From assembly GCA_903856085.1 (NCBI GenBank), contig CAIOAT010000027.1, positions 1 to 48,030 on the forward strand: a stretch of 48,030 nucleotides of DNA. The letters are read 5' to 3'. The position numbers and the translations under genes are program-made. This DNA is from Candidatus Omnitrophota bacterium (lineage in GTDB: Bacteria; Omnitrophota; Omnitrophia; Omnitrophales; Aquincolibacteriaceae). The number at the start of each line of letters is the position of its first letter. Position 1 is the first letter of the stretch. The notes beneath the pieces were generated by a model. That model was not told the DNA's origin and made no database searches. It worked only from the letters and a program-made list of their open reading frames with translations. This document shows positions 1 through 48,030 of this stretch, piece after piece.

Positions 1-315
1 CTTCTCAGGATAATGGCTTCGAACAAGGCGTGAAAGTTGCACGCATTCAGGCAGGTTGTCCGTAAATACTGAAAAACCAATAATTCGGTAAGGTTGAACA
101 AACAAAAGGAATTCCCTGACAAATTTCTCGCTAAACTGTTTAGAGGCTATTTTGCTGACTCGATTTTCGTAGGCGCCCATCGACCCTGCAAAGAGAATAT
201 CCGCATGAACTCCCCTATGATGCATAACGGCAGCCAGAACGCGCAGCCCATACGCGTAAAGATGAGTAAAAGTCGACACGAATAGGATTGAGAAGCGATC
301 ATTGTCTCGAGTCAT
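1..315 (-). CDS. N-terminal part of a B12-binding-domain (radical SAM type) protein, cut by left edge
   Basis: The minus strand stays open from an ATG at 315 to base 1, giving 105 residues with no stop. The start has an AGAGG ribosome binding site about 8 bases upstream. The opening strand ILFVSTFTHLYAYGLRVLAA, then a second strand (ADILFAG) and later IIGFSVFTDN, follow the Rossmann layout of cobalamin-binding domains at the N-terminus of B12-dependent radical SAM proteins. The catalytic CxxxCxxC domain would lie off the left edge, so that part is inferred. It is co-directional with the SPASM radical SAM gene that ends at 427, about 110 bases upstream of this start. The histidine of the DxHxxG cobalamin ligand motif is not evident, so B12 may not be bound in the canonical base-off way. 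Confidence 0.6.
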   Translation of the reverse strand, partial: MTRDNDRFSILFVSTFTHLYAYGLRVLAAVMHHRGVHADILFAGSMGAYENRVSKIASKQFSEKFVREFLLFVQPYRIIGFSVFTDNLPECVQLSRLVRSHYPEK

Positions 316-426
316 TCTGCATTACCTCTTCCTGGACCTCGAAAGCAGCATCAACGGCAGACTCATCACAACGTTCCGATTTCCAAATGGATACGTCATG
401 GATGCTCGCTTGGATACATTTCTACA

Positions 427-1614
427 CTAATCCTTCGTTTTATCTCTATATAATGCCAACGCATAGCACTTGCTGCAAATAGGCATCAATCCCTTTTTAC
501 AAATAGTGCTACGGAATTTTTTATACTCATTGGAATTCCAGACCTCATCCATTGATTGAGCCTTGAGATTTCCGACCACATAATCCGGCCAATCTTTGCA
601 GGCCACCACGCTGCCATCTCTTCGGATATCGGCCTGCATCCACTGTTTGTTGCAAAATGCGGAAGTAAGCGGTTTCTCCGGCTCATCGATATAAGCGTTG
701 ATGTCTTCGCCTGATTTAATGGGCGGCATCCACGTGACGGGCACAGAAAACTTCCTATTCTCTATCTTTTGGAACTGTTCACTAAATACTTTTCTGTCTA
801 AATTAAAATTCGGGTTGTAATAACCAAGATGTGCTGTTGGAGTGATGACAAATGCTTCCCGCATATACGCTTCATAATTTTCTTTCTGCTCAGTGGAGAT
901 AAACCAATTCAAATTTAAAACAATCCAGTCGAAACCGACTCTGATCATCTCATCGCAGAATTCTTCCAGGATATGGACATTATGGGGAAGAATAGTAAGC
1001 TCAACGCCTATATAAGGAGATAAGCGACGAACGCTTTTCAGTTCTCTCACATTGCTAATGACTTTTCTAAACATACCTTTCCCTCGGATCTCATCATGCT
1101 CCTTCTCCAAGCCATCGATAGAGACGATGAACGAAAGATACCGATTCCCCAATATCGCTTTCTTATGCTCTGCTAATAATGTCCCATTCGTGCAGACATA
1201 GCAAAAGCACTTGGAGCCAGCGATCATTTTCACAGCATCGTCGAAATGAGAATACAAAAGCGGTTCTCCACCCCACAACGTATACAAGGGTTTTGCAGAA
1301 ACAGTTTGTTCGATAAATTCCTGAAATAGCTCCCATGACATCTCGTCCCTTGCAAATCCTGCGCGTTCCGGTACTTCCCTGTACCAACCTCGCTCTCCCC
1401 ATTCATAGCACATCGGACATCTCAGGTTGCATTGCGACGTCAATTCTACGCCATAGGCGAGAGGCATCGGCACTCGTCGTTCGAGAATGCGTGCATTTTT
1501 ATCGATCCATTGGTGACGACTCCAAAACTTAATCTTCTTATCGACTTGATGCCTAAAATGAGCGGGGTACTTCGTGGCAAGCCTGAGCAGATTATAGACA
1601 GAAGGAAATGGCAT
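427..1614 (-). CDS. Radical SAM protein with SPASM-like C-terminus (paralogue 1)
   Basis: The 395-residue protein carries the radical SAM cluster motif C62-NLR-C66-PM-C69, a GGEP motif after the second strand (LWGGEPLL), and the SAM-binding segment near VSIDG. The C-terminal ~80 residues hold further cysteines (AFCNKQW, VVACKDW, TIC, PICSKC) in SPASM style, which normally bind auxiliary Fe-S clusters. It is a close paralogue of the genes at 1675-2844 and 7298-8464. All three share a ~50-residue N-terminal extension (hydrophobic, then basic with SRHQW or similar), the segment GxDWIxxNxxW, and the ending CxKCxxLxLY. SPASM enzymes act on peptides, sugars or small molecules; no partner identifies the substrate. 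The next gene of the same strand starts 112 bases downstream. Confidence 0.85.
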   Translation of the reverse strand: MPFPSVYNLLRLATKYPAHFRHQVDKKIKFWSRHQWIDKNARILERRVPMPLAYGVELTSQCNLRCPMCYEWGERGWYREVPERAGFARDEMSWELFQEFIEQTVSAKPLYTLWGGEPLLYSHFDDAVKMIAGSKCFCYVCTNGTLLAEHKKAILGNRYLSFIVSIDGLEKEHDEIRGKGMFRKVISNVRELKSVRRLSPYIGVELTILPHNVHILEEFCDEMIRVGFDWIVLNLNWFISTEQKENYEAYMREAFVITPTAHLGYYNPNFNLDRKVFSEQFQKIENRKFSVPVTWMPPIKSGEDINAYIDEPEKPLTSAFCNKQWMQADIRRDGSVVACKDWPDYVVGNLKAQSMDEVWNSNEYKKFRSTICKKGLMPICSKCYALALYRDKTKD

Positions 1615-1674
1615 ATTGCTTTCTTTTCAATTGCGCGCTAGGCCTATAAATTTTAAAGACAGAGGTCTGCGCTA

Positions 1675-2844
1675 TTACAAATGTTTCCGCTTTGCGTCAT
1701 AAAGATAGAGACAGTTGCATTTGTTGCAAATCGGCATCGTCTTGCATCTCACAATCTTCCTGAATTTCTCGTAGGCAGAAGAATTCCATATTTGAAGAAC
1801 ACCCTCTTGCTTAAGATCACCAAAAATCAGATCGGGATAGCGGACGCATGGCGTGACGTTGCCTTGAGGAGTCACATCCATGCGCAGCCATTGCTTGTAG
1901 CAAAAAGTATTACCCGTGAAAACATTGGGAGAATGCACATAATCAAACATGTCTTCTGCCGGGTTCTTGAGATAGCATGATATTTGGATAGGCCAATTTT
2001 CTCTTTTTATTTTTTTATATTGTGAAACAAATTCATTGATTTCGAGATCGTAAGAATCAAAATATCCTAACTGGGTCTTGGGCATTGCATTGAAATTCTT
2101 GGCCAAAAAGTCCTCATATGCCTTTTTCTGTTCTTCTGACAGGTACCAGCAAGGATTGAGGAGAACCCAATCGACGCCTAAATCCACCGCGAGTTTGCAG
2201 AACCGGTGCATAACATGTACATTTTGGGGCAATATTGTAAACTGAAGTCCCATATGCGGCGGTTTTTTGAGGGATCTCAAAAGCCTTATATTGTCCGTCA
2301 CTTTCTTGAAGGTGCCCTTCCCGCGTATCGAGTCGTTCGCTTCTTCTAATCCATCCAATGAAATCAATAAATCAAGGTACGGATTACCATTAATTTCATC
2401 CTTAAATCGATCAAGCAAACTACCGTTCGTGCAAACGGTTGCAAAGCATCTTCTCTCCCGCAACATAAGCACTATCTCGCGAAAACGGGAATGCAACATT
2501 GGCTCTCCGCCATGTAGAATAAATGACGGCTTCGCGGAATGCCCGCTAGCAAATATTTTATTGATTAGATCAATATCCAACTCCTCCCCTAACTTACCAC
2601 CGCCAAGCGTCCCGCACCAACCAGCATCACCCCATTGCATACACATATGACACCGCAAATTGCACTTCAGCGTCAGGGTGAGTTCATAGACTAGCGGCAG
2701 GGGAACTTTATCATCGTGATCGATATTATGCTCCGCCCATCGACTACGAATAGAAAATCTTACTTTCTTAGTAACAAGATGCCACATATAGCGAGGGTGC
2801 TTTAGCAATAATTTAATAAGATTAAACTGCACAGGAAGCTGCAT
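1675..2844 (-). CDS. Radical SAM protein with SPASM-like C-terminus (paralogue 2)
   Basis: This 389-residue protein has C61-NLR-C65-HM-C68, the GGEP-type segment LHGGEPML, LISLDG, and SPASM-like cysteines in TFCYKQW, VTPCVRYPD, RCKTMPICNKCNCLYLY. The ATG has GGAG about 9 bases upstream. It matches paralogues 1 and 3 along its whole length, including the N-terminal extension (LLLKHPRYMWHLVTKKVRF) that is unusual for plain SPASM enzymes and could be a docking segment for a partner or the membrane. It is separated from paralogue 1 by 60 bases, so the two may share a transcript. The reaction is unknown. Confidence 0.85.
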   Translation of the reverse strand: MQLPVQFNLIKLLLKHPRYMWHLVTKKVRFSIRSRWAEHNIDHDDKVPLPLVYELTLTLKCNLRCHMCMQWGDAGWCGTLGGGKLGEELDIDLINKIFASGHSAKPSFILHGGEPMLHSRFREIVLMLRERRCFATVCTNGSLLDRFKDEINGNPYLDLLISLDGLEEANDSIRGKGTFKKVTDNIRLLRSLKKPPHMGLQFTILPQNVHVMHRFCKLAVDLGVDWVLLNPCWYLSEEQKKAYEDFLAKNFNAMPKTQLGYFDSYDLEINEFVSQYKKIKRENWPIQISCYLKNPAEDMFDYVHSPNVFTGNTFCYKQWLRMDVTPQGNVTPCVRYPDLIFGDLKQEGVLQIWNSSAYEKFRKIVRCKTMPICNKCNCLYLYDAKRKHL

Positions 2845-2907
2845 TCAATTGATCTCCAACCTTACTGTTTCGCGTGTGATCGCCGGCCATAATCAGCACC
2901 TACGGTC

Positions 2908-2934
2908 AAAATCAGATGGCTCTTTGTAGCCATC
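2908..2934 (-). terminator. Possible rho-independent terminator downstream of the GT28 gene
   Basis: A perfect 7-bp stem (GATGGCT / AGCCATC) with a 6-base loop lies at 2915-2934. On the minus strand it is followed by TGATTTT, a short interrupted U-tract. It sits about 100 bases past the glycosyltransferase stop and before the next minus-strand gene. Confidence 0.4.
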
Positions 2935-2946
2935 ATATATATTATT

Positions 2947-3114
2947 CTACACATCAAACTTTGCTTCTCTCGAAGCCGGCGAAACTACGATGCCGTTACA
3001 CTTGTCAAATGGATCTGGACATGAAACATCAAGCCTACATGTCGCAATGCCATTGTTTGAAGTTTTGCATCGTAAACCACTCAGCTCCGAAATGAGCCAT
3101 AGCGTACTTGGCAT
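2947..3114 (-). CDS. Possible 55-residue cysteine-containing peptide overlapping the GT28 3' end
   Basis: An ATG at 3114 preceded by GGAGG at 6 bases opens a 55-codon frame, out of frame with the glycosyltransferase whose last 80 bases it overlaps. It encodes a hydrophobic start (MPSTLWLISELSGLR) and cysteines at 16, 26, 32 and 39 (SCPDPFDKCNG). A short leader plus a cysteine-containing core beside several SPASM genes resembles precursor peptides of radical-SAM RiPPs. However, the overlap with conserved GT28 coding means the upstream half may be open by chance. Low confidence; no homologue is recognised. Confidence 0.2.
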   Translation of the reverse strand: MPSTLWLISELSGLRCKTSNNGIATCRLDVSCPDPFDKCNGIVVSPASREAKFDV

Positions 3115-4057
3115 TATTATCCTCCGCCACCGGCATACCTTTAAGAAGAAATATTTTTCTTTTAGCTGCATGTGCCTCTAAAATCGTCGACATGCCAGGC
3201 TTGGTAATAATGCTTCCGCATTCCTTCATAAGAGGAGCCAGTGATTCCACAACTCCGTAGACCTGACAAAAGGAGTTTTCTTTAAATTCCTCCGAGATCT
3301 TTCGGCGAAGTTGTCCATTCTCTCCACACACGACATAAACATTCAAGCCGGGCAATAATTTCAACATTTTTTTCATAATTTTTAACATGGGCCCCTGCCC
3401 CCAGAAGCCACAGACTAGAAGAACCTTTTGCTTATTCCCCGGAATCGCCGAAAGCTCGTAATAAGCCTTCCTGGCCGGAAGTTCGACTTGCAAAAATTGA
3501 AGACCGGGCGGAAAAGAGAACTCCATCTCGTCCTTTTTAATCGGAGACAAATATCCTTCCATTTGTTCCCAGAAGATATATTTCCAACCTAAGGTTCTTC
3601 CATATTCCGCCAAAAGACCCCATAGGTGAAAATCCATTTTCGATTTTCTCCTGAGACACGAAAACCAGAAAGCAGGGCGGTGACTGAGGCAAATCACGGT
3701 TTTGATGCCGCGAGATTTGACATAATCCCGCATTGGCGAAAGATCCGAGACATTGAAATATTTTTCGCGGAGGTATTTTCGATAAAAAACAAACGGGAGC
3801 TTATAAATAAAATAAAGAAGCCACGGAAATCGATTCGATATCACTTTGTATCTTTCGAGATCTTCATTCACGGATCTTTTTGACTGAAAATCTTCAATCG
3901 CAACGTGATGCGCCTCAATTTCAGGGGGCAACATTTCACAAAGGGCTTCCCCTAAAAAATACACACCCCGCCCTACCTTCGTGCTGACAATCAGCACAGG
4001 GCCTTCAAAACGTTCATGCAACCGTTCTAAGTTAAAAACTTGATTTTTTGGGATCAT
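3035..4057 (-). CDS. GT28 (MurG / diacylglycerol glycosyltransferase-like) glycosyltransferase, short C-terminus
   Basis: The 340-residue product, starting at the ATG at 4057 (GGTGGGG upstream; a TTG six codons earlier is in frame), has a GT-B layout. The C-terminal half shows strand KVLLVCGFWGQGP (211-223), VYVVCGENGQL (240-250), and the nucleotide-sugar signature ITKPGMSTILEAHA (284-297) followed by E312xxN315 and HFGAEWF. GT28 enzymes transfer a sugar from a UDP-sugar to a lipid or lipid-linked acceptor at the inner membrane. The protein stops about ten residues after the GAEWF strand, so the final helix pair usual in this family is missing or shortened, perhaps by truncation. Its location among radical SAM genes suggests a glycolipid or polysaccharide context. 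Confidence 0.65.
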   Translation of the reverse strand: MIPKNQVFNLERLHERFEGPVLIVSTKVGRGVYFLGEALCEMLPPEIEAHHVAIEDFQSKRSVNEDLERYKVISNRFPWLLYFIYKLPFVFYRKYLREKYFNVSDLSPMRDYVKSRGIKTVICLSHRPAFWFSCLRRKSKMDFHLWGLLAEYGRTLGWKYIFWEQMEGYLSPIKKDEMEFSFPPGLQFLQVELPARKAYYELSAIPGNKQKVLLVCGFWGQGPMLKIMKKMLKLLPGLNVYVVCGENGQLRRKISEEFKENSFCQVYGVVESLAPLMKECGSIITKPGMSTILEAHAAKRKIFLLKGMPVAEDNNAKYAMAHFGAEWFTMQNFKQWHCDM

Positions 4058-4148
4058 AAATATGCCCCACCCCAATTAGTTGTACCGGCCTCGCGAAGAG
4101 AATGACGGCAGGTTTGACCACATTAAATGTATCGCAAATAGCCCAGGC

Positions 4149-4310
4149 TCAATCTGTCGATTCAACTCTCAACGGTCGATCAAAGCCCTCTTTCCATAGC
4201 GTTTCAAAGATGGATCTTTTGAGCAATTCATCCCATAACTTGCCACTAAGCGACTCGCTGTATCCACTGTCCCAGGGACTGCCCGTGTCACCATGCAGTA
4301 TCTTAGTTTG
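4149..4310 (-). pseudogene. Remnant of an IS3-family transposase (OrfB C-terminal part)
   Basis: The minus-strand frame between stops at 4313 and 4149 encodes a GDTGSPWDSGYSESLSGKL segment followed by WDELLKRSIFETL. This matches the well-known rve-domain stretch PGSPWENGYxESFNGKLRDELLNxExF of IS3-family OrfB around its catalytic glutamate region. Only about 50 codons remain, the upstream DDE portion is absent, and the frame ends abruptly, so it is a decayed fragment. Inverted repeats were not identified. Confidence 0.7.
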
Positions 4311-4813
4311 CTAATCCCCAACCTATTGGACAACACACTCCGTTCGATTTCAGAAAGACGGACGTTTCACAAAGACGTTTAAAAGCCAGGCGTTCAAATC
4401 TGGCCTTCCATAGCAGAGACAAAATATTAACCCGCTTGGCAACGGTCTCTTGGCCACGTCGTCATTTCCCATCACACGCAAGCTTATTGTAACTCAAAAA
4501 CGACAATCTTGAATTGCAATTCGAGAAAATTCATAAAAATACAAATCTCGAAATCATTTACCGGAACATGCCCCCACACTCTCCTTGACAGCAAAACTTA
4601 GATAAACTATATTTCTGTCGTTGCTTTCATATTCATCAGTACACGCAGATTCAAGAATGTTAGACCCTAGGAATATCTATTGTCCTCTTGCTCCTTACAT
4701 GCCCGACCCAAGCACTAGTACAACAGTCGTAATAAATTATCGCAAAAAATGCTTCGCGATCGATTTTTTATTATGTCCCGTCTTTTAACCAAGCTGAGGC
4801 ATAAAAAGGTCCC
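4311..4813. other. Intergenic stretch without a recognisable gene
   Basis: About 500 bases, AT-rich toward the right. Apart from the promoter candidate near 4600, only unconvincing short frames are present. One minus-strand frame around 4325-4460 stays open for some 45 codons but resembles nothing known. It is probably decayed sequence connected with the neighbouring IS3 remnant. Confidence 0.5.
4585..4613 (+). promoter_or_regulatory. Candidate sigma70-type promoter for the plus-strand radical SAM gene
   Basis: A perfect TTGACA (4585-4590) is separated by 17 bases from TATATT (4608-4613). Transcription would give a leader of about 195 bases before the ATG at 4814. This is the only plus-strand gene in the host part, so it needs its own promoter. 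Confidence 0.45.
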
Positions 4814-6061
4814 ATGAAACTCATCTTACGCCTCATCCATTATTATGTTTTCCGCAGACCCTGGAAGGGCCTCAACATTTTAAGATCCTTCTTTCGCGGT
4901 TTTTTTGTATTACCTCTCTATATCAAAAAAGATGTTTCCTGCTGGCCAACCACACTTATTTTTAGATCAACTTCCAGATGCAATCTCCGTTGCATTCAGT
5001 GCGGGCAGTGGGGAGAACATGCGTATGTGAAAAACGAGATGCTTGAAAACGAAATGACAACGGGAGATTTCAAGCGGATCATCGATGACATTGCCGGAAA
5101 GGTTTTGCATCTGTCTTTTCAAGGCGGCGAGCCTTTCGTCAAAAAGGACATGACGGAAATCATCAGATACGCGGCAAGGAAAAACTTTACGACTCAAATC
5201 GTGACGAACGGAACATTGCTCAGTCAATATGCCGAAAGCCTGGTTTCCTCGGAAGTCGATTATATTGTCGTCAGCTTGGATGGACCTGAACAAGTGCATA
5301 ATACGATTCGAAAAGGAATTGGCAATGCGTTCAAAGAGACCGAACAGGGATTGAGCGCGTTGGCTGAGTTCAAAGCAAAATTAAAAAAACCGATCCCAAT
5401 CATTGCGGTAGCCATGACGCTAACGGAACAGAATCAAAATCACATCTATGAAACGTATGAGCTCGTCAGATCAATGGACGTACAGATCTTCCACATCCAA
5501 TTCGGTATCTTTACCACAGAAGCGATCGTCCAGGCATCATCTCAACGCTACGAAGAAGCATTTCATTCGTCCCCCCCCAAGTCATGGGGCGGTTTTATTC
5601 GTGATGTGTCAGCTTTCGATACGATAAACATCAAGAAACAGATCGAAGAAATCCGAGAGGACATTAAACGCACACACAGTCATCTCATTTACCGACAAAC
5701 ACCTGGTTTTGAATGTGATATCCATAGATATTACCGTGATCCAGAGATCTTCGTTTCCAATGATCGCTGTACACTTCCATGGAAGTATGCTCAGGTCATG
5801 CCGAATGGCGATCTAACATTTTGCCTTGATCTTGTAAATGTGACATTTGGAAATATTCTCCAAAATGGACTAAAAAACGTATGGAACAGTTCGAAAGCTA
5901 AGAAATTCAGAGCCCATCTTAATCAGAAAGGTCTTTTCCCTGTTTGTAGCCGGTGTGATACCTACATGGAGGCCTTGAATCCCTGTCTTATCACCACGGC
6001 CATGATATTTAATCGAGAAGGTCGAATCATGAAGCAAAGGACGTCGAAAACTCCGGCGTAG
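4814..6061 (+). CDS. Radical SAM protein with SPASM-like C-terminus
   Basis: The 415-residue product has C56-NLR-C60-IQ-C63, SFQGGEPF, a VVSLDG segment, and C-terminal cysteines in DRCTLPW, LTFCLDL, VCSRCDTY and NPCL, with GNILQNGLKNVWNSSKAKKFRAH before the last cluster as in SPASM proteins. It differs from the three close paralogues: a different N-terminal extension, opposite strand and a longer central region. It converges with the next gene, whose stop is two bases away. The role is unknown. The shared architecture with neighbours suggests several enzymes working on related substrates. Confidence 0.85.
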   Translation: MKLILRLIHYYVFRRPWKGLNILRSFFRGFFVLPLYIKKDVSCWPTTLIFRSTSRCNLRCIQCGQWGEHAYVKNEMLENEMTTGDFKRIIDDIAGKVLHLSFQGGEPFVKKDMTEIIRYAARKNFTTQIVTNGTLLSQYAESLVSSEVDYIVVSLDGPEQVHNTIRKGIGNAFKETEQGLSALAEFKAKLKKPIPIIAVAMTLTEQNQNHIYETYELVRSMDVQIFHIQFGIFTTEAIVQASSQRYEEAFHSSPPKSWGGFIRDVSAFDTINIKKQIEEIREDIKRTHSHLIYRQTPGFECDIHRYYRDPEIFVSNDRCTLPWKYAQVMPNGDLTFCLDLVNVTFGNILQNGLKNVWNSSKAKKFRAHLNQKGLFPVCSRCDTYMEALNPCLITTAMIFNREGRIMKQRTSKTPA

Positions 6062-6062
6062 A

Positions 6063-7175
6063 TCAGGAACACTTCTGGTGCGCTGTACCAGGGTCACAAT
6101 AGTCCTCACCACCATCACCACGTTGTTTGTAGCGCTCTCTGTCCATTCTCGGGAAAAGCCAAAGATAATTCACAAAGGCTTTGCTGCCAGGAATTTTATT
6201 TAATATTTTTGACAGAGAACCCATCCGTCCCAATTTATAAGGCCCAGCACCAAATGGATTAAAGTTACAAGATGTGCAGACCCCTTTTTTAATTCCTGAG
6301 CACAAAAGCACCTCCCTGGATAAAGCAAGGTCTCTGTAGTAATGGAATATGGAATAGTGCTCATCATTTAAATTTCCCACAATGGCAGATTGATGCTCCT
6401 TGACATCCGGCCTCACCTGGCAGCACAACATACATTGACCATCATAAGCAACCGACAAGTGCTGTATGGGTGAAAAACATAACAGGGTTCTTGCGTACGC
6501 CTCTTGCCCACTTTCTTTTAACAAAGCCCCCCCCCTGGAAAACATGTGCTTGGCCCTAAAATCCTTCACCTCAACTAGAATTAGGAAAGAACTTCCTATT
6601 AATTGCACACCATCATATTCTCGTGTTTTTGTCGCTATTTTTAATCCAGTTCGATCCTCCAGGCTTTTTAGTAATTTTGGCATTTCTAAATCACGGTCGG
6701 ATTCAGGGTATAAACTCACCCGAAGCTGATCTAAACCCGCTGCTTCCAGACGGCGAACGACTTCCGCCGTTAAATAATCCCCATTAGAATATAGCCTCTG
6801 ATATACATGCGGGAGCATGTCCCTGGCCATGCGGATATCATCAAAAATTGTTTCATCAGATAAAGGTTCCCCGTAACCGCCCCATATGATTGACTGGTCA
6901 TAATCGATCTCTGCCAATTGCGAAAATATCTTTAAAAGCGTTTTTTTATTCATCCTCAAATTGACACTTTTTCGATCAACAACACTATTAGGACAAAACC
7001 AACAGGTGCGATTGCAATAGCTATGATGTTCGATTTCAAAATGCTTCACATAAGATTTAAACAATTCCTTACTGCGGCCAATTTCAATCTTTGGATCGAA
7101 GAGTTCTTGCGGAAGAGCATTTGCTGCGGCTAATTTGAGCAATGCCCTCAGAGAAGCATTTATAAAATGGAGCAT
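6063..7175 (-). CDS. Radical SAM protein, divergent, with C-terminal cysteine cluster
   Basis: This 370-residue protein has HHSYC54-NRT-C58-WF-C61-PN, a WGGYGEPLSD segment in the GGEP position, and RVSLYPESD where paralogues have SLDG. The C-terminal half has cysteines at LLCFSP, QCMLCCQVRPD and GVCTSCNF, a SPASM-type arrangement. It is the most divergent member of the cluster; the CxxxCWFCPN form is seen in radical SAM proteins tied to surface-polysaccharide loci. The gene ends two bases from the convergent plus-strand radical SAM gene. Confidence 0.8.
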   Translation of the reverse strand: MLHFINASLRALLKLAAANALPQELFDPKIEIGRSKELFKSYVKHFEIEHHSYCNRTCWFCPNSVVDRKSVNLRMNKKTLLKIFSQLAEIDYDQSIIWGGYGEPLSDETIFDDIRMARDMLPHVYQRLYSNGDYLTAEVVRRLEAAGLDQLRVSLYPESDRDLEMPKLLKSLEDRTGLKIATKTREYDGVQLIGSSFLILVEVKDFRAKHMFSRGGALLKESGQEAYARTLLCFSPIQHLSVAYDGQCMLCCQVRPDVKEHQSAIVGNLNDEHYSIFHYYRDLALSREVLLCSGIKKGVCTSCNFNPFGAGPYKLGRMGSLSKILNKIPGSKAFVNYLWLFPRMDRERYKQRGDGGEDYCDPGTAHQKCS

Positions 7176-7297
7176 AATATTCTCATCGAGCTCATTCTTG
7201 ATTTTGATCTGACAATGATATTACCTCAAATTTGTCACAAAGCATTTTTCCTCACGGCCAAGGAGCTGGGCGCTTTACTTTCCACGGGCATACGACT

Positions 7298-8464
7298 TTA
7301 TAATCTGGCCCGTCCTTTAGCATACAGATAAAGACAATCACATTTGCTGCAAACTGAGAAGGCTCTCTTTCGTCTATATTGGCGAAATTTCATATAAGAC
7401 ATTCCATTCCAGATTTCCTCTACAGATTTATCTGCAAGGCTACCAAAAGTCAAGTCGGGATACGGCATACAGGGAGTAACTTGCCCCGTTGACAATACAT
7501 CCATACGCGCCCATTGCTTATGGCAAAAGTCATTGTACGGATTATTGTTTTCTTGATTCATGTACGCGTTGAGATCTTCGGGTTTCTGTAAATAGCTGGA
7601 GATGTAAATGGGCCAGCGGGAGCTTTTGATCTTCTCGCATTGGTTTATAAATTCCGTGATGTCTACCCCATAGGAAGATACATACCCCTTATGACTTTTA
7701 GGCATAACTCCGAAATCATTCTGTAGTTCCCGCTCATAAATCTCAGCCTGTTGCTCACTAAGACTCCACTGCAGATTAATGAGAATCCAATCCACTCCCA
7801 ATCCCACCATTTCTCGGCAAGTGTCATACAGTACTCCGACATTCTCAGGTTGCAAGGTGAATTGGATACCAACATAGTGCGAGGAGCGAAAAGATTTAAT
7901 TTTTTTTATATTGCTAACAACCTTATCGTATACCCCGCTCCCTCTCAGTAAATCATTCACCTCATTTGTTCCATCCAATGATATGTAAAAAATAAGATTA
8001 GGATTATTTTCGATGACGTCGAGATATTTGTCCACATGCAACCCGTTAGTACATATATAGGCACACGACTGATATTCTTTTAAAAGGGCGGCCAGATCCC
8101 GAAAACGTGTATACAGAAGCGGCTCACCGCCAGTGAGAATAAAAAGAGGGCGACGTTTCCCCGTCTCATGGAATATTTTTTCTACAATCTTCCAATCCAT
8201 TTCACGAGGTACGGGTAACTTATCTCCTGAGGAATAAACACCTGTTTTACCCCAAAGAAAACACATCGGACAGCGCAGATCACACACCTGGTTAAGATAC
8301 AACTTATAAGATAACGGTGGCGGAACCTGATTATCCTTATCTGAATTATGAAGCGCCCAAGAATACCTGTTATGGGACTTCACCTTAAACCTGATGAGGT
8401 GATTTATATGCGTAGGATATTTAACAAAAAGCTTGGCTATGTGTATTAAGCTCGGAACGTACAT
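7298..8464 (-). CDS. Radical SAM protein with SPASM-like C-terminus (paralogue 3)
   Basis: The 388-residue product has C61-DLR-C65-PM-C68, LTGGEPLL, YISLDG, and C-terminal cysteines in DFCHKQW, VTPCMPYPDL and VCSKCDCLYLY. It aligns end to end with paralogues 1 and 2: N-terminal extension (LFVKYPTHINHLIRFKVK), GVDWILINLQW and the final CxKCxCLYLY. The ATG follows GGTGA at 6 bases. Three copies of one enzyme type within 8 kb imply duplication followed by divergence on different substrates or positions. Confidence 0.85.
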   Translation of the reverse strand: MYVPSLIHIAKLFVKYPTHINHLIRFKVKSHNRYSWALHNSDKDNQVPPPLSYKLYLNQVCDLRCPMCFLWGKTGVYSSGDKLPVPREMDWKIVEKIFHETGKRRPLFILTGGEPLLYTRFRDLAALLKEYQSCAYICTNGLHVDKYLDVIENNPNLIFYISLDGTNEVNDLLRGSGVYDKVVSNIKKIKSFRSSHYVGIQFTLQPENVGVLYDTCREMVGLGVDWILINLQWSLSEQQAEIYERELQNDFGVMPKSHKGYVSSYGVDITEFINQCEKIKSSRWPIYISSYLQKPEDLNAYMNQENNNPYNDFCHKQWARMDVLSTGQVTPCMPYPDLTFGSLADKSVEEIWNGMSYMKFRQYRRKRAFSVCSKCDCLYLYAKGRARL

Positions 8465-8549
8465 ATGATTTCACCCAATTTGGCGCTGGTAAACGCTAAT
8501 ATTCTCTCAGAAACATGGTGTCTTTCTTATATTTCCAGAAAAGCCTCTA

Positions 8550-9830
8550 TTAAAAAAAAGAATCTTTCCCGGTTAAACCGGCCATCCAGCGGCGGAGCTG
8601 TTTACGATAATAGAACAGCCTCACCCTTTTTTGTCGTTCCTTCCGAACCGGCAATGGAATCTGGCCAGGAAGACGGACAGCAGACGCCCCTGGACGCTCT
8701 ACAAAGAACTCCACTTCAACCCTTTCAAAGGGAATCTTGAGCAGCACGTCCATGGTTTCCGTAAGATCTTCTTCTTCTTCTGAGGGAAACCCCACGATCA
8801 CATCCGTCCTCAAAGAAATGAATGGAGCCTTACGTAGAATCGCGGTTGCCCCGAATAAAACATCCTCTTTCGTATATTCCCGATTCATAAGCTTAAGAAT
8901 CCTGTTGCTACCGGATTGAAAATCAAAATGAATACATCGGATTCGCTTGGAAAGCACCTCGAGAAAACGGTCAAGATCCGACAAGATGTGCTTGGGATGT
9001 AAATTATGCATTTCTAGAGTAAAAGAATCCCCCAGACCCAGGATTGCCTCCAGAAGTTGTGAAAGCCTCAAATTTTCCAGGTCAAGTCCGTAGGCCGACA
9101 GGTCATCCGCAACAAGGACAAAATGATCACACCCCATTTTCAAGGCCTCACGAACCTCATTAACGATTGAATCAAGAGCACGGCTCTTAAGTCGTCCCCG
9201 GGCAATGCGGATCGCACAATACGCACAAAAGTTAGAACACCCTCTGGCGCATCTAACAAGATAGGCGCGAGGTGCGTACGCGTAGGTGGTATTTAATAAC
9301 CGTCCCAACATTACGGCGGCGTTGGGAGAAATTGTGTGCGTGGCCCAATGGACCCAACGCATAATTTCGTGAACAATCTGCCAATACTTGACCTTTCCGT
9401 GAAAAGAGAAAACAAAACTATCTTCTCCCTTCCCCTCATCGAAGGTCGCAGAAAATCCAAAATATTCCCGAGCCCGGTCGACCTCAGCAGCCGAAAAGAA
9501 CAAACAATCGGCCACTGTGCTGATCCTGGCTTTTAATTGGTCCGTCATGCAACCGGTGACGATAATTACTGCCCCCCGATCCCTGTGGGGCCGCATCTTC
9601 CGGACCAAATCTATCGTCCAATTTTCGGTTATCGGCACAACAACACACGCCCCGATGATAATGACCGAGGCTTCCGCAGGATCATCAACGGGTTCAAACC
9701 GATTTTTCAAAAAAAGCTCACGGAAGTCCCGACAATCCAGCGATAACGAGTGGCATCCCGCTTTCTTTGAAGCGATATGAAAAGTTAAAGGAGCATTCAC
9801 TCTGGATGTCTTTTCCGATTGACCGTTCAT
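8550..9830 (-). CDS. MiaB/MtaB-like radical SAM methylthiotransferase paralogue without TRAM domain
   Basis: The 426-residue protein has the methylthiotransferase plan. An N-terminal UPF0004-like domain keeps three cysteines (C26 in KKAGC, C62 in IIGAC, C94 in VTGC) that bind the auxiliary cluster. The radical SAM core follows with ARGC198-SNF-C202-AY-C205-AIRIARGRLKSR and later FQSGSNRILKLMNREYT and TDVIVGFPSE. True MiaB, RimO and MtaB end in a TRAM RNA-binding domain; here the protein stops soon after FVERPGA plus a basic helix. The NTC motif is replaced by GAC and an ~65-residue insertion separates the two domains. The target is therefore probably not tRNA or S12; a role in the surrounding pathway is inference. 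Confidence 0.75.
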   Translation of the reverse strand: MNGQSEKTSRVNAPLTFHIASKKAGCHSLSLDCRDFRELFLKNRFEPVDDPAEASVIIIGACVVVPITENWTIDLVRKMRPHRDRGAVIIVTGCMTDQLKARISTVADCLFFSAAEVDRAREYFGFSATFDEGKGEDSFVFSFHGKVKYWQIVHEIMRWVHWATHTISPNAAVMLGRLLNTTYAYAPRAYLVRCARGCSNFCAYCAIRIARGRLKSRALDSIVNEVREALKMGCDHFVLVADDLSAYGLDLENLRLSQLLEAILGLGDSFTLEMHNLHPKHILSDLDRFLEVLSKRIRCIHFDFQSGSNRILKLMNREYTKEDVLFGATAILRKAPFISLRTDVIVGFPSEEEEDLTETMDVLLKIPFERVEVEFFVERPGASAVRLPGQIPLPVRKERQKRVRLFYYRKQLRRWMAGLTGKDSFF

Positions 9831-10075
9831 AAAATTAAGTCCCTAACCGACAATGAACCTTTTTCGCACATCCTTCACTCCAGACAACATAAACAAACGG
9901 AGCTATTCGTTTCGATGTGTCAAAAAAATACTCGCACAAACCTTCGCCCACTCACTTGACCGCGCCTGCATCATTAATGCGAACATCCACCCGCCCCCCC
10001 CCATCAAGTCCCTAGCTTCTACCGGTGCATCCTTAATCGACTCCGAGGAGAAAAGACAACCCTCTTTAATTCAAT

Positions 10076-11830
10076 CTATTTCCTAAGCTTGAATAAACCA
10101 AACGGAATAGAATACTCATCGTTACCCTTGATAAAAAACATCGCTATGGCTATCAAAGAAAAGGCTGCGAGCAAGGGATAGAGCGGTGATTGATGCTGCA
10201 AGGAGAAAGCGAACTTTGACCGATAAGTTACACCGATCATTGAGAGGACAAACAATCTGGCGAGAGCAGCCAGCAACAAAGCGGTCATTATTACGAAAGG
10301 AATACCGAATTTGCCTTTTTTTAATACTAAAACCATATGATAGACGTACGAAATAACTCCTAGGACGACAAGAGAGAACAGATAAAAACGAAATATTAAC
10401 AACAGAGCATCCAAAATGTATAATTTAAACACATCCAAGGACTGCGGATGATTCAATAATGAAGAATCGCCCTTCCTGGGAGCGATCCTGTCTTTCGTCA
10501 TATCCTTATAAAAAAGAAGCGTCTGATCCGACGCCTCGCTGAGGGGACAGAATTCGATATGGAAGTTTTCAAGCCAGACAACAGAAAATATCGTTTTTGA
10601 AAAAGTAGAAATAAACGGCCCCAAGTATTCCTCATGCCGTAGGAATGCTAAACCGTCCTGCCGCATTTTATAACATTCAAGCTTCCCCTGGTCACAGGCG
10701 TTGTTTACTTCCATAGTTAAACGCCGGTAGTATTTTGCAGCACTTTCACCGGAGCTATAATATCCCGCCAAAGCGACCGCTTCTCTGAATGCCCATATAA
10801 AAAACGAACTAATGTCTTTGCCTTGATACGGGCCAAAGTGTCCCCATACTTTTCCACACTTCCCTTCCAAAAAAGGTCGAAGCTCAGCAAACGCGGGACT
10901 CACTGTATAAATACGCTTCCGTGTTTCACGAGAAACAGGCAGCCACATTTGAAACGGTTTCGGCACCACTCGCGTCAAAGCACCATAAGCATTAGCAAAA
11001 TCACTCTGAGTTTGCTCACACGTTGTAAAAACACCATAATAGATTTTGTTGATACCTGCTACAGAACCCACAGCGATAGCAGCAATGATTATGGGAACGC
11101 AACACACACCTAAGCGCTTTTTCTTTCCTTTTGAAAATAATCCGACGGGAACAAATAGAGTTACTAACAATAAGATTAAGGAAGGCAACAATATAACACC
11201 TTCTTCTCGAGTCAGCCAAAAAGCCGCGAAGGAAAAGCCCAAACCGATATTCCACAGAACAAAATTCTTGATGGGAGCGTCTTTTCTCAAAAGAAGTCCT
11301 ATCGCGAACGAAAAGACTAACAGTGAAAGCGAGAAATAGACGTCTCCGCGAAGCACTCTTTCCATTTCTCTGATCGGATAGCTAATGGGGTGAAATAAAA
11401 GGGTGGTGTAAAAAATGAGAAGTAACAGCGGGTTATTACGCAGCAGCGGACGCACGGCAATGACAAACACAAAACAACCGCAAACGTACAGAAGCTGCTG
11501 CGAATAGCTAAGAGGGATTCCCAACCAAAACATAGAAGCGATCCAGAGAGGATAAAACGGTAATTTCGCCAACGTTAAGCTGTTATATGCTCCCAGCCAC
11601 TCTCCAGAAGCTATGTGCTGGGCAAGCCTCAAGAATAGTAAATCATCGTGGGGGCGAAACATTGCCACAATGGTTTGAGTGCTTACGAGCCACAACTTGA
11701 TCAGTGCCAAAAGAACCAACAATCCCCAAAACCATACGGGGAAAATCCATTTTGATTCAGGAAATGGAATAAGCCATCGTTTTGCGGAACGAAGCAACCT
11801 TCCTGGGATACCAAGAATTGTTTTTTCCAT
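10076..11830 (-). CDS. Polytopic membrane protein, GT-C / ArnT-like glycosyltransferase candidate
   Basis: The 584-residue protein has about eleven hydrophobic segments: one at ~28-50, a run between ~95 and 260, and the last group from ~475 to 570. A large soluble loop lies at ~265-470. After the first segment comes RPHDDLLFLRLAQHIASGEW (DD at 62-63) and then KLPFYPLWIA, the layout of GT-C enzymes (first extracytoplasmic loop with an acidic pair, then KxPxYP). Such enzymes move sugars from polyprenyl phosphate to lipid A, glycans or proteins on the periplasmic face. The assignment rests on this motif and topology alone. The final ~250 bases before the methylthiotransferase-like gene hold no gene I can see. 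Confidence 0.5.
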   Translation of the reverse strand: MEKTILGIPGRLLRSAKRWLIPFPESKWIFPVWFWGLLVLLALIKLWLVSTQTIVAMFRPHDDLLFLRLAQHIASGEWLGAYNSLTLAKLPFYPLWIASMFWLGIPLSYSQQLLYVCGCFVFVIAVRPLLRNNPLLLLIFYTTLLFHPISYPIREMERVLRGDVYFSLSLLVFSFAIGLLLRKDAPIKNFVLWNIGLGFSFAAFWLTREEGVILLPSLILLLVTLFVPVGLFSKGKKKRLGVCCVPIIIAAIAVGSVAGINKIYYGVFTTCEQTQSDFANAYGALTRVVPKPFQMWLPVSRETRKRIYTVSPAFAELRPFLEGKCGKVWGHFGPYQGKDISSFFIWAFREAVALAGYYSSGESAAKYYRRLTMEVNNACDQGKLECYKMRQDGLAFLRHEEYLGPFISTFSKTIFSVVWLENFHIEFCPLSEASDQTLLFYKDMTKDRIAPRKGDSSLLNHPQSLDVFKLYILDALLLIFRFYLFSLVVLGVISYVYHMVLVLKKGKFGIPFVIMTALLLAALARLFVLSMIGVTYRSKFAFSLQHQSPLYPLLAAFSLIAIAMFFIKGNDEYSIPFGLFKLRK

Positions 11831-12065
11831 AAAAAGAGGCGCTATCTTTTTTCACTAAAGCTTCATTTAAACACAGTGACCTTTAACTTGCCTCATGAGT
11901 CGTGCCAACATACGGAAGAGTGACTGCTCTTTTGACCCGCAAGAAACAAACGCGCTCTCGCGCCCGAGAATCGTGAGCTGATCGTTTCAAAAACACCCGG
12001 CGGCGGATACTGCCTGCCGATTTTGGACACCCATCTACTGCTATAAAAACATGCCGCGAGGGCCT
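11831..12065. other. Intergenic stretch between host cluster and prophage end
   Basis: No convincing gene. A 67-codon minus frame crosses the region and the terminator, but its composition and lack of a ribosome binding site argue against coding. The region precedes the candidate attachment site and is taken as host DNA. Confidence 0.4.
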
Positions 12066-12097
12066 AAAAAAAGCCATCGGAATCAACTTCCGATGGC
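12066..12097 (-). terminator. Rho-independent terminator, minus strand
   Basis: A perfect 10-bp stem (GCCATCGGAA, 12073-12082, with TTCCGATGGC, 12088-12097) closes a 5-base loop. On the minus strand it is followed directly by seven T (12066-12072). It stops leftward transcription, either of the phage late operon or originally of the tRNA whose 3' end appears at 12217. Confidence 0.85.
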
Positions 12098-12216
12098 CTT
12101 ATTGGTTATAGCACTCTTAATTCCCGGGCATCGTCATGCTGTCACTAATACTAACTCGCCGTTTTGATAACGGTACGTTTCAACTTCTGTCTCTTCGAGC
12201 CAGTTTACTATTAAAA

Positions 12217-12237
12217 TGGTGGAGGTGGAGGGAATTG
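12217..12237 (-). other. Candidate attL: 3' end of a tRNA gene
   Basis: Read on the minus strand, these 21 bases correspond to tRNA positions 56-76: CAATT (end of the T-loop), CCCTC (T-stem 3' strand), CACCTCC (acceptor 3' strand), A, CCA. Immediately beyond, GAGGG needed to pair the T-stem is absent, and the sequence is unlike a tRNA. A tRNA tail cut at the T-loop, at a host/phage boundary and followed ~120 bases on by a terminator, is what integration in a tRNA gene leaves at the distal end. The acceptor sequence implies a tRNA beginning GGAGGTG. The matching core should recur at the far end of the prophage. Confidence 0.5.
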
Positions 12238-12335
12238 CAAAGCCAGAAGCCTCCAATAGATCACCATAACGTCTATACACACCCTTCTATATATATACCG
12301 TTATTTATCAAAGTTTACTATCTTTCGGTGATTAC

Positions 12336-12355
12336 TGCTACCGAAATTGCTACCG
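12336..12355. repeat. Direct repeat pair, possible integrase arm-type sites
   Basis: TGCTACCG occurs at 12336-12343 and 12348-12355, exactly 12 bases apart, about 100 bp to the phage side of the tRNA-like core. Short spaced direct repeats flanking the core are typical of arm-type sites bound by tyrosine integrases. The spacing and place are seen; the function is inferred. Confidence 0.35.
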
Positions 12356-12356
12356 G

Positions 12357-12797
12357 TCAAAACATGAACGGGATTACACAAACACTCATGAGGGATATAA
12401 GAGCTTCTTCGCTGACGGCCGTTTCAGGATGATCGAGGAGAAAGAAAGCAGTTGCGCCGGCGGCCATGTACGCCTGTAGGATACCAAGCTGCCAATGACC
12501 TAAACAGATACCGGAGATAAGGCCCGCAGCCGCTAACGCTGACGCATAGATTCCACGCTCATAATTCTTTGAGTACGGAAGCGTCAACAAAGGAGCATAA
12601 ATACATAAAACAAGGATTTTCCAAGAGACTGAGCCCAAAACTTGCGCCAGGATCGCGCAGGACGACAGGAAGAGAGCCGGGCCGACATACCGCCTGACCC
12701 ACTTTTGGGAGCGTCCACCTACACAATAACAAATCGTAAATAGGACCGTTGGAACGAACCGAAACGGGACAACCAACACTAGAAGCCACTCACTCAT
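12357..12797 (-). CDS. Multi-pass membrane protein of unknown function, last phage gene
   Basis: The 146-residue product is hydrophobic nearly throughout, with about four or five membrane segments and a short charged loop (GGRSQKWVRR, ~27-37). The start overlaps the end of the upstream membrane gene by 8 bases, so the two are probably translated together. It ends within the candidate arm-site repeats and is the last gene of the minus-strand phage run. Position after the lysis genes and before attL is typical of cargo (moron) genes such as exclusion proteins or of extra lysis proteins. No family is recognised. Confidence 0.6.
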   Translation of the reverse strand: MSEWLLVLVVPFRFVPTVLFTICYCVGGRSQKWVRRYVGPALFLSSCAILAQVLGSVSWKILVLCIYAPLLTLPYSKNYERGIYASALAAAGLISGICLGHWQLGILQAYMAAGATAFFLLDHPETAVSEEALISLMSVCVIPFMF

Positions 12798-13110
12798 GTT
12801 TATTGAAATCTATCAGGTGGATACAAAGACCGAGCATTGAAAGGCCAAACGAAACCACGCCCAAAGTCGCCCAAGTCTTATGCTCTGATCCAAAATTCCA
12901 ATACATCTGAGAGATCGTCTTTTTAATTCTTGTCCCGTCCTTTTGTTTCCATCCGATCGTGACGCCGTACACCTCAAACGAACATATTAATAGGGTGATC
13001 CCGATAGCGACATAATTCCACGGAAAGCCGCCCATAAATCCGCATAGGATAAATAGCGCGTCAAATCCTATCAACATACAAAGCCCTACGGTTCTCATAG
13101 GTTTTTTCAT
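12790..13110 (-). CDS. Membrane protein of unknown function
   Basis: Starting at the ATG that overlaps the stop of the spanin lipoprotein gene (TAATG at 13110), this 106-residue protein has three hydrophobic segments: ~8-25, ~33-50 and a third at ~83-100. They are separated by a basic stretch (GWKQKDGTRIKKT). A GTG three codons upstream is also in frame, but the overlapping ATG has AGGTG at a good distance. No homology is recognised. It belongs to the terminal membrane-protein group of the late operon. Confidence 0.6.
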   Translation of the reverse strand: MKKPMRTVGLCMLIGFDALFILCGFMGGFPWNYVAIGITLLICSFEVYGVTIGWKQKDGTRIKKTISQMYWNFGSEHKTWATLGVVSFGLSMLGLCIHLIDFNKHE

Positions 13111-13313
13111 TATTTGCACCTGTCAAATTGAAACTTGTAATACGAATCACTCAAGAATGCTCCACGGACCGGAGCTTTCAGCGTATCCCCTTTCTCAAGC
13201 CAAACGATATCTTGTCCCGCGATAACAGGAACGTCTTTACCTGTAGAGGCGCATCCGACATTGTGCAGAGACAAGGCCAGTAGTATCATGATTATCAATA
13301 GCCGTTTGAGCAT
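13110..13313 (-). CDS. Outer-membrane spanin-like lipoprotein (Rz1-type)
   Basis: The 67-residue product opens with a signal sequence (KRLLIIMILLALSLHNVGC) ending in a lipobox-type LHNVGCAS, so Cys21 would be lipidated. A ~45-residue periplasmic tail follows. The gene begins inside the preceding 60-residue gene in another frame (overlap 13237-13313), the nested arrangement of Rz/Rz1 spanins. Spanins bridge inner and outer membranes and disrupt the outer membrane in the last step of lysis, which indicates a diderm host. Confidence 0.65.
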   Translation of the reverse strand: MLKRLLIIMILLALSLHNVGCASTGKDVPVIAGQDIVWLEKGDTLKAPVRGAFLSDSYYKFQFDRCK

Positions 13314-13419
13314 CTTTTTTCGCCTCCTCGTATTTCTGGTTTATCCCGGCCCGGTACTCCACTAACTTAGCAACAAGGCCAAGCAATAGGAATACCGAGC
13401 CGCAAATAAAATAACTCAT
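13237..13419 (-). CDS. Inner-membrane spanin-like protein (Rz-type, short)
   Basis: This 60-residue protein has an N-terminal membrane anchor (residues ~3-20, YFICGSVFLLLGLVAKLV) followed by a hydrophilic, probably helical tail (NQKYEEAKKDAQTAIDNHD). Together with the nested lipoprotein gene this gives the i-spanin/o-spanin pattern. The periplasmic part is much shorter than in lambda Rz, so the two tails would have to span the periplasm by other means, or the pair is reduced. The start overlaps the holin-like gene's stop by 4 bases. Confidence 0.55.
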   Translation of the reverse strand: MSYFICGSVFLLLGLVAKLVEYRAGINQKYEEAKKDAQTAIDNHDTTGLVSAQCRMRLYR

Positions 13420-13637
13420 TGCTGAGGTTCGCCCTTCGGTACGTTTTTATTCTTTAGCCAGTTCGCTCCCGCCACGATCAAAAAACCTACAAGCGCGGAG
13501 AGCGTCATTTGCCCCCACTTTGCAGGGATAAGATTCGTGACTATAGATGGATTGGCTATCACAATCCCCGCCGCTGATGTAACAAGCGCGGTGAAGAACC
13601 CCATCCCACCTTTTTGAAACATTTTTCCAAAGTCCAA
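13416..13637 (-). CDS. Holin-like small membrane protein
   Basis: The 73-residue protein has two hydrophobic segments (about 14-32, FFTALVTSAAGIVIANPSI, and 47-60, LSALVGFLIVAGANW) and a basic C-terminus (LKNKNVPKGE). It lies directly before the spanin pair. Small two-helix proteins with charged tails in this place are usually holins that open the inner membrane. The class is inferred from size, topology and neighbours. Confidence 0.5.
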   Translation of the reverse strand: MDFGKMFQKGGMGFFTALVTSAAGIVIANPSIVTNLIPAKWGQMTLSALVGFLIVAGANWLKNKNVPKGEPQQ

Positions 13638-13638
13638 T

Positions 13639-13848
13639 TTAAACCTCCTTTTGTTTTGATGCGGTCGATAATACTTTATCTTCGTAAAACCTTTTGAGAC
13701 TCAAAAGCTCCTCGCGTTCCTCCGCGTATTCATTCGTCAAAAGAACGAGCAATTTTTTACATGAGTGGTACACCATCGTTAGCCGGTGCAGACAATCATG
13801 ACACGATACGAAATACTCCTTGCCGCATTTGTCACAAAGTCCGCCCAT
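13639..13848 (-). CDS. Small protein with CxxC pairs, probable zinc finger
   Basis: 69 residues: the N-terminal third has C5-DK-C8-GKEYFVS-C16-HD-C19, a compact four-cysteine knuckle. A helical, acidic stretch (NEYAEEREELLSLKRFYEDKV) follows. The ATG has AAGGGG upstream. The function is unknown; it may be a small regulator or adaptor. It lies between two membrane-protein genes of the lysis region. Confidence 0.6.
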   Translation of the reverse strand: MGGLCDKCGKEYFVSCHDCLHRLTMVYHSCKKLLVLLTNEYAEEREELLSLKRFYEDKVLSTASKQKEV

Positions 13849-13850
13849 TC

Positions 13851-14141
13851 CTACCCCTTAAAGTAATGGATATTGTGGATTAACCACTCTGCGAACATTC
13901 CCGACAACCTCAAAAGATTGACGATAACTGCTCCTGCGATAATCCAGAGAAGTTTCACAGCCGTATTCTGCCGATCCAGAAGAATTTGCACCTTGTACTC
14001 AAGGCCATGTTTCACGTCCCCGTTTCCACGGATAGCGACAAATAACTCCTTGAGCCATTTATGATGAATGGAGCAAAGCCGGTTTTCTTCCGTCCTAAGG
14101 TCCTCAGGGTTTAAATCGTCTGGATCAGTTTTTCGGATCAT
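13851..14141 (-). CDS. Small protein with one C-terminal membrane segment
   Basis: The 96-residue product is hydrophilic for ~60 residues (acidic DPDDLNPEDLRTEEN start, then a basic helix) and has one membrane segment at ~64-82 (LLWIIAGAVIVNLLRLSGMF). The start overlaps the upstream gene's stop (ATGA). Single-span proteins of this shape occur in lysis cassettes as alternative holins or antiholins, but nothing specific supports that here. Confidence 0.55.
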   Translation of the reverse strand: MIRKTDPDDLNPEDLRTEENRLCSIHHKWLKELFVAIRGNGDVKHGLEYKVQILLDRQNTAVKLLWIIAGAVIVNLLRLSGMFAEWLIHNIHYFKG

Positions 14142-14851
14142 AGAATCACCGTAATACTCCTCTTCCTTTGGTCTGCGACCGTGTACGTTAATGTTATGGA
14201 TATTCTGTCCGATTTATGTCTCAAAAACTGAGTGTCTCCTCCCGTCGGATACCAAACATTCGGAGGCATTTTATTATAAAGTCTTAATTTAATCGCTGCG
14301 TCAGAAGGCATTGACACCGAAACGGGAAAACCTCCAACGTCCTCCCAAGAAGGAGGGCAACCGTCTGTAACGATAGGATCGCTTGCGTATCCTTCTGGAT
14401 AGCTTTTCCAATCCCCGTAACCAGTTCTTGCGGGACAGTTAATCGCACCTGAGAATGTCCCGATTAAAGTACCATCTCCAGAACGCAACTGAAACGGGCC
14501 GCTTTGTGCGTCTCCCGCACTCATTACAAGCCCGCTATACTGCTTATTCATGCTTCGAGTGGTGTACCGATAAATGTACGCTCCTACAACTTCCGTTACG
14601 ATCGCTCCCGCAGGAACTCCAAGATTTTCAAAAGTCGTTGTTAGCTCCCAGTAATTCAAACTCGAAGGGTCAAGCCTTCTTGTGGAAGTCCATAACGCGC
14701 CGCCAAGCCAAGGATCGTTCCGCAATTTCGGGTGATGCCTCCTCGCCCACCTCATCCTTGGCTGATTCGCATATCCTTGTCCAAACTGCGGATAAGCAAC
14801 CCATCCTTGCACGTCAGTCTGAAAATCGAATAATTGTGTGTTCGTCGTCAT
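14138..14851 (-). CDS. Putative virion or fibre-associated protein, unknown
   Basis: 237 residues, no signal peptide or membrane segment, rich in aromatic residues and beta-type composition (PQFGQGYANQPRMRW, GALWTSTRRLDPSSLNYWEL). One compact globular domain seems likely. It is the last large soluble product of the fibre region before the lysis genes, so a fibre tip or virion surface protein is the most likely class. No motif identifies it. Confidence 0.55.
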   Translation of the reverse strand: MTTNTQLFDFQTDVQGWVAYPQFGQGYANQPRMRWARRHHPKLRNDPWLGGALWTSTRRLDPSSLNYWELTTTFENLGVPAGAIVTEVVGAYIYRYTTRSMNKQYSGLVMSAGDAQSGPFQLRSGDGTLIGTFSGAINCPARTGYGDWKSYPEGYASDPIVTDGCPPSWEDVGGFPVSVSMPSDAAIKLRLYNKMPPNVWYPTGGDTQFLRHKSDRISITLTYTVADQRKRSITVIL

Positions 14852-14877
14852 AAAACCTTTCGCCTCCCCGTTCCCAA

Positions 14878-14895
14878 CGGATACTGCGGTATCCG
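14878..14895. other. Intercistronic stem-loop
   Basis: A perfect 7-bp inverted repeat (CGGATAC / GTATCCG) closes a 4-base loop in the 61-base gap upstream of the 237-residue gene. No T-tract follows on either strand, so it is more likely an mRNA-stability or processing element than a terminator. Confidence 0.35.
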
Positions 14896-14912
14896 GTAGG
14901 AGCGAGAGGAGG

Positions 14913-15272
14913 TTAGGGAACCTGATTCAAATTAGGGTTCGGCGTGTTCATATCAACGTCGATGCTACCGTCTGCATTTTCCGTATAAGAAAACGGAGGG
15001 ACTAACGGCTCGTACACCTGATTCGATTCTTTGGCGATCGCATACAGAAATTCTTGGAGCTGAGTGAAAATATCGAAAAGGAATTTCCCATCCGTCCCCC
15101 ACTCCTGCATGATCTCCCGCGCTGTAATCTTCGGGTTATTCCAAGTCCTTGCGAATAACTGCTTGGCTTGTACCGACAGCCCCATAAAGATATTCATAAA
15201 CGCTTTTCTCTGTAACTCGACCTCTTTCTGCGCGTTTGTTTCGTTCCCAAATTCAGCAGGTAAAATCCCCAT
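14913..15272 (-). CDS. Phage protein of unknown function
   Basis: The 119-residue product is mainly helical in its first two-thirds (KEVELQRKAFMNIFMGLSVQ, WGTDGKFLFDIFTQLQEFLY) and ends in a Pro/Asn/Asp-rich tail. It could be a small fibre-assembly chaperone, given its place among fibre genes, but this rests on context alone. Confidence 0.55.
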   Translation of the reverse strand: MGILPAEFGNETNAQKEVELQRKAFMNIFMGLSVQAKQLFARTWNNPKITAREIMQEWGTDGKFLFDIFTQLQEFLYAIAKESNQVYEPLVPPFSYTENADGSIDVDMNTPNPNLNQVP

Positions 15273-15284
15273 AGTTTTCTCCTT

Positions 15285-15689
15285 TTAGAAAAAGTTGACT
15301 AAAATTCCGTCCTCAAAATACATTGTTTGCCCGCTGTAACTGTCATAGATGGAAGTCGTGATTCCTTGATTCCAACTTGAAGAAAAGAATCCCCCGCCGC
15401 CCTGCACTTGGCCCCCGTAAACGCTTCCGTATAAATTCCCATAGACTGTTCCATACAGATCGCAACTTAATCCGTAATAAACGGTCAGGGAATTGCAACT
15501 AAGAGAATCGAATCCCCCATAAGTGGCATTGAGGCTGTTGACATTGTTAAGGCTGTGATAATTTAAATCGACGTCCTGATTCGCTCCGGTGTAAGGAACA
15601 TACGCCCCAACCCCGACAAGTCTCTGCTTATCCCTTTTAAAACTCGAACGGCCTTGAGGGTTTAACCCCTGCCCTTCCGGAAGCTCCAT
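15285..15689 (-). CDS. Tyr/Gly-rich repeat-containing phage protein, probable fibre component
   Basis: The start chosen is the ATG overlapping the upstream stop (TAATG at 15689), giving 134 residues. The middle holds short repeats: asparagine-rich LNYHSLNNVNSLNATYGG, then a run of YG units (LYGTVYGNLYGSVYGGQV) about 4 residues apart, then GGGGFFSSSW. Such regular short repeats suggest a slender beta-structured stalk. The C-terminal ~30 residues (IYDSYSGQTMYFEDGILVNFF) may form a cap. The function is unknown; late-operon position supports a virion surface protein. Confidence 0.6.
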   Translation of the reverse strand: MELPEGQGLNPQGRSSFKRDKQRLVGVGAYVPYTGANQDVDLNYHSLNNVNSLNATYGGFDSLSCNSLTVYYGLSCDLYGTVYGNLYGSVYGGQVQGGGGFFSSSWNQGITTSIYDSYSGQTMYFEDGILVNFF

Positions 15690-16120
15690 TAGAAATCTTC
15701 TCCGAGAACGGTTATGTATTGCGTTTTGAGGTTTGTCACGACAACCGTATTGCTCCAATAAAGCGACCATCCCGCTTTAAGACTTATTATTTTATTCCCC
15801 GCTTGATCGACCCTCTTAAATACATCGATTAAGTTATAAACATAGTCGAGAACGGAAACGGGGAGCGTCGTTGCGACGTTTCCCGATTGCGCCAAGATCG
15901 TGAAGGTCCCGAGAAGAGCGTAATTCACGCCATCAAACGCCCAAAGCTGACTCGTTTTCTGACTGGTGTCATCCATCGTAACGATGATGGAACGGACAAT
16001 GCTTCCGTTCGCTCCCGCCGTAAAAATCAGTTTCTTTGAGTTCGCCGCATCGGCGTTGACGATCTTGGAGATTTGACAGTTTTCAACGGCTGTGAGAAAC
16101 AGGTCTGTATTTTTCGGCAT
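15689..16120 (-). CDS. Phage protein, beta-rich, probable fibre-associated
   Basis: 143 residues with alternating hydrophobic strands. The segments FTAGANGSIVRSIIVTMDDTS and LLGTFTILAQSGN resemble a small phage structural family in which a GANGSxIxSIxVxxxDTS stretch is typical. I recognise the family pattern but not a named member. It is translationally coupled to the following gene and lies 4 bases after the preceding one. Confidence 0.6.
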   Translation of the reverse strand: MPKNTDLFLTAVENCQISKIVNADAANSKKLIFTAGANGSIVRSIIVTMDDTSQKTSQLWAFDGVNYALLGTFTILAQSGNVATTLPVSVLDYVYNLIDVFKRVDQAGNKIISLKAGWSLYWSNTVVVTNLKTQYITVLGEDF

Positions 16121-16123
16121 GGA

Positions 16124-16597
16124 TCACCCCATTTGTAAAACGACGAGTTTTTTTAAGGTCTCAAATTGCGTCAAGGTTGCGAAGTTATCTGTCATAACCG
16201 TTGATGTGTAGTCAATCTCAATGACGACCTGCTCCACGGAGCCGTCGATACCAGAGCCGGCGAGAACAAGAAACGAGCCCGCGCTGATCGTGGCGAGGTT
16301 AAAAGAGGTCGACATCTCCCCGTTTTGGTCGGCGGTCAGGTCTCCCGTTAAAACATCGGTTCCGGAGGAATTAAGTGCCGCCGCCGGCCGCGCCTCGACA
16401 TTGAAGGTGTACGAGGTTCCTCCCTTGATCGTGGCCGTAATCTTCGTGATTGTGATATCGGCTCGCACCTGGCATATCGGGAACACGGTATCGGCCTTTG
16501 GGATATCAAGGACGAACGCGAGGGAGTTAGGGATAGCCGTTCCCGCGGATATTTGCATCGGGGTCCCGTTAGGAAACCGCATAACAAGGTCTGTCAT
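16124..16597 (-). CDS. Beta-sandwich phage protein, probable fibre-associated
   Basis: The ATG at 16597 overlaps the upstream stop (ATGA), which argues for this start over one 17 codons upstream; the product has 157 residues. The central stretch (ADITITKITATIKGGTSYTFNVEARP, split by turns) followed by TDVLTGDLTA and a long AGSFLVLAGSGI strand is the pattern of small beta domains found beside phage tail-fibre genes. A last ~25 residues look helical. Likely a virion surface or fibre accessory protein. Confidence 0.6.
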   Translation of the reverse strand: MTDLVMRFPNGTPMQISAGTAIPNSLAFVLDIPKADTVFPICQVRADITITKITATIKGGTSYTFNVEARPAAALNSSGTDVLTGDLTADQNGEMSTSFNLATISAGSFLVLAGSGIDGSVEQVVIEIDYTSTVMTDNFATLTQFETLKKLVVLQMG

Positions 16598-16848
16598 GGA
16601 AATATCGCCGTATAGAGTCCTGTTGAAAGAGAAGCACGAACCGACCACGCCGTAGCGTAATCAGTTCTTCCTGATACATACGTCCACGCACCGGTCACGG
16701 CGTCAAACTTCTGAATGATCCAAACGCCCTCATTATTCAAATACCCGAAATACTGAGGGTTGCCGGCTGTGTCCTGGTGAGCCACCTCAAAGGTTGTTCT
16801 ATGATCCCCTCTCCGGTGAAGCTCATACTTCGCGTCTTTAATCTCCAA
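16594..16848 (-). CDS. Small phage protein, unknown
   Basis: 84 residues, beta-type with many aromatics (NPQYFGYLNNEGVWIIQKFD, WTYVSG, TDYATAW). The pattern 'YxGYLxxxGxWIIxKxD' resembles small tail-associated proteins, which commonly follow fibre genes. Overlaps the next gene by 4 bases. No function can be given. Confidence 0.55.
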   Translation of the reverse strand: MEIKDAKYELHRRGDHRTTFEVAHQDTAGNPQYFGYLNNEGVWIIQKFDAVTGAWTYVSGRTDYATAWSVRASLSTGLYTAIFP

Positions 16849-16855
16849 GAATCAC

Positions 16856-17281
16856 CTATTTTTTTGAGAGCTTGCTTGCAAGGTCTCTAACGCGATCCGC
16901 AATTTCCTTCTCTACTGACGCTTTCTTCTTCATTAGCTCGTCCTGCCCTTTTGTGAGGGAAATACGCCATTCCTTCAACCGGCTTTCTTCTTCTTCAACA
17001 TGCGTTTTAAATTCCTTCTTCGCGACGGAAAGCTGTGCCGCTTCCGTCTGAGAAAGATTGTGAAGCTCGTCGGCCTTCTTCCGGAACTCGATAAGGTTCT
17101 CGATGTGCTTCACCGCGGCCTCACGCGGACCGATAGTCTTTTCTCTCTCGGCAACCGCATCGGAACGCTTCGTGACAAGAGCTTCGCGCTCCTGCAATCC
17201 CTTCTCACGGATGGAAAGTTGCTCCTGCTTCTTGAGAAGATCGTTATAAAGGTCCTGACTTTTTGCCAATAACTGGTTCAT
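16856..17281 (-). CDS. Coiled-coil phage protein
   Basis: Almost all of the 141 residues form a charged heptad-type helix with repeated EREA/RE-K units (LQEREALVTKRSDAVAEREK, then GPREAAVKHIENLIEFRKK). A short break near residue 80 precedes a second long helix. Likely an oligomeric rod or scaffold, perhaps an assembly factor for neighbouring fibres. It is the only purely coiled-coil gene in the fibre block. Confidence 0.65.
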   Translation of the reverse strand: MNQLLAKSQDLYNDLLKKQEQLSIREKGLQEREALVTKRSDAVAEREKTIGPREAAVKHIENLIEFRKKADELHNLSQTEAAQLSVAKKEFKTHVEEEESRLKEWRISLTKGQDELMKKKASVEKEIADRVRDLASKLSKK

Positions 17282-17296
17282 GGTGTTTCTCCTTTT

Positions 17297-17842
17297 TTAG
17301 ATTGAATACGGTCCGCTGAAATTGTCACCGGCGATATAGACGTCCAAAACGTCCGTCGCCGCGGTCATAGACACCTTTAGATTAGAAAACGGCGTTCCCT
17401 GGATCACGGAGGAAGGATTATTCGGAGACCCGCTCGGGAACTGGATATTCGGCTCGTACTGATTCAGAACCCCTGCATGGACGTTTCCGGACGCGCTCGT
17501 AAATGTAGCCGTATCCGTCGCGGCGCCAACGGGAGAAAGGTTCATCATCGTGACCCATAGGATCGCTGTCGCTCCGGTCGTCCATTTCCCCGCCGTGTTA
17601 TCCGTCGAGAACGTACCCGAGGTATGCGCGACCTTGCATTTATAAACTGTACCTCCGTTCGTCACTTTCTGCCCTACGGTGTACGCCGTTGACGTCTGCC
17701 ATGTATCGGCAACCACTAGGCCGGCCGTGGTCCCGCCGGTGCATGTGTACCCGTACTCTGTGCGGGTGCAGGAAACAGCAGTAGCAAACGCGGACGTTGA
17801 GATCAGAAGCAGAGCCAGTAAAAGCGAGATTACCTTTTTCAT
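17297..17842 (-). CDS. Secreted beta-rich protein with a carbohydrate-binding-type module
   Basis: The chosen ATG (17842) overlaps the upstream stop (ATGA) and has GGGG upstream; it gives 181 residues beginning with a Sec signal peptide (KKVISLLLALLLISTSAFA). A module at ~47-87 (WQTSTAYTVGQKVTNGG, VYKCKVAHTSG, ending W) has the W..aY.vGd.V...G..Y.C...H layout of small chitin-binding-like CBM5/12 modules and phage fibre domains. The C-terminal half is beta-rich. A cleavable signal peptide on a product of the fibre region is unusual: it may coat the cell surface or modify the receptor rather than enter virions. Confidence 0.6.
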   Translation of the reverse strand: MKKVISLLLALLLISTSAFATAVSCTRTEYGYTCTGGTTAGLVVADTWQTSTAYTVGQKVTNGGTVYKCKVAHTSGTFSTDNTAGKWTTGATAILWVTMMNLSPVGAATDTATFTSASGNVHAGVLNQYEPNIQFPSGSPNNPSSVIQGTPFSNLKVSMTAATDVLDVYIAGDNFSGPYSI

Positions 17843-18153
17843 AGTGTTTCCCCTTTTTGTTTTGTTGAAATTCCCGTTAGAAGTTCTCTCCCTAATGTTG
17901 TGATCTTGCAATCATGGTCAAGATGTCCGTCGTCCTGCAATGCCGCAACCGCAATCTCCCGTTTCTTCGCCTCGATCATGTCCTCAACTTCCTTAACCTT
18001 CAAGGCTTCTGCATCAGCCGCGGCCTTATCAGCGTTGGCTTGCTCACGCCTTGCTTTACAAGGTTCACACTCCGTTACGAGCGTGTAGCCTTTAACAGTT
18101 CCAATCTGATTCGGTTGTTCTTGCCAATCACAAAGACATTCGTTTAATTGCAT
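17839..18153 (-). CDS. Small helical protein with cysteine pairs
   Basis: The 104-residue protein begins with cysteines C6xC8 (NECLCDW) and C30xxC33 (CEPCKARRE), suggesting a metal knuckle. A charged alpha-helical region rich in Ala, Lys and Glu (DKAAADAEALKVKEVEDMIE) and a soluble tail follow. It directly follows the fibre genes and may act as a chaperone for fibre folding or attachment; this is inferred from position. Confidence 0.55.
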   Translation of the reverse strand: MQLNECLCDWQEQPNQIGTVKGYTLVTECEPCKARREQANADKAAADAEALKVKEVEDMIEAKKREIAVAALQDDGHLDHDCKITTLGRELLTGISTKQKGETL

Positions 18154-18165
18154 AGTTTTTCTCCT

Positions 18166-19242
18166 TTAAAGGTTTAATCTTTCAATGACAAACTCTGAAC
18201 CGATTCCGATAGCTCCCGTGTGGTTACTCAAGATGTCGATGTGCGTTATTTCGTCTGCGGTATTGTTCCAAGACGAACCCGCCAACATCGCATTGATTAT
18301 TGTCGTTCCAGAAATCCCGTTTATGACTTCAGAAATTCCAGTTCTCACGAATCCCGATTTCAAATAAAGAAGCATTTCGGTATGGTTGATGTTATTAAGC
18401 GCAACGCCTGACCCTGCGTACATCGAAGTAAGAGTTCCTCTTGCGGCTAGTGCGCTTGCATTTTGACCATAAACAAGTTGATACCCGCAGTTCGTTCCTC
18501 CGTCACCATTCAAGCGGATATAAAATCCTTCATCGGAATTGTTAGCGTTAACCCATCTGACCCTCACCCTAAGAATCTGGTCTTTCGTGTTTCCCAAGAG
18601 GCCAGATACGGTGATGGAAGTCTCAGCACTCCCCGCCACGGTGTGACGATACACCTCCTGCCACGCTCCTTTTAAAGTTCCACGAATATCAAGCTCGCCA
18701 GTTCTTAGACCGCTTGGAACGTGGACTTCTTTTAGGAGGATGAAGCGGGAGCCGATGCCGAAATCGCTCCAAAGAGTTATTGAAGTAATGTTGTCTGCGG
18801 TATTATTCCAAGAGTTACCAAATAATCTTGAGTAACCGACAGAAGTTCCGTTAATGTTCATGGCACTTTTTGTTACAACGGTTCTTACTGTTCCAGATTT
18901 TGCGTGGATTAAACTGTCAATTAAATTTACATTCCCAATAGCAGAAGAATATCCAAAACTAACTGCGGTATCATTCGTTGCTCTATTAGCCGTAACAGAA
19001 GCACTAGAGCCATCGACGTACTGATATCCGTAGTTAGCACCTGAATCTCCATTAAATCTAAAATTAAGATTTAATCCCCCCGCATTGTTACTCACCACCC
19101 TTGAGATAAGCCGATACTTCACATCGGTGTCACCGTCAAGACCGCTGATCGTGTACGAAGTCACGGAGGCGGCGAGTTCTCCGCTATCATGCACAATTTG
19201 CCAAGTTCGGTCTACGAATCCTTCAAGGCTTCCTGTTTTCAT
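18166..19242 (-). CDS. Tail-fibre-like protein with two copies of a ~175-residue domain
   Basis: The 358 residues consist of two tandem repeats of the domain that also forms the preceding 183-residue gene. Each copy shows SxTxSGLxG(D/N), a strand ending RVxxVN or VVS, FNGDxGxNxGYQxVxG, an ATN/LT loop, KSGxVRTxxS, GTxxxxxxLxGxSWNNTADxITxIxLxS and a final GIGSxFxxxxL. Copy 1 is ~10-178, copy 2 ~190-356. The WNNTADNITSI and GxGSxF endings resemble phage head or tail fibre domains. Starts by ATGA overlap with the upstream gene. Probably distal receptor-binding fibre units. Confidence 0.7.
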   Translation of the reverse strand: MKTGSLEGFVDRTWQIVHDSGELAASVTSYTISGLDGDTDVKYRLISRVVSNNAGGLNLNFRFNGDSGANYGYQYVDGSSASVTANRATNDTAVSFGYSSAIGNVNLIDSLIHAKSGTVRTVVTKSAMNINGTSVGYSRLFGNSWNNTADNITSITLWSDFGIGSRFILLKEVHVPSGLRTGELDIRGTLKGAWQEVYRHTVAGSAETSITVSGLLGNTKDQILRVRVRWVNANNSDEGFYIRLNGDGGTNCGYQLVYGQNASALAARGTLTSMYAGSGVALNNINHTEMLLYLKSGFVRTGISEVINGISGTTIINAMLAGSSWNNTADEITHIDILSNHTGAIGIGSEFVIERLNL

Positions 19243-19790
19243 GACCGCCTCGACTTTCTGTAAAGTTGGAAGGAACTACCCACGCCAATCCCACCCGCCT
19301 GACTTGCCGCAATCACAATCGAAGTGATGTTGTCGGCGGTGTTGTTCCACACGTTAGCCCATAGCCGTGAATACCCAACGGTTGTCCCAACAACATCCCA
19401 ACAAAAGTCCGAAATTACCGTTCGCACAAATCCAGACTTGGAAAATAATTTACATGAGGCTTGAGATATATTGTTTAATGAAGTGTTGTAACCTATATGG
19501 CACACTTGGTCATTTGTTGCCCGTCCCGCAGTTGCGGAAGTATTATTTCCATCAACGTATTGATATCCATAATTCGTTCCCACATCATTGTTGGGTCTAA
19601 AAAAAGTATAAGCAATTCCGTTATACCCATTCACGACCTTGCTCTCTAAAATGTATTCCTCGTCTACGTCACCGTTGAGGCCGCTGATGGTGAGGGAGGT
19701 AACTGCGGAACCCGCCACCGTATAATCATAAATCCTCTCCCATGTATCGCCCTTGATGGAGCCGAGGACTGTTAGTGGGCCGATCTTCAT
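19239..19790 (-). CDS. Tail-fibre-like protein with one copy of the repeated domain
   Basis: The start at 19790 overlaps the stop of the fibre-base gene (ATGA), giving 183 residues. The whole protein is one copy of the ~175-residue domain found twice in the next gene: TSLTISGLNGDVDEEY, VGTNYGYQYVDGN, GRATNDQ, KSGFVRTVISD, GTTVGYSRLW, VWNNTADNITSI, GIGVGSSFQLY. Splitting three copies over two ORFs suggests recent domain duplication with a stop separating the first unit, or a design with differently ended fibres. No signal peptide or transmembrane part is present. Confidence 0.7.
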   Translation of the reverse strand: MKIGPLTVLGSIKGDTWERIYDYTVAGSAVTSLTISGLNGDVDEEYILESKVVNGYNGIAYTFFRPNNDVGTNYGYQYVDGNNTSATAGRATNDQVCHIGYNTSLNNISQASCKLFSKSGFVRTVISDFCWDVVGTTVGYSRLWANVWNNTADNITSIVIAASQAGGIGVGSSFQLYRKSRRS

Positions 19791-20548
19791 TTGGCGACCC
19801 GAACTGACCACGTTCCCGCGATCGTGCCGAAGGACAATAGGGAAACGGTTAGCGTGTTCACTCCCGTCACGATCACAGAGTCAGGAATTATCATCGCTCC
19901 TGTGTTGTCAAGAATCGAGCAAGCGACATTCGTGGAGTTGAGATTATGAGTGACCGTGAGGACTCCCGTAGAAAGAGAGGCGTTTGTGAAGGTTGTGACG
20001 TAAGAACCTCCCGCAAGGGCCGCTGAAGCAGCGGCAGAAGCGGCAGAAGCGGCGGCGCTAACCTGAGCGGCTTGGCATACAGAGACAGCGACGGTTATGC
20101 CCTCAAGAAGCTCCGTCGGCGTTATGGAATTTTCTCCGATTGGTAATATTACCGCGCGGCTTATCTCCTCATAGAGTTGTTGCGCGATCATTACCGCTCT
20201 GTCATATCCCTCTTCGTATGTCGCGGCCGGAGTCTGGCTATTATCTTGTAGAGAAATAAGCTGAGAGATCGGAACTACTCTCTGAATAAAAATCTTGTAA
20301 TCGCTTGAAAGCGCGGCGTAGGCTCCAAGCAAAGTAACTGTCCCCAAATAAGTTGATTTTCCAGAAATCTTAGTAAGAGAAACGGTGTAATTCGTTGAAA
20401 TCGTGAGTTGCGTCAACACGCCTGTAGATATCCTGTAGACCGAAACGATCAAATCCGTCTGAAGATAGACCGGAAACTGGAAAGAAAACGCTGAACTGAG
20501 GCCATCCCCTGTATAAACAACCGTGTTTGAATTTGTTGAGACAGTCAT
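19787..20548 (-). CDS. Tail fibre, T7-gp17-type N-terminal (virion-binding) domain with Ala-rich coiled coil
   Basis: The first ~150 residues follow the phage_T7_tail N-terminal pattern: YTGDGLSSAFSFQFPVYLQTDL, YTVSL, GTVTLL, FIQRVVPISQ, then NSQTPAATYEEGYDRAVMIAQQL. That domain anchors fibres to the portal/tail tube of podoviruses. Next is a helical, Ala/Ser-rich coiled coil (SAAASAASAAASAALAGGS, ~168-186), then a small beta domain (~190-253) ending TWSVRVAK. It is the first fibre gene of the block and coupled by ATGA overlap to the repeated-domain proteins, suggesting they form one fibre assembly with exchangeable distal subunits. Confidence 0.8.
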   Translation of the reverse strand: MTVSTNSNTVVYTGDGLSSAFSFQFPVYLQTDLIVSVYRISTGVLTQLTISTNYTVSLTKISGKSTYLGTVTLLGAYAALSSDYKIFIQRVVPISQLISLQDNSQTPAATYEEGYDRAVMIAQQLYEEISRAVILPIGENSITPTELLEGITVAVSVCQAAQVSAAASAASAAASAALAGGSYVTTFTNASLSTGVLTVTHNLNSTNVACSILDNTGAMIIPDSVIVTGVNTLTVSLLSFGTIAGTWSVRVAK

Positions 20549-20566
20549 TTTAGAATCTCCTTTTCA

Positions 20567-20580
20567 CTTTACCCGTAAAC
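20567..20580. other. Near-palindromic CTTTA-CCCG-TAAAC box upstream of the fibre genes
   Basis: This 14-base box sits in the 80-base gap before the fibre-base gene. Similar boxes occur at 39634-39647 (GTTTACCGATAAAC, upstream of the 77-residue gene) and 43041-43056 (ACTTTA-TGGG-TAAAGT). The shared form is TTTA-N4-TAAA. An operator or late-promoter element is possible, but the match is short and could be chance. Confidence 0.25.
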
Positions 20581-20628
20581 TGTAACCTCAAGATAAAAAA
20601 AATAGCTTCCCCTAACACTCTTAGAATA

Positions 20629-21888
20629 TCAAAAATCCAAGCCCACCGCCTTAGCATTTTCGATTTTCTCTAAAATACCGTCAATTCCTTTGATCGCGTC
20701 CGTTTCAAGTCCGAAAGCGTTTACATCGTCGGCGCTCTTTTTCAACTTCTCGACAACTTCCTTCGGAGTACCTCCGGCCGCGACGGAAACGATCATGTAC
20801 TCCTGACCTTTGACGCCGTAATACTCCCCGTCTTTGTTCTGACAGGCCATCATAAACCGGAAATCGTCGCGCTTCCCTTTCTCGAAATTCACAAGAGTAA
20901 AATAATCTTTCGCGTTCGAGGTTCTTAAAGCGTAAGCCCCGACGTACTTAAAATCGCACTCCACCGGGACCGGATCTCCCTTCCCGATCTGATACACGAA
21001 CTCCGTCCAGTTCTTTATGTACTTGGAATATAGCACCCCTAACGGAAGCGGGCACCGGCAGCATGGATCAATAAAATAATGTTCTTTCTCTGAGACGATT
21101 CGCTCCTCAGTAGACAACGCCCCGCGATAATCCATCTTCTCAAGGATAGGACGGATACCGTCTAGCGTGTCCATAAGGACCTCCGGTACATCTTCTTCCG
21201 CTTTCGCGACGCGACCCAAATAAGTATTTTTTTCCCATTCCACGCCATAAGAAAACGGGAGGTACAGTCCGTTCGCGTAGAAGCCATCATAGCCCGACTC
21301 TGATACGCACTCGACCATATCCTCGACGATAAACTCTATCTCCTCCGAGTAGATCCCGAAGTTAGGGCGCCGGTCGTGAAGCACTTGTTTAACGGAGTTG
21401 TAGTCCGGGATACAGAGAGTCTCAAAATCCCCTCTGAAATTGGCGTCCACCTTTACGACCTTCTTGGGATTAGCTTTGAGGTATTTTATAAGAGAGTCGT
21501 ATCCTTTAATCACCTCGAAAGGAATAACCCGGAGATCCACTGCTTCAAGAACCCTCTTAAACGCGATCCGGTCAGTCTCAAGTTTCTCCCCGACCCCGGC
21601 CCCGAATACGCACTTTTCAGGATACATCTTTTTGAGAAGCGTTATAAGCCCGTTCGTGCCTGTGTCGAAAGTCACGATCCCGTCTGCTAGGGCCGCGTAC
21701 TTCGCAACATCAATAAGCCTCACCTTCTCAAGAAATTCAAACTGGTGCCCCGGAGCGTACTCTACATACCTCGGAAACGGGGAAGAGTTTACCGTTAAAT
21801 AATAGACCTTGTTTTTCCCGCCCTCCGATAAAGCGTTCGCAAGCTCAACATAGAGGCCCGAACATATCACCAAAAAAGACTTACCCAC
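20629..21888 (-). CDS. ATP-grasp protein (PurD-like fold), function unknown, in phage tail module
   Basis: Start is a GTG with a GGGGGG run 6 bases upstream; 419 residues. Residues ~95-300 follow the ATP-grasp plan of GAR synthetase-like ligases: GAGVGEKLETDR (phosphate loop side), VVKVDANFRGDFET (145-157), the adenine-binding EFIVEDMVE (185-193), DGFYANGLYLPFSYGVE, STEERIV (259-265) and YFIDPCCRCPLPLG (271-284, metal-binding Asp275). ATP-grasp enzymes join a carboxylate to an amine or thiol using ATP. The N-terminal domain (to ~95) is a Rossmann-like strand pattern. True PurD does not sit in tail modules and the N-terminal domain differs, so this is a paralogue whose substrate is unknown; the context suggests modification of a virion protein, peptide or cell-surface precursor. 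Confidence 0.7.
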   Translation of the reverse strand: MGKSFLVICSGLYVELANALSEGGKNKVYYLTVNSSPFPRYVEYAPGHQFEFLEKVRLIDVAKYAALADGIVTFDTGTNGLITLLKKMYPEKCVFGAGVGEKLETDRIAFKRVLEAVDLRVIPFEVIKGYDSLIKYLKANPKKVVKVDANFRGDFETLCIPDYNSVKQVLHDRRPNFGIYSEEIEFIVEDMVECVSESGYDGFYANGLYLPFSYGVEWEKNTYLGRVAKAEEDVPEVLMDTLDGIRPILEKMDYRGALSTEERIVSEKEHYFIDPCCRCPLPLGVLYSKYIKNWTEFVYQIGKGDPVPVECDFKYVGAYALRTSNAKDYFTLVNFEKGKRDDFRFMMACQNKDGEYYGVKGQEYMIVSVAAGGTPKEVVEKLKKSADDVNAFGLETDAIKGIDGILEKIENAKAVGLDF

Positions 21889-21917
21889 AAACGCCCCCCG
21901 GAGTTATAATATTTCCC

Positions 21918-22160
21918 ATGTTTAGATCCATTCTTAGAGCGTGGTTCTTCGTCGTTTTGACAGGATCGCTTACCGCCCTAGTCTGGATCTTCCGACCCTG
22001 GAAGAAACTTCCTGAGCATAAATTCGATTCTCGCCATACGTTGCTTCTTTGCGCTTGCGCGATCATTTTCCCTATCGTCCTCGTTTTATTTCTTCGTTCC
22101 GACTTCGCTCCGGAGTGGCTAAAAAACTTTGTCGATTCCGCGCCTCCTCCGGACTATTGA
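21918..22160 (+). CDS. Small two-span membrane protein on the plus strand
   Basis: 80 residues with two hydrophobic segments (about 8-25, AWFFVVLTGSLTALVWIF, and 42-60, LLLCACAIIFPIVLVLFL) and a short polar end (SAPPPDY). It is the only likely plus-strand gene in the phage part, in a 265-base gap between minus-strand genes, and its end overlaps the convergent giant gene by 7 bases. TATAAT lies at 21907-21912, placing a start site almost at the ATG (leaderless). No ribosome binding site is at normal distance. Could be a holin-like or exclusion protein, or spurious. Confidence 0.4.
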   Translation: MFRSILRAWFFVVLTGSLTALVWIFRPWKKLPEHKFDSRHTLLLCACAIIFPIVLVLFLRSDFAPEWLKNFVDSAPPPDY

Positions 22161-25100
22161 AAATTCTCCTCGTAAAGTTTTTCAATCCTCGCCTGCTGTT
22201 CCGGCGTCATTTCTTTCTTCATCTTATTTGAATATTTCTTTTCGATAATGTCCCGTAGAATTTCTTTCTCTTTCTCGTTTGCTTTTTTGTAGACCTTGAT
22301 TGCTTCCTCGACCGTAAGGTGCGGCGCGACTCTCTCTAGGTAACTCATTTCCGATTCCTTGATAAGCTGCTCCGCTTCTCGGTTCGTGATCGTTCCATCG
22401 TCTGCGGCCTTATAAACGGCATCGTAGTCTTTGTTCTGCATGAACTTCGCTAGGATCTCAGCCTTGTCCTGCGCGTGTTTCGAGTTTTCTTTGGTGCGTG
22501 ATCCTACCGGTACTTTTGCTGACGCGAACTTCTGCGCCGCTTGTTCCGCTTTTGTCATATTCACGGACTGAGGGGATGGCATTACCCCGATAAGCTGCTC
22601 CGGGCTCCATCCTGTTTTATTGACGTTTCTTGCCGTAAATGGAATTGCGCTTGTTCCGACAAATTTCATCTCGTCCATGATCTGCTGCATTATCGGGTCG
22701 TCCTCGTTTCGGATCTCCGTACCGTAGAAATCTTTGTTATCAAGCATTTGAGCGATCATGCTGTTTTGAGGGGCTACCTTGTTCGTAACTGTTTTCCACG
22801 GATCGGTCGAATAGTGGTAAATGTCCTTCATGTAAGACGGAAGAGAGACGCGCTGCTCCTTTCCGTTCTTATCAATTTTTCCGTTCCTGGGGAAGAAATA
22901 ATCTTTTAGATCCTGCGGGGCTTCTCCGGTGTGGAGGTAGTTATAAATGGCACCGTAGAGCCCTGTCACGACCGGCAACGCCATTGTATAGGCCATCTTG
23001 TGCGTAAACTTCGCTTTCTTACCGGAGGCAACGTCCTTAACGAATTTAAGGGTATCTATGGCCCCCCCTCCAAGCTCCCGAAAGGTTCCAAGGTTCCATC
23101 CCACTGATCGGACGGATACCATGAGAAGATCCTTTGTTGTCTTGTGCCAGAAGAGATTATCGTAGACGAGTTGACCCATCCGGTTATCAACGCTATCCCA
23201 AACGTCCTGTACCTTTTTTCTTAATTCCGCATGGCCCATATTCGGATTTCTCTCGATCTCTGACTGAGCCAGGTCAAAGAACACCCCGAGTTTTTGACGC
23301 GGGACGATCTCTGAGAGGATTGGCTGCGTGATTGCTTCAAGCGCGGCAAGTGGCGCGGTCATAATTCCTTTAACGACCTTCCCCTCTTTAAACGCTGCCT
23401 GCATATTCTTAAACGCGGTCGTAGCATAGAAAGAGTCCATCCTTGCCCGTCCTCCGGCCATTACCATTGATTCCGCTATGAGAGCCGTCTTTGCGTCCGT
23501 AGGTTTTCCGTACCACGCATTAAGGAGCTTGTCTCCTTTGATAAGGTTCGTGATCGCCGGCACTCCTGAGATCCCCGCAACAACGTCACCAACTCCTTTA
23601 AGCTCACCTGATCCGACTTTCTCAAATCCAAGAGCGACGCGGGATATGCAAGCGTCCAGAGAGGTAAACCCAAGATGGAACAGACCGGAAAGCTGAAACT
23701 GGTTCAAGGTGTTCCCGGCGTTCCGGTACAAATCAAAGAACGTATTTCCGCGGAGCCCCGGAGAAAGGTAATTGTTTATCACCGTCGCGGCGTTCTCTGG
23801 CATGTACCAGTATCCGTTTATCACCATGCCGCCGACGCTTCCGGTGCCGGTCATTACTTTTTTCGGAATACCATGCTTAATATCAAGCAACGGTTTAAGG
23901 CGCGGGTCCGACTGTAGAAATTCTCTATACATTTTGTAGACGTTAGGCGCGACTTTCTTAAATTTGTCTGGAGCCTGGATCATAGCCTCAAGCATCGTCG
24001 CCATCTTCTCGACGCCTTTACGTCCATAAGCTCCGACCTTCTTGAGATCCGCGAGGTCCCGAAGCTCCTTATTAATCGTTTTTTGCATCTCAAGTTTTTG
24101 AACGTCGGTCAGCCGTCCCTCGCGCTTGGCCTTCCCGGCCATCCGATCAAGAATAAAATCAGCCTTTGGCCTTTTTCCTCCAAGAAACTTGTCAAGCAAT
24201 CCAAACATTTCATCCAACTGATGCCCTCCTTCATGAGCTACGGTGCTTGGAGGTGTCGCTGTTCTCGTTGTAACCGTCCCAGGGCCAGGGCGTCCCGTCT
24301 TTGGATCTATGGGGCCTGGTTGAGAATATCCAAGAGCTTTTCCCCCAATTTTGAGACGCCTCTCGTGCTTTATTCCAAGAGAGTCTAAAACCGCCTGGAG
24401 CGCGTCCATCATTTCTTCATCCTGGTATTCCTTGACCTTGTACTCAGGAGATCCGTACACCGTCGAAATATTGTCGTCGACCTTCTTCCATGCCTCAGGT
24501 CGTTCCGCGCCGACAGCGACAAACTTCGCCAATCCTTCCGACTTCATAATGTTTAGCGTCTCGTGAGCCAGGATATACTTGTCCATTTCCCTAGCCTTGA
24601 GCAGCACAAGATCAACGGGGTTGTAAGACACCGGCTCCAGGCCGGCTGCGATACCGTCTTTGATTGATTCGATGGTGCGTTTCTTGAGGAAAGACTTTCC
24701 GCCTTCAAAGGGACGCTTAGATCCCATCTGTAGAAATACGTCCTGCGCTTTCTTGGGGTCTTTCCAGATATGCGGGAAATAATTATCAATGAACGTCTGG
24801 AGCTTCCCGGTCCCTAGCCTCTGGATCTTCTCGCGCCTAAGGTCCAGTTCGTTTCGGATCGTGTCCGCTATCGTCTGGAGCTCCGGAGTAGGCTGTTTTG
24901 CGCCTGTCTCGATCGCGTCCATGAAATAAACGAGCTTTGCCTTGTCCATCTTGTTAAACATGTTTCTAGCTCTTGCAAGGGATACCTCCATCACGTCATA
25001 AGCCCGGACTGACTTTGCAATCTGTTCCCTCAACGTCTCCGCTGTCATTCTTGAGTATTTGTCCAAGGTAGGCGCGGCAAACGTCTCCTGTATTCCCTTC

Positions 25101-27979
25101 GCCATCTTCCCGGCTGTCTCAACGGAAGCGACGATCTCACGCACTCCGGGGATAGCGTCAATAGCGACAGATCCTTTTTCGTTACCAAATAGCTTTCCTT
25201 GCTTCCCTTCGTAGGCGGCGCGTTCGAGGTCCGTCATGGCCGTTGTCTGTTCCTTGAGGGTGCGCGGCTTTCCAAACTCCGCTTTTTTGTAAGACGGCAG
25301 TTTTGCTTTAGCGTTGTCGACTGTTCTTTTTACTGCTTCGAGTTCTTCCTTCGACATTTTCCTGCCGTTAATCTTCCCGTCCTTCAAGATCATTTCACCT
25401 TCGGCAATACTGTTCTTGATCTCTTGTGTCCGCGCTGCATCGGATTCGATAAGATCCGATTGAGCTCTTTCCCATGCTTCCCCATAAGCGGTAGTCTTTG
25501 GGTTTAGCTTGTCGGCTCCCATCTTTTTCAATTCCTTGATTCTCTCTTTAGCCGCCCATAAGTTAAATTCGCCTTCGGACATTTTGGCCTTTTTAAACTC
25601 CGCCCTGTAGATCCTTGTGCTTGGACCGGCTTTGGAGTTCCATGCAGTTTGCAGTTCCGGGTCATTCCCTTTCATTTCACGGAAAGGATAGGCAATATGA
25701 ACCTTTTCACCATTAACCGTTTGAGTTTCAAACATAAGGGCATAGCCTTCGTTTGCAAGAAACTCGGCTTTTGAGATTCCGACATAAGTGATCCCCGGAG
25801 CATCCCAATAATCAATTCGGGAGTTCAAAGTCTCTTTCCCGCTTTTTGCCGGCACTCCGATCTGGATAACCTTATCCCCAGGCTGTAATCCGAATTTTTC
25901 AACGGGATCAATTTTTGGCGTCCCTGTTACAACGTATCCGATCCCCTTGTTTGAATATATTTCGTATGGTGGATTTGTTTTTTCAAGAGCGGCCGCGACG
26001 TTCTTTTGTTCTTCTTGGGGCGTTTCTTTGGCAGGATTCTCGTCTCCGATCTTGATCTCTCCGGACGGTTTCTCCGGGTCAAGTTCGAGCTTCGGGGATT
26101 CTGAGGGGGCAAGGATCTCTTTTACTTTCTCGTAATCGGAGCGGAGCTGCGCGGAGACTTCATCAACGACAATGCGGCGGATCTGAGGGTTTTTGTTCTT
26201 ATCGGCCCATATCTTTAATGCTTCGAGGTTTTCCTGGTCGTGGCCCTGGAGGAATTGCTCACGGATATAATCCGTTCCTCTCGTAAGATTCCCGGATTCA
26301 TCGACGAGACTTTCGATCCCGTCGATTGCACTTCTTAGCTTTGCGTCTTTCTCCCCTGAAGATCCTTCTTCATTCCCTCGAAGATCTGAAGCCGCTTTTT
26401 CGATTTCGTCGACCGGGACACCGCTTCCTTCAATTTCTTCTTTTGTTCTTCGCTCATACTCGGCATGGCGTTCTGCCTCCGTTTTAAGATGCTCTATTTT
26501 ACTCTCAAAAAGTCCAGTGAGAAGGCTTTTCTGTTTCTCCGTAAGCGGCTTGTTTTCAAGGAAAACGTCGATCACTTTAAGAGATTCTTTCTTCGTGTAT
26601 CCTTTATTTTTAAAATACTCCGGGAAAGTAGACTCTTCATAGCCGGCAACGGTATCCTCGATAGTTCCGGCCTGGTCCGGTTGATTGACGAATTTACGGC
26701 CTGCCGTTCCTTCCTCGATCTCAGCCCGCATTTGCTTGATCCCGTAGTGTACGGGGTCTTGGCCTTCTTCGTAGCCTGGAAGAAGTGTTTTAGCGTCCGC
26801 TTCAGTGATCGTTCTTTCCGGAAACTGATAAAGCGTTTTCGGTGATCTTGGCTTCTTGCTCTTGCTTGGTTTCTTCGGTTCGTCTTTAAGCGCGGCTTTT
26901 ACGATCGTCTCCGCCGGGATCTCGATACTGGCCCCTGTCTTTTTTGCGGCCTCGATTGTCTCGGGCTTTACTCCTAGTAGCTCCTCCATCTTCGCGCCAA
27001 AATCTTCTTTAAACGCCGTTTCAAACTTCGCAAGGTGCTCCGGAGTAATCTGAAACGATGTCGGTAAACCATGAGCTTTCATCTTCCAGTACGAGAATTT
27101 TTCTAAGATGTTTTGCCTGCCCCATTGTTTCAAACGATCCGGTTCAAAAATTGAGGGTCTTGGCATCATGTCTCCTTCTTTGATGCCTTTCGCTCTCGAA
27201 TAGCGGTACGTCGTTGCATCGGACGCGGCGCGGCCTCCAGGAAGGCCGTGCATAAATCCACCGGCGATCTCACCCTTAACGATGAAGTCCGCAAGCTCAA
27301 TGGCTCCCCTTGCTGTATTGCTTGCGTCTGAGGGTATCCATTTTTCGGTAGGGATAAGGTGATCCAAAGCGGAGAACGCAAGAAAGCCTACTGCGGTTCC
27401 GATGGGATCAATAACCGCGCCCGTGGCGACGCCTATCTGCATCAATGCGCCAAGATATTCTTTGTTGCTTGGATGATCCGGACGGATACCTGTAATCTTC
27501 GGGTTTCTTGCAAATTCCTCAAAATGCGCCTCAACGTCATGCAAGGACAATCCTGTTGATTCCGCTATCGCTTTTGATCTCTCCTTAACGTAATCATCCC
27601 CAAACCTCTCACGCATCGTCTTTGATTCACCGTAAATGCTCGGTAAGTCTCGCTGCCTTTTTAACTCTTGCTGAATGGCATAGATATTTTGGGATTTTGC
27701 GTTTGCTTCCTCCGGGCCCCCCTGGATCATCTTTCGAGCACCGGATTTAAGATCCGTCTCCGCTTCGCGCTTTCCTACGCCCATTGGCCCAATAACAGAT
27801 GCTTTCAAAGCTCCTTTGATACTTCCCCATACGTCATAGGATTTTGAAGGACCAATGGAAAGGTGTTCCGGTTCAATCGCTGATTCAACGTCCGGGGCTT
27901 GTGATAAAGTCTTTTGTCCCTCGGTTCCTTCCTTGAGCTCCGGGGCGGCTGCTGCGGACTCCAGATCAATTTCGGGCAT
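22154..27979 (-). CDS. Giant internal virion / ejection protein with a HEGGH metallopeptidase motif
   Basis: The 1,941-residue product is by far the largest gene, placed after two smaller internal virion proteins as in T7-like phages (gp14, gp15, gp16 order). Most of it is helical and charged. Residues ~1-320 have two hydrophobic stretches (LGALMQIGVATGAVIDPIG); a middle region includes Pro/Lys-rich linkers and an H1249-EGG-H1253-QLDEMF zinc-peptidase (HExxH) motif; the C-terminal ~450 residues contain further hydrophobic segments and a basic tail. Ejection proteins of this kind cross the envelope to form the DNA conduit, and some carry peptidoglycan-cutting or peptidase domains. The role as polyvalent protein is inferred from size, place and motif. 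Confidence 0.7.
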   Translation of the reverse strand: MPEIDLESAAAAPELKEGTEGQKTLSQAPDVESAIEPEHLSIGPSKSYDVWGSIKGALKASVIGPMGVGKREAETDLKSGARKMIQGGPEEANAKSQNIYAIQQELKRQRDLPSIYGESKTMRERFGDDYVKERSKAIAESTGLSLHDVEAHFEEFARNPKITGIRPDHPSNKEYLGALMQIGVATGAVIDPIGTAVGFLAFSALDHLIPTEKWIPSDASNTARGAIELADFIVKGEIAGGFMHGLPGGRAASDATTYRYSRAKGIKEGDMMPRPSIFEPDRLKQWGRQNILEKFSYWKMKAHGLPTSFQITPEHLAKFETAFKEDFGAKMEELLGVKPETIEAAKKTGASIEIPAETIVKAALKDEPKKPSKSKKPRSPKTLYQFPERTITEADAKTLLPGYEEGQDPVHYGIKQMRAEIEEGTAGRKFVNQPDQAGTIEDTVAGYEESTFPEYFKNKGYTKKESLKVIDVFLENKPLTEKQKSLLTGLFESKIEHLKTEAERHAEYERRTKEEIEGSGVPVDEIEKAASDLRGNEEGSSGEKDAKLRSAIDGIESLVDESGNLTRGTDYIREQFLQGHDQENLEALKIWADKNKNPQIRRIVVDEVSAQLRSDYEKVKEILAPSESPKLELDPEKPSGEIKIGDENPAKETPQEEQKNVAAALEKTNPPYEIYSNKGIGYVVTGTPKIDPVEKFGLQPGDKVIQIGVPAKSGKETLNSRIDYWDAPGITYVGISKAEFLANEGYALMFETQTVNGEKVHIAYPFREMKGNDPELQTAWNSKAGPSTRIYRAEFKKAKMSEGEFNLWAAKERIKELKKMGADKLNPKTTAYGEAWERAQSDLIESDAARTQEIKNSIAEGEMILKDGKINGRKMSKEELEAVKRTVDNAKAKLPSYKKAEFGKPRTLKEQTTAMTDLERAAYEGKQGKLFGNEKGSVAIDAIPGVREIVASVETAGKMAKGIQETFAAPTLDKYSRMTAETLREQIAKSVRAYDVMEVSLARARNMFNKMDKAKLVYFMDAIETGAKQPTPELQTIADTIRNELDLRREKIQRLGTGKLQTFIDNYFPHIWKDPKKAQDVFLQMGSKRPFEGGKSFLKKRTIESIKDGIAAGLEPVSYNPVDLVLLKAREMDKYILAHETLNIMKSEGLAKFVAVGAERPEAWKKVDDNISTVYGSPEYKVKEYQDEEMMDALQAVLDSLGIKHERRLKIGGKALGYSQPGPIDPKTGRPGPGTVTTRTATPPSTVAHEGGHQLDEMFGLLDKFLGGKRPKADFILDRMAGKAKREGRLTDVQKLEMQKTINKELRDLADLKKVGAYGRKGVEKMATMLEAMIQAPDKFKKVAPNVYKMYREFLQSDPRLKPLLDIKHGIPKKVMTGTGSVGGMVINGYWYMPENAATVINNYLSPGLRGNTFFDLYRNAGNTLNQFQLSGLFHLGFTSLDACISRVALGFEKVGSGELKGVGDVVAGISGVPAITNLIKGDKLLNAWYGKPTDAKTALIAESMVMAGGRARMDSFYATTAFKNMQAAFKEGKVVKGIMTAPLAALEAITQPILSEIVPRQKLGVFFDLAQSEIERNPNMGHAELRKKVQDVWDSVDNRMGQLVYDNLFWHKTTKDLLMVSVRSVGWNLGTFRELGGGAIDTLKFVKDVASGKKAKFTHKMAYTMALPVVTGLYGAIYNYLHTGEAPQDLKDYFFPRNGKIDKNGKEQRVSLPSYMKDIYHYSTDPWKTVTNKVAPQNSMIAQMLDNKDFYGTEIRNEDDPIMQQIMDEMKFVGTSAIPFTARNVNKTGWSPEQLIGVMPSPQSVNMTKAEQAAQKFASAKVPVGSRTKENSKHAQDKAEILAKFMQNKDYDAVYKAADDGTITNREAEQLIKESEMSYLERVAPHLTVEEAIKVYKKANEKEKEILRDIIEKKYSNKMKKEMTPEQQARIEKLYEENFQ

Positions 27980-29448
27980 TACTTGTTCCCCTTGCTTTTA
28001 ACCTCGTAAGATCCGTCCGGGTAGAATGTAATGTGATTCCCGTATCTATCCACTTTAACAACGCCTTCTTTTGGATAGTTTTTTACTTCCGGATGGCGAG
28101 TCAAAAAATCTTGAGCGAGTTTTTGCTTTGTAACGGCAGGGAGATCCTGGACCTTTGCTTTGGGATCTTTCGCGTGTTCCTGAATCGCGGAGCTGACAAT
28201 CTCCTGGCCTTTAGGATTTCCCTTAACCATATCCATAATGGAACGAAGAACGCCTTTCTTTTCAGAAGATGCTTTCTCGCGTGCTCCGTCCTCGGAAAGA
28301 ATCTTATCCAGATCTGAATAATCGTCCGCAACTGTCCCGACTTCTTCATCCTTCAAGAAATGAAGATGCGCCAGGTGTTGCGCGTCCTGGACCGATAACT
28401 TCCCGCTCGATCTCGCTGACAGGATCTTATCGTGTACGTCCTGGCTGTTCTGCGCGTCGTCGGCCATTGATTCCAAAATTTCCATATACGCGGCCCGGTC
28501 ACTCTTGTGCGTGAGTTTTGACGCTCCGAACTGATCCCGGAGCTTCCCGAACTGCACCGGAGTAATTTTCTTCGAGGTAAACGCTTCCTCGATCTGAGGA
28601 AGCTGTGCGGTCCGGTCGTGGACTTGCATAGCAAACGACTCGTATGTTTTCTTCTGTCCGAGTTTTTCGGCAGCTTTCGCGGTCTTTTCTCTGCGCTCGA
28701 TCATTCTGTTTGCGGTCTGTGTCGCCTTATCAAGCGTCTCAATATTCACCCCTTCATAAAACCCGTTCTTCACCATATCCAAGAACTGATCCGGAGCCGT
28801 GATCGCGTAATGCGTAGCGTGGGCCTGATCCCACTTCTGCTTTTTCTCAACCTTTTGCTTCACGCCTTCTTCTGTTGTTAGAAATCCTGCGTGTACCTGA
28901 GCGTCAATATTCGTGTCAAGCTGATGGATCTCGTTTGTTAGCTCTCCGACGTTCGTTGTTTTAATATAATTCTGTTGATGAATGGCTTCATAGGTATCCA
29001 GTTGAGCCTTTGCGTTCGAGACATATTTTTTTAAAAGCATTGAGTCAAGATTCGCCTGTGTAACATTTGAATTGTGCTGCTGCTCCATATTCCATTGATT
29101 CTTCCACCTTGGCATTGAAATATGATCCGCTGATTTAGACCTGGCCTCTTCAATGCGCGTAGAATATTTTGACTTAACGGCCGCGATCTGTTCGGGGGTC
29201 ATGCTCGAAATATCTTCTTTTGCGAAGTCTGATTCAACAGTCATAAGCGCTTTTTCGTGCTCGTTCTGCGCCCTAGTCGTTTCCGCTACTTTCTGAACTT
29301 TTAACAGTTGCTCTGATGCTCCCTGTATCCCTTTTCCTATGTCTGAGAGAATACGGCCACCGGTAGACGCTACTTGCGGGTCAATCGGTTGTTGCGGAAT
29401 TTCATTCGTCATTCTCCCGCTTGATTCGTGCTCAGTAATTCTCGCCAT
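27979..29448 (-). CDS. Internal virion (ejection) protein, coiled-coil rich
   Basis: The 489-residue protein is almost entirely helical with a Q/E/K-rich coiled-coil character (LLKVQKVAETTRAQNEHEKA, KVEKKQKWDQAHATHY). It ends in a small beta segment (EGVVKVDRYGNHITFYPDGSYE). It lies between the gp14-like gene and the giant ejection protein, and its ATG/TAA contacts the latter (TAATG at 27979). Size, composition and place match T7 gp15-type core proteins. Confidence 0.65.
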   Translation of the reverse strand: MARITEHESSGRMTNEIPQQPIDPQVASTGGRILSDIGKGIQGASEQLLKVQKVAETTRAQNEHEKALMTVESDFAKEDISSMTPEQIAAVKSKYSTRIEEARSKSADHISMPRWKNQWNMEQQHNSNVTQANLDSMLLKKYVSNAKAQLDTYEAIHQQNYIKTTNVGELTNEIHQLDTNIDAQVHAGFLTTEEGVKQKVEKKQKWDQAHATHYAITAPDQFLDMVKNGFYEGVNIETLDKATQTANRMIERREKTAKAAEKLGQKKTYESFAMQVHDRTAQLPQIEEAFTSKKITPVQFGKLRDQFGASKLTHKSDRAAYMEILESMADDAQNSQDVHDKILSARSSGKLSVQDAQHLAHLHFLKDEEVGTVADDYSDLDKILSEDGAREKASSEKKGVLRSIMDMVKGNPKGQEIVSSAIQEHAKDPKAKVQDLPAVTKQKLAQDFLTRHPEVKNYPKEGVVKVDRYGNHITFYPDGSYEVKSKGNK

Positions 29449-29459
29449 GATTCCCCCTA

Positions 29460-29990
29460 TTAATTCGTCGACGCGCCAACAATCGTTGAAAATAAACCCA
29501 TGACAGCTTTTGTTGTCTGCTCTCTCTTAATTTGTTTACCCGTCCATCGGTCAATAGCCGCCTGATTCTCAAGCCCGCGAGCCGACACCTCCGCGTTATA
29601 GGATGAGATTGACATATCAAGATTCCATTGAGAGATACTATCGACCATCACATCGACCGGAGAACCGGTGTTCGTCTTGACGCCACGCCCTGCATATTCC
29701 GCGAACTGATGCCCCGTGTCTGACTGTTTCTTCCGTTCCATCTGCGTTTGGTGCAACGCTTCTGCCGCTCTCGTCTCCTGCGCTTTCTGCATAGCGAGAT
29801 CGGCATTGTATTGATAGGCTTTGTTCTGCTGAACGCCTTGCGTGTAATCTCCCCATGCGGACATTATCCCGCCGACGATTCCACCCATAGCGGCAAAGCT
29901 ACCTCCACCCCCACCGGCAGAATTTCCGAGAGTCGATTGTGCCATCGGTCCACCCATTGAGTCTAAAGATGCCCCCGTCGCTCCGCTCAT
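29460..29990 (-). CDS. Internal virion protein, T7 gp14-like
   Basis: 176 residues: Gly-rich N-terminus with a hydrophobic helix (GSFAAMGGIVGGIMSAWGDY), then a helix with NKAYQYNADLAMQKA, a short loop with YAGRGVKTNTGSPVDVM, and a second long helix (SYNAEVSARGLENQAAIDRW). The NA / GS-P / YNA pattern is that of gp14-type proteins that enter the outer membrane during DNA ejection. Placement directly after tail tubular protein B supports this. Confidence 0.7.
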   Translation of the reverse strand: MSGATGASLDSMGGPMAQSTLGNSAGGGGGSFAAMGGIVGGIMSAWGDYTQGVQQNKAYQYNADLAMQKAQETRAAEALHQTQMERKKQSDTGHQFAEYAGRGVKTNTGSPVDVMVDSISQWNLDMSISSYNAEVSARGLENQAAIDRWTGKQIKREQTTKAVMGLFSTIVGASTN

Positions 29991-29994
29991 AGTT

Positions 29995-32454
29995 TTAGTC
30001 CTTGGTTTCGGTTTCAGATTTTAAGAGAACGCATAAAAGCATGGCAGGAAGCGGCTGATCCTGAACTATTACAATTTCATCGTCCGTCGCCCATCCCCCA
30101 TCAATCGGCATTGGGATATCTCCTGTGTAAAGAGGAACTGGATGGCCGAGCGGAGGGTTCTTTGGAGTTTGAATAACCATCGGTTTTAAAAACTTTGGAT
30201 CGTCTTTCTTCCCGATCTTCAGTCCGAGAGTCCGATCAACACGGAGATACGCCTCGTAAATCCTTCGCATGACTCCCTGCCCGCCTTCTGTGATTCTCAA
30301 AAGCTGTAGTTTCCCCCTATACGGAAGCCCTCCGATAATCTGCGCGGATTTGTTAGGAAGCGTAATCTGCCCTGAACCATCGACTAGGAACCTCTGTTGC
30401 GCGGCCGGAATTGCTCCGTCGGTCTGAACTGATATCGTCTCTCCGATTAAATGGTCGAATCCGGATATCGTTGACACCATTTTCCAAACTTTCCCACCGC
30501 TTGAATAAGTTCCGAAAGATGTCCCATCGATAGTGTTCCCGAGCTCATCTTTCAACTGGAACGTATGGGTCGTAACTCCGGCTACGATGTAAATGTTTCC
30601 ATTGAGAGGAGAAGAAACGACTTTTGGAAATCCGTTCGGTCCTACGCCAACGACGCTCACAAGATCAATCTTGATCTGGTCTCCATTCGAGAATCCATGA
30701 CTAGACGCCGTGACGACTACAGGGTTTGCGTTTGTGAATCCAGTTATTGTTATAGGCGTGTTTAGAGCCAAAGCGCAACTAAGACGGATAGGCTCCCATT
30801 GATTTACGAACGTCTCAGCCGAGAAATACTCGACGAACCGGCATACGCTCCCGTTAATAACCCTGTTCACAATCACCCATATCTGGTCGTCCGCACCGTC
30901 GACCTGTAGGATCGCGAGGGATTCAAAGAGTCCTTCCCCACCGCTCGATGCTCCTGCCGTAAGGCGCGACCATCCCATGACCTGTTGCTCCGCGTTCCGG
31001 ACAAGCACCGCGATTTGACCGTCTGCGCGAAGTACCCATATCCTGTCATTCGGGCTTTGTTGATGTGCCATCTCAACCGCCCCGCCTCCGTCTCTCAAGA
31101 TGTGATCCGCAAAGATGCACATATCCGCGGCGAGTTGCCGGTTTTTAAGATAATCGTAATAGAGCTCGCGCACCTGAAAGAGATTCGCTTGGAGATAATA
31201 GAGATAGCTTGAAATCTTCTCGGGTTGGATGGCGGCGGTAGGATAATTCGTATCGTTATTGACATTGATGTTCTTAGCGGAAATCGTCGCTCCGGCAGTA
31301 CCGGATTGGATTGTGAACGTCCCTCCACTTGTCCCTGCTTGAAGGGATGAAGGGCAGGAGGCCATCCACCTTATCGCATTTCCCTGAACATCGGATACCG
31401 TAAAATCCACCGCCGCCGAATCTACGTTTGCATCTACCTTAAAATTGTCCGGTGCATTAATGACTGAACCCCAACCGCTTTTCGGCTGATAAGTCGTATT
31501 CGCATAATAAAGCCTCTGCTCATGGAATTGACAAGTCGCCGGCCACCCGCGCACATCGGAAAACGCGGCTTCTGCCCATAGCGTAAACGCGCTTGCGCTC
31601 GTGAGTGTTCCCGCGACGCCCTCCGGCTCTGACTGAACCGCTGCGGTCGCATGAAGTCCATCTGACACGGTAAGAATCTTAACAACACCGGTATTGATTT
31701 TCCAAAGGCTTCCAACATGACCGGCTTGGAATACGGGGACAGTTGCGGCAAGCACCCAATACCCTGACGCAAGGTCCGCGGCAAAGGTCGAACCTCCGAC
31801 ATTTGCGACGAGACATTTGTAAGTGCTTCCTCCATTCGTCACATAATCAGGCATATCGGGACCTGGGACATACGCTATCCCCGCGCCCCAAGCAGGGACA
31901 GTTACAACAAGATTGACGTTACCAGTAGCGGACGATGGGGTAATCGTTAGTTTCGTAATGTTGTCATCAAGGAACGGGCCTCGTATGAACGAAACCGGAG
32001 TCATGGAAAATGAATTTGAGGCGAGTCTAACGAGCTTATATGGCTTGTAGGTATTGAGCGGCGAGGTAATATACATCGTGTCCTCGTCCTGCGCCCTGTG
32101 AATCTGAAACACATCGGCCGAGTCGTAAGGAGTGACGATCTCTACAGGATTACCGCCATTCAACACCTGACCGTTATTCGCCCAAAATCGGAAGTAATGA
32201 TAACCAACCTCGACAATGTAATTCTGCGTCGAGGAAAAAGAGAATTTCATAATCTTGGTTTTCTTGGTCGGGTCTTTTACTGATCCTGCGTACACCGTCC
32301 CAGGCGCGAACATAGCCCCGCCGATCTGGTGGAGCAGGAAATTCTCCGCGCACCCGAGCGCGTTAGGATACTGAACGAGATCGAACCGTCCTTTTGCGAG
32401 GGGAGACCATTCGCCGGCATTAAAATTACAATGAGGCGTTAAGGCTTTTGGCAT
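29995..32454 (-). CDS. Tail tubular protein B (gp12-like nozzle)
   Basis: The 819-residue protein begins FNAGEWSPLAKGRFDLVQYPNA and continues NFLLHQIGGAMFAPGTVYAG and KFSFSSTQNYIVEVGYHYFRFW, the signature of the podovirus/gp12-family tail nozzle protein (NFxxGExSPxxxGRxDxxxY, GGxxxRPGTxF). An inserted small beta domain near ~165-245 (TYKCLVANVGGSTF) resembles modules in other genes of this phage. A further insert lies at ~565-650 (ITITGFTNANPVVVTASS). In T7 the protein forms the lower tail through which DNA leaves. Overlaps the preceding small cysteine-rich gene by 16 bases. Confidence 0.85.
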   Translation of the reverse strand: MPKALTPHCNFNAGEWSPLAKGRFDLVQYPNALGCAENFLLHQIGGAMFAPGTVYAGSVKDPTKKTKIMKFSFSSTQNYIVEVGYHYFRFWANNGQVLNGGNPVEIVTPYDSADVFQIHRAQDEDTMYITSPLNTYKPYKLVRLASNSFSMTPVSFIRGPFLDDNITKLTITPSSATGNVNLVVTVPAWGAGIAYVPGPDMPDYVTNGGSTYKCLVANVGGSTFAADLASGYWVLAATVPVFQAGHVGSLWKINTGVVKILTVSDGLHATAAVQSEPEGVAGTLTSASAFTLWAEAAFSDVRGWPATCQFHEQRLYYANTTYQPKSGWGSVINAPDNFKVDANVDSAAVDFTVSDVQGNAIRWMASCPSSLQAGTSGGTFTIQSGTAGATISAKNINVNNDTNYPTAAIQPEKISSYLYYLQANLFQVRELYYDYLKNRQLAADMCIFADHILRDGGGAVEMAHQQSPNDRIWVLRADGQIAVLVRNAEQQVMGWSRLTAGASSGGEGLFESLAILQVDGADDQIWVIVNRVINGSVCRFVEYFSAETFVNQWEPIRLSCALALNTPITITGFTNANPVVVTASSHGFSNGDQIKIDLVSVVGVGPNGFPKVVSSPLNGNIYIVAGVTTHTFQLKDELGNTIDGTSFGTYSSGGKVWKMVSTISGFDHLIGETISVQTDGAIPAAQQRFLVDGSGQITLPNKSAQIIGGLPYRGKLQLLRITEGGQGVMRRIYEAYLRVDRTLGLKIGKKDDPKFLKPMVIQTPKNPPLGHPVPLYTGDIPMPIDGGWATDDEIVIVQDQPLPAMLLCVLLKSETETKD

Positions 32455-32744
32455 GAAAACCTCTTGGCAGGATCAAACGCGGGATGAATTGGCTTTCCAG
32501 AGTTATACGGGCAATTCGGATAATCTACTTTTGAATCTTCTCTTTTCATGCAACGAAGTCCCTTAGATATTTCCGCTCCTATCCGGTACGGATAAATGTC
32601 GCAATAGGTACGCCCGCCGCTCCTTCCCCCATGCTCCGCTTTCAAATGATCGCAATGAGAATACAAGTCAACATTCTCACCGTTCAGATTAACGGTTTTT
32701 GCGAACACGATACAGCATTGACCACATCGAGCGCATTTGTCCAT
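32439..32744 (-). CDS. CxxCxxCC (YkgJ-like) cysteine-cluster protein
   Basis: The ATG at 32744, two bases after the stop of the tail tubular A gene, gives 101 residues starting MDKCARCGQCCIVFAKTV. The C-xx-C-xx-CC stretch is the hallmark of the YkgJ/zinc- or iron-chelating family. Further cysteines follow in SHCDHL, TYCDIYP, GLRCMKRE, NCPYNSG and FSCQKP. Placing such a gene between tail tubular A and B is unusual. A metal-dependent modification role or simple assembly cofactor function is possible; neither is shown. Confidence 0.65.
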   Translation of the reverse strand: MDKCARCGQCCIVFAKTVNLNGENVDLYSHCDHLKAEHGGRSGGRTYCDIYPYRIGAEISKGLRCMKREDSKVDYPNCPYNSGKPIHPAFDPAKRFSCQKP

Positions 32745-32746
32745 GC

Positions 32747-33391
32747 TCACCAATTTGTCGGTATCCAAATTTTTCCAACATCTACCATGCTCCCACGGCC
32801 TGAGAGCCGAGCGGTCTCCCATTCGCTTTGAGCGGGAGTCTCTGGCGTCCCTCCGGAGTCTCTTGACTTCGCGTCAGGAAGTCTTATTTCCTCGTATTCC
32901 TTGAGAAGCATCTCCGCTTTCTTTGCCGATTGAGCGATATTAAAGCCAATCTCCGCGCCAAGGCGTGTTGCGAGAGCCGTAACCATTGACGGGGAATAAC
33001 TCGACGGGTCGTCATTCCTGAACACATATTTAAGCTGAAGGTTCGCCATGTCCGAGAGAAGAACCCTTGTCATTGTATTATCCTCGCTCTTGAAGCTCTC
33101 GAACTTGAACGTCGCTCCGATATTTGAGACTGCAATCGGCCTTATGAAATCGTTAGGTAACGCGTAAGCGATAGTCAATCCCTCAACACCTGAGTATGGA
33201 ACGATGGAAAGGGTTTGTACTGGAACTGTGGTTGTCGCGCAACTCCAAGGAAATGCTTCAAGAAATTCATCACGGATAGGGTCATACAAATCAAGCATTA
33301 AATCCGATTCTCTTGAGCCATCTGTAAAAGAAGAAATCCGGTTAGCTCCGATTTTTCGTATTGCGAGATTAGCTACTCCTGTCTTGTCCAT
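32747..33391 (-). CDS. Tail tubular protein A (gp11-like gatekeeper)
   Basis: The 214-residue product opens ANLAIRKIGANRISSFTDGSRESDLMLDLYDPIRDEFLEAFPWSCA (seen in pieces: AIRKIG, D..RES, Y...RDEFLEAFPWS), the conserved core of gp11/TTPA gatekeeper proteins that join portal and nozzle. The 3' part (YEEIRLPDAKSRDSGGTPE) is the usual helical tail. It follows the terminator after the head genes and is coupled to the cysteine-cluster gene and nozzle gene. Confidence 0.85.
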   Translation of the reverse strand: MDKTGVANLAIRKIGANRISSFTDGSRESDLMLDLYDPIRDEFLEAFPWSCATTTVPVQTLSIVPYSGVEGLTIAYALPNDFIRPIAVSNIGATFKFESFKSEDNTMTRVLLSDMANLQLKYVFRNDDPSSYSPSMVTALATRLGAEIGFNIAQSAKKAEMLLKEYEEIRLPDAKSRDSGGTPETPAQSEWETARLSGRGSMVDVGKIWIPTNW

Positions 33392-33402
33392 CGAGTCCCC
33401 CT

Positions 33403-33437
33403 AAAAAGAATGGGGAGAGTGTTTAACCCCTCCCCAT
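33403..33437 (-). terminator. Rho-independent terminator between head and tail genes
   Basis: A perfect 8-bp stem (ATGGGGAG at 33410-33417 with CTCCCCAT at 33430-33437) and a 12-base loop are followed on the minus strand by TTCTTTTT. It lies 5 bases past the secreted-protein stop and 12 bases before the tail gene start. It should reduce tail-gene expression relative to capsid genes. Confidence 0.75.
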
Positions 33438-33441
33438 ATCT

Positions 33442-34017
33442 TTATGCCGCGTTTTTAATAATCGCGTAATTGTACGTCGATGTATCTGACGCCGTACAAA
33501 CTACGGTAAATCCGGTTGCCGCCGTGATCGTGGCGACGTGTGGCTGAACTCCAACAGTACCACCGACCGTATTCAGCGAAATTACAATAGCGTCGCTGAT
33601 TGCAACATTCGTATTGCTGATGGTAACAGGCGTAACACCATTAGCGACAAATGTACCAACCATGCCGTTTGAGCCTTGTTTCAACACAAGACCTTTTGCG
33701 GCCACCGTGGACGTTACATTGTCAGAGGTGCTAACCCCTGCCGTTGTGGTAAGTCCAGAAGCATTGACCGTTGTAAACGAACCCGCCGCCGGAGTAGACC
33801 CACCAATGGACGCGCCATTGATTGTGCCACTCGTTATAGCCGCGATACGCCCGTCAATCTTCCCGACACCATTACTCACCGAACACGCGCTTGTCGGGTA
33901 ACAATCAACATCGAACACCTGAGCTTGCGCGGCTCCTGCTTTCCTGAACCCGACCGACGCGAACGCCGAGGGCGCAAGAAGGCACAACACCAACAGAACA
34001 ACCAAAAACTTCTTCAT
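33442..34017 (-). CDS. Secreted beta-rich protein of the head region
   Basis: 191 residues with a cleavable Sec signal (KKFLVVLLVLCLLAPSAFA). Residues ~60-100 contain GTINGASIGGSTPAAGSFTT followed by VNASGLTTTAG, the 'xIGGxTPAAGxFTTL' repeat common in tail fibres and adhesins. The C-terminal ~80 residues end in a strand pattern (TISNTNVAISDAIVISLN, YNYAIIKNAA) typical of fibre ends. A signal peptide means this is exported from the host cell rather than packaged; it is placed between cement and tail genes. Perhaps it coats the cell to block superinfection or it enters virions after processing; both are inference. Confidence 0.6.
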   Translation of the reverse strand: MKKFLVVLLVLCLLAPSAFASVGFRKAGAAQAQVFDVDCYPTSACSVSNGVGKIDGRIAAITSGTINGASIGGSTPAAGSFTTVNASGLTTTAGVSTSDNVTSTVAAKGLVLKQGSNGMVGTFVANGVTPVTISNTNVAISDAIVISLNTVGGTVGVQPHVATITAATGFTVVCTASDTSTYNYAIIKNAA

Positions 34018-34042
34018 GGCCTTTGTCTCCTTTTTGCGGTTC

Positions 34043-34079
34043 GGGAGGCGTGTAGACCTGGAGGATCTACTACGCCCCC
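34043..34079. other. Stem-loop upstream of the secreted-protein gene
   Basis: GGGAGGCGTGTAGA pairs with TCTACTACGCCCCC over a 9-base loop with one bulge and one mismatch. No T-tract follows on the minus strand. It may protect the abundant capsid/cement mRNA or modulate translation of the next gene. Confidence 0.35.
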
Positions 34080-34093
34080 TTCCCCGAGATTCA

Positions 34094-34534
34094 CTAATCG
34101 ACCGTGTAAAAGCAATACGCGGTTAGAACACCGGTGCTTTGACCCGCCGCGCCCGCTGTGGTCAGCAAAGCGTAGGTGTCGAGCGTTCCGGTTCCGACAA
34201 CGTACCCCGCGCCCGTAATCTTGATAGGCGTCAAGGCCGTTTGAAGGCCGGTATTCCCTGCCACGGCAAACAGATTCGCCGTGTCTCCGTTCCCGAACGA
34301 GAACGTCAAGCTACCCTGAGCCACCGAAACGGAAAGCTCAAAGCCGAGGATCGTTGCTCCGGCCGGCAAGCTGAACAGCTTGAGCGTGGAGCCGACGTCA
34401 AAAGTCGTCGCCATCGCAAAAGTGTCCACCTGAACCTTGACGCGGCCATCCCACACGCCACGCGCTACCGTCTGAATCCCGCCCGCCAAAATCAGCGTCC
34501 GGTTTGCCCCAACAACATTTACTGGTGTAGTCAT
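34094..34534 (-). CDS. Probable capsid cement/decoration protein (Bbp16-like position)
   Basis: The 146-residue protein is beta-rich (VKVQVDTFAMATTFDVGSTL, FELSVSVAQGSLTFSFGNGD) and immediately follows the capsid gene. In Bordetella phage BPP-1 a ~140-residue cement protein of beta-jelly-roll type follows the capsid gene in the same way. I assign this role from size, composition and place; no cement-specific motif can be cited. Confidence 0.65.
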   Translation of the reverse strand: MTTPVNVVGANRTLILAGGIQTVARGVWDGRVKVQVDTFAMATTFDVGSTLKLFSLPAGATILGFELSVSVAQGSLTFSFGNGDTANLFAVAGNTGLQTALTPIKITGAGYVVGTGTLDTYALLTTAGAAGQSTGVLTAYCFYTVD

Positions 34535-34580
34535 GTTACATTCCCTCCTTTAAGGGTGAGCGATTAAGAATCAGCCGTTA

Positions 34581-35456
34581 CTACGCGGCCAACTCCACGC
34601 ATTGAATTTTCACTACGCGCACTTCCTCAAGGCGGGTTGCGTTCATGCACATCTTGAGATAAATCTGCCAAGCATAGTTCTTGTCTTTCCGTTCATCCAA
34701 ACGGCTCTCGATCTCCTTCTGGATGCCAAGAACAACGCCTTTCTTCTGGTACGCGAAACATTCGCGGTACGCGGCCGTGGCGTCCTGCGTCAAACGCTCG
34801 CAAGGAACCCAATTAAAACCGAGCCAAGTCTTGAGCTCGCCTTCGTACAACGGCTTCACGATGTTGAAATCCGAGCTCGTGACGTCCGTGGTGAGAAGAA
34901 GGTCCTGCAACTGCGCGGCGGTATGCGCCATGAAACGATCCGACTTCTCGACCTGATTGTGGTTCAGGTTCCGCATGGCCGAAATGCAATAGCCCTTGGT
35001 CATGCCGGTATTCGCGACGCCCGCGATCAACTGCCCTGCGGGGAACGTCACCGGTGTTGCACCACCAACGCCTTTGTACGCGGTTCCACCCAACGCACCG
35101 ATGATAAGATCATCAATCTTGCGTTCGGCCGCGGCTTTCTTGGCTTGGAGGTAAGCACCCTTGGGATCGGTAATCATTGCCAGGGCGTCCGTGGGGTCCT
35201 CAAGCGTGTTACCCACGAAATAGCGCGGGGTAAGCATACGCCTCTGGTGGTCGCCGGACTGAACGGGTGTATCCTGATAACGACCGGATAACTCGATCAT
35301 ATCGTCCGCGGCTCCGTACTGGTCGACGAACTTGGCAAGCCCTTTGAAGTTTGAATCAATCATGACCGTCGGACGAAGAGTCGAGGTCATTTGCTGCGCG
35401 AGCAACGTAATATTGTCGCTGTAAGTCTTTTTGGCTAATACATCTGGTGCGCCCAT
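34581..35456 (-). CDS. Major capsid protein
   Basis: The 291-residue product, first after the scaffold region, matches the phage capsid pattern of the BPP-1-like group: YSDNITLLAQQMTSTLRPTV, TPVQSGDHQRRML, EDPTDALAMITDPKGAYL, AAAERKIDDLIIGAL, DRFMAHTAAQLQDLL and a C-terminal VRVVKIQCVELAA. The family forms the HK97-like shell (in BPP-1 with a permuted topology). It follows strong AAAAGGAGATTAC, suiting high expression. No protease gene is visible, so no maturation cleavage is implied. Confidence 0.85.
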   Translation of the reverse strand: MGAPDVLAKKTYSDNITLLAQQMTSTLRPTVMIDSNFKGLAKFVDQYGAADDMIELSGRYQDTPVQSGDHQRRMLTPRYFVGNTLEDPTDALAMITDPKGAYLQAKKAAAERKIDDLIIGALGGTAYKGVGGATPVTFPAGQLIAGVANTGMTKGYCISAMRNLNHNQVEKSDRFMAHTAAQLQDLLLTTDVTSSDFNIVKPLYEGELKTWLGFNWVPCERLTQDATAAYRECFAYQKKGVVLGIQKEIESRLDERKDKNYAWQIYLKMCMNATRLEEVRVVKIQCVELAA

Positions 35457-35596
35457 GTGAGTAATCTCCTTTTAGGTTTTTGAGAAATCCGAGGTATCCT
35501 AATAAGGGCTCGTTTACTGCGTTACATGGGGCGCGTCGCCACGGTATCCCGACTGTCCAACAAAACTACGCTCTACAGGCTTCTTTCCTACTGCTT

Positions 35597-35767
35597 TCAG
35601 GTCGCTTTCGCGGGTGTCTTACTCGCCTGGTCTGAAGGTCCCTGCATCACATAGTTTGCAACTTTTTCGACTTTCTGAATCACCACCGTTGGGTCTGCCG
35701 CATCTCTCATACATTGATGCGGAAACATGATCCTTAAAACCTCAAGCCTACATTCCTGCGCGGTCAT
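35597..35767 (-). CDS. Small phage protein between scaffold and capsid genes
   Basis: A 56-residue frame starts at the ATG overlapping the scaffold stop (ATGA). Its product begins MTAQECRLEVLRIMFPHQC and contains ADPTVVIQKVEKVANYV, a helical pattern seen in short podoviral proteins of unknown function at this site. The overlap, codon use and helix pattern support coding; the function is unknown. Confidence 0.6.
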   Translation of the reverse strand: MTAQECRLEVLRIMFPHQCMRDAADPTVVIQKVEKVANYVMQGPSDQASKTPAKAT

Positions 35768-36588
35768 TGGAGACCGAGAACTTTCCGGCGCAAGTCTTGA
35801 ACCTTCAGCAATGCTTCCTCATGCTTCGGGTCCTCCTCATTCGCCCACGCTCCTTTTCCTTCGATGTATTCTGATTCCATAGCGGAAAGCTCTTTCTGAG
35901 CCGCGGCAACTACCGTCGCGTCTCCTGCCGGCATACTTCCCTGAATAACTTTCACCATGTCCTCGGAGATTGCTTTGCCGAGGCTGTGGAGCTTTTCGAT
36001 GAACTCCGGTTTGTCGATGAACGTCTTGCCGAGCTCCGGTCCAAAGAACGTCTCTGCCGCTTTCGCTGCAAGAGCCACATTGTTGTCGTAGTCATTCCCC
36101 CATTTCCCTTTCAGTTCGGTCTGCGCGGCCGTTGACTTCTCTTTCTGCGCGGCCTCCATCCGTTCGATGTTCGAGGACGCCATGAGAAGAAACTCGGGAT
36201 ACATCGCCTCGGCCTGTGCTTTAGTCAGGTCGTGCTTGTAAACATACGCCTTAAACGCTTTCTCGATCTCGGGCGTCGCCTGTGCTCCCGCGTGGAGCTT
36301 ATCCGGGGCTTTGAGCTTGTACCCATCTTCAGTCTCCGGTACTCCCAATTTCATCTTGAACGCCTTGCGTTCCTCCGGGGTCGCCTTATCGTCGGGGATA
36401 ATGACCGACTTCCCGACCCTCTCTACCGCGCTCAAATGACCCTTCACGAACTCGTCTGAGGTCTTGTACTTCGAGACGTTCGGGTTCTCCCGCGCTTCCT
36501 TCGGAAACGCGTGCTGCCAATTCGTCTGCATAAAACTCTCTGCCGCTTCCTCCGTGTCCACCGCTTTCAAATCTTCGAGTATTCCCAT
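35764..36588 (-). CDS. Capsid scaffolding protein
   Basis: 274 residues, helical and highly charged, with no motif of an enzyme. The stretch NPNVSKYKTSDEFVKGHLSA, VIIPDDKATPEERKAF and GVPETEDGYKL is the typical scaffold N-terminal pattern in tailed phages. It lies between portal and capsid genes, where scaffolds usually sit. The Lys/Glu-rich C-terminus (residues ~225-274) is the likely coat-binding helix. Confidence 0.75.
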   Translation of the reverse strand: MGILEDLKAVDTEEAAESFMQTNWQHAFPKEARENPNVSKYKTSDEFVKGHLSAVERVGKSVIIPDDKATPEERKAFKMKLGVPETEDGYKLKAPDKLHAGAQATPEIEKAFKAYVYKHDLTKAQAEAMYPEFLLMASSNIERMEAAQKEKSTAAQTELKGKWGNDYDNNVALAAKAAETFFGPELGKTFIDKPEFIEKLHSLGKAISEDMVKVIQGSMPAGDATVVAAAQKELSAMESEYIEGKGAWANEEDPKHEEALLKVQDLRRKVLGLQ

Positions 36589-36613
36589 TTCATCTTCTCC
36601 TTGAGGGCGCGGA

Positions 36614-36862
36614 TTACTCCGCGGTTTCCTCTGGTTCTGGTTGCATCATTGTTCCGATGTGAAGCACTAAACGCCTCGCGCCTTCTGCGTGAGCATCGGG
36701 AGCCGGCGCGAAGATACACCCCCGATTCTTTAAATCCTCCAATACAAGCTGTCCACTTGCCGAGTTGAACGTATCGAAATACGCCCGCTCAAGTTCCGGA
36801 CAACTTTCTGACCCGTAGCCGACCATCTGCTTTAAACGAGATTGAAGGACTTGGTTCTTCAT
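36614..36862 (-). CDS. Bbp19-like phage protein
   Basis: 82 residues. The segment ERAYFDTFNSASGQLVLEDL followed by RRLVLHIGTMM matches the small Bbp19-like domain of BPP-1-type podoviruses (FxxxFxSxxGxxVLxDL and a short GRRxxVLxI stretch). Function is unknown. The start overlaps the preceding gene by ATGA. Confidence 0.65.
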   Translation of the reverse strand: MKNQVLQSRLKQMVGYGSESCPELERAYFDTFNSASGQLVLEDLKNRGCIFAPAPDAHAEGARRLVLHIGTMMQPEPEETAE

Positions 36863-37494
36863 AGGACAACGGGCTCTAAAACAATCTCGGCCGACTCATT
36901 TACACAAGGACATTCCCCCTGATACTCTCCTCCGGTCTTGAGCTTCCATACCGAGAAATTCTGATGGCACTTGTCGCATACCCGCGTTTCCTCGTACTTG
37001 TCATACGCGGGAGCCTGTGCCGGCGCGTTGTGCCGCACGAACTCCATATCGCTTTCAAACACTTGTATCCTGCCGTAATCGACGTCAAGCACCTCAAGTA
37101 TTGTGATGAACTTCCGTTCTCCGGGGCCGGCCTCGGGATCTTTCATTCTCATTTTTTTAATGACCGTGTATTCCTTGCCAAGCGTGAGAGTAAGGCCATC
37201 ATCCCTACGGCTGATGTTGACGCACTTCACAACGTCGCGCTCTTGGATACCACGGACGGATTGGATAATTCCTCTATCCGTTTCGTCACGCTGTCTCTCG
37301 GCCATTTGTTTCGGTGTCTCAACCGGCATAATCGGCCGGTATCCGTTGTCCGATTCTTCCGCTTTGCATTTGCTGAACAACTCCCCGATTGTCATTTCAG
37401 GGTTGTAGTGAAGCACCTTCCCGCCAACGACAAGAACAAGAGCGGGAAACCCTCGTTCGTCCTGCTGTGCTTGAACCTCCAGTATAAGTTTCAT
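36859..37494 (-). CDS. Phage protein with zinc-ribbon-like cysteines
   Basis: The 211-residue product has a helical, charged N-terminal half (residues ~40-85), a beta segment (GKEYTVIKKMRM, FITILEVLDVDYGRIQVFESD), and a C-terminal C173-DK-C176-HQNF ... C195-P-C197 cysteine cluster that could bind zinc. Both ends use ATGA overlaps. No known function; it lies between portal and scaffold genes and may be an assembly or DNA-handling accessory. Confidence 0.6.
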   Translation of the reverse strand: MKLILEVQAQQDERGFPALVLVVGGKVLHYNPEMTIGELFSKCKAEESDNGYRPIMPVETPKQMAERQRDETDRGIIQSVRGIQERDVVKCVNISRRDDGLTLTLGKEYTVIKKMRMKDPEAGPGERKFITILEVLDVDYGRIQVFESDMEFVRHNAPAQAPAYDKYEETRVCDKCHQNFSVWKLKTGGEYQGECPCVNESAEIVLEPVVL

Positions 37495-37973
37495 AAATTC
37501 CCTTCCTCCTGGTCTCGGTGCGCCTTGAAATAATCCGCGTAAATCGCCTCCGCCTTAGCTATCCCCTCGGCGGTGTACGCTTCCTTCAACCGAAAAATTT
37601 TCTTGTAATCAAGGCCATGCTCCTTGATAAGCCACTTCGTTTTGTCATGGAGACCTTTCTCCGCGTCAATCAACATCTTGGCAAGGCTTCTCGTCATATC
37701 CCATTCCCAATCGTGAGCATCATCGACGAACCCCGCCGCTTCGTTCCTCTCACGATCTGCCGTTGTCTTGTTTCCCCAAGCCTCAAGGCTGTCGGTCATA
37801 AGATGGTCGCGCTCAAGCGGGGTGTAGACCTTATGCTTTGTGAGACCTAAAACTGTCGTTTCAATCGTCTCAAGATTCTTATTCGGAGCGAACACATGAG
37901 ACAGAACGAGACGATAAAGCAACGGGAGACTTGCCGCCTCTTTATCAACAACCCTGTAGAGAGGAGCGACCAT
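37491..37973 (-). CDS. Phage protein of unknown function next to portal
   Basis: 160 residues, helical throughout and charged (SLAKMLIDAEKGLHDKTKWL, GLDYKKIFRLKEAYTAEGIA). No signal or membrane segment. TAATG overlap with the portal stop (37973) indicates translational coupling with it. Perhaps an assembly factor. Confidence 0.55.
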   Translation of the reverse strand: MVAPLYRVVDKEAASLPLLYRLVLSHVFAPNKNLETIETTVLGLTKHKVYTPLERDHLMTDSLEAWGNKTTADRERNEAAGFVDDAHDWEWDMTRSLAKMLIDAEKGLHDKTKWLIKEHGLDYKKIFRLKEAYTAEGIAKAEAIYADYFKAHRDQEEGNL

Positions 37974-39613
37974 TATTTTTTATCCTCCGCGCCGGCCTTG
38001 GCGCCGTGGAGCTTCCCTTTTGCGTCCGTCTCCTGAATATCCGCGGCCTTCTGGCCTGCCTCTAGTTTCATCTGCATAGCCGCAAGCTCCTGACGCTTGG
38101 CTCGAAGCTCTTTAATCTTCTGTTCCTCGGCCAAGTATTGCGGCTCAATACCCATCAAATGCCCTATTCCCTTGAGCATCTTGTCACGCTCTAGGTTATC
38201 CATCACATTAGGATCACCACCGGCAACCGTCATGGTCATGTTAAAGAAATTCATGATATCCCCGACCTCGGCCGACCTCTGAGCCTTGGCAAGCGGGGAT
38301 AGGTAAGTTATTCCAAACTCACGCCCTCTCAAGATATCGGGGAGCTTCGGAAGTAGTTTCAATTCCTCGGCGTCTCGGTAAAGCCCGATAAACATCGGGT
38401 CTAGCACTTCGTGTTGGTGTCTGCCAACCACCGGACCAAGGAGAATCATGTTCTCAAGTACTCGTCTCTGGACTTCGGGAACCGTCATTTGCTTATCAAT
38501 AGCCGAAAGAGCGCGGAACAACGGGACGTAAAACCCTTCTTCAATCGCCTGTTTCGTCTCGTTTATCTCCTGTTCCGTGATCTGGTAATTCCCTCGGTTC
38601 GTCGGCCACGCTTCAATCTGCCCTACAGGAGTCTTGGAGTCTCGGTAACTTATTCCGGCGGGATTCTGATTGAGCGGCATCACAAACCCACGATTCGGCA
38701 TTATGACGGGACTATCCGCGTTCTTCATGGCGGCTCTTAGGCTCGTCCGTTTCATGGCGTTTTTGAGGCGAATATCCGCTAAGACGTCCATCGCGGGAGA
38801 TGTTCCGCGCGGGTCGCAAGCCTCTTTCCAAAACCGGCCGACATGGTGTCTCAGGTCTTTAAAGCCCGATTCCTCAATGAGATGCTTCCCTTTTTTCTCG
38901 ATCCAAAGGCTCTCGAACGGCATATTTTGGTTATCAATCTTCGAGAAATCCCTGCGCTCTCTCGGACGCACCGACCACATAAAATCAAACTCGTCGAAAG
39001 GTTTGTCCTCAAGCACCTTAGCTATGACGTTCTTTCCCGCCTTCGCTCCCCACATCATGTATGCCTGGATCGCGGACAGAGGGAACGTCCGGTACACGCC
39101 GCACACACTCCCGTAAGCATCTTCCTCGATCATGATTTGCTCAACCGGGATCGTGTCGAACCTTACCCCTTGCTTGAAATCCGGAAGGCGGCAGATATCG
39201 CCCATTCCGAAAACTCCATGATCTATGTAAAACTCCTGCATCGACGTATCGAAGTTGGAAGCGCGAATCATATCAAGAACGACCTCGGTACAATCGTACC
39301 AATACTGCTGTACCTCTCGGTTCTCGTTGAGCATCTTCGCTTCAGGTCCGACGCATTGATACCCGAAGAACTTTGTCATGGGGTTAGTCATGTTGAAATG
39401 AAATCCGGCGCACATAATCTTGACCGCGCGGATCGCTGTGGAGTCGTATAGGAAATTGAAATTAAAACGCTCTCCGTGTTGCTTCGGCGCGTTAATCCAT
39501 GCCTTGCGAGGCAAAGCGAAGTCTGCGACGTCCTGATACTGCCCGAGCCAATTAGACGCTTGGTTGCGTAGCTGTTGCTCGTTTAGAAGCGTCTGCTGTA
39601 CGTTTCCGCCCAT
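37973..39613 (-). CDS. Head-to-tail connector (portal) protein
   Basis: 546 residues with the podovirus connector pattern: FNFNFLYDSTAIRAVKIMCA, FHFNMTNPMTKFFGY, NPAGISYRDSKTPVG and EAWPTNRGNYQIT, then YVPLFRALSAIDKQMTVPEV and VVGRHQHEVLDPMFIGLYRD. Connectors of this family form the dodecameric ring through which DNA is packaged. The C-terminal ~60 residues are a charged helix (KELRAKRQELAAMQMKLEAG) for the core proteins. The family is usually 500-560 residues, so length is normal. Confidence 0.85.
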   Translation of the reverse strand: MGGNVQQTLLNEQQLRNQASNWLGQYQDVADFALPRKAWINAPKQHGERFNFNFLYDSTAIRAVKIMCAGFHFNMTNPMTKFFGYQCVGPEAKMLNENREVQQYWYDCTEVVLDMIRASNFDTSMQEFYIDHGVFGMGDICRLPDFKQGVRFDTIPVEQIMIEEDAYGSVCGVYRTFPLSAIQAYMMWGAKAGKNVIAKVLEDKPFDEFDFMWSVRPRERRDFSKIDNQNMPFESLWIEKKGKHLIEESGFKDLRHHVGRFWKEACDPRGTSPAMDVLADIRLKNAMKRTSLRAAMKNADSPVIMPNRGFVMPLNQNPAGISYRDSKTPVGQIEAWPTNRGNYQITEQEINETKQAIEEGFYVPLFRALSAIDKQMTVPEVQRRVLENMILLGPVVGRHQHEVLDPMFIGLYRDAEELKLLPKLPDILRGREFGITYLSPLAKAQRSAEVGDIMNFFNMTMTVAGGDPNVMDNLERDKMLKGIGHLMGIEPQYLAEEQKIKELRAKRQELAAMQMKLEAGQKAADIQETDAKGKLHGAKAGAEDKK

Positions 39614-39633
39614 TAGGAGCCTCGCTTTTTAGC

Positions 39634-39647
39634 GTTTACCGATAAAC
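39634..39647. other. Palindromic GTTTA-CCGA-TAAAC box between connector and upstream gene
   Basis: A 5-bp perfect inverted repeat with 4-base centre in the 60-base gap. Similar to the boxes at 20567 and 43041. It could be an operator or mRNA hairpin. Confidence 0.25.
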
Positions 39648-39673
39648 TAAACTTTTTAGACAAAAAAATATCT

Positions 39674-39907
39674 TTACTGCCCTACGAGTGTTTTCTGCGC
39701 TGTGTCTTTTTGTCCTGGCATACCAACACCCGCGCCACCGGCTGTCGCTGTCGTTCCACCGGACGCGATTGCAGCGCGTCTTTGATCTGCCGCTGCTTTT
39801 TGCGCCGCGGCGAGAGAATCAACCGGACTTGGAGCGGGAGGAGGAGGTAGCTGCTTCGGTTCCGATTTTTTCCCGCCTCCGAAGATCGCTTGAAACAAAC
39901 CGGCCAT
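39674..39907 (-). CDS. Small virion-region protein
   Basis: 77 residues: a short hydrophobic start (MAGLFQAIFGGGKKSEPKQ), a Pro-rich spacer (PPPPAPSP), a helix with DSLAAAQKAAADQRRAA, Gly-rich stretch, and the end QKTLVGQ. Small proteins with a GlyGly/Pro linker and a terminal KTLLGQ-like end sit between terminase and portal genes in many T7-like phages. Start overlaps the GNAT-like stop (TAATG). Confidence 0.6.
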   Translation of the reverse strand: MAGLFQAIFGGGKKSEPKQLPPPPAPSPVDSLAAAQKAAADQRRAAIASGGTTATAGGAGVGMPGQKDTAQKTLVGQ

Positions 39908-40383
39908 TATTCTCTCCGCTTTTCTAGCAAGACAAATTCATGGGAAAAATATTCTTTGCGTTCTACTTCTTTGAACCCGAGACGTTCGCAAAGTTTCTTT
40001 TCTAAAATGTTTCGCGCATCAATGCCTATAAAAAGAATATCACAAGTGTTCAAAGAAAAGAAATAATTACAAACTATTTCACCGGCCTCGAGGCTCCACC
40101 GCTTTTGATTCTTGATGGATCGAGCAAGAACGTCGTCGCGATACCCGTCAAGAGACCACCGGTCCGCGTCCTTGTGATAGCAAAGATAAATCACACCGCC
40201 TAGCACTCCATCCGAGGAATAAACGAGCCAAAAGTATTTCCCGTTCTGTACCGCTTCCTCGTACTTCGCTCGCGGCAATAAATCTTTCTCGAAACGATAT
40301 TGACCCATCAACTGAAAAAGATATTCCATGTTCCACGGCTCGGAGAATGGAATAAGTTTTACGTTCTCGCTTTCGAGGATCAT
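39907..40383 (-). CDS. GNAT-fold acyltransferase-like protein
   Basis: The chosen ATG (40383) overlaps the terminase stop (ATGA); a GTG three codons earlier is in frame. The product of 158 residues has the GNAT strand order: LVYSSDGVLGGVIYLCY (strands 3-4), a short acetyl-CoA loop region, then DILFIGIDARNILEKKLCERLGFKEVER (the final alpha4-beta6 of the fold with GF-KEV). Some T7-like and BPP-like phages carry a GNAT protein beside the terminase. The target is unknown; the Q/RxxGxG/A loop is not clear. Confidence 0.6.
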   Translation of the reverse strand: MILESENVKLIPFSEPWNMEYLFQLMGQYRFEKDLLPRAKYEEAVQNGKYFWLVYSSDGVLGGVIYLCYHKDADRWSLDGYRDDVLARSIKNQKRWSLEAGEIVCNYFFSLNTCDILFIGIDARNILEKKLCERLGFKEVERKEYFSHEFVLLEKRRE

Positions 40384-41987
40384 GTCGACCACCGCGGAAG
40401 GCCTTGAACGCTCCGGTACAAATCTTCATCGGCCATGCTGTGCCCCGGCAAGTTATTCGCGTCCCCGTAAGTGCGATCGACATACTTCTGCTCAAACGCC
40501 CATTGAAGCATCTTGTAGCAATCTCCGCGCCCAGGAGACCGGCCCAGGTTCTCTTTGATCTCCTCTTTCGGAATGACCTGAAGCATTCCGTTATTTTTGT
40601 TCTCGATCCACAAGTCTTGATCCAGGTCCTCGATGAGTTCGGTGTCTAACGCATTGATTGACGCGTGACCGCGTAACGCTCTGTCGCGAGTAACGAACGC
40701 CGCTTCCGCTCTCATGTTGGCGTATATGTATTTCTTCATGGCCTCCGGTGAGTCCTCCGCACCCTCAAAGACCGTGGACTTCCCCGACCCATGAAACTTG
40801 ATGATCTGAATACCGCGCATGAGCTCCGGAGACCGTTGCTCCAAAAGCATGAGCTCCTGATAGCCTTTGATCCCAACGCCGTCACAATCGACGATGATGT
40901 AATAGCCGTTTACTTCCTTGCACATGGCGACGGCCTCAAGCGCACCCAAGGACGGAGCCATTCTGCTTTGAGTTTTTACCTTCAAAATATCGCCATTGTT
41001 CCCGCCCATCCATACCTCGTCGTCAACGCCTTCACCTGAAGGGTCCCACGCAACCCCGGCGTTCTTGTCGTGCGCGTGAAGCATACCATTCCTGCCTTTC
41101 ATCAAGGCTATGAGGCTTTCGGGGAATATCGAATTGATACCGCCTTCTGGCACTTGACCAAGGACTCTGCCAATCCACCGAGGGTCTTGTTCCCCCCACT
41201 TCTTGCGCTTGTCCTCTACCCACTCAAAAGACGCAAGACCAGGTAGCACTTCTCGACGTTCAACGTAGTTCGGATTCTCAAGACAAGACAGGTTGAATAC
41301 GATGTTTTGAATATTGTCTTTGAGCCCTTTCGCGAACCGGCCTTTGGCGCGGGTTGGATTCCCGAGGAAGATTACGAGAACTCTACCGGCAGTCGTGATC
41401 GCGTCAATCTGGTCATAGATAGGGTCCTCCACGGCCTGAGATTCGGTAACGAGTACAGCGACGTTTGGAGCGTGAAAACCTTGGAACTTTCCTCCTCCGC
41501 CCTCTTTCGTGGCGCCTACTTCCTTCGTTGTGAAGCCTGTTAAATACCAATCAATCGCCACCTCGATACGCGGAATAACAAACGCCTTGCCGCCAAGAAT
41601 GACCCTGCGCTTGTTCCAATGGCTCAGAGTCTCTTTCCACATAATGTCGTTTACCTGGCGATCCGTTGGGCCAGTAAGAATGACATTCGACGGTCTAAAC
41701 GTCTCAAGAAACCAACATGCGATCCCGCCGGTGATAAAGTCTTTCCCGAGAGAATGACCGGAACCGATGTAGATTTGCTTGCGCTCATTTATTGCGCGTG
41801 TACACGCTGCGAGAAGATTCTCCTGCATCGACCAGATGGCGGGCTGACCGGGATATTTGTCGAGATCCCCTGTCTTTCTCCAAACATACTTTAAGCCGAG
41901 TTGTTCTTTGCGGTATTTATTCGCGTCCGCTTGCCAAGAATTAACTCGATTTCGTAGGATTTCTGTTTCGCTTTCGATCTTCTTCAT
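40380..41987 (-). CDS. Terminase large subunit (ATPase and nuclease)
   Basis: 535 residues. ATPase: Walker A-like GSGHSLGKDF (75-84), Walker B VAVLVTES (176-183, Glu182), coupling motif LGNPT (208-212). Nuclease (RNase H fold): AWDPSGEGVDD (Asp315), IIVDCDGVG (Asp367), and a third acidic residue in GDCYKML near 505. The enzyme translocates and cuts concatemeric DNA into the procapsid. The next gene is the small subunit, whose 3' end it overlaps by 47 bases. Confidence 0.9.
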   Translation of the reverse strand: MKKIESETEILRNRVNSWQADANKYRKEQLGLKYVWRKTGDLDKYPGQPAIWSMQENLLAACTRAINERKQIYIGSGHSLGKDFITGGIACWFLETFRPSNVILTGPTDRQVNDIMWKETLSHWNKRRVILGGKAFVIPRIEVAIDWYLTGFTTKEVGATKEGGGGKFQGFHAPNVAVLVTESQAVEDPIYDQIDAITTAGRVLVIFLGNPTRAKGRFAKGLKDNIQNIVFNLSCLENPNYVERREVLPGLASFEWVEDKRKKWGEQDPRWIGRVLGQVPEGGINSIFPESLIALMKGRNGMLHAHDKNAGVAWDPSGEGVDDEVWMGGNNGDILKVKTQSRMAPSLGALEAVAMCKEVNGYYIIVDCDGVGIKGYQELMLLEQRSPELMRGIQIIKFHGSGKSTVFEGAEDSPEAMKKYIYANMRAEAAFVTRDRALRGHASINALDTELIEDLDQDLWIENKNNGMLQVIPKEEIKENLGRSPGRGDCYKMLQWAFEQKYVDRTYGDANNLPGHSMADEDLYRSVQGLPRWST

Positions 41988-42432
41988 CCAGAGCCCTTAT
42001 TGCTTGAAGCGGATTCGTAAAGAAATTCATTGCCACTTTCGCGTCGTCGTCTTTCCATTTGTGATTCTTCAGCCAGAATATCGAACCGACCGGCTTCCCG
42101 TCTGTCGCGCAACGGCCTTCGTGGAACCGCTCGATTTGCAACACCGCCTTTTTTATAATGCAAGAAAACTCCGGACGGGACTTGTAATCATAAAGCGACT
42201 GTCTATCGCAAAAGCCAAGGAAAAGAGCCAAACCGCTTACTGTGGGAGGCATTACCTCGAACATAATCTTGCCGTGTTTGTCGTGAAGAAACTCGCCGGT
42301 GTCTTTATCCTTGATGGGAAAACAGCCCGTTTCAGCATCAAAATAGGCGTTTATTCGCTTGGAGAGCTCGTTTGCGGACTTAAAAGCCGGAGGCCGACCG
42401 CCTTTGTTTCGCCGTTTCTTACCTTTCGGCAT
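41941..42432 (-). CDS. Terminase small subunit (gp3-type DNA-recognition protein)
   Basis: 163 residues. The centre PPTVSGLALFLGFCDRQSLY followed by YKSRPEFSCIIKKAVLQIE and GSIFWLKNHKWKDD is the pattern of DNA-packaging gp3-type small terminase (TVSGLALxLGxxxRxxLxxY ... FxLKNxxWKD). The N-terminus is basic (KKRRNKGGRPPAFKS). It recognises the pac/cos site and delivers DNA to the large subunit. Long overlap with the large subunit gene suggests coupled synthesis. Confidence 0.85.
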   Translation of the reverse strand: MPKGKKRRNKGGRPPAFKSANELSKRINAYFDAETGCFPIKDKDTGEFLHDKHGKIMFEVMPPTVSGLALFLGFCDRQSLYDYKSRPEFSCIIKKAVLQIERFHEGRCATDGKPVGSIFWLKNHKWKDDDAKVAMNFFTNPLQAIRALDEEDRKRNRNPTKSS

Positions 42433-42553
42433 GATATTGACGCTTTAACGCCTTCACAATTGACCTATACGGCATCTTCTGAGGACCAAAGGACATCATG
42501 TCCCACATCGTTTTCGCTTCTTTCCTTAACCGCTTCGCGACGGTGCCCCTCAT
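42419..42553 (-). CDS. Small basic protein upstream of the terminase
   Basis: A 44-residue frame (MRGTVAKRLRKEAKTMWDMM, then KMPYRSIVKALKRQYHAER) uses an ATGA overlap with the 41-residue gene and ends inside the terminase small-subunit start. Short basic proteins with 'RGTVAKRLR ... YRxxVKxLKRxYH' are common just upstream of terminase genes in phages. Function unknown. Confidence 0.6.
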   Translation of the reverse strand: MRGTVAKRLRKEAKTMWDMMSFGPQKMPYRSIVKALKRQYHAER

Positions 42554-42675
42554 ACTGCCAACCCGTTCGCTTTCTTCAACGACAATTTCCCGATCTGTTT
42601 TCTTCGCCTGACCGCCGGCGCGTGTTCGCTTTTCTCAATCCTCGGCCAACAATTCCTACGGCTCGCGTGTCTCAT
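42550..42675 (-). CDS. Small basic protein
   Basis: A 41-residue frame begins after GGAGGAATAAAA, a near-perfect ribosome binding site. It encodes a basic protein (MRHASRRNCWPRIEKSEH, ending KANGLAV). The start follows the preceding acidic gene's stop by three bases. No function can be assigned. Confidence 0.45.
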   Translation of the reverse strand: MRHASRRNCWPRIEKSEHAPAVRRRKQIGKLSLKKANGLAV

Positions 42676-42678
42676 TTT

Positions 42679-42795
42679 TTATTCCTCCAGTTCTTCATCT
42701 TCCGTTTCTACTTCGTCCTCGTCGGCGTAAGTCTCCGGATCAAACTCGTCAATATCCTGCATCGGGTTATCTTCACAAAAGCTCGGACACAACAT
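42679..42795 (-). CDS. Small acidic protein
   Basis: 38 residues with an acidic tail (YADEDEVETEDEELEE). The ATG overlaps the 3' end of the upstream gene by 23 bases, with GAGG about 11 bases upstream; a second ATG 12 codons in is equally possible. Acidic phage peptides of this size may be DNA mimics or inhibitors; this is a guess from charge only. Confidence 0.4.
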   Translation of the reverse strand: MLCPSFCEDNPMQDIDEFDPETYADEDEVETEDEELEE

Positions 42796-42994
42796 CACGA
42801 AATTCAACCTCTTCCCAATCGATCAAAGGCCTCGGCTTACAAACCGCCATTCCCGCCTGATACATCAAAGACCTTAATTCAATATCAGAATAAAACAACC
42901 AATCCCGATATGCCCGTCCTGCTGACCTTCTCTCGACAAAGAAATTAAAACGCCGGCAATCGCTTTTTCCTTTAGCGACGACCGGCGCGGTCAT
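42773..42994 (-). CDS. Small phage protein, unknown
   Basis: 73 residues; AAGGA about 9 bases before ATG. Basic start (KGKSDCRRFNFFVERRS), a hydrophobic middle (AYRDWLFYSDIELRSLMYQAG) and an acidic end. No domain recognised. Confidence 0.5.
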   Translation of the reverse strand: MTAPVVAKGKSDCRRFNFFVERRSAGRAYRDWLFYSDIELRSLMYQAGMAVCKPRPLIDWEEVEFRDVVSELL

Positions 42995-43038
42995 TGAAAG
43001 TAATCCTTTGTCGATCTCATACTTAAATTATACGCCTT

Positions 43039-43191
43039 TTACTTTATGGGTAAAGTGTAATCTTTCCCCTTACGCCGATACGATCCAAACCGGATACACG
43101 CCTTTTTGCACTTCCCGGATTTTGGGTAATAATCGCAATCCGTTTTAGGGCAGTACCCGATGTTCCAGTTACCGCGTGACTTCGCGCCCAT
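43039..43191 (-). CDS. Small cysteine-containing basic protein
   Basis: The start taken is the ATG at 43191 (AGAGGA upstream), giving 50 residues; longer in-frame starts overlap the neighbouring gene in an unlikely arginine-rich stretch. The product has four cysteines in GYCPKTDCDYYPKSGKCKKACIRFG and a basic tail: a likely small zinc- or cluster-binding knuckle. Function unknown. The last codons overlap the palindromic ACTTTA-TGGG-TAAAGT box at 43041-43056. Confidence 0.5.
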   Translation of the reverse strand: MGAKSRGNWNIGYCPKTDCDYYPKSGKCKKACIRFGSYRRKGKDYTLPIK

Positions 43192-43363
43192 TGTCGATAA
43201 TCCTCTGCGTTTGAGCCACTGTGTTTTGATACGTCGCTTCCTGCCTCTGAAAGTCCGTCTGGTTCCGGATCGCGTCTGGTTCTTCACTCGCCCAAAGCGT
43301 ATGCGCAAGCCATAAAAACGCTGCGAGAGCAAACGCGAAAATCAAGATCCTCTTTGTCTGCAT
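43169..43363 (-). CDS. Small exported or membrane-anchored protein
   Basis: The start at 43363 has AAGGAG at 6 bases and gives 64 residues: a hydrophobic N-terminus (KRILIFAFALAAFLWLAHTLWA), then a hydrophilic helix (NQTDFQRQEATYQNTVAQTQ). The ASEE after LWA may be a signal peptidase site. Function is unknown; it could act in the periplasm or be membrane anchored. Confidence 0.55.
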   Translation of the reverse strand: MQTKRILIFAFALAAFLWLAHTLWASEEPDAIRNQTDFQRQEATYQNTVAQTQRIIDNGREVTR

Positions 43364-43380
43364 AAGAAACTCCTTTCTGG

Positions 43381-43746
43381 TTATTCCCATTGAATTGTCC
43401 TTGATCTTCGTTCTCCTCCAAATTCAAAAACTCGATACCGGATAAACGGATAATTCGCTTCAAAAATCTTTTTTCTCAAACCCCATGCTTCCGTCTTTGT
43501 TGCATTTCCGCCTTTCACCTCATGCACTTCGTTCCGCCCGTCCTTTAGCGTGATTGTAAAATCTGGTTTATGCCTACCAATTAGCTTCTCATAAGCTAAG
43601 AGATCGTAGCTTTTTTCGTATTCCCACGCCTTTATCCTCCCGGACCTTCGTTCCGCCTCAAGCCAGAGAGCATGATCTCTTTCCGCTTTTGATCTATAAG
43701 TGTATCCACCGATCCCACGGACGATTACCGCGCCGTATTTATTCAT
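43381..43746 (-). CDS. DUF1064-type PD-(D/E)XK nuclease
   Basis: 121 residues matching the compact phage DUF1064 nuclease: YRSKAERDHALWLEAERRSG (Glu22), GRHKPDFTI (Asp62), EVHEVKGG (Glu76-Val-Lys78), then EAWGLRKKIFEANYP. Together Glu22, Asp62, Glu76 and Lys78 form the PD-(D/E)XK active site. Such enzymes cut branched or phage DNA intermediates during recombination or replication. Overlaps the upstream replication-like gene by 4 bases. Confidence 0.75.
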   Translation of the reverse strand: MNKYGAVIVRGIGGYTYRSKAERDHALWLEAERRSGRIKAWEYEKSYDLLAYEKLIGRHKPDFTITLKDGRNEVHEVKGGNATKTEAWGLRKKIFEANYPFIRYRVFEFGGERRSRTIQWE

Positions 43747-44375
43747 ACCCTCACCCCGTTTAATTTTTTAGCGATCCCCATAGCGTAACCGAAAGGATTC
43801 TCCAGTTTCTTTTTTGACGTTTTAACCTTGTGTATTATTTCCTCAGATGCTTTTTGTACCGCCTCACTCATTACCGCCCATCCCATTGTTTTTGCTATTT
43901 CTCTTTTAAGATCGTGCATTTGATCGTCTTTAAAAAAAGAACCGGCGGCTGGTTTTCCCCCTCCGATCGGTATTTGGTTAGGTAAGGTTCGGTTGGTTGG
44001 GTTAGGTTGGTTGGTAGGCGTTTCTGTAACGTTACTGATTCGTTTCATTTCACGATGTTTTCTAACTCTGGAACGCGTTGATTCTAATAGCCTTAGACCA
44101 TGTTTTCCCCAATCATGGATACGGTCGTGACGGTCCATGAGCTTTACTGACTTTAAAACGTCTTTCAGGCTCTTTTCGAGTGGTATTCGTGCGGCTTTGC
44201 ATAGCTCCTTGTCTGAGAATTTGCTCAAATTGCCATTAGGAGCGTTTGAGGCGGTCCAACACCATAGGCAGGCGATATACCCTAAAGCGGTTGGATATTC
44301 GCACTCCATGAGAAACGCTAGACGATCAATCTTCCAATGATCCCTTAAAGCTATGTGAAACTCGATCCATGCCAT
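43743..44375 (-). CDS. Replication-initiation/replisome-organiser-like protein
   Basis: Starting from ATG at 44375 (AAGGGGGCAGT upstream), 210 residues. The N-terminal ~90 residues (MAWIEFHIALRDHWKIDRLA, LGYIACLWCWTASNAPNGNL, KFSDKELCKAARIPL) follow the winged-helix N-terminal layout of phage replisome organisers/DnaD-like proteins. A flexible Pro/Asn-rich linker and a helical C-terminal domain (AVMSEAVQKASEEIIHKVKT) follow. Likely loads the host helicase at the phage origin. Confidence 0.6.
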   Translation of the reverse strand: MAWIEFHIALRDHWKIDRLAFLMECEYPTALGYIACLWCWTASNAPNGNLSKFSDKELCKAARIPLEKSLKDVLKSVKLMDRHDRIHDWGKHGLRLLESTRSRVRKHREMKRISNVTETPTNQPNPTNRTLPNQIPIGGGKPAAGSFFKDDQMHDLKREIAKTMGWAVMSEAVQKASEEIIHKVKTSKKKLENPFGYAMGIAKKLNGVRV

Positions 44376-44386
44376 ACTGCCCCCTT

Positions 44387-44719
44387 TTAAAATAATTCTT
44401 GTTGTAGCTTTTGTCTGATCTCTGCGGCTTTCCAAACGATCGCTGACCTCCCGGATCTTGTTACTCTTCTCTCATTTGATTGTGTTAAAAGACCGTCTTG
44501 TGTCAAAAATCTTATAAAACAAGACGCTGTTTGATGCCTAAGCCCAAGAGATACTTCGATCTCGTCGCATGTCTTTCCGCCTCCCCACCTGATCGCGTAA
44601 TAAATCTTCCTCCGGTACTCGTTTTTCTTCTTGGCAATCTCCGCCTTGGAAGAAATAGAAGTGTCTGCATACCCTGTAGGAACAGTCTCGATTGTGTCCG
44701 TGTCTAATCGATATGGCAT
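44387..44719 (-). CDS. Winged helix-turn-helix protein
   Basis: 110 residues. The centre KIYYAIRWGGGKTCDEIEVS then LGLRHQTASCFIRFLTQDGLL with a wing RRVTRSGRSAIVW is a typical wHTH: T-CDEI (helix 2), LRHQTASCFIRFL (recognition helix). The N-terminal 30 residues are flexible. A transcription regulator or replication initiator for the phage is likely. Its stop leaves 11 bases before the replication-like gene. Confidence 0.6.
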   Translation of the reverse strand: MPYRLDTDTIETVPTGYADTSISSKAEIAKKKNEYRRKIYYAIRWGGGKTCDEIEVSLGLRHQTASCFIRFLTQDGLLTQSNERRVTRSGRSAIVWKAAEIRQKLQQELF

Positions 44720-45274
44720 TTATTCGACCCTCTCAACACTCACGCGGATCACGCCCTTGTCTAAAGACGATATTTTGCTGAAAGCTCTTTTAGATAGGTC
44801 GATAACACGGTGAAGTCTGCGGCTTGGTCCACGGTCAAAAATTGCGACTGTGACAGATTTTCCGTTTCCGAGATTAGTAACCTTAACGATCGCGCCCATC
44901 GGATAGTTCCAGGCTGCCGCAAAATCTTGTTTCGTTCTCTCAAGTTCATAGAGTGATCTCCCGCTTGACGTTGGACAAAAAGAAGGATTAAGGTTGTACC
45001 GGCAGCACTCTCGCCCGTAAAAAGACGCAAGCCCAGTTGTCGCCTCTCCACAAAATGCCACCGGTACGCTAAGGATCGTGAACATAAAAACCGCTGTCGC
45101 CATGTCCCACAAAACACGGCCCCGATTTTGCTTCAGCCGCGCCAAGATCCGAAGATCCGTTACGCGGTGTTTCTTTGAGAGTAGACCGCCGGGCCCGGTT
45201 GCCTTTTTCTGTGGGGACAGTGGGCTAACGCCCTTTTCGGCTTCCGGGTGGACCGGCGGCAAAGTCGTATCCAT
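44720..45274 (-). CDS. RlpA-like double-psi beta-barrel protein with a membrane anchor/signal
   Basis: The full frame gives 184 residues and its ATG overlaps the upstream stop (TAATG); an internal ATG at 45103 gives 127 residues starting with a signal-type sequence (MATAVFMFTILSVPVAFCGEA). The conserved C-terminal part has GLASFYGRE (81-89), TSSGRSLY (102-109), AAWNYPMGAIVKVTNLGNGK and VTVAIFDRGP (141-150), and VIDLSKRAF: the RlpA/DPBB signature with catalytic Asp148. RlpA is a septal lytic transglycosylase of denuded glycan. In a phage this might serve as a peptidoglycan-acting factor. Confidence 0.7.
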   Translation of the reverse strand: MDTTLPPVHPEAEKGVSPLSPQKKATGPGGLLSKKHRVTDLRILARLKQNRGRVLWDMATAVFMFTILSVPVAFCGEATTGLASFYGRECCRYNLNPSFCPTSSGRSLYELERTKQDFAAAWNYPMGAIVKVTNLGNGKSVTVAIFDRGPSRRLHRVIDLSKRAFSKISSLDKGVIRVSVERVE

Positions 45275-45987
45275 TACTTTGTCCTCACGGACATATCGGT
45301 ACGCTCAGAGAACTTGAGTCCGGGGACCGGCATCGTTCCCTTGACGCCTTTGGCGTATTGGTTCAAAGCGGATTGATTGATCGAAATGATCCCAAGCGGG
45401 GCGCGGCCTTCCGCGATTGACTTGAGAAGCGTCGGGAGATCCGTAACTTCCGCGATCCAGGTCTTTTTAAATGACGTGCCTTGAGCCTGGACGGGCTCCG
45501 GAGCCATGAACACCGGCGGCGCGACATAGGTTTCCGCCTTCTCTCGCAACGATTCCGCCTTCTCCGTCTTTCCTTTTGCTTCCGCTTCCGCTGCCTGGCG
45601 GCGTATTTCTTCCTGGCGTTTCCTCTCGTCCTCCTGTCGCTTCGCTTCTGCGGCCTTCGCTGCATCGTCCCGCTTCTTCTGTTCCGCAGCCTCGAACACA
45701 ATAATCTTTCGCTTGATAATCACTTCCGCGTCCGAAAACGGCTCCGTGAAGAAATTGTAAAGCTCTTTAACGCGCTTCCAGGATTCATGCGCGGCGCGGA
45801 CCGGCGGATCAAACTTTTCATGGATCTGCTTGGCCCGGAGCTTGATCTCTTTTAGGATCTCTTGAGCTTCCAGGCTGTCCGACGACGTTTTAATCACAAG
45901 CGCACCGGCCGTTTGCACGATCGGGTTTACTTCCTTCTCCAACACTTCCCGCTGTTCCCTCGAAAGATCAATCGTTGTCATACTCAT
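45274..45987 (-). CDS. Coiled-coil protein associated with recombination genes
   Basis: The ATG at 45987 has AAGGGGGG upstream and gives 237 residues; the longer frame from 46056 reads through the upstream gene. A soluble N-terminal domain (~1-90) is followed by a long charged coiled coil (EQKKRDDAAKAAEAKRQEDE, ~100-150) and a C-terminal domain (SFKKTWIAEVTDLPTLLKSI). Proteins of this build accompany Bet/RecT and exonuclease genes in phages; function unknown. The last codon overlaps the RlpA-like start. Confidence 0.65.
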   Translation of the reverse strand: MSMTTIDLSREQREVLEKEVNPIVQTAGALVIKTSSDSLEAQEILKEIKLRAKQIHEKFDPPVRAAHESWKRVKELYNFFTEPFSDAEVIIKRKIIVFEAAEQKKRDDAAKAAEAKRQEDERKRQEEIRRQAAEAEAKGKTEKAESLREKAETYVAPPVFMAPEPVQAQGTSFKKTWIAEVTDLPTLLKSIAEGRAPLGIISINQSALNQYAKGVKGTMPVPGLKFSERTDMSVRTK

Positions 45988-46633
45988 TGAACTGCCCCCC
46001 TTTGTAGTGGTTTTCGTATTTTTTTCTTTTGCTCCAATGCAGAGACACGCAGGCAAGAAAGTCGTTTAGATCCGTTGGATCTTTGAACTCTTGGAGCTCG
46101 TAATTGCCTGTGGGTTTTAATTGAAGTCCAAAACGCTTGCGGATCTTGATTCCGTAGTTTTCTTCGACGAGGAGCTTATAACCGGAAAGCTGCGGACCTA
46201 CGGCGTTATAGAGTTTCCAGGTGCATTTAAGATCGACGATCGCTTCCTCGCCCCCTAACGTCGTAATGAGAAGCCCCTGGCGATCCGGAGTCCCGCAAAA
46301 CCGCCATTTCTTAGAGCGCAGCGATACCTCAGTAAATTCGCTTCGCGCCTCGAAACCGGAGATCTCGCAGAATTTCTTATACGCCTCGACATATGGCACG
46401 AGCGGCTTTGACAGTTTTTCCTCGTCAAGATTGCACTCGTCGAGAAGATGGCAGGCCCGATGCACCGCGACCCCCAAGACGCGCTTATATTCCAAACGCG
46501 CCTTAGGGACCCCGGAGTAATCAACGATCCCGAACTCTTGGAGAAGCTGAGTTACGGAAGGCTCTACGATCCCGGCATAGGTGTACTGATGCTGCTCCGG
46601 ATCGAATTTAAAGAGCGGGTCGTTTGTACTCAT
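45968..46633 (-). CDS. PD-(D/E)XK exonuclease (RecB/Cas4-like), partner of Bet
   Basis: 221 residues. GVAVHRACHLLDE (His59), the acidic GTPDRQG (Asp117), the EEAIVDLKCTW (Asp134-Leu-Lys136) and PQLSGYKLL (Gln148, Tyr152) make a RecB-type PD-(D/E)XK nuclease with the downstream QLxxY motif of AddB/Cas4/viral exonucleases. Processing dsDNA ends, it would give 3' single strands for the Bet-type annealing protein encoded 240 bases upstream. It is followed by the coiled-coil protein (20-base overlap). Confidence 0.8.
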   Translation of the reverse strand: MSTNDPLFKFDPEQHQYTYAGIVEPSVTQLLQEFGIVDYSGVPKARLEYKRVLGVAVHRACHLLDECNLDEEKLSKPLVPYVEAYKKFCEISGFEARSEFTEVSLRSKKWRFCGTPDRQGLLITTLGGEEAIVDLKCTWKLYNAVGPQLSGYKLLVEENYGIKIRKRFGLQLKPTGNYELQEFKDPTDLNDFLACVSLHWSKRKKYENHYKGGQFNEYDND

Positions 46634-46874
46634 AAAAGCACCCCGCTTTTAATTCGTTGTAGAGAAAACGCGCTTGGAAATTCTGAAAGAACGCCGCCGC
46701 TTTCGGCTTCGAGTGACGATAAACAACGGCGCGTCCTTCGTTCGCAAGCTCGATGATTCGATCTACTGTTGCGATAGGGGCGGGTGCGGTATCAGCCTCA
46801 ACCGGGCCACGCGTACCTAGTTCCGAGGTTCCCATGCTCCGTTTCCTTAACTGACCCCTACCGCCTTTACTCAT
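46608..46874 (-). CDS. Small phage protein between Bet and exonuclease genes
   Basis: 88 residues starting at an ATGA overlap with the Bet-type gene. Basic, flexible N-terminal half (GGRGQLRKRSMGT), then a mixed half (IIELANEGRAVVYRHSKPKA). No domain recognised. Might be a cofactor of the recombination pair, from position only. Confidence 0.5.
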   Translation of the reverse strand: MSKGGRGQLRKRSMGTSELGTRGPVEADTAPAPIATVDRIIELANEGRAVVYRHSKPKAAAFFQNFQARFLYNELKAGCFYEYKRPAL

Positions 46875-47671
46875 TTCCGCGCCGCCTTGCGCTTGTTCAG
46901 ATCCGCTTGAGCTTCCGCTAATTCCTGCGCCTCGATCTCCGCCTTTTCTTCCTCCGACATTTCTTGTGCTGCCGGTGCGGGGGCCTCAACAGGGACCGGC
47001 TGCGCGGTATGTTGGATTCCCCCCGTGTGTTCACCGGCATTTTTTGCTACCGGCATTTCAATAGGAGCCGGTTCTGCGATCTGACTTTCGACGATCCTCT
47101 CCCCTTCATCCGGTTCATAGATCCCGGAGAAGCCGTAAGCAACACGAGCGCATTGAATCAACGCCTTGTGGCGAAGCATACGGAGAGGCCATTTCACCCA
47201 CGGGGATTTGCCCGAGTCGAAACACTCACTCATGTACTCTGTTACGACGGTGCTCCGGACGTCCCCGCCGGTCATGCGCGTCAAAATCTCGCAGGTGATG
47301 GATTCGACGTCGGTCTTGGACGCGTTCGGCTTCCCGTCTTTGCTCCTGTTCTCGGACAGCCTAACGCCCCTGTGATCGTTCTTCCCGTCCTCGCCCTTGT
47401 GCTTGTTCATAAGGGAAATCCACCCGTCCACCGGAACGATAGGAACAACCCCGCCGCCCTTCCCGCTAAACGCGTAAATCTCTTTCAAGAGCGGGTTAAG
47501 CTGATAGGTGTTCGCCACGATCACACACGCGACAAATTCCTCGGGCGTCTTACAATCCTTAAACGCCGTCATTTGAAGCGTCTTTTGAAGCTGTGCCGCT
47601 GACACTTGAAGCCGTGACGCCATAGCCTCAATCGCCGTCTGCTTTGTTTTTTTTGCCAATTCGTTTCCCAT
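46871..47671 (-). CDS. bet: Bet/RecT-family single-strand annealing protein
   Basis: 266 residues. Conserved core: KTPEEFVACVIVANTYQLNP then LLKEIYAFSGKGGGVVPIVP and VDGWISLMN (residues ~41-88), later RSTVVTEYMSEC and WPLRMLRHKALIQCARVAYG FSGIYEPDEGERI, which match lambda Bet-type annealing proteins. The C-terminal ~60 residues are a Pro/Ala-rich linker and an acidic coiled helix (EMSEEEKAEIEAQELAEAQ). The protein anneals complementary strands in phage recombination. Together with the downstream nuclease it forms a two-component recombinase. Confidence 0.85.
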   Translation of the reverse strand: MGNELAKKTKQTAIEAMASRLQVSAAQLQKTLQMTAFKDCKTPEEFVACVIVANTYQLNPLLKEIYAFSGKGGGVVPIVPVDGWISLMNKHKGEDGKNDHRGVRLSENRSKDGKPNASKTDVESITCEILTRMTGGDVRSTVVTEYMSECFDSGKSPWVKWPLRMLRHKALIQCARVAYGFSGIYEPDEGERIVESQIAEPAPIEMPVAKNAGEHTGGIQHTAQPVPVEAPAPAAQEMSEEEKAEIEAQELAEAQADLNKRKAARK

Positions 47672-47694
47672 TTTCTTAACCCTCCAGGTTGTTT

Positions 47695-48030
47695 TTATTT
47701 AAAAATCTCTAACTTGATTCTCTTGTCCGCGACCACGATCCTTTTTGAATCTCCGTCTTTAAAAATTACAATCCCTCCTTCCGTGATTTTTTCTATCTTG
47801 CCGGGATACAAAAAATTGACGTATTGGATTGTCCCGCCGCTGACGCATTGGATTGTCCCGCCTCTGACGTCTTGGATTGTCCCGCCGCTGACGTCTTGGA
47901 TTGTCCCGCCTCTGACGTATTGGATTGTCCCGCCTCTGACGTATTGGATTGTCCCGCCGGTCCCTAGAAACCACCTGCCGGCGGTGATCTCTTTAATTTT
48001 GCTTTTAATAAATCGTCCGACGAAAACCTC
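47695..48030 (-). CDS. Repeat protein with (S/R)GGTIQ(Y/D)V octapeptides, cut by right edge
   Basis: The minus strand is open from the right edge to a stop at 47695, at least 111 residues. Six copies of an 8-residue unit ([SR/T]GGTIQ[YDC]V) lie between a non-repeat start (GRFIKSKIKEITAGRWFLG) and an end (KIEKITEGGIVIFKDGDSKR, then VVADKRIKLEIFK). The amino-acid regularity shows this frame is the coded one: glycine at turns, Thr-Ile-Gln strand, Val, as in a beta-solenoid. The frame with RRDNPIRQ repeats is a shifted reading. Function unknown. Confidence 0.65.
   Translation of the reverse strand, partial: EVFVGRFIKSKIKEITAGRWFLGTGGTIQYVRGGTIQYVRGGTIQDVSGGTIQDVRGGTIQCVSGGTIQYVNFLYPGKIEKITEGGIVIFKDGDSKRIVVADKRIKLEIFK
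47818..47961. repeat. 24-bp tandem repeat (six copies)
   Basis: Unit GACGTATTGGATTGTCCCGC plus CGCT is repeated six times head to tail without spacers. Variation is at two positions (TAT/TCT/CAT and CGCT/CTCT). The unit is exactly 8 codons, so the count can change without frameshift. Confidence 0.9.

Follow-up and report, generated by a model that had tools for sequence, protein, structure and literature searches.

Genes and features of the locus

The window, by which we mean the whole stretch of 48,030 nucleotides analysed here, is a 48-kb contig (C27) within a 2.36-Mb Candidatus Omnitrophota genome. From ~12 kb onward it consists of a prophage related to HTVC010P-type podoviruses, with the gene order terminase, portal, capsid, tail tubular proteins A and B, giant protein, ATP-grasp protein and fibre. 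The relationship is indicated by the major capsid protein gene (34581–35456, minus strand; phrog_3437, E 5e-74), while the tail module is marked by the gene for tail tubular protein B (29995–32454, minus strand; phrog_376, E 1.8e-148), which also matches HTVC010P-type phages in tblastn. The phage DNA of the window is also present, at 100%, as an IMG/VR contig (L001). The gene under study, encoding a PurD-like ATP-grasp ligase of 419 aa with a GTG start, occupies positions 20629–21888 on the minus strand. As reported in the preliminary description, it is located between a giant gene and a fibre gene on the same strand, the former (22154–27979, minus strand) lying upstream and encoding 1941 aa, the latter (19787–20548, minus strand; phrog_1640, E 1.5e-20) lying downstream and encoding a tail fibre with a T7-type N-terminus. 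The giant protein, previously termed an ejection protein, has no family match in Pfam or PHROGs; the place of its gene after that of tail tubular protein B matches the arrangement in phage MW202898 and in Pelagibacter phages, a synteny by which it is a putative internal or ejection protein of the virion. MW202898, the nearest annotated relative phage, lacks the ATP-grasp gene and its giant gene directly abuts the fibre gene.

Further features were observed around the gene. The 265-nt gap between the giant and ATP-grasp genes is exactly occupied by an 80-aa ORF on the opposite strand (21918–22160, plus strand), having a TATAAT-like sequence immediately 5' of its ATG and encoding a hydrophobic, probably two-helix membrane protein that by eye resembles a holin or toxin. 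A late gene (17297–17911, minus strand) located beyond the fibre genes carries a carbohydrate-binding module of type CBM5/12 (Pfam, E 1.5e-7) and possibly encodes a receptor- or glycan-binding part, and a 358-aa gene (18166–19242, minus strand), likewise downstream of those genes, matches Vat-type acetyltransferases very weakly (E 0.05). Beside the prophage, at 427–9830, are encoded five radical-SAM/SPASM proteins in a row and a UPF0004/radical-SAM protein; peptides or surface molecules are frequent modification targets of SPASM proteins.

An ATP-grasp family of PurD descent in uncultured phages

Searched as a single sequence, the 419-aa protein matched no Pfam or NCBIfam model and gave matches at chance level only in PHROGs (E 0.19) and among PDB sequences (E 0.5). 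No relative was detected by tblastn in 50,697 isolate phage records, either with this protein or with three further members of the family, and fold prediction from the window sequence alone was useless (pLDDT 33). Relatives were obtained by running IUPAC patterns for YFIDP[T/C]xRxP, of which the YFIDPT variant was partly guessed, on IMG/VR. Among the 36 stretches retrieved, one is the window's own phage and the other 35 carry phmmer relatives (E 1e-41 to 1e-10). A subsequent profile search identified 101 relatives, of which 80 were kept and 61 remained after those at ≥90% identity were dropped. The family is present on ~100 IMG/VR contigs and on four GTDB contigs, all of them short contigs of MAGs. 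The window sequence is its most divergent member, ~25–30% identical to the rest of the 62-sequence alignment and carried on the longest branch of the tree (end branch 2.38). Members are not recognised by PHROGs or Pfam, and the literature searched, a scope outside which the 2009 amidoligase survey (PMC3268129) falls, describes phage ATP-grasp enzymes of other kinds only. We consider this to be an undescribed, PurD-like family of uncultured phages, missed by Pfam, NCBIfam, PHROGs and the isolate phage records.

The AlphaFold2 model of the window protein, computed with the 62-sequence alignment, reached a pLDDT of 94.3 and a pTM of 0.91. Foldseek against the PDB ranked GAR synthetases first (2yw2, E 1.7e-20, TM 0.74/0.73, a whole-length match), followed by biotin carboxylases, the top matches all being ATP-grasp enzymes. 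Independently of the model, the profile of 62 relatives matches the PurD structures 2yw2, 5vev and 1vkz by sequence (E 5.5e-7 to 4e-5), and the family is collinear over 375 residues (hhalign) with the host's own PurD, a separate canonical protein encoded in the host genome (257 bits). The N, ATP-grasp and C domain order of PurD is kept over the whole length of the window protein as an N-terminal Rossmann-like domain (residues 1–97), an ATP-grasp core (residues ~98–305) and a GARS_C-like domain (residues ~306–419), their limits being approximate and taken from the PurD alignment. Together these data confirm the PurD-like ATP-grasp core originally proposed from the sequence, and the motifs quoted for it, VVKVDANFRGDFET, STEERIV and YFIDPCCRCP, prove to be conserved blocks of the family. 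The expected ATP-grasp fold was found, with PurD and biotin carboxylase closest and not a RimK- or TTL-like fold.

Across the 62 sequences K146, R152, E156, D201, E217, E261, D274, R278 and N293 are invariant. By comparison with PurD, K146 is the putative ATP lysine, and E217, E261 and D274 are putative acidic metal-binding residues. The codons of K146, R152 and E156-T157 (21418–21453, minus strand) cover this putative ATP-binding lysine and an RGxxET lid in place of the glycine-rich lid of PurD; those of E261, D274 and R278-P280 (21049–21108, minus strand) cover acidic, probably metal-binding residues and the active-site arginine, and replace LE(Y/F)NxRFGDPE of PurD. Relative to PurD, K146 is retained as the ATP lysine, D274 supplies an acidic side chain where PurD has its Glu, and R278 is also retained. 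In contrast, the GxGGREHA phosphoribosylamine loop is absent, reading CS-GLYVELA in the window and DxGxFxxxA in the family, as is LE(F/Y)NxRFGDPE, for which the window has FIDPCCRCPLP and the family YFIDPTxRxPSPP. Since the phosphoribosylamine loop and GDPE are replaced, the substrates would differ from those of PurD. The fold, the profile and the kept residues indicate a PurD-descended ATP-grasp enzyme, yet the replacement of GDPE, the glycine-rich lid and the GGREHA loop makes GAR synthetase activity very improbable. A role as the GAR synthetase of the host was rejected, as the host PurD is present and the PurD motifs are lost.

Relatives intermediate in character were also observed. The window protein weakly matches chromosomal PurD-like proteins of the same phylum (E ~1e-4 per genome), called GARS_A/GARS_C by Pfam, and a second, more PurD-like phage subfamily (L156:2694–3998, L170:4311–5663 and others) is akin to these host-phylum paralogues. 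Both the paralogues (L004–L011) and the L156-type phage proteins are similar to the window's family in profile-profile comparison (E 4.4e-25 over 395 residues) but keep a PurD-like RFGY, and the phage ones also GPNTG; in the window's family STExR and IDPTxRxP stand in their place. Standard libraries recognise the second phage subfamily and paralogues L004–L011 weakly or not at all. A related PurD-like paralogue is carried by chromosomes of the host's phylum, but homologues are not confined to host metabolism genes, and it is supported that the window gene is not a stray host metabolic gene.

Virion-gene context and partner genes

In 55 of the 61 dereplicated loci the ATP-grasp gene shares its strand with the gene immediately upstream, and in 46 the two are ≤30 nt apart. 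About 48 of the 61 lie in a late virion module, a count that becomes 23/61 when neighbours with a proven family alone are considered. Two contexts predominate, one between portal or portal-like, terminase and scaffold genes (28/61) and the other between giant (ejection), tail tubular and fibre genes (20/61, window included); context is clustered on the tree, yet it has changed at least four times at well-supported branches. PHROG assignments of the large neighbours give portals upstream (7/45) and tail fibre proteins downstream (6/46), also terminases, with many unrecognised. The ~767-aa gene c2, upstream of the ATP-grasp gene in 19 loci, had no PDB match and aligned to the P22-type portal cluster with an hhalign probability of 3%; it may be portal-like, solely by its synteny with terminase-like and scaffold-like genes. 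It is supported that the ATP-grasp gene is tied to virion genes, but not specifically to fibres. The coupling to virion genes proposed earlier holds in so far as, in many divergent phages, the gene repeatedly runs in the same direction as genes of virion morphogenesis; the tie to fibres does not extend to the family, fibre genes not being the common neighbour. Fibre-specific coupling was rejected as a general rule, the gene lying between portal-like and scaffold-like genes in the 28 loci of the first context.

Two genes recur beside the ATP-grasp gene. The first, c1, encodes a small, metal-site-like HExxE protein of ~126 aa, is found in 30/61 loci and often overlaps the ATP-grasp start by 4 nt. 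Its invariant residues are H48, E52, D70, P92, Y93, H97 and E104, and it is without a match in Pfam, PHROGs or the PDB. When c1 itself was used as the query, 199 relatives were found and 80 kept, 51 of which have an ATP-grasp relative ≤4 kb away, mostly directly adjacent; 14 of these 51 are accounted for by the second, more PurD-like subfamily, which has the same small gene as partner. For about one third of c1 genes (L182, L189, L155, L172 and others) no ATP-grasp relative was detected within 4 kb at this sensitivity. The second gene, c9, encodes a divergent AdoMet-decarboxylase-like protein and lies directly upstream of the ATP-grasp gene in eight loci of one clade (for example L086:9637–9999, L063:9631–9990 and L102:9634–10002). 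It matches Pfam AdoMet_dc with E 2.5e-6, L086 scoring 28.2 bits against a cut-off of 25 and L063 19.8 bits, under the cut-off. The processing residues of AdoMet decarboxylase are Ser63, His68 and Cys83 in T. maritima numbering (PMC10407285). Like AdoMet decarboxylase-derived phage decarboxylases (PMC9992855, PMC10407285), c9 keeps the serine and cysteine, as invariant Ser66 and Cys86, but the catalytic/processing histidine is replaced by an invariant Asp71, which makes its activity uncertain. Profile searches of the window detected neither c1 nor c9.

Proposed function and alternatives

We propose, tentatively and at slightly less than even confidence, that the protein is an apparently intact ligase of the PurD lineage which uses ATP to form amide bonds between carboxylates and amines and is produced alongside the virion proteins; a small amine or carboxylate would be a likelier substrate for it than a virion protein. 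In the first step, predicted from the fold and the conserved residues, ATP bound through K146, with metals on acidic side chains, E261 and D274 among them, would phosphorylate a carboxylate; an amine would then attack the acyl phosphate, giving an amide. In many phages the ligase would work with c1, encoded just upstream, and in the c9-containing clade the AdoMet-decarboxylase-like protein could supply the amine. Since the window has no detectable c1 or c9, the enzyme of this phage may act by itself or rely on partners that are unrecognised or supplied by the host. Thus amide-bond ligation, the small-molecule class of substrate and late expression are all predicted properties. Ligase function is favoured by the PurD architecture over the whole length with its invariant residues, by the loss of PurD substrate motifs in a host that retains PurD, by the tight co-oriented packing and by the linkage to c1 and c9; against it are counted the position of the window sequence as the most divergent member, the lack of both partners in its phage and the proven neighbours in only 23/61 loci. 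The preference for a small molecule would follow from analogy with PurD and from c9 as neighbour in a single clade, with its histidine changed to aspartate.

We give roughly one chance in four to a RimK- or tubulin-ligase-like reaction in which an amino acid or amine is joined to a carboxylate of a structural protein, be it the fibre, the scaffold, the portal or the ejection protein. Such modification of a virion protein, as originally suggested, would agree with the repeated occurrence of the gene amid virion genes of divergent phages and with the at least four changes of context, after which the gene is usually still in a late module. Nevertheless, the adjoining virion gene varies from portal-like or scaffold to ejection or fibre, and this inconstancy implies no single substrate; the fold is of the whole-length PurD/biotin-carboxylase type and not RimK-like, and a small amine accords better with a decarboxylase-like companion. 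Because of the whole-length PurD architecture and that companion in one clade, a small-molecule ligase is at least as well indicated, and virion-protein modification, while possible, is not favoured over it. A cargo gene (moron) in the late operon, unrelated to the particle and serving to control superinfection or to aid the metabolism of the host or infected cell, is unlikely. The abutting giant and fibre genes of MW202898, and the placement of the ATP-grasp gene after the giant gene and its 265-nt gap, together with an opposite-strand ORF, are compatible with cargo, but the tight packing, the recurrent virion-module place across 61 divergent loci and the loss of the metabolic motifs of PurD are not what cargo predicts. 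Less probable still is modification of a wall or surface precursor that would change adsorption or block superinfection: fibre genes adjoin in the window and in several other loci, and wall precursors are built by ATP-grasp enzymes, but membrane or glycan enzymes are not among the recurrent neighbours and most loci are not beside fibres. An ordinary phage-borne PurD boosting purine supply, although PurD is the closest family by both sequence and fold, is highly improbable given the replaced GGREHA loop, glycine-rich lid and GDPE, a host that owns PurD, and the lack of adjoining purine genes, both in the window and among recurrent neighbours.

The preferred reading, a small-molecule amide ligase, can be compared with known enzymes. 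With PurD (2yw2, 1vkz, 1gso) the family shares the whole-length three-domain fold, collinear homology, the ATP lysine, one acidic active-site residue and the arginine, but it lacks the GGREHA loop and glycine-rich lid, has CPLP or xPSP for GDPE and resides among virion genes. ORF28 of the LUZ24-like phage UFV-P2 is likewise a phage ATP-grasp enzyme adjoining other amide-bond enzymes, an amidoligase and a glutamine amidotransferase (PMC3890496); it differs in being 291 aa long and in an early, positive-strand module, and isolate phages yielded no tblastn match to the window's family. Phages also encode ATP-grasp peptide ligases of the R2K/CDC123 type, for which amide-bond formation and modification of host proteins are predicted (PMC4431377, PMC7824862), but the model of the window protein matched no protein of the viral library over its whole length, CDC123-like ones included (best TMq 0.47).

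As a more speculative extension, which we consider rather unlikely but worth stating, the PurD-derived ligase and c1, joined in one clade by a repurposed AdoMet-decarboxylase fold, may constitute a widespread phage system for the synthesis of a specific amide that particle assembly or DNA delivery requires; this product would either be packaged with the DNA as a small molecule or be attached covalently to virion proteins as a tag. The ligase and c1 offer a concrete target for assay. The sequence from PurD through PurD-like paralogues to this family suggests a stepwise re-tooling of the PurD lineage by phages, and should the ligase act on virion components to modify them, or produce a cofactor for assembly, it would represent an unrecognised biosynthetic step in the building of tailed phages.
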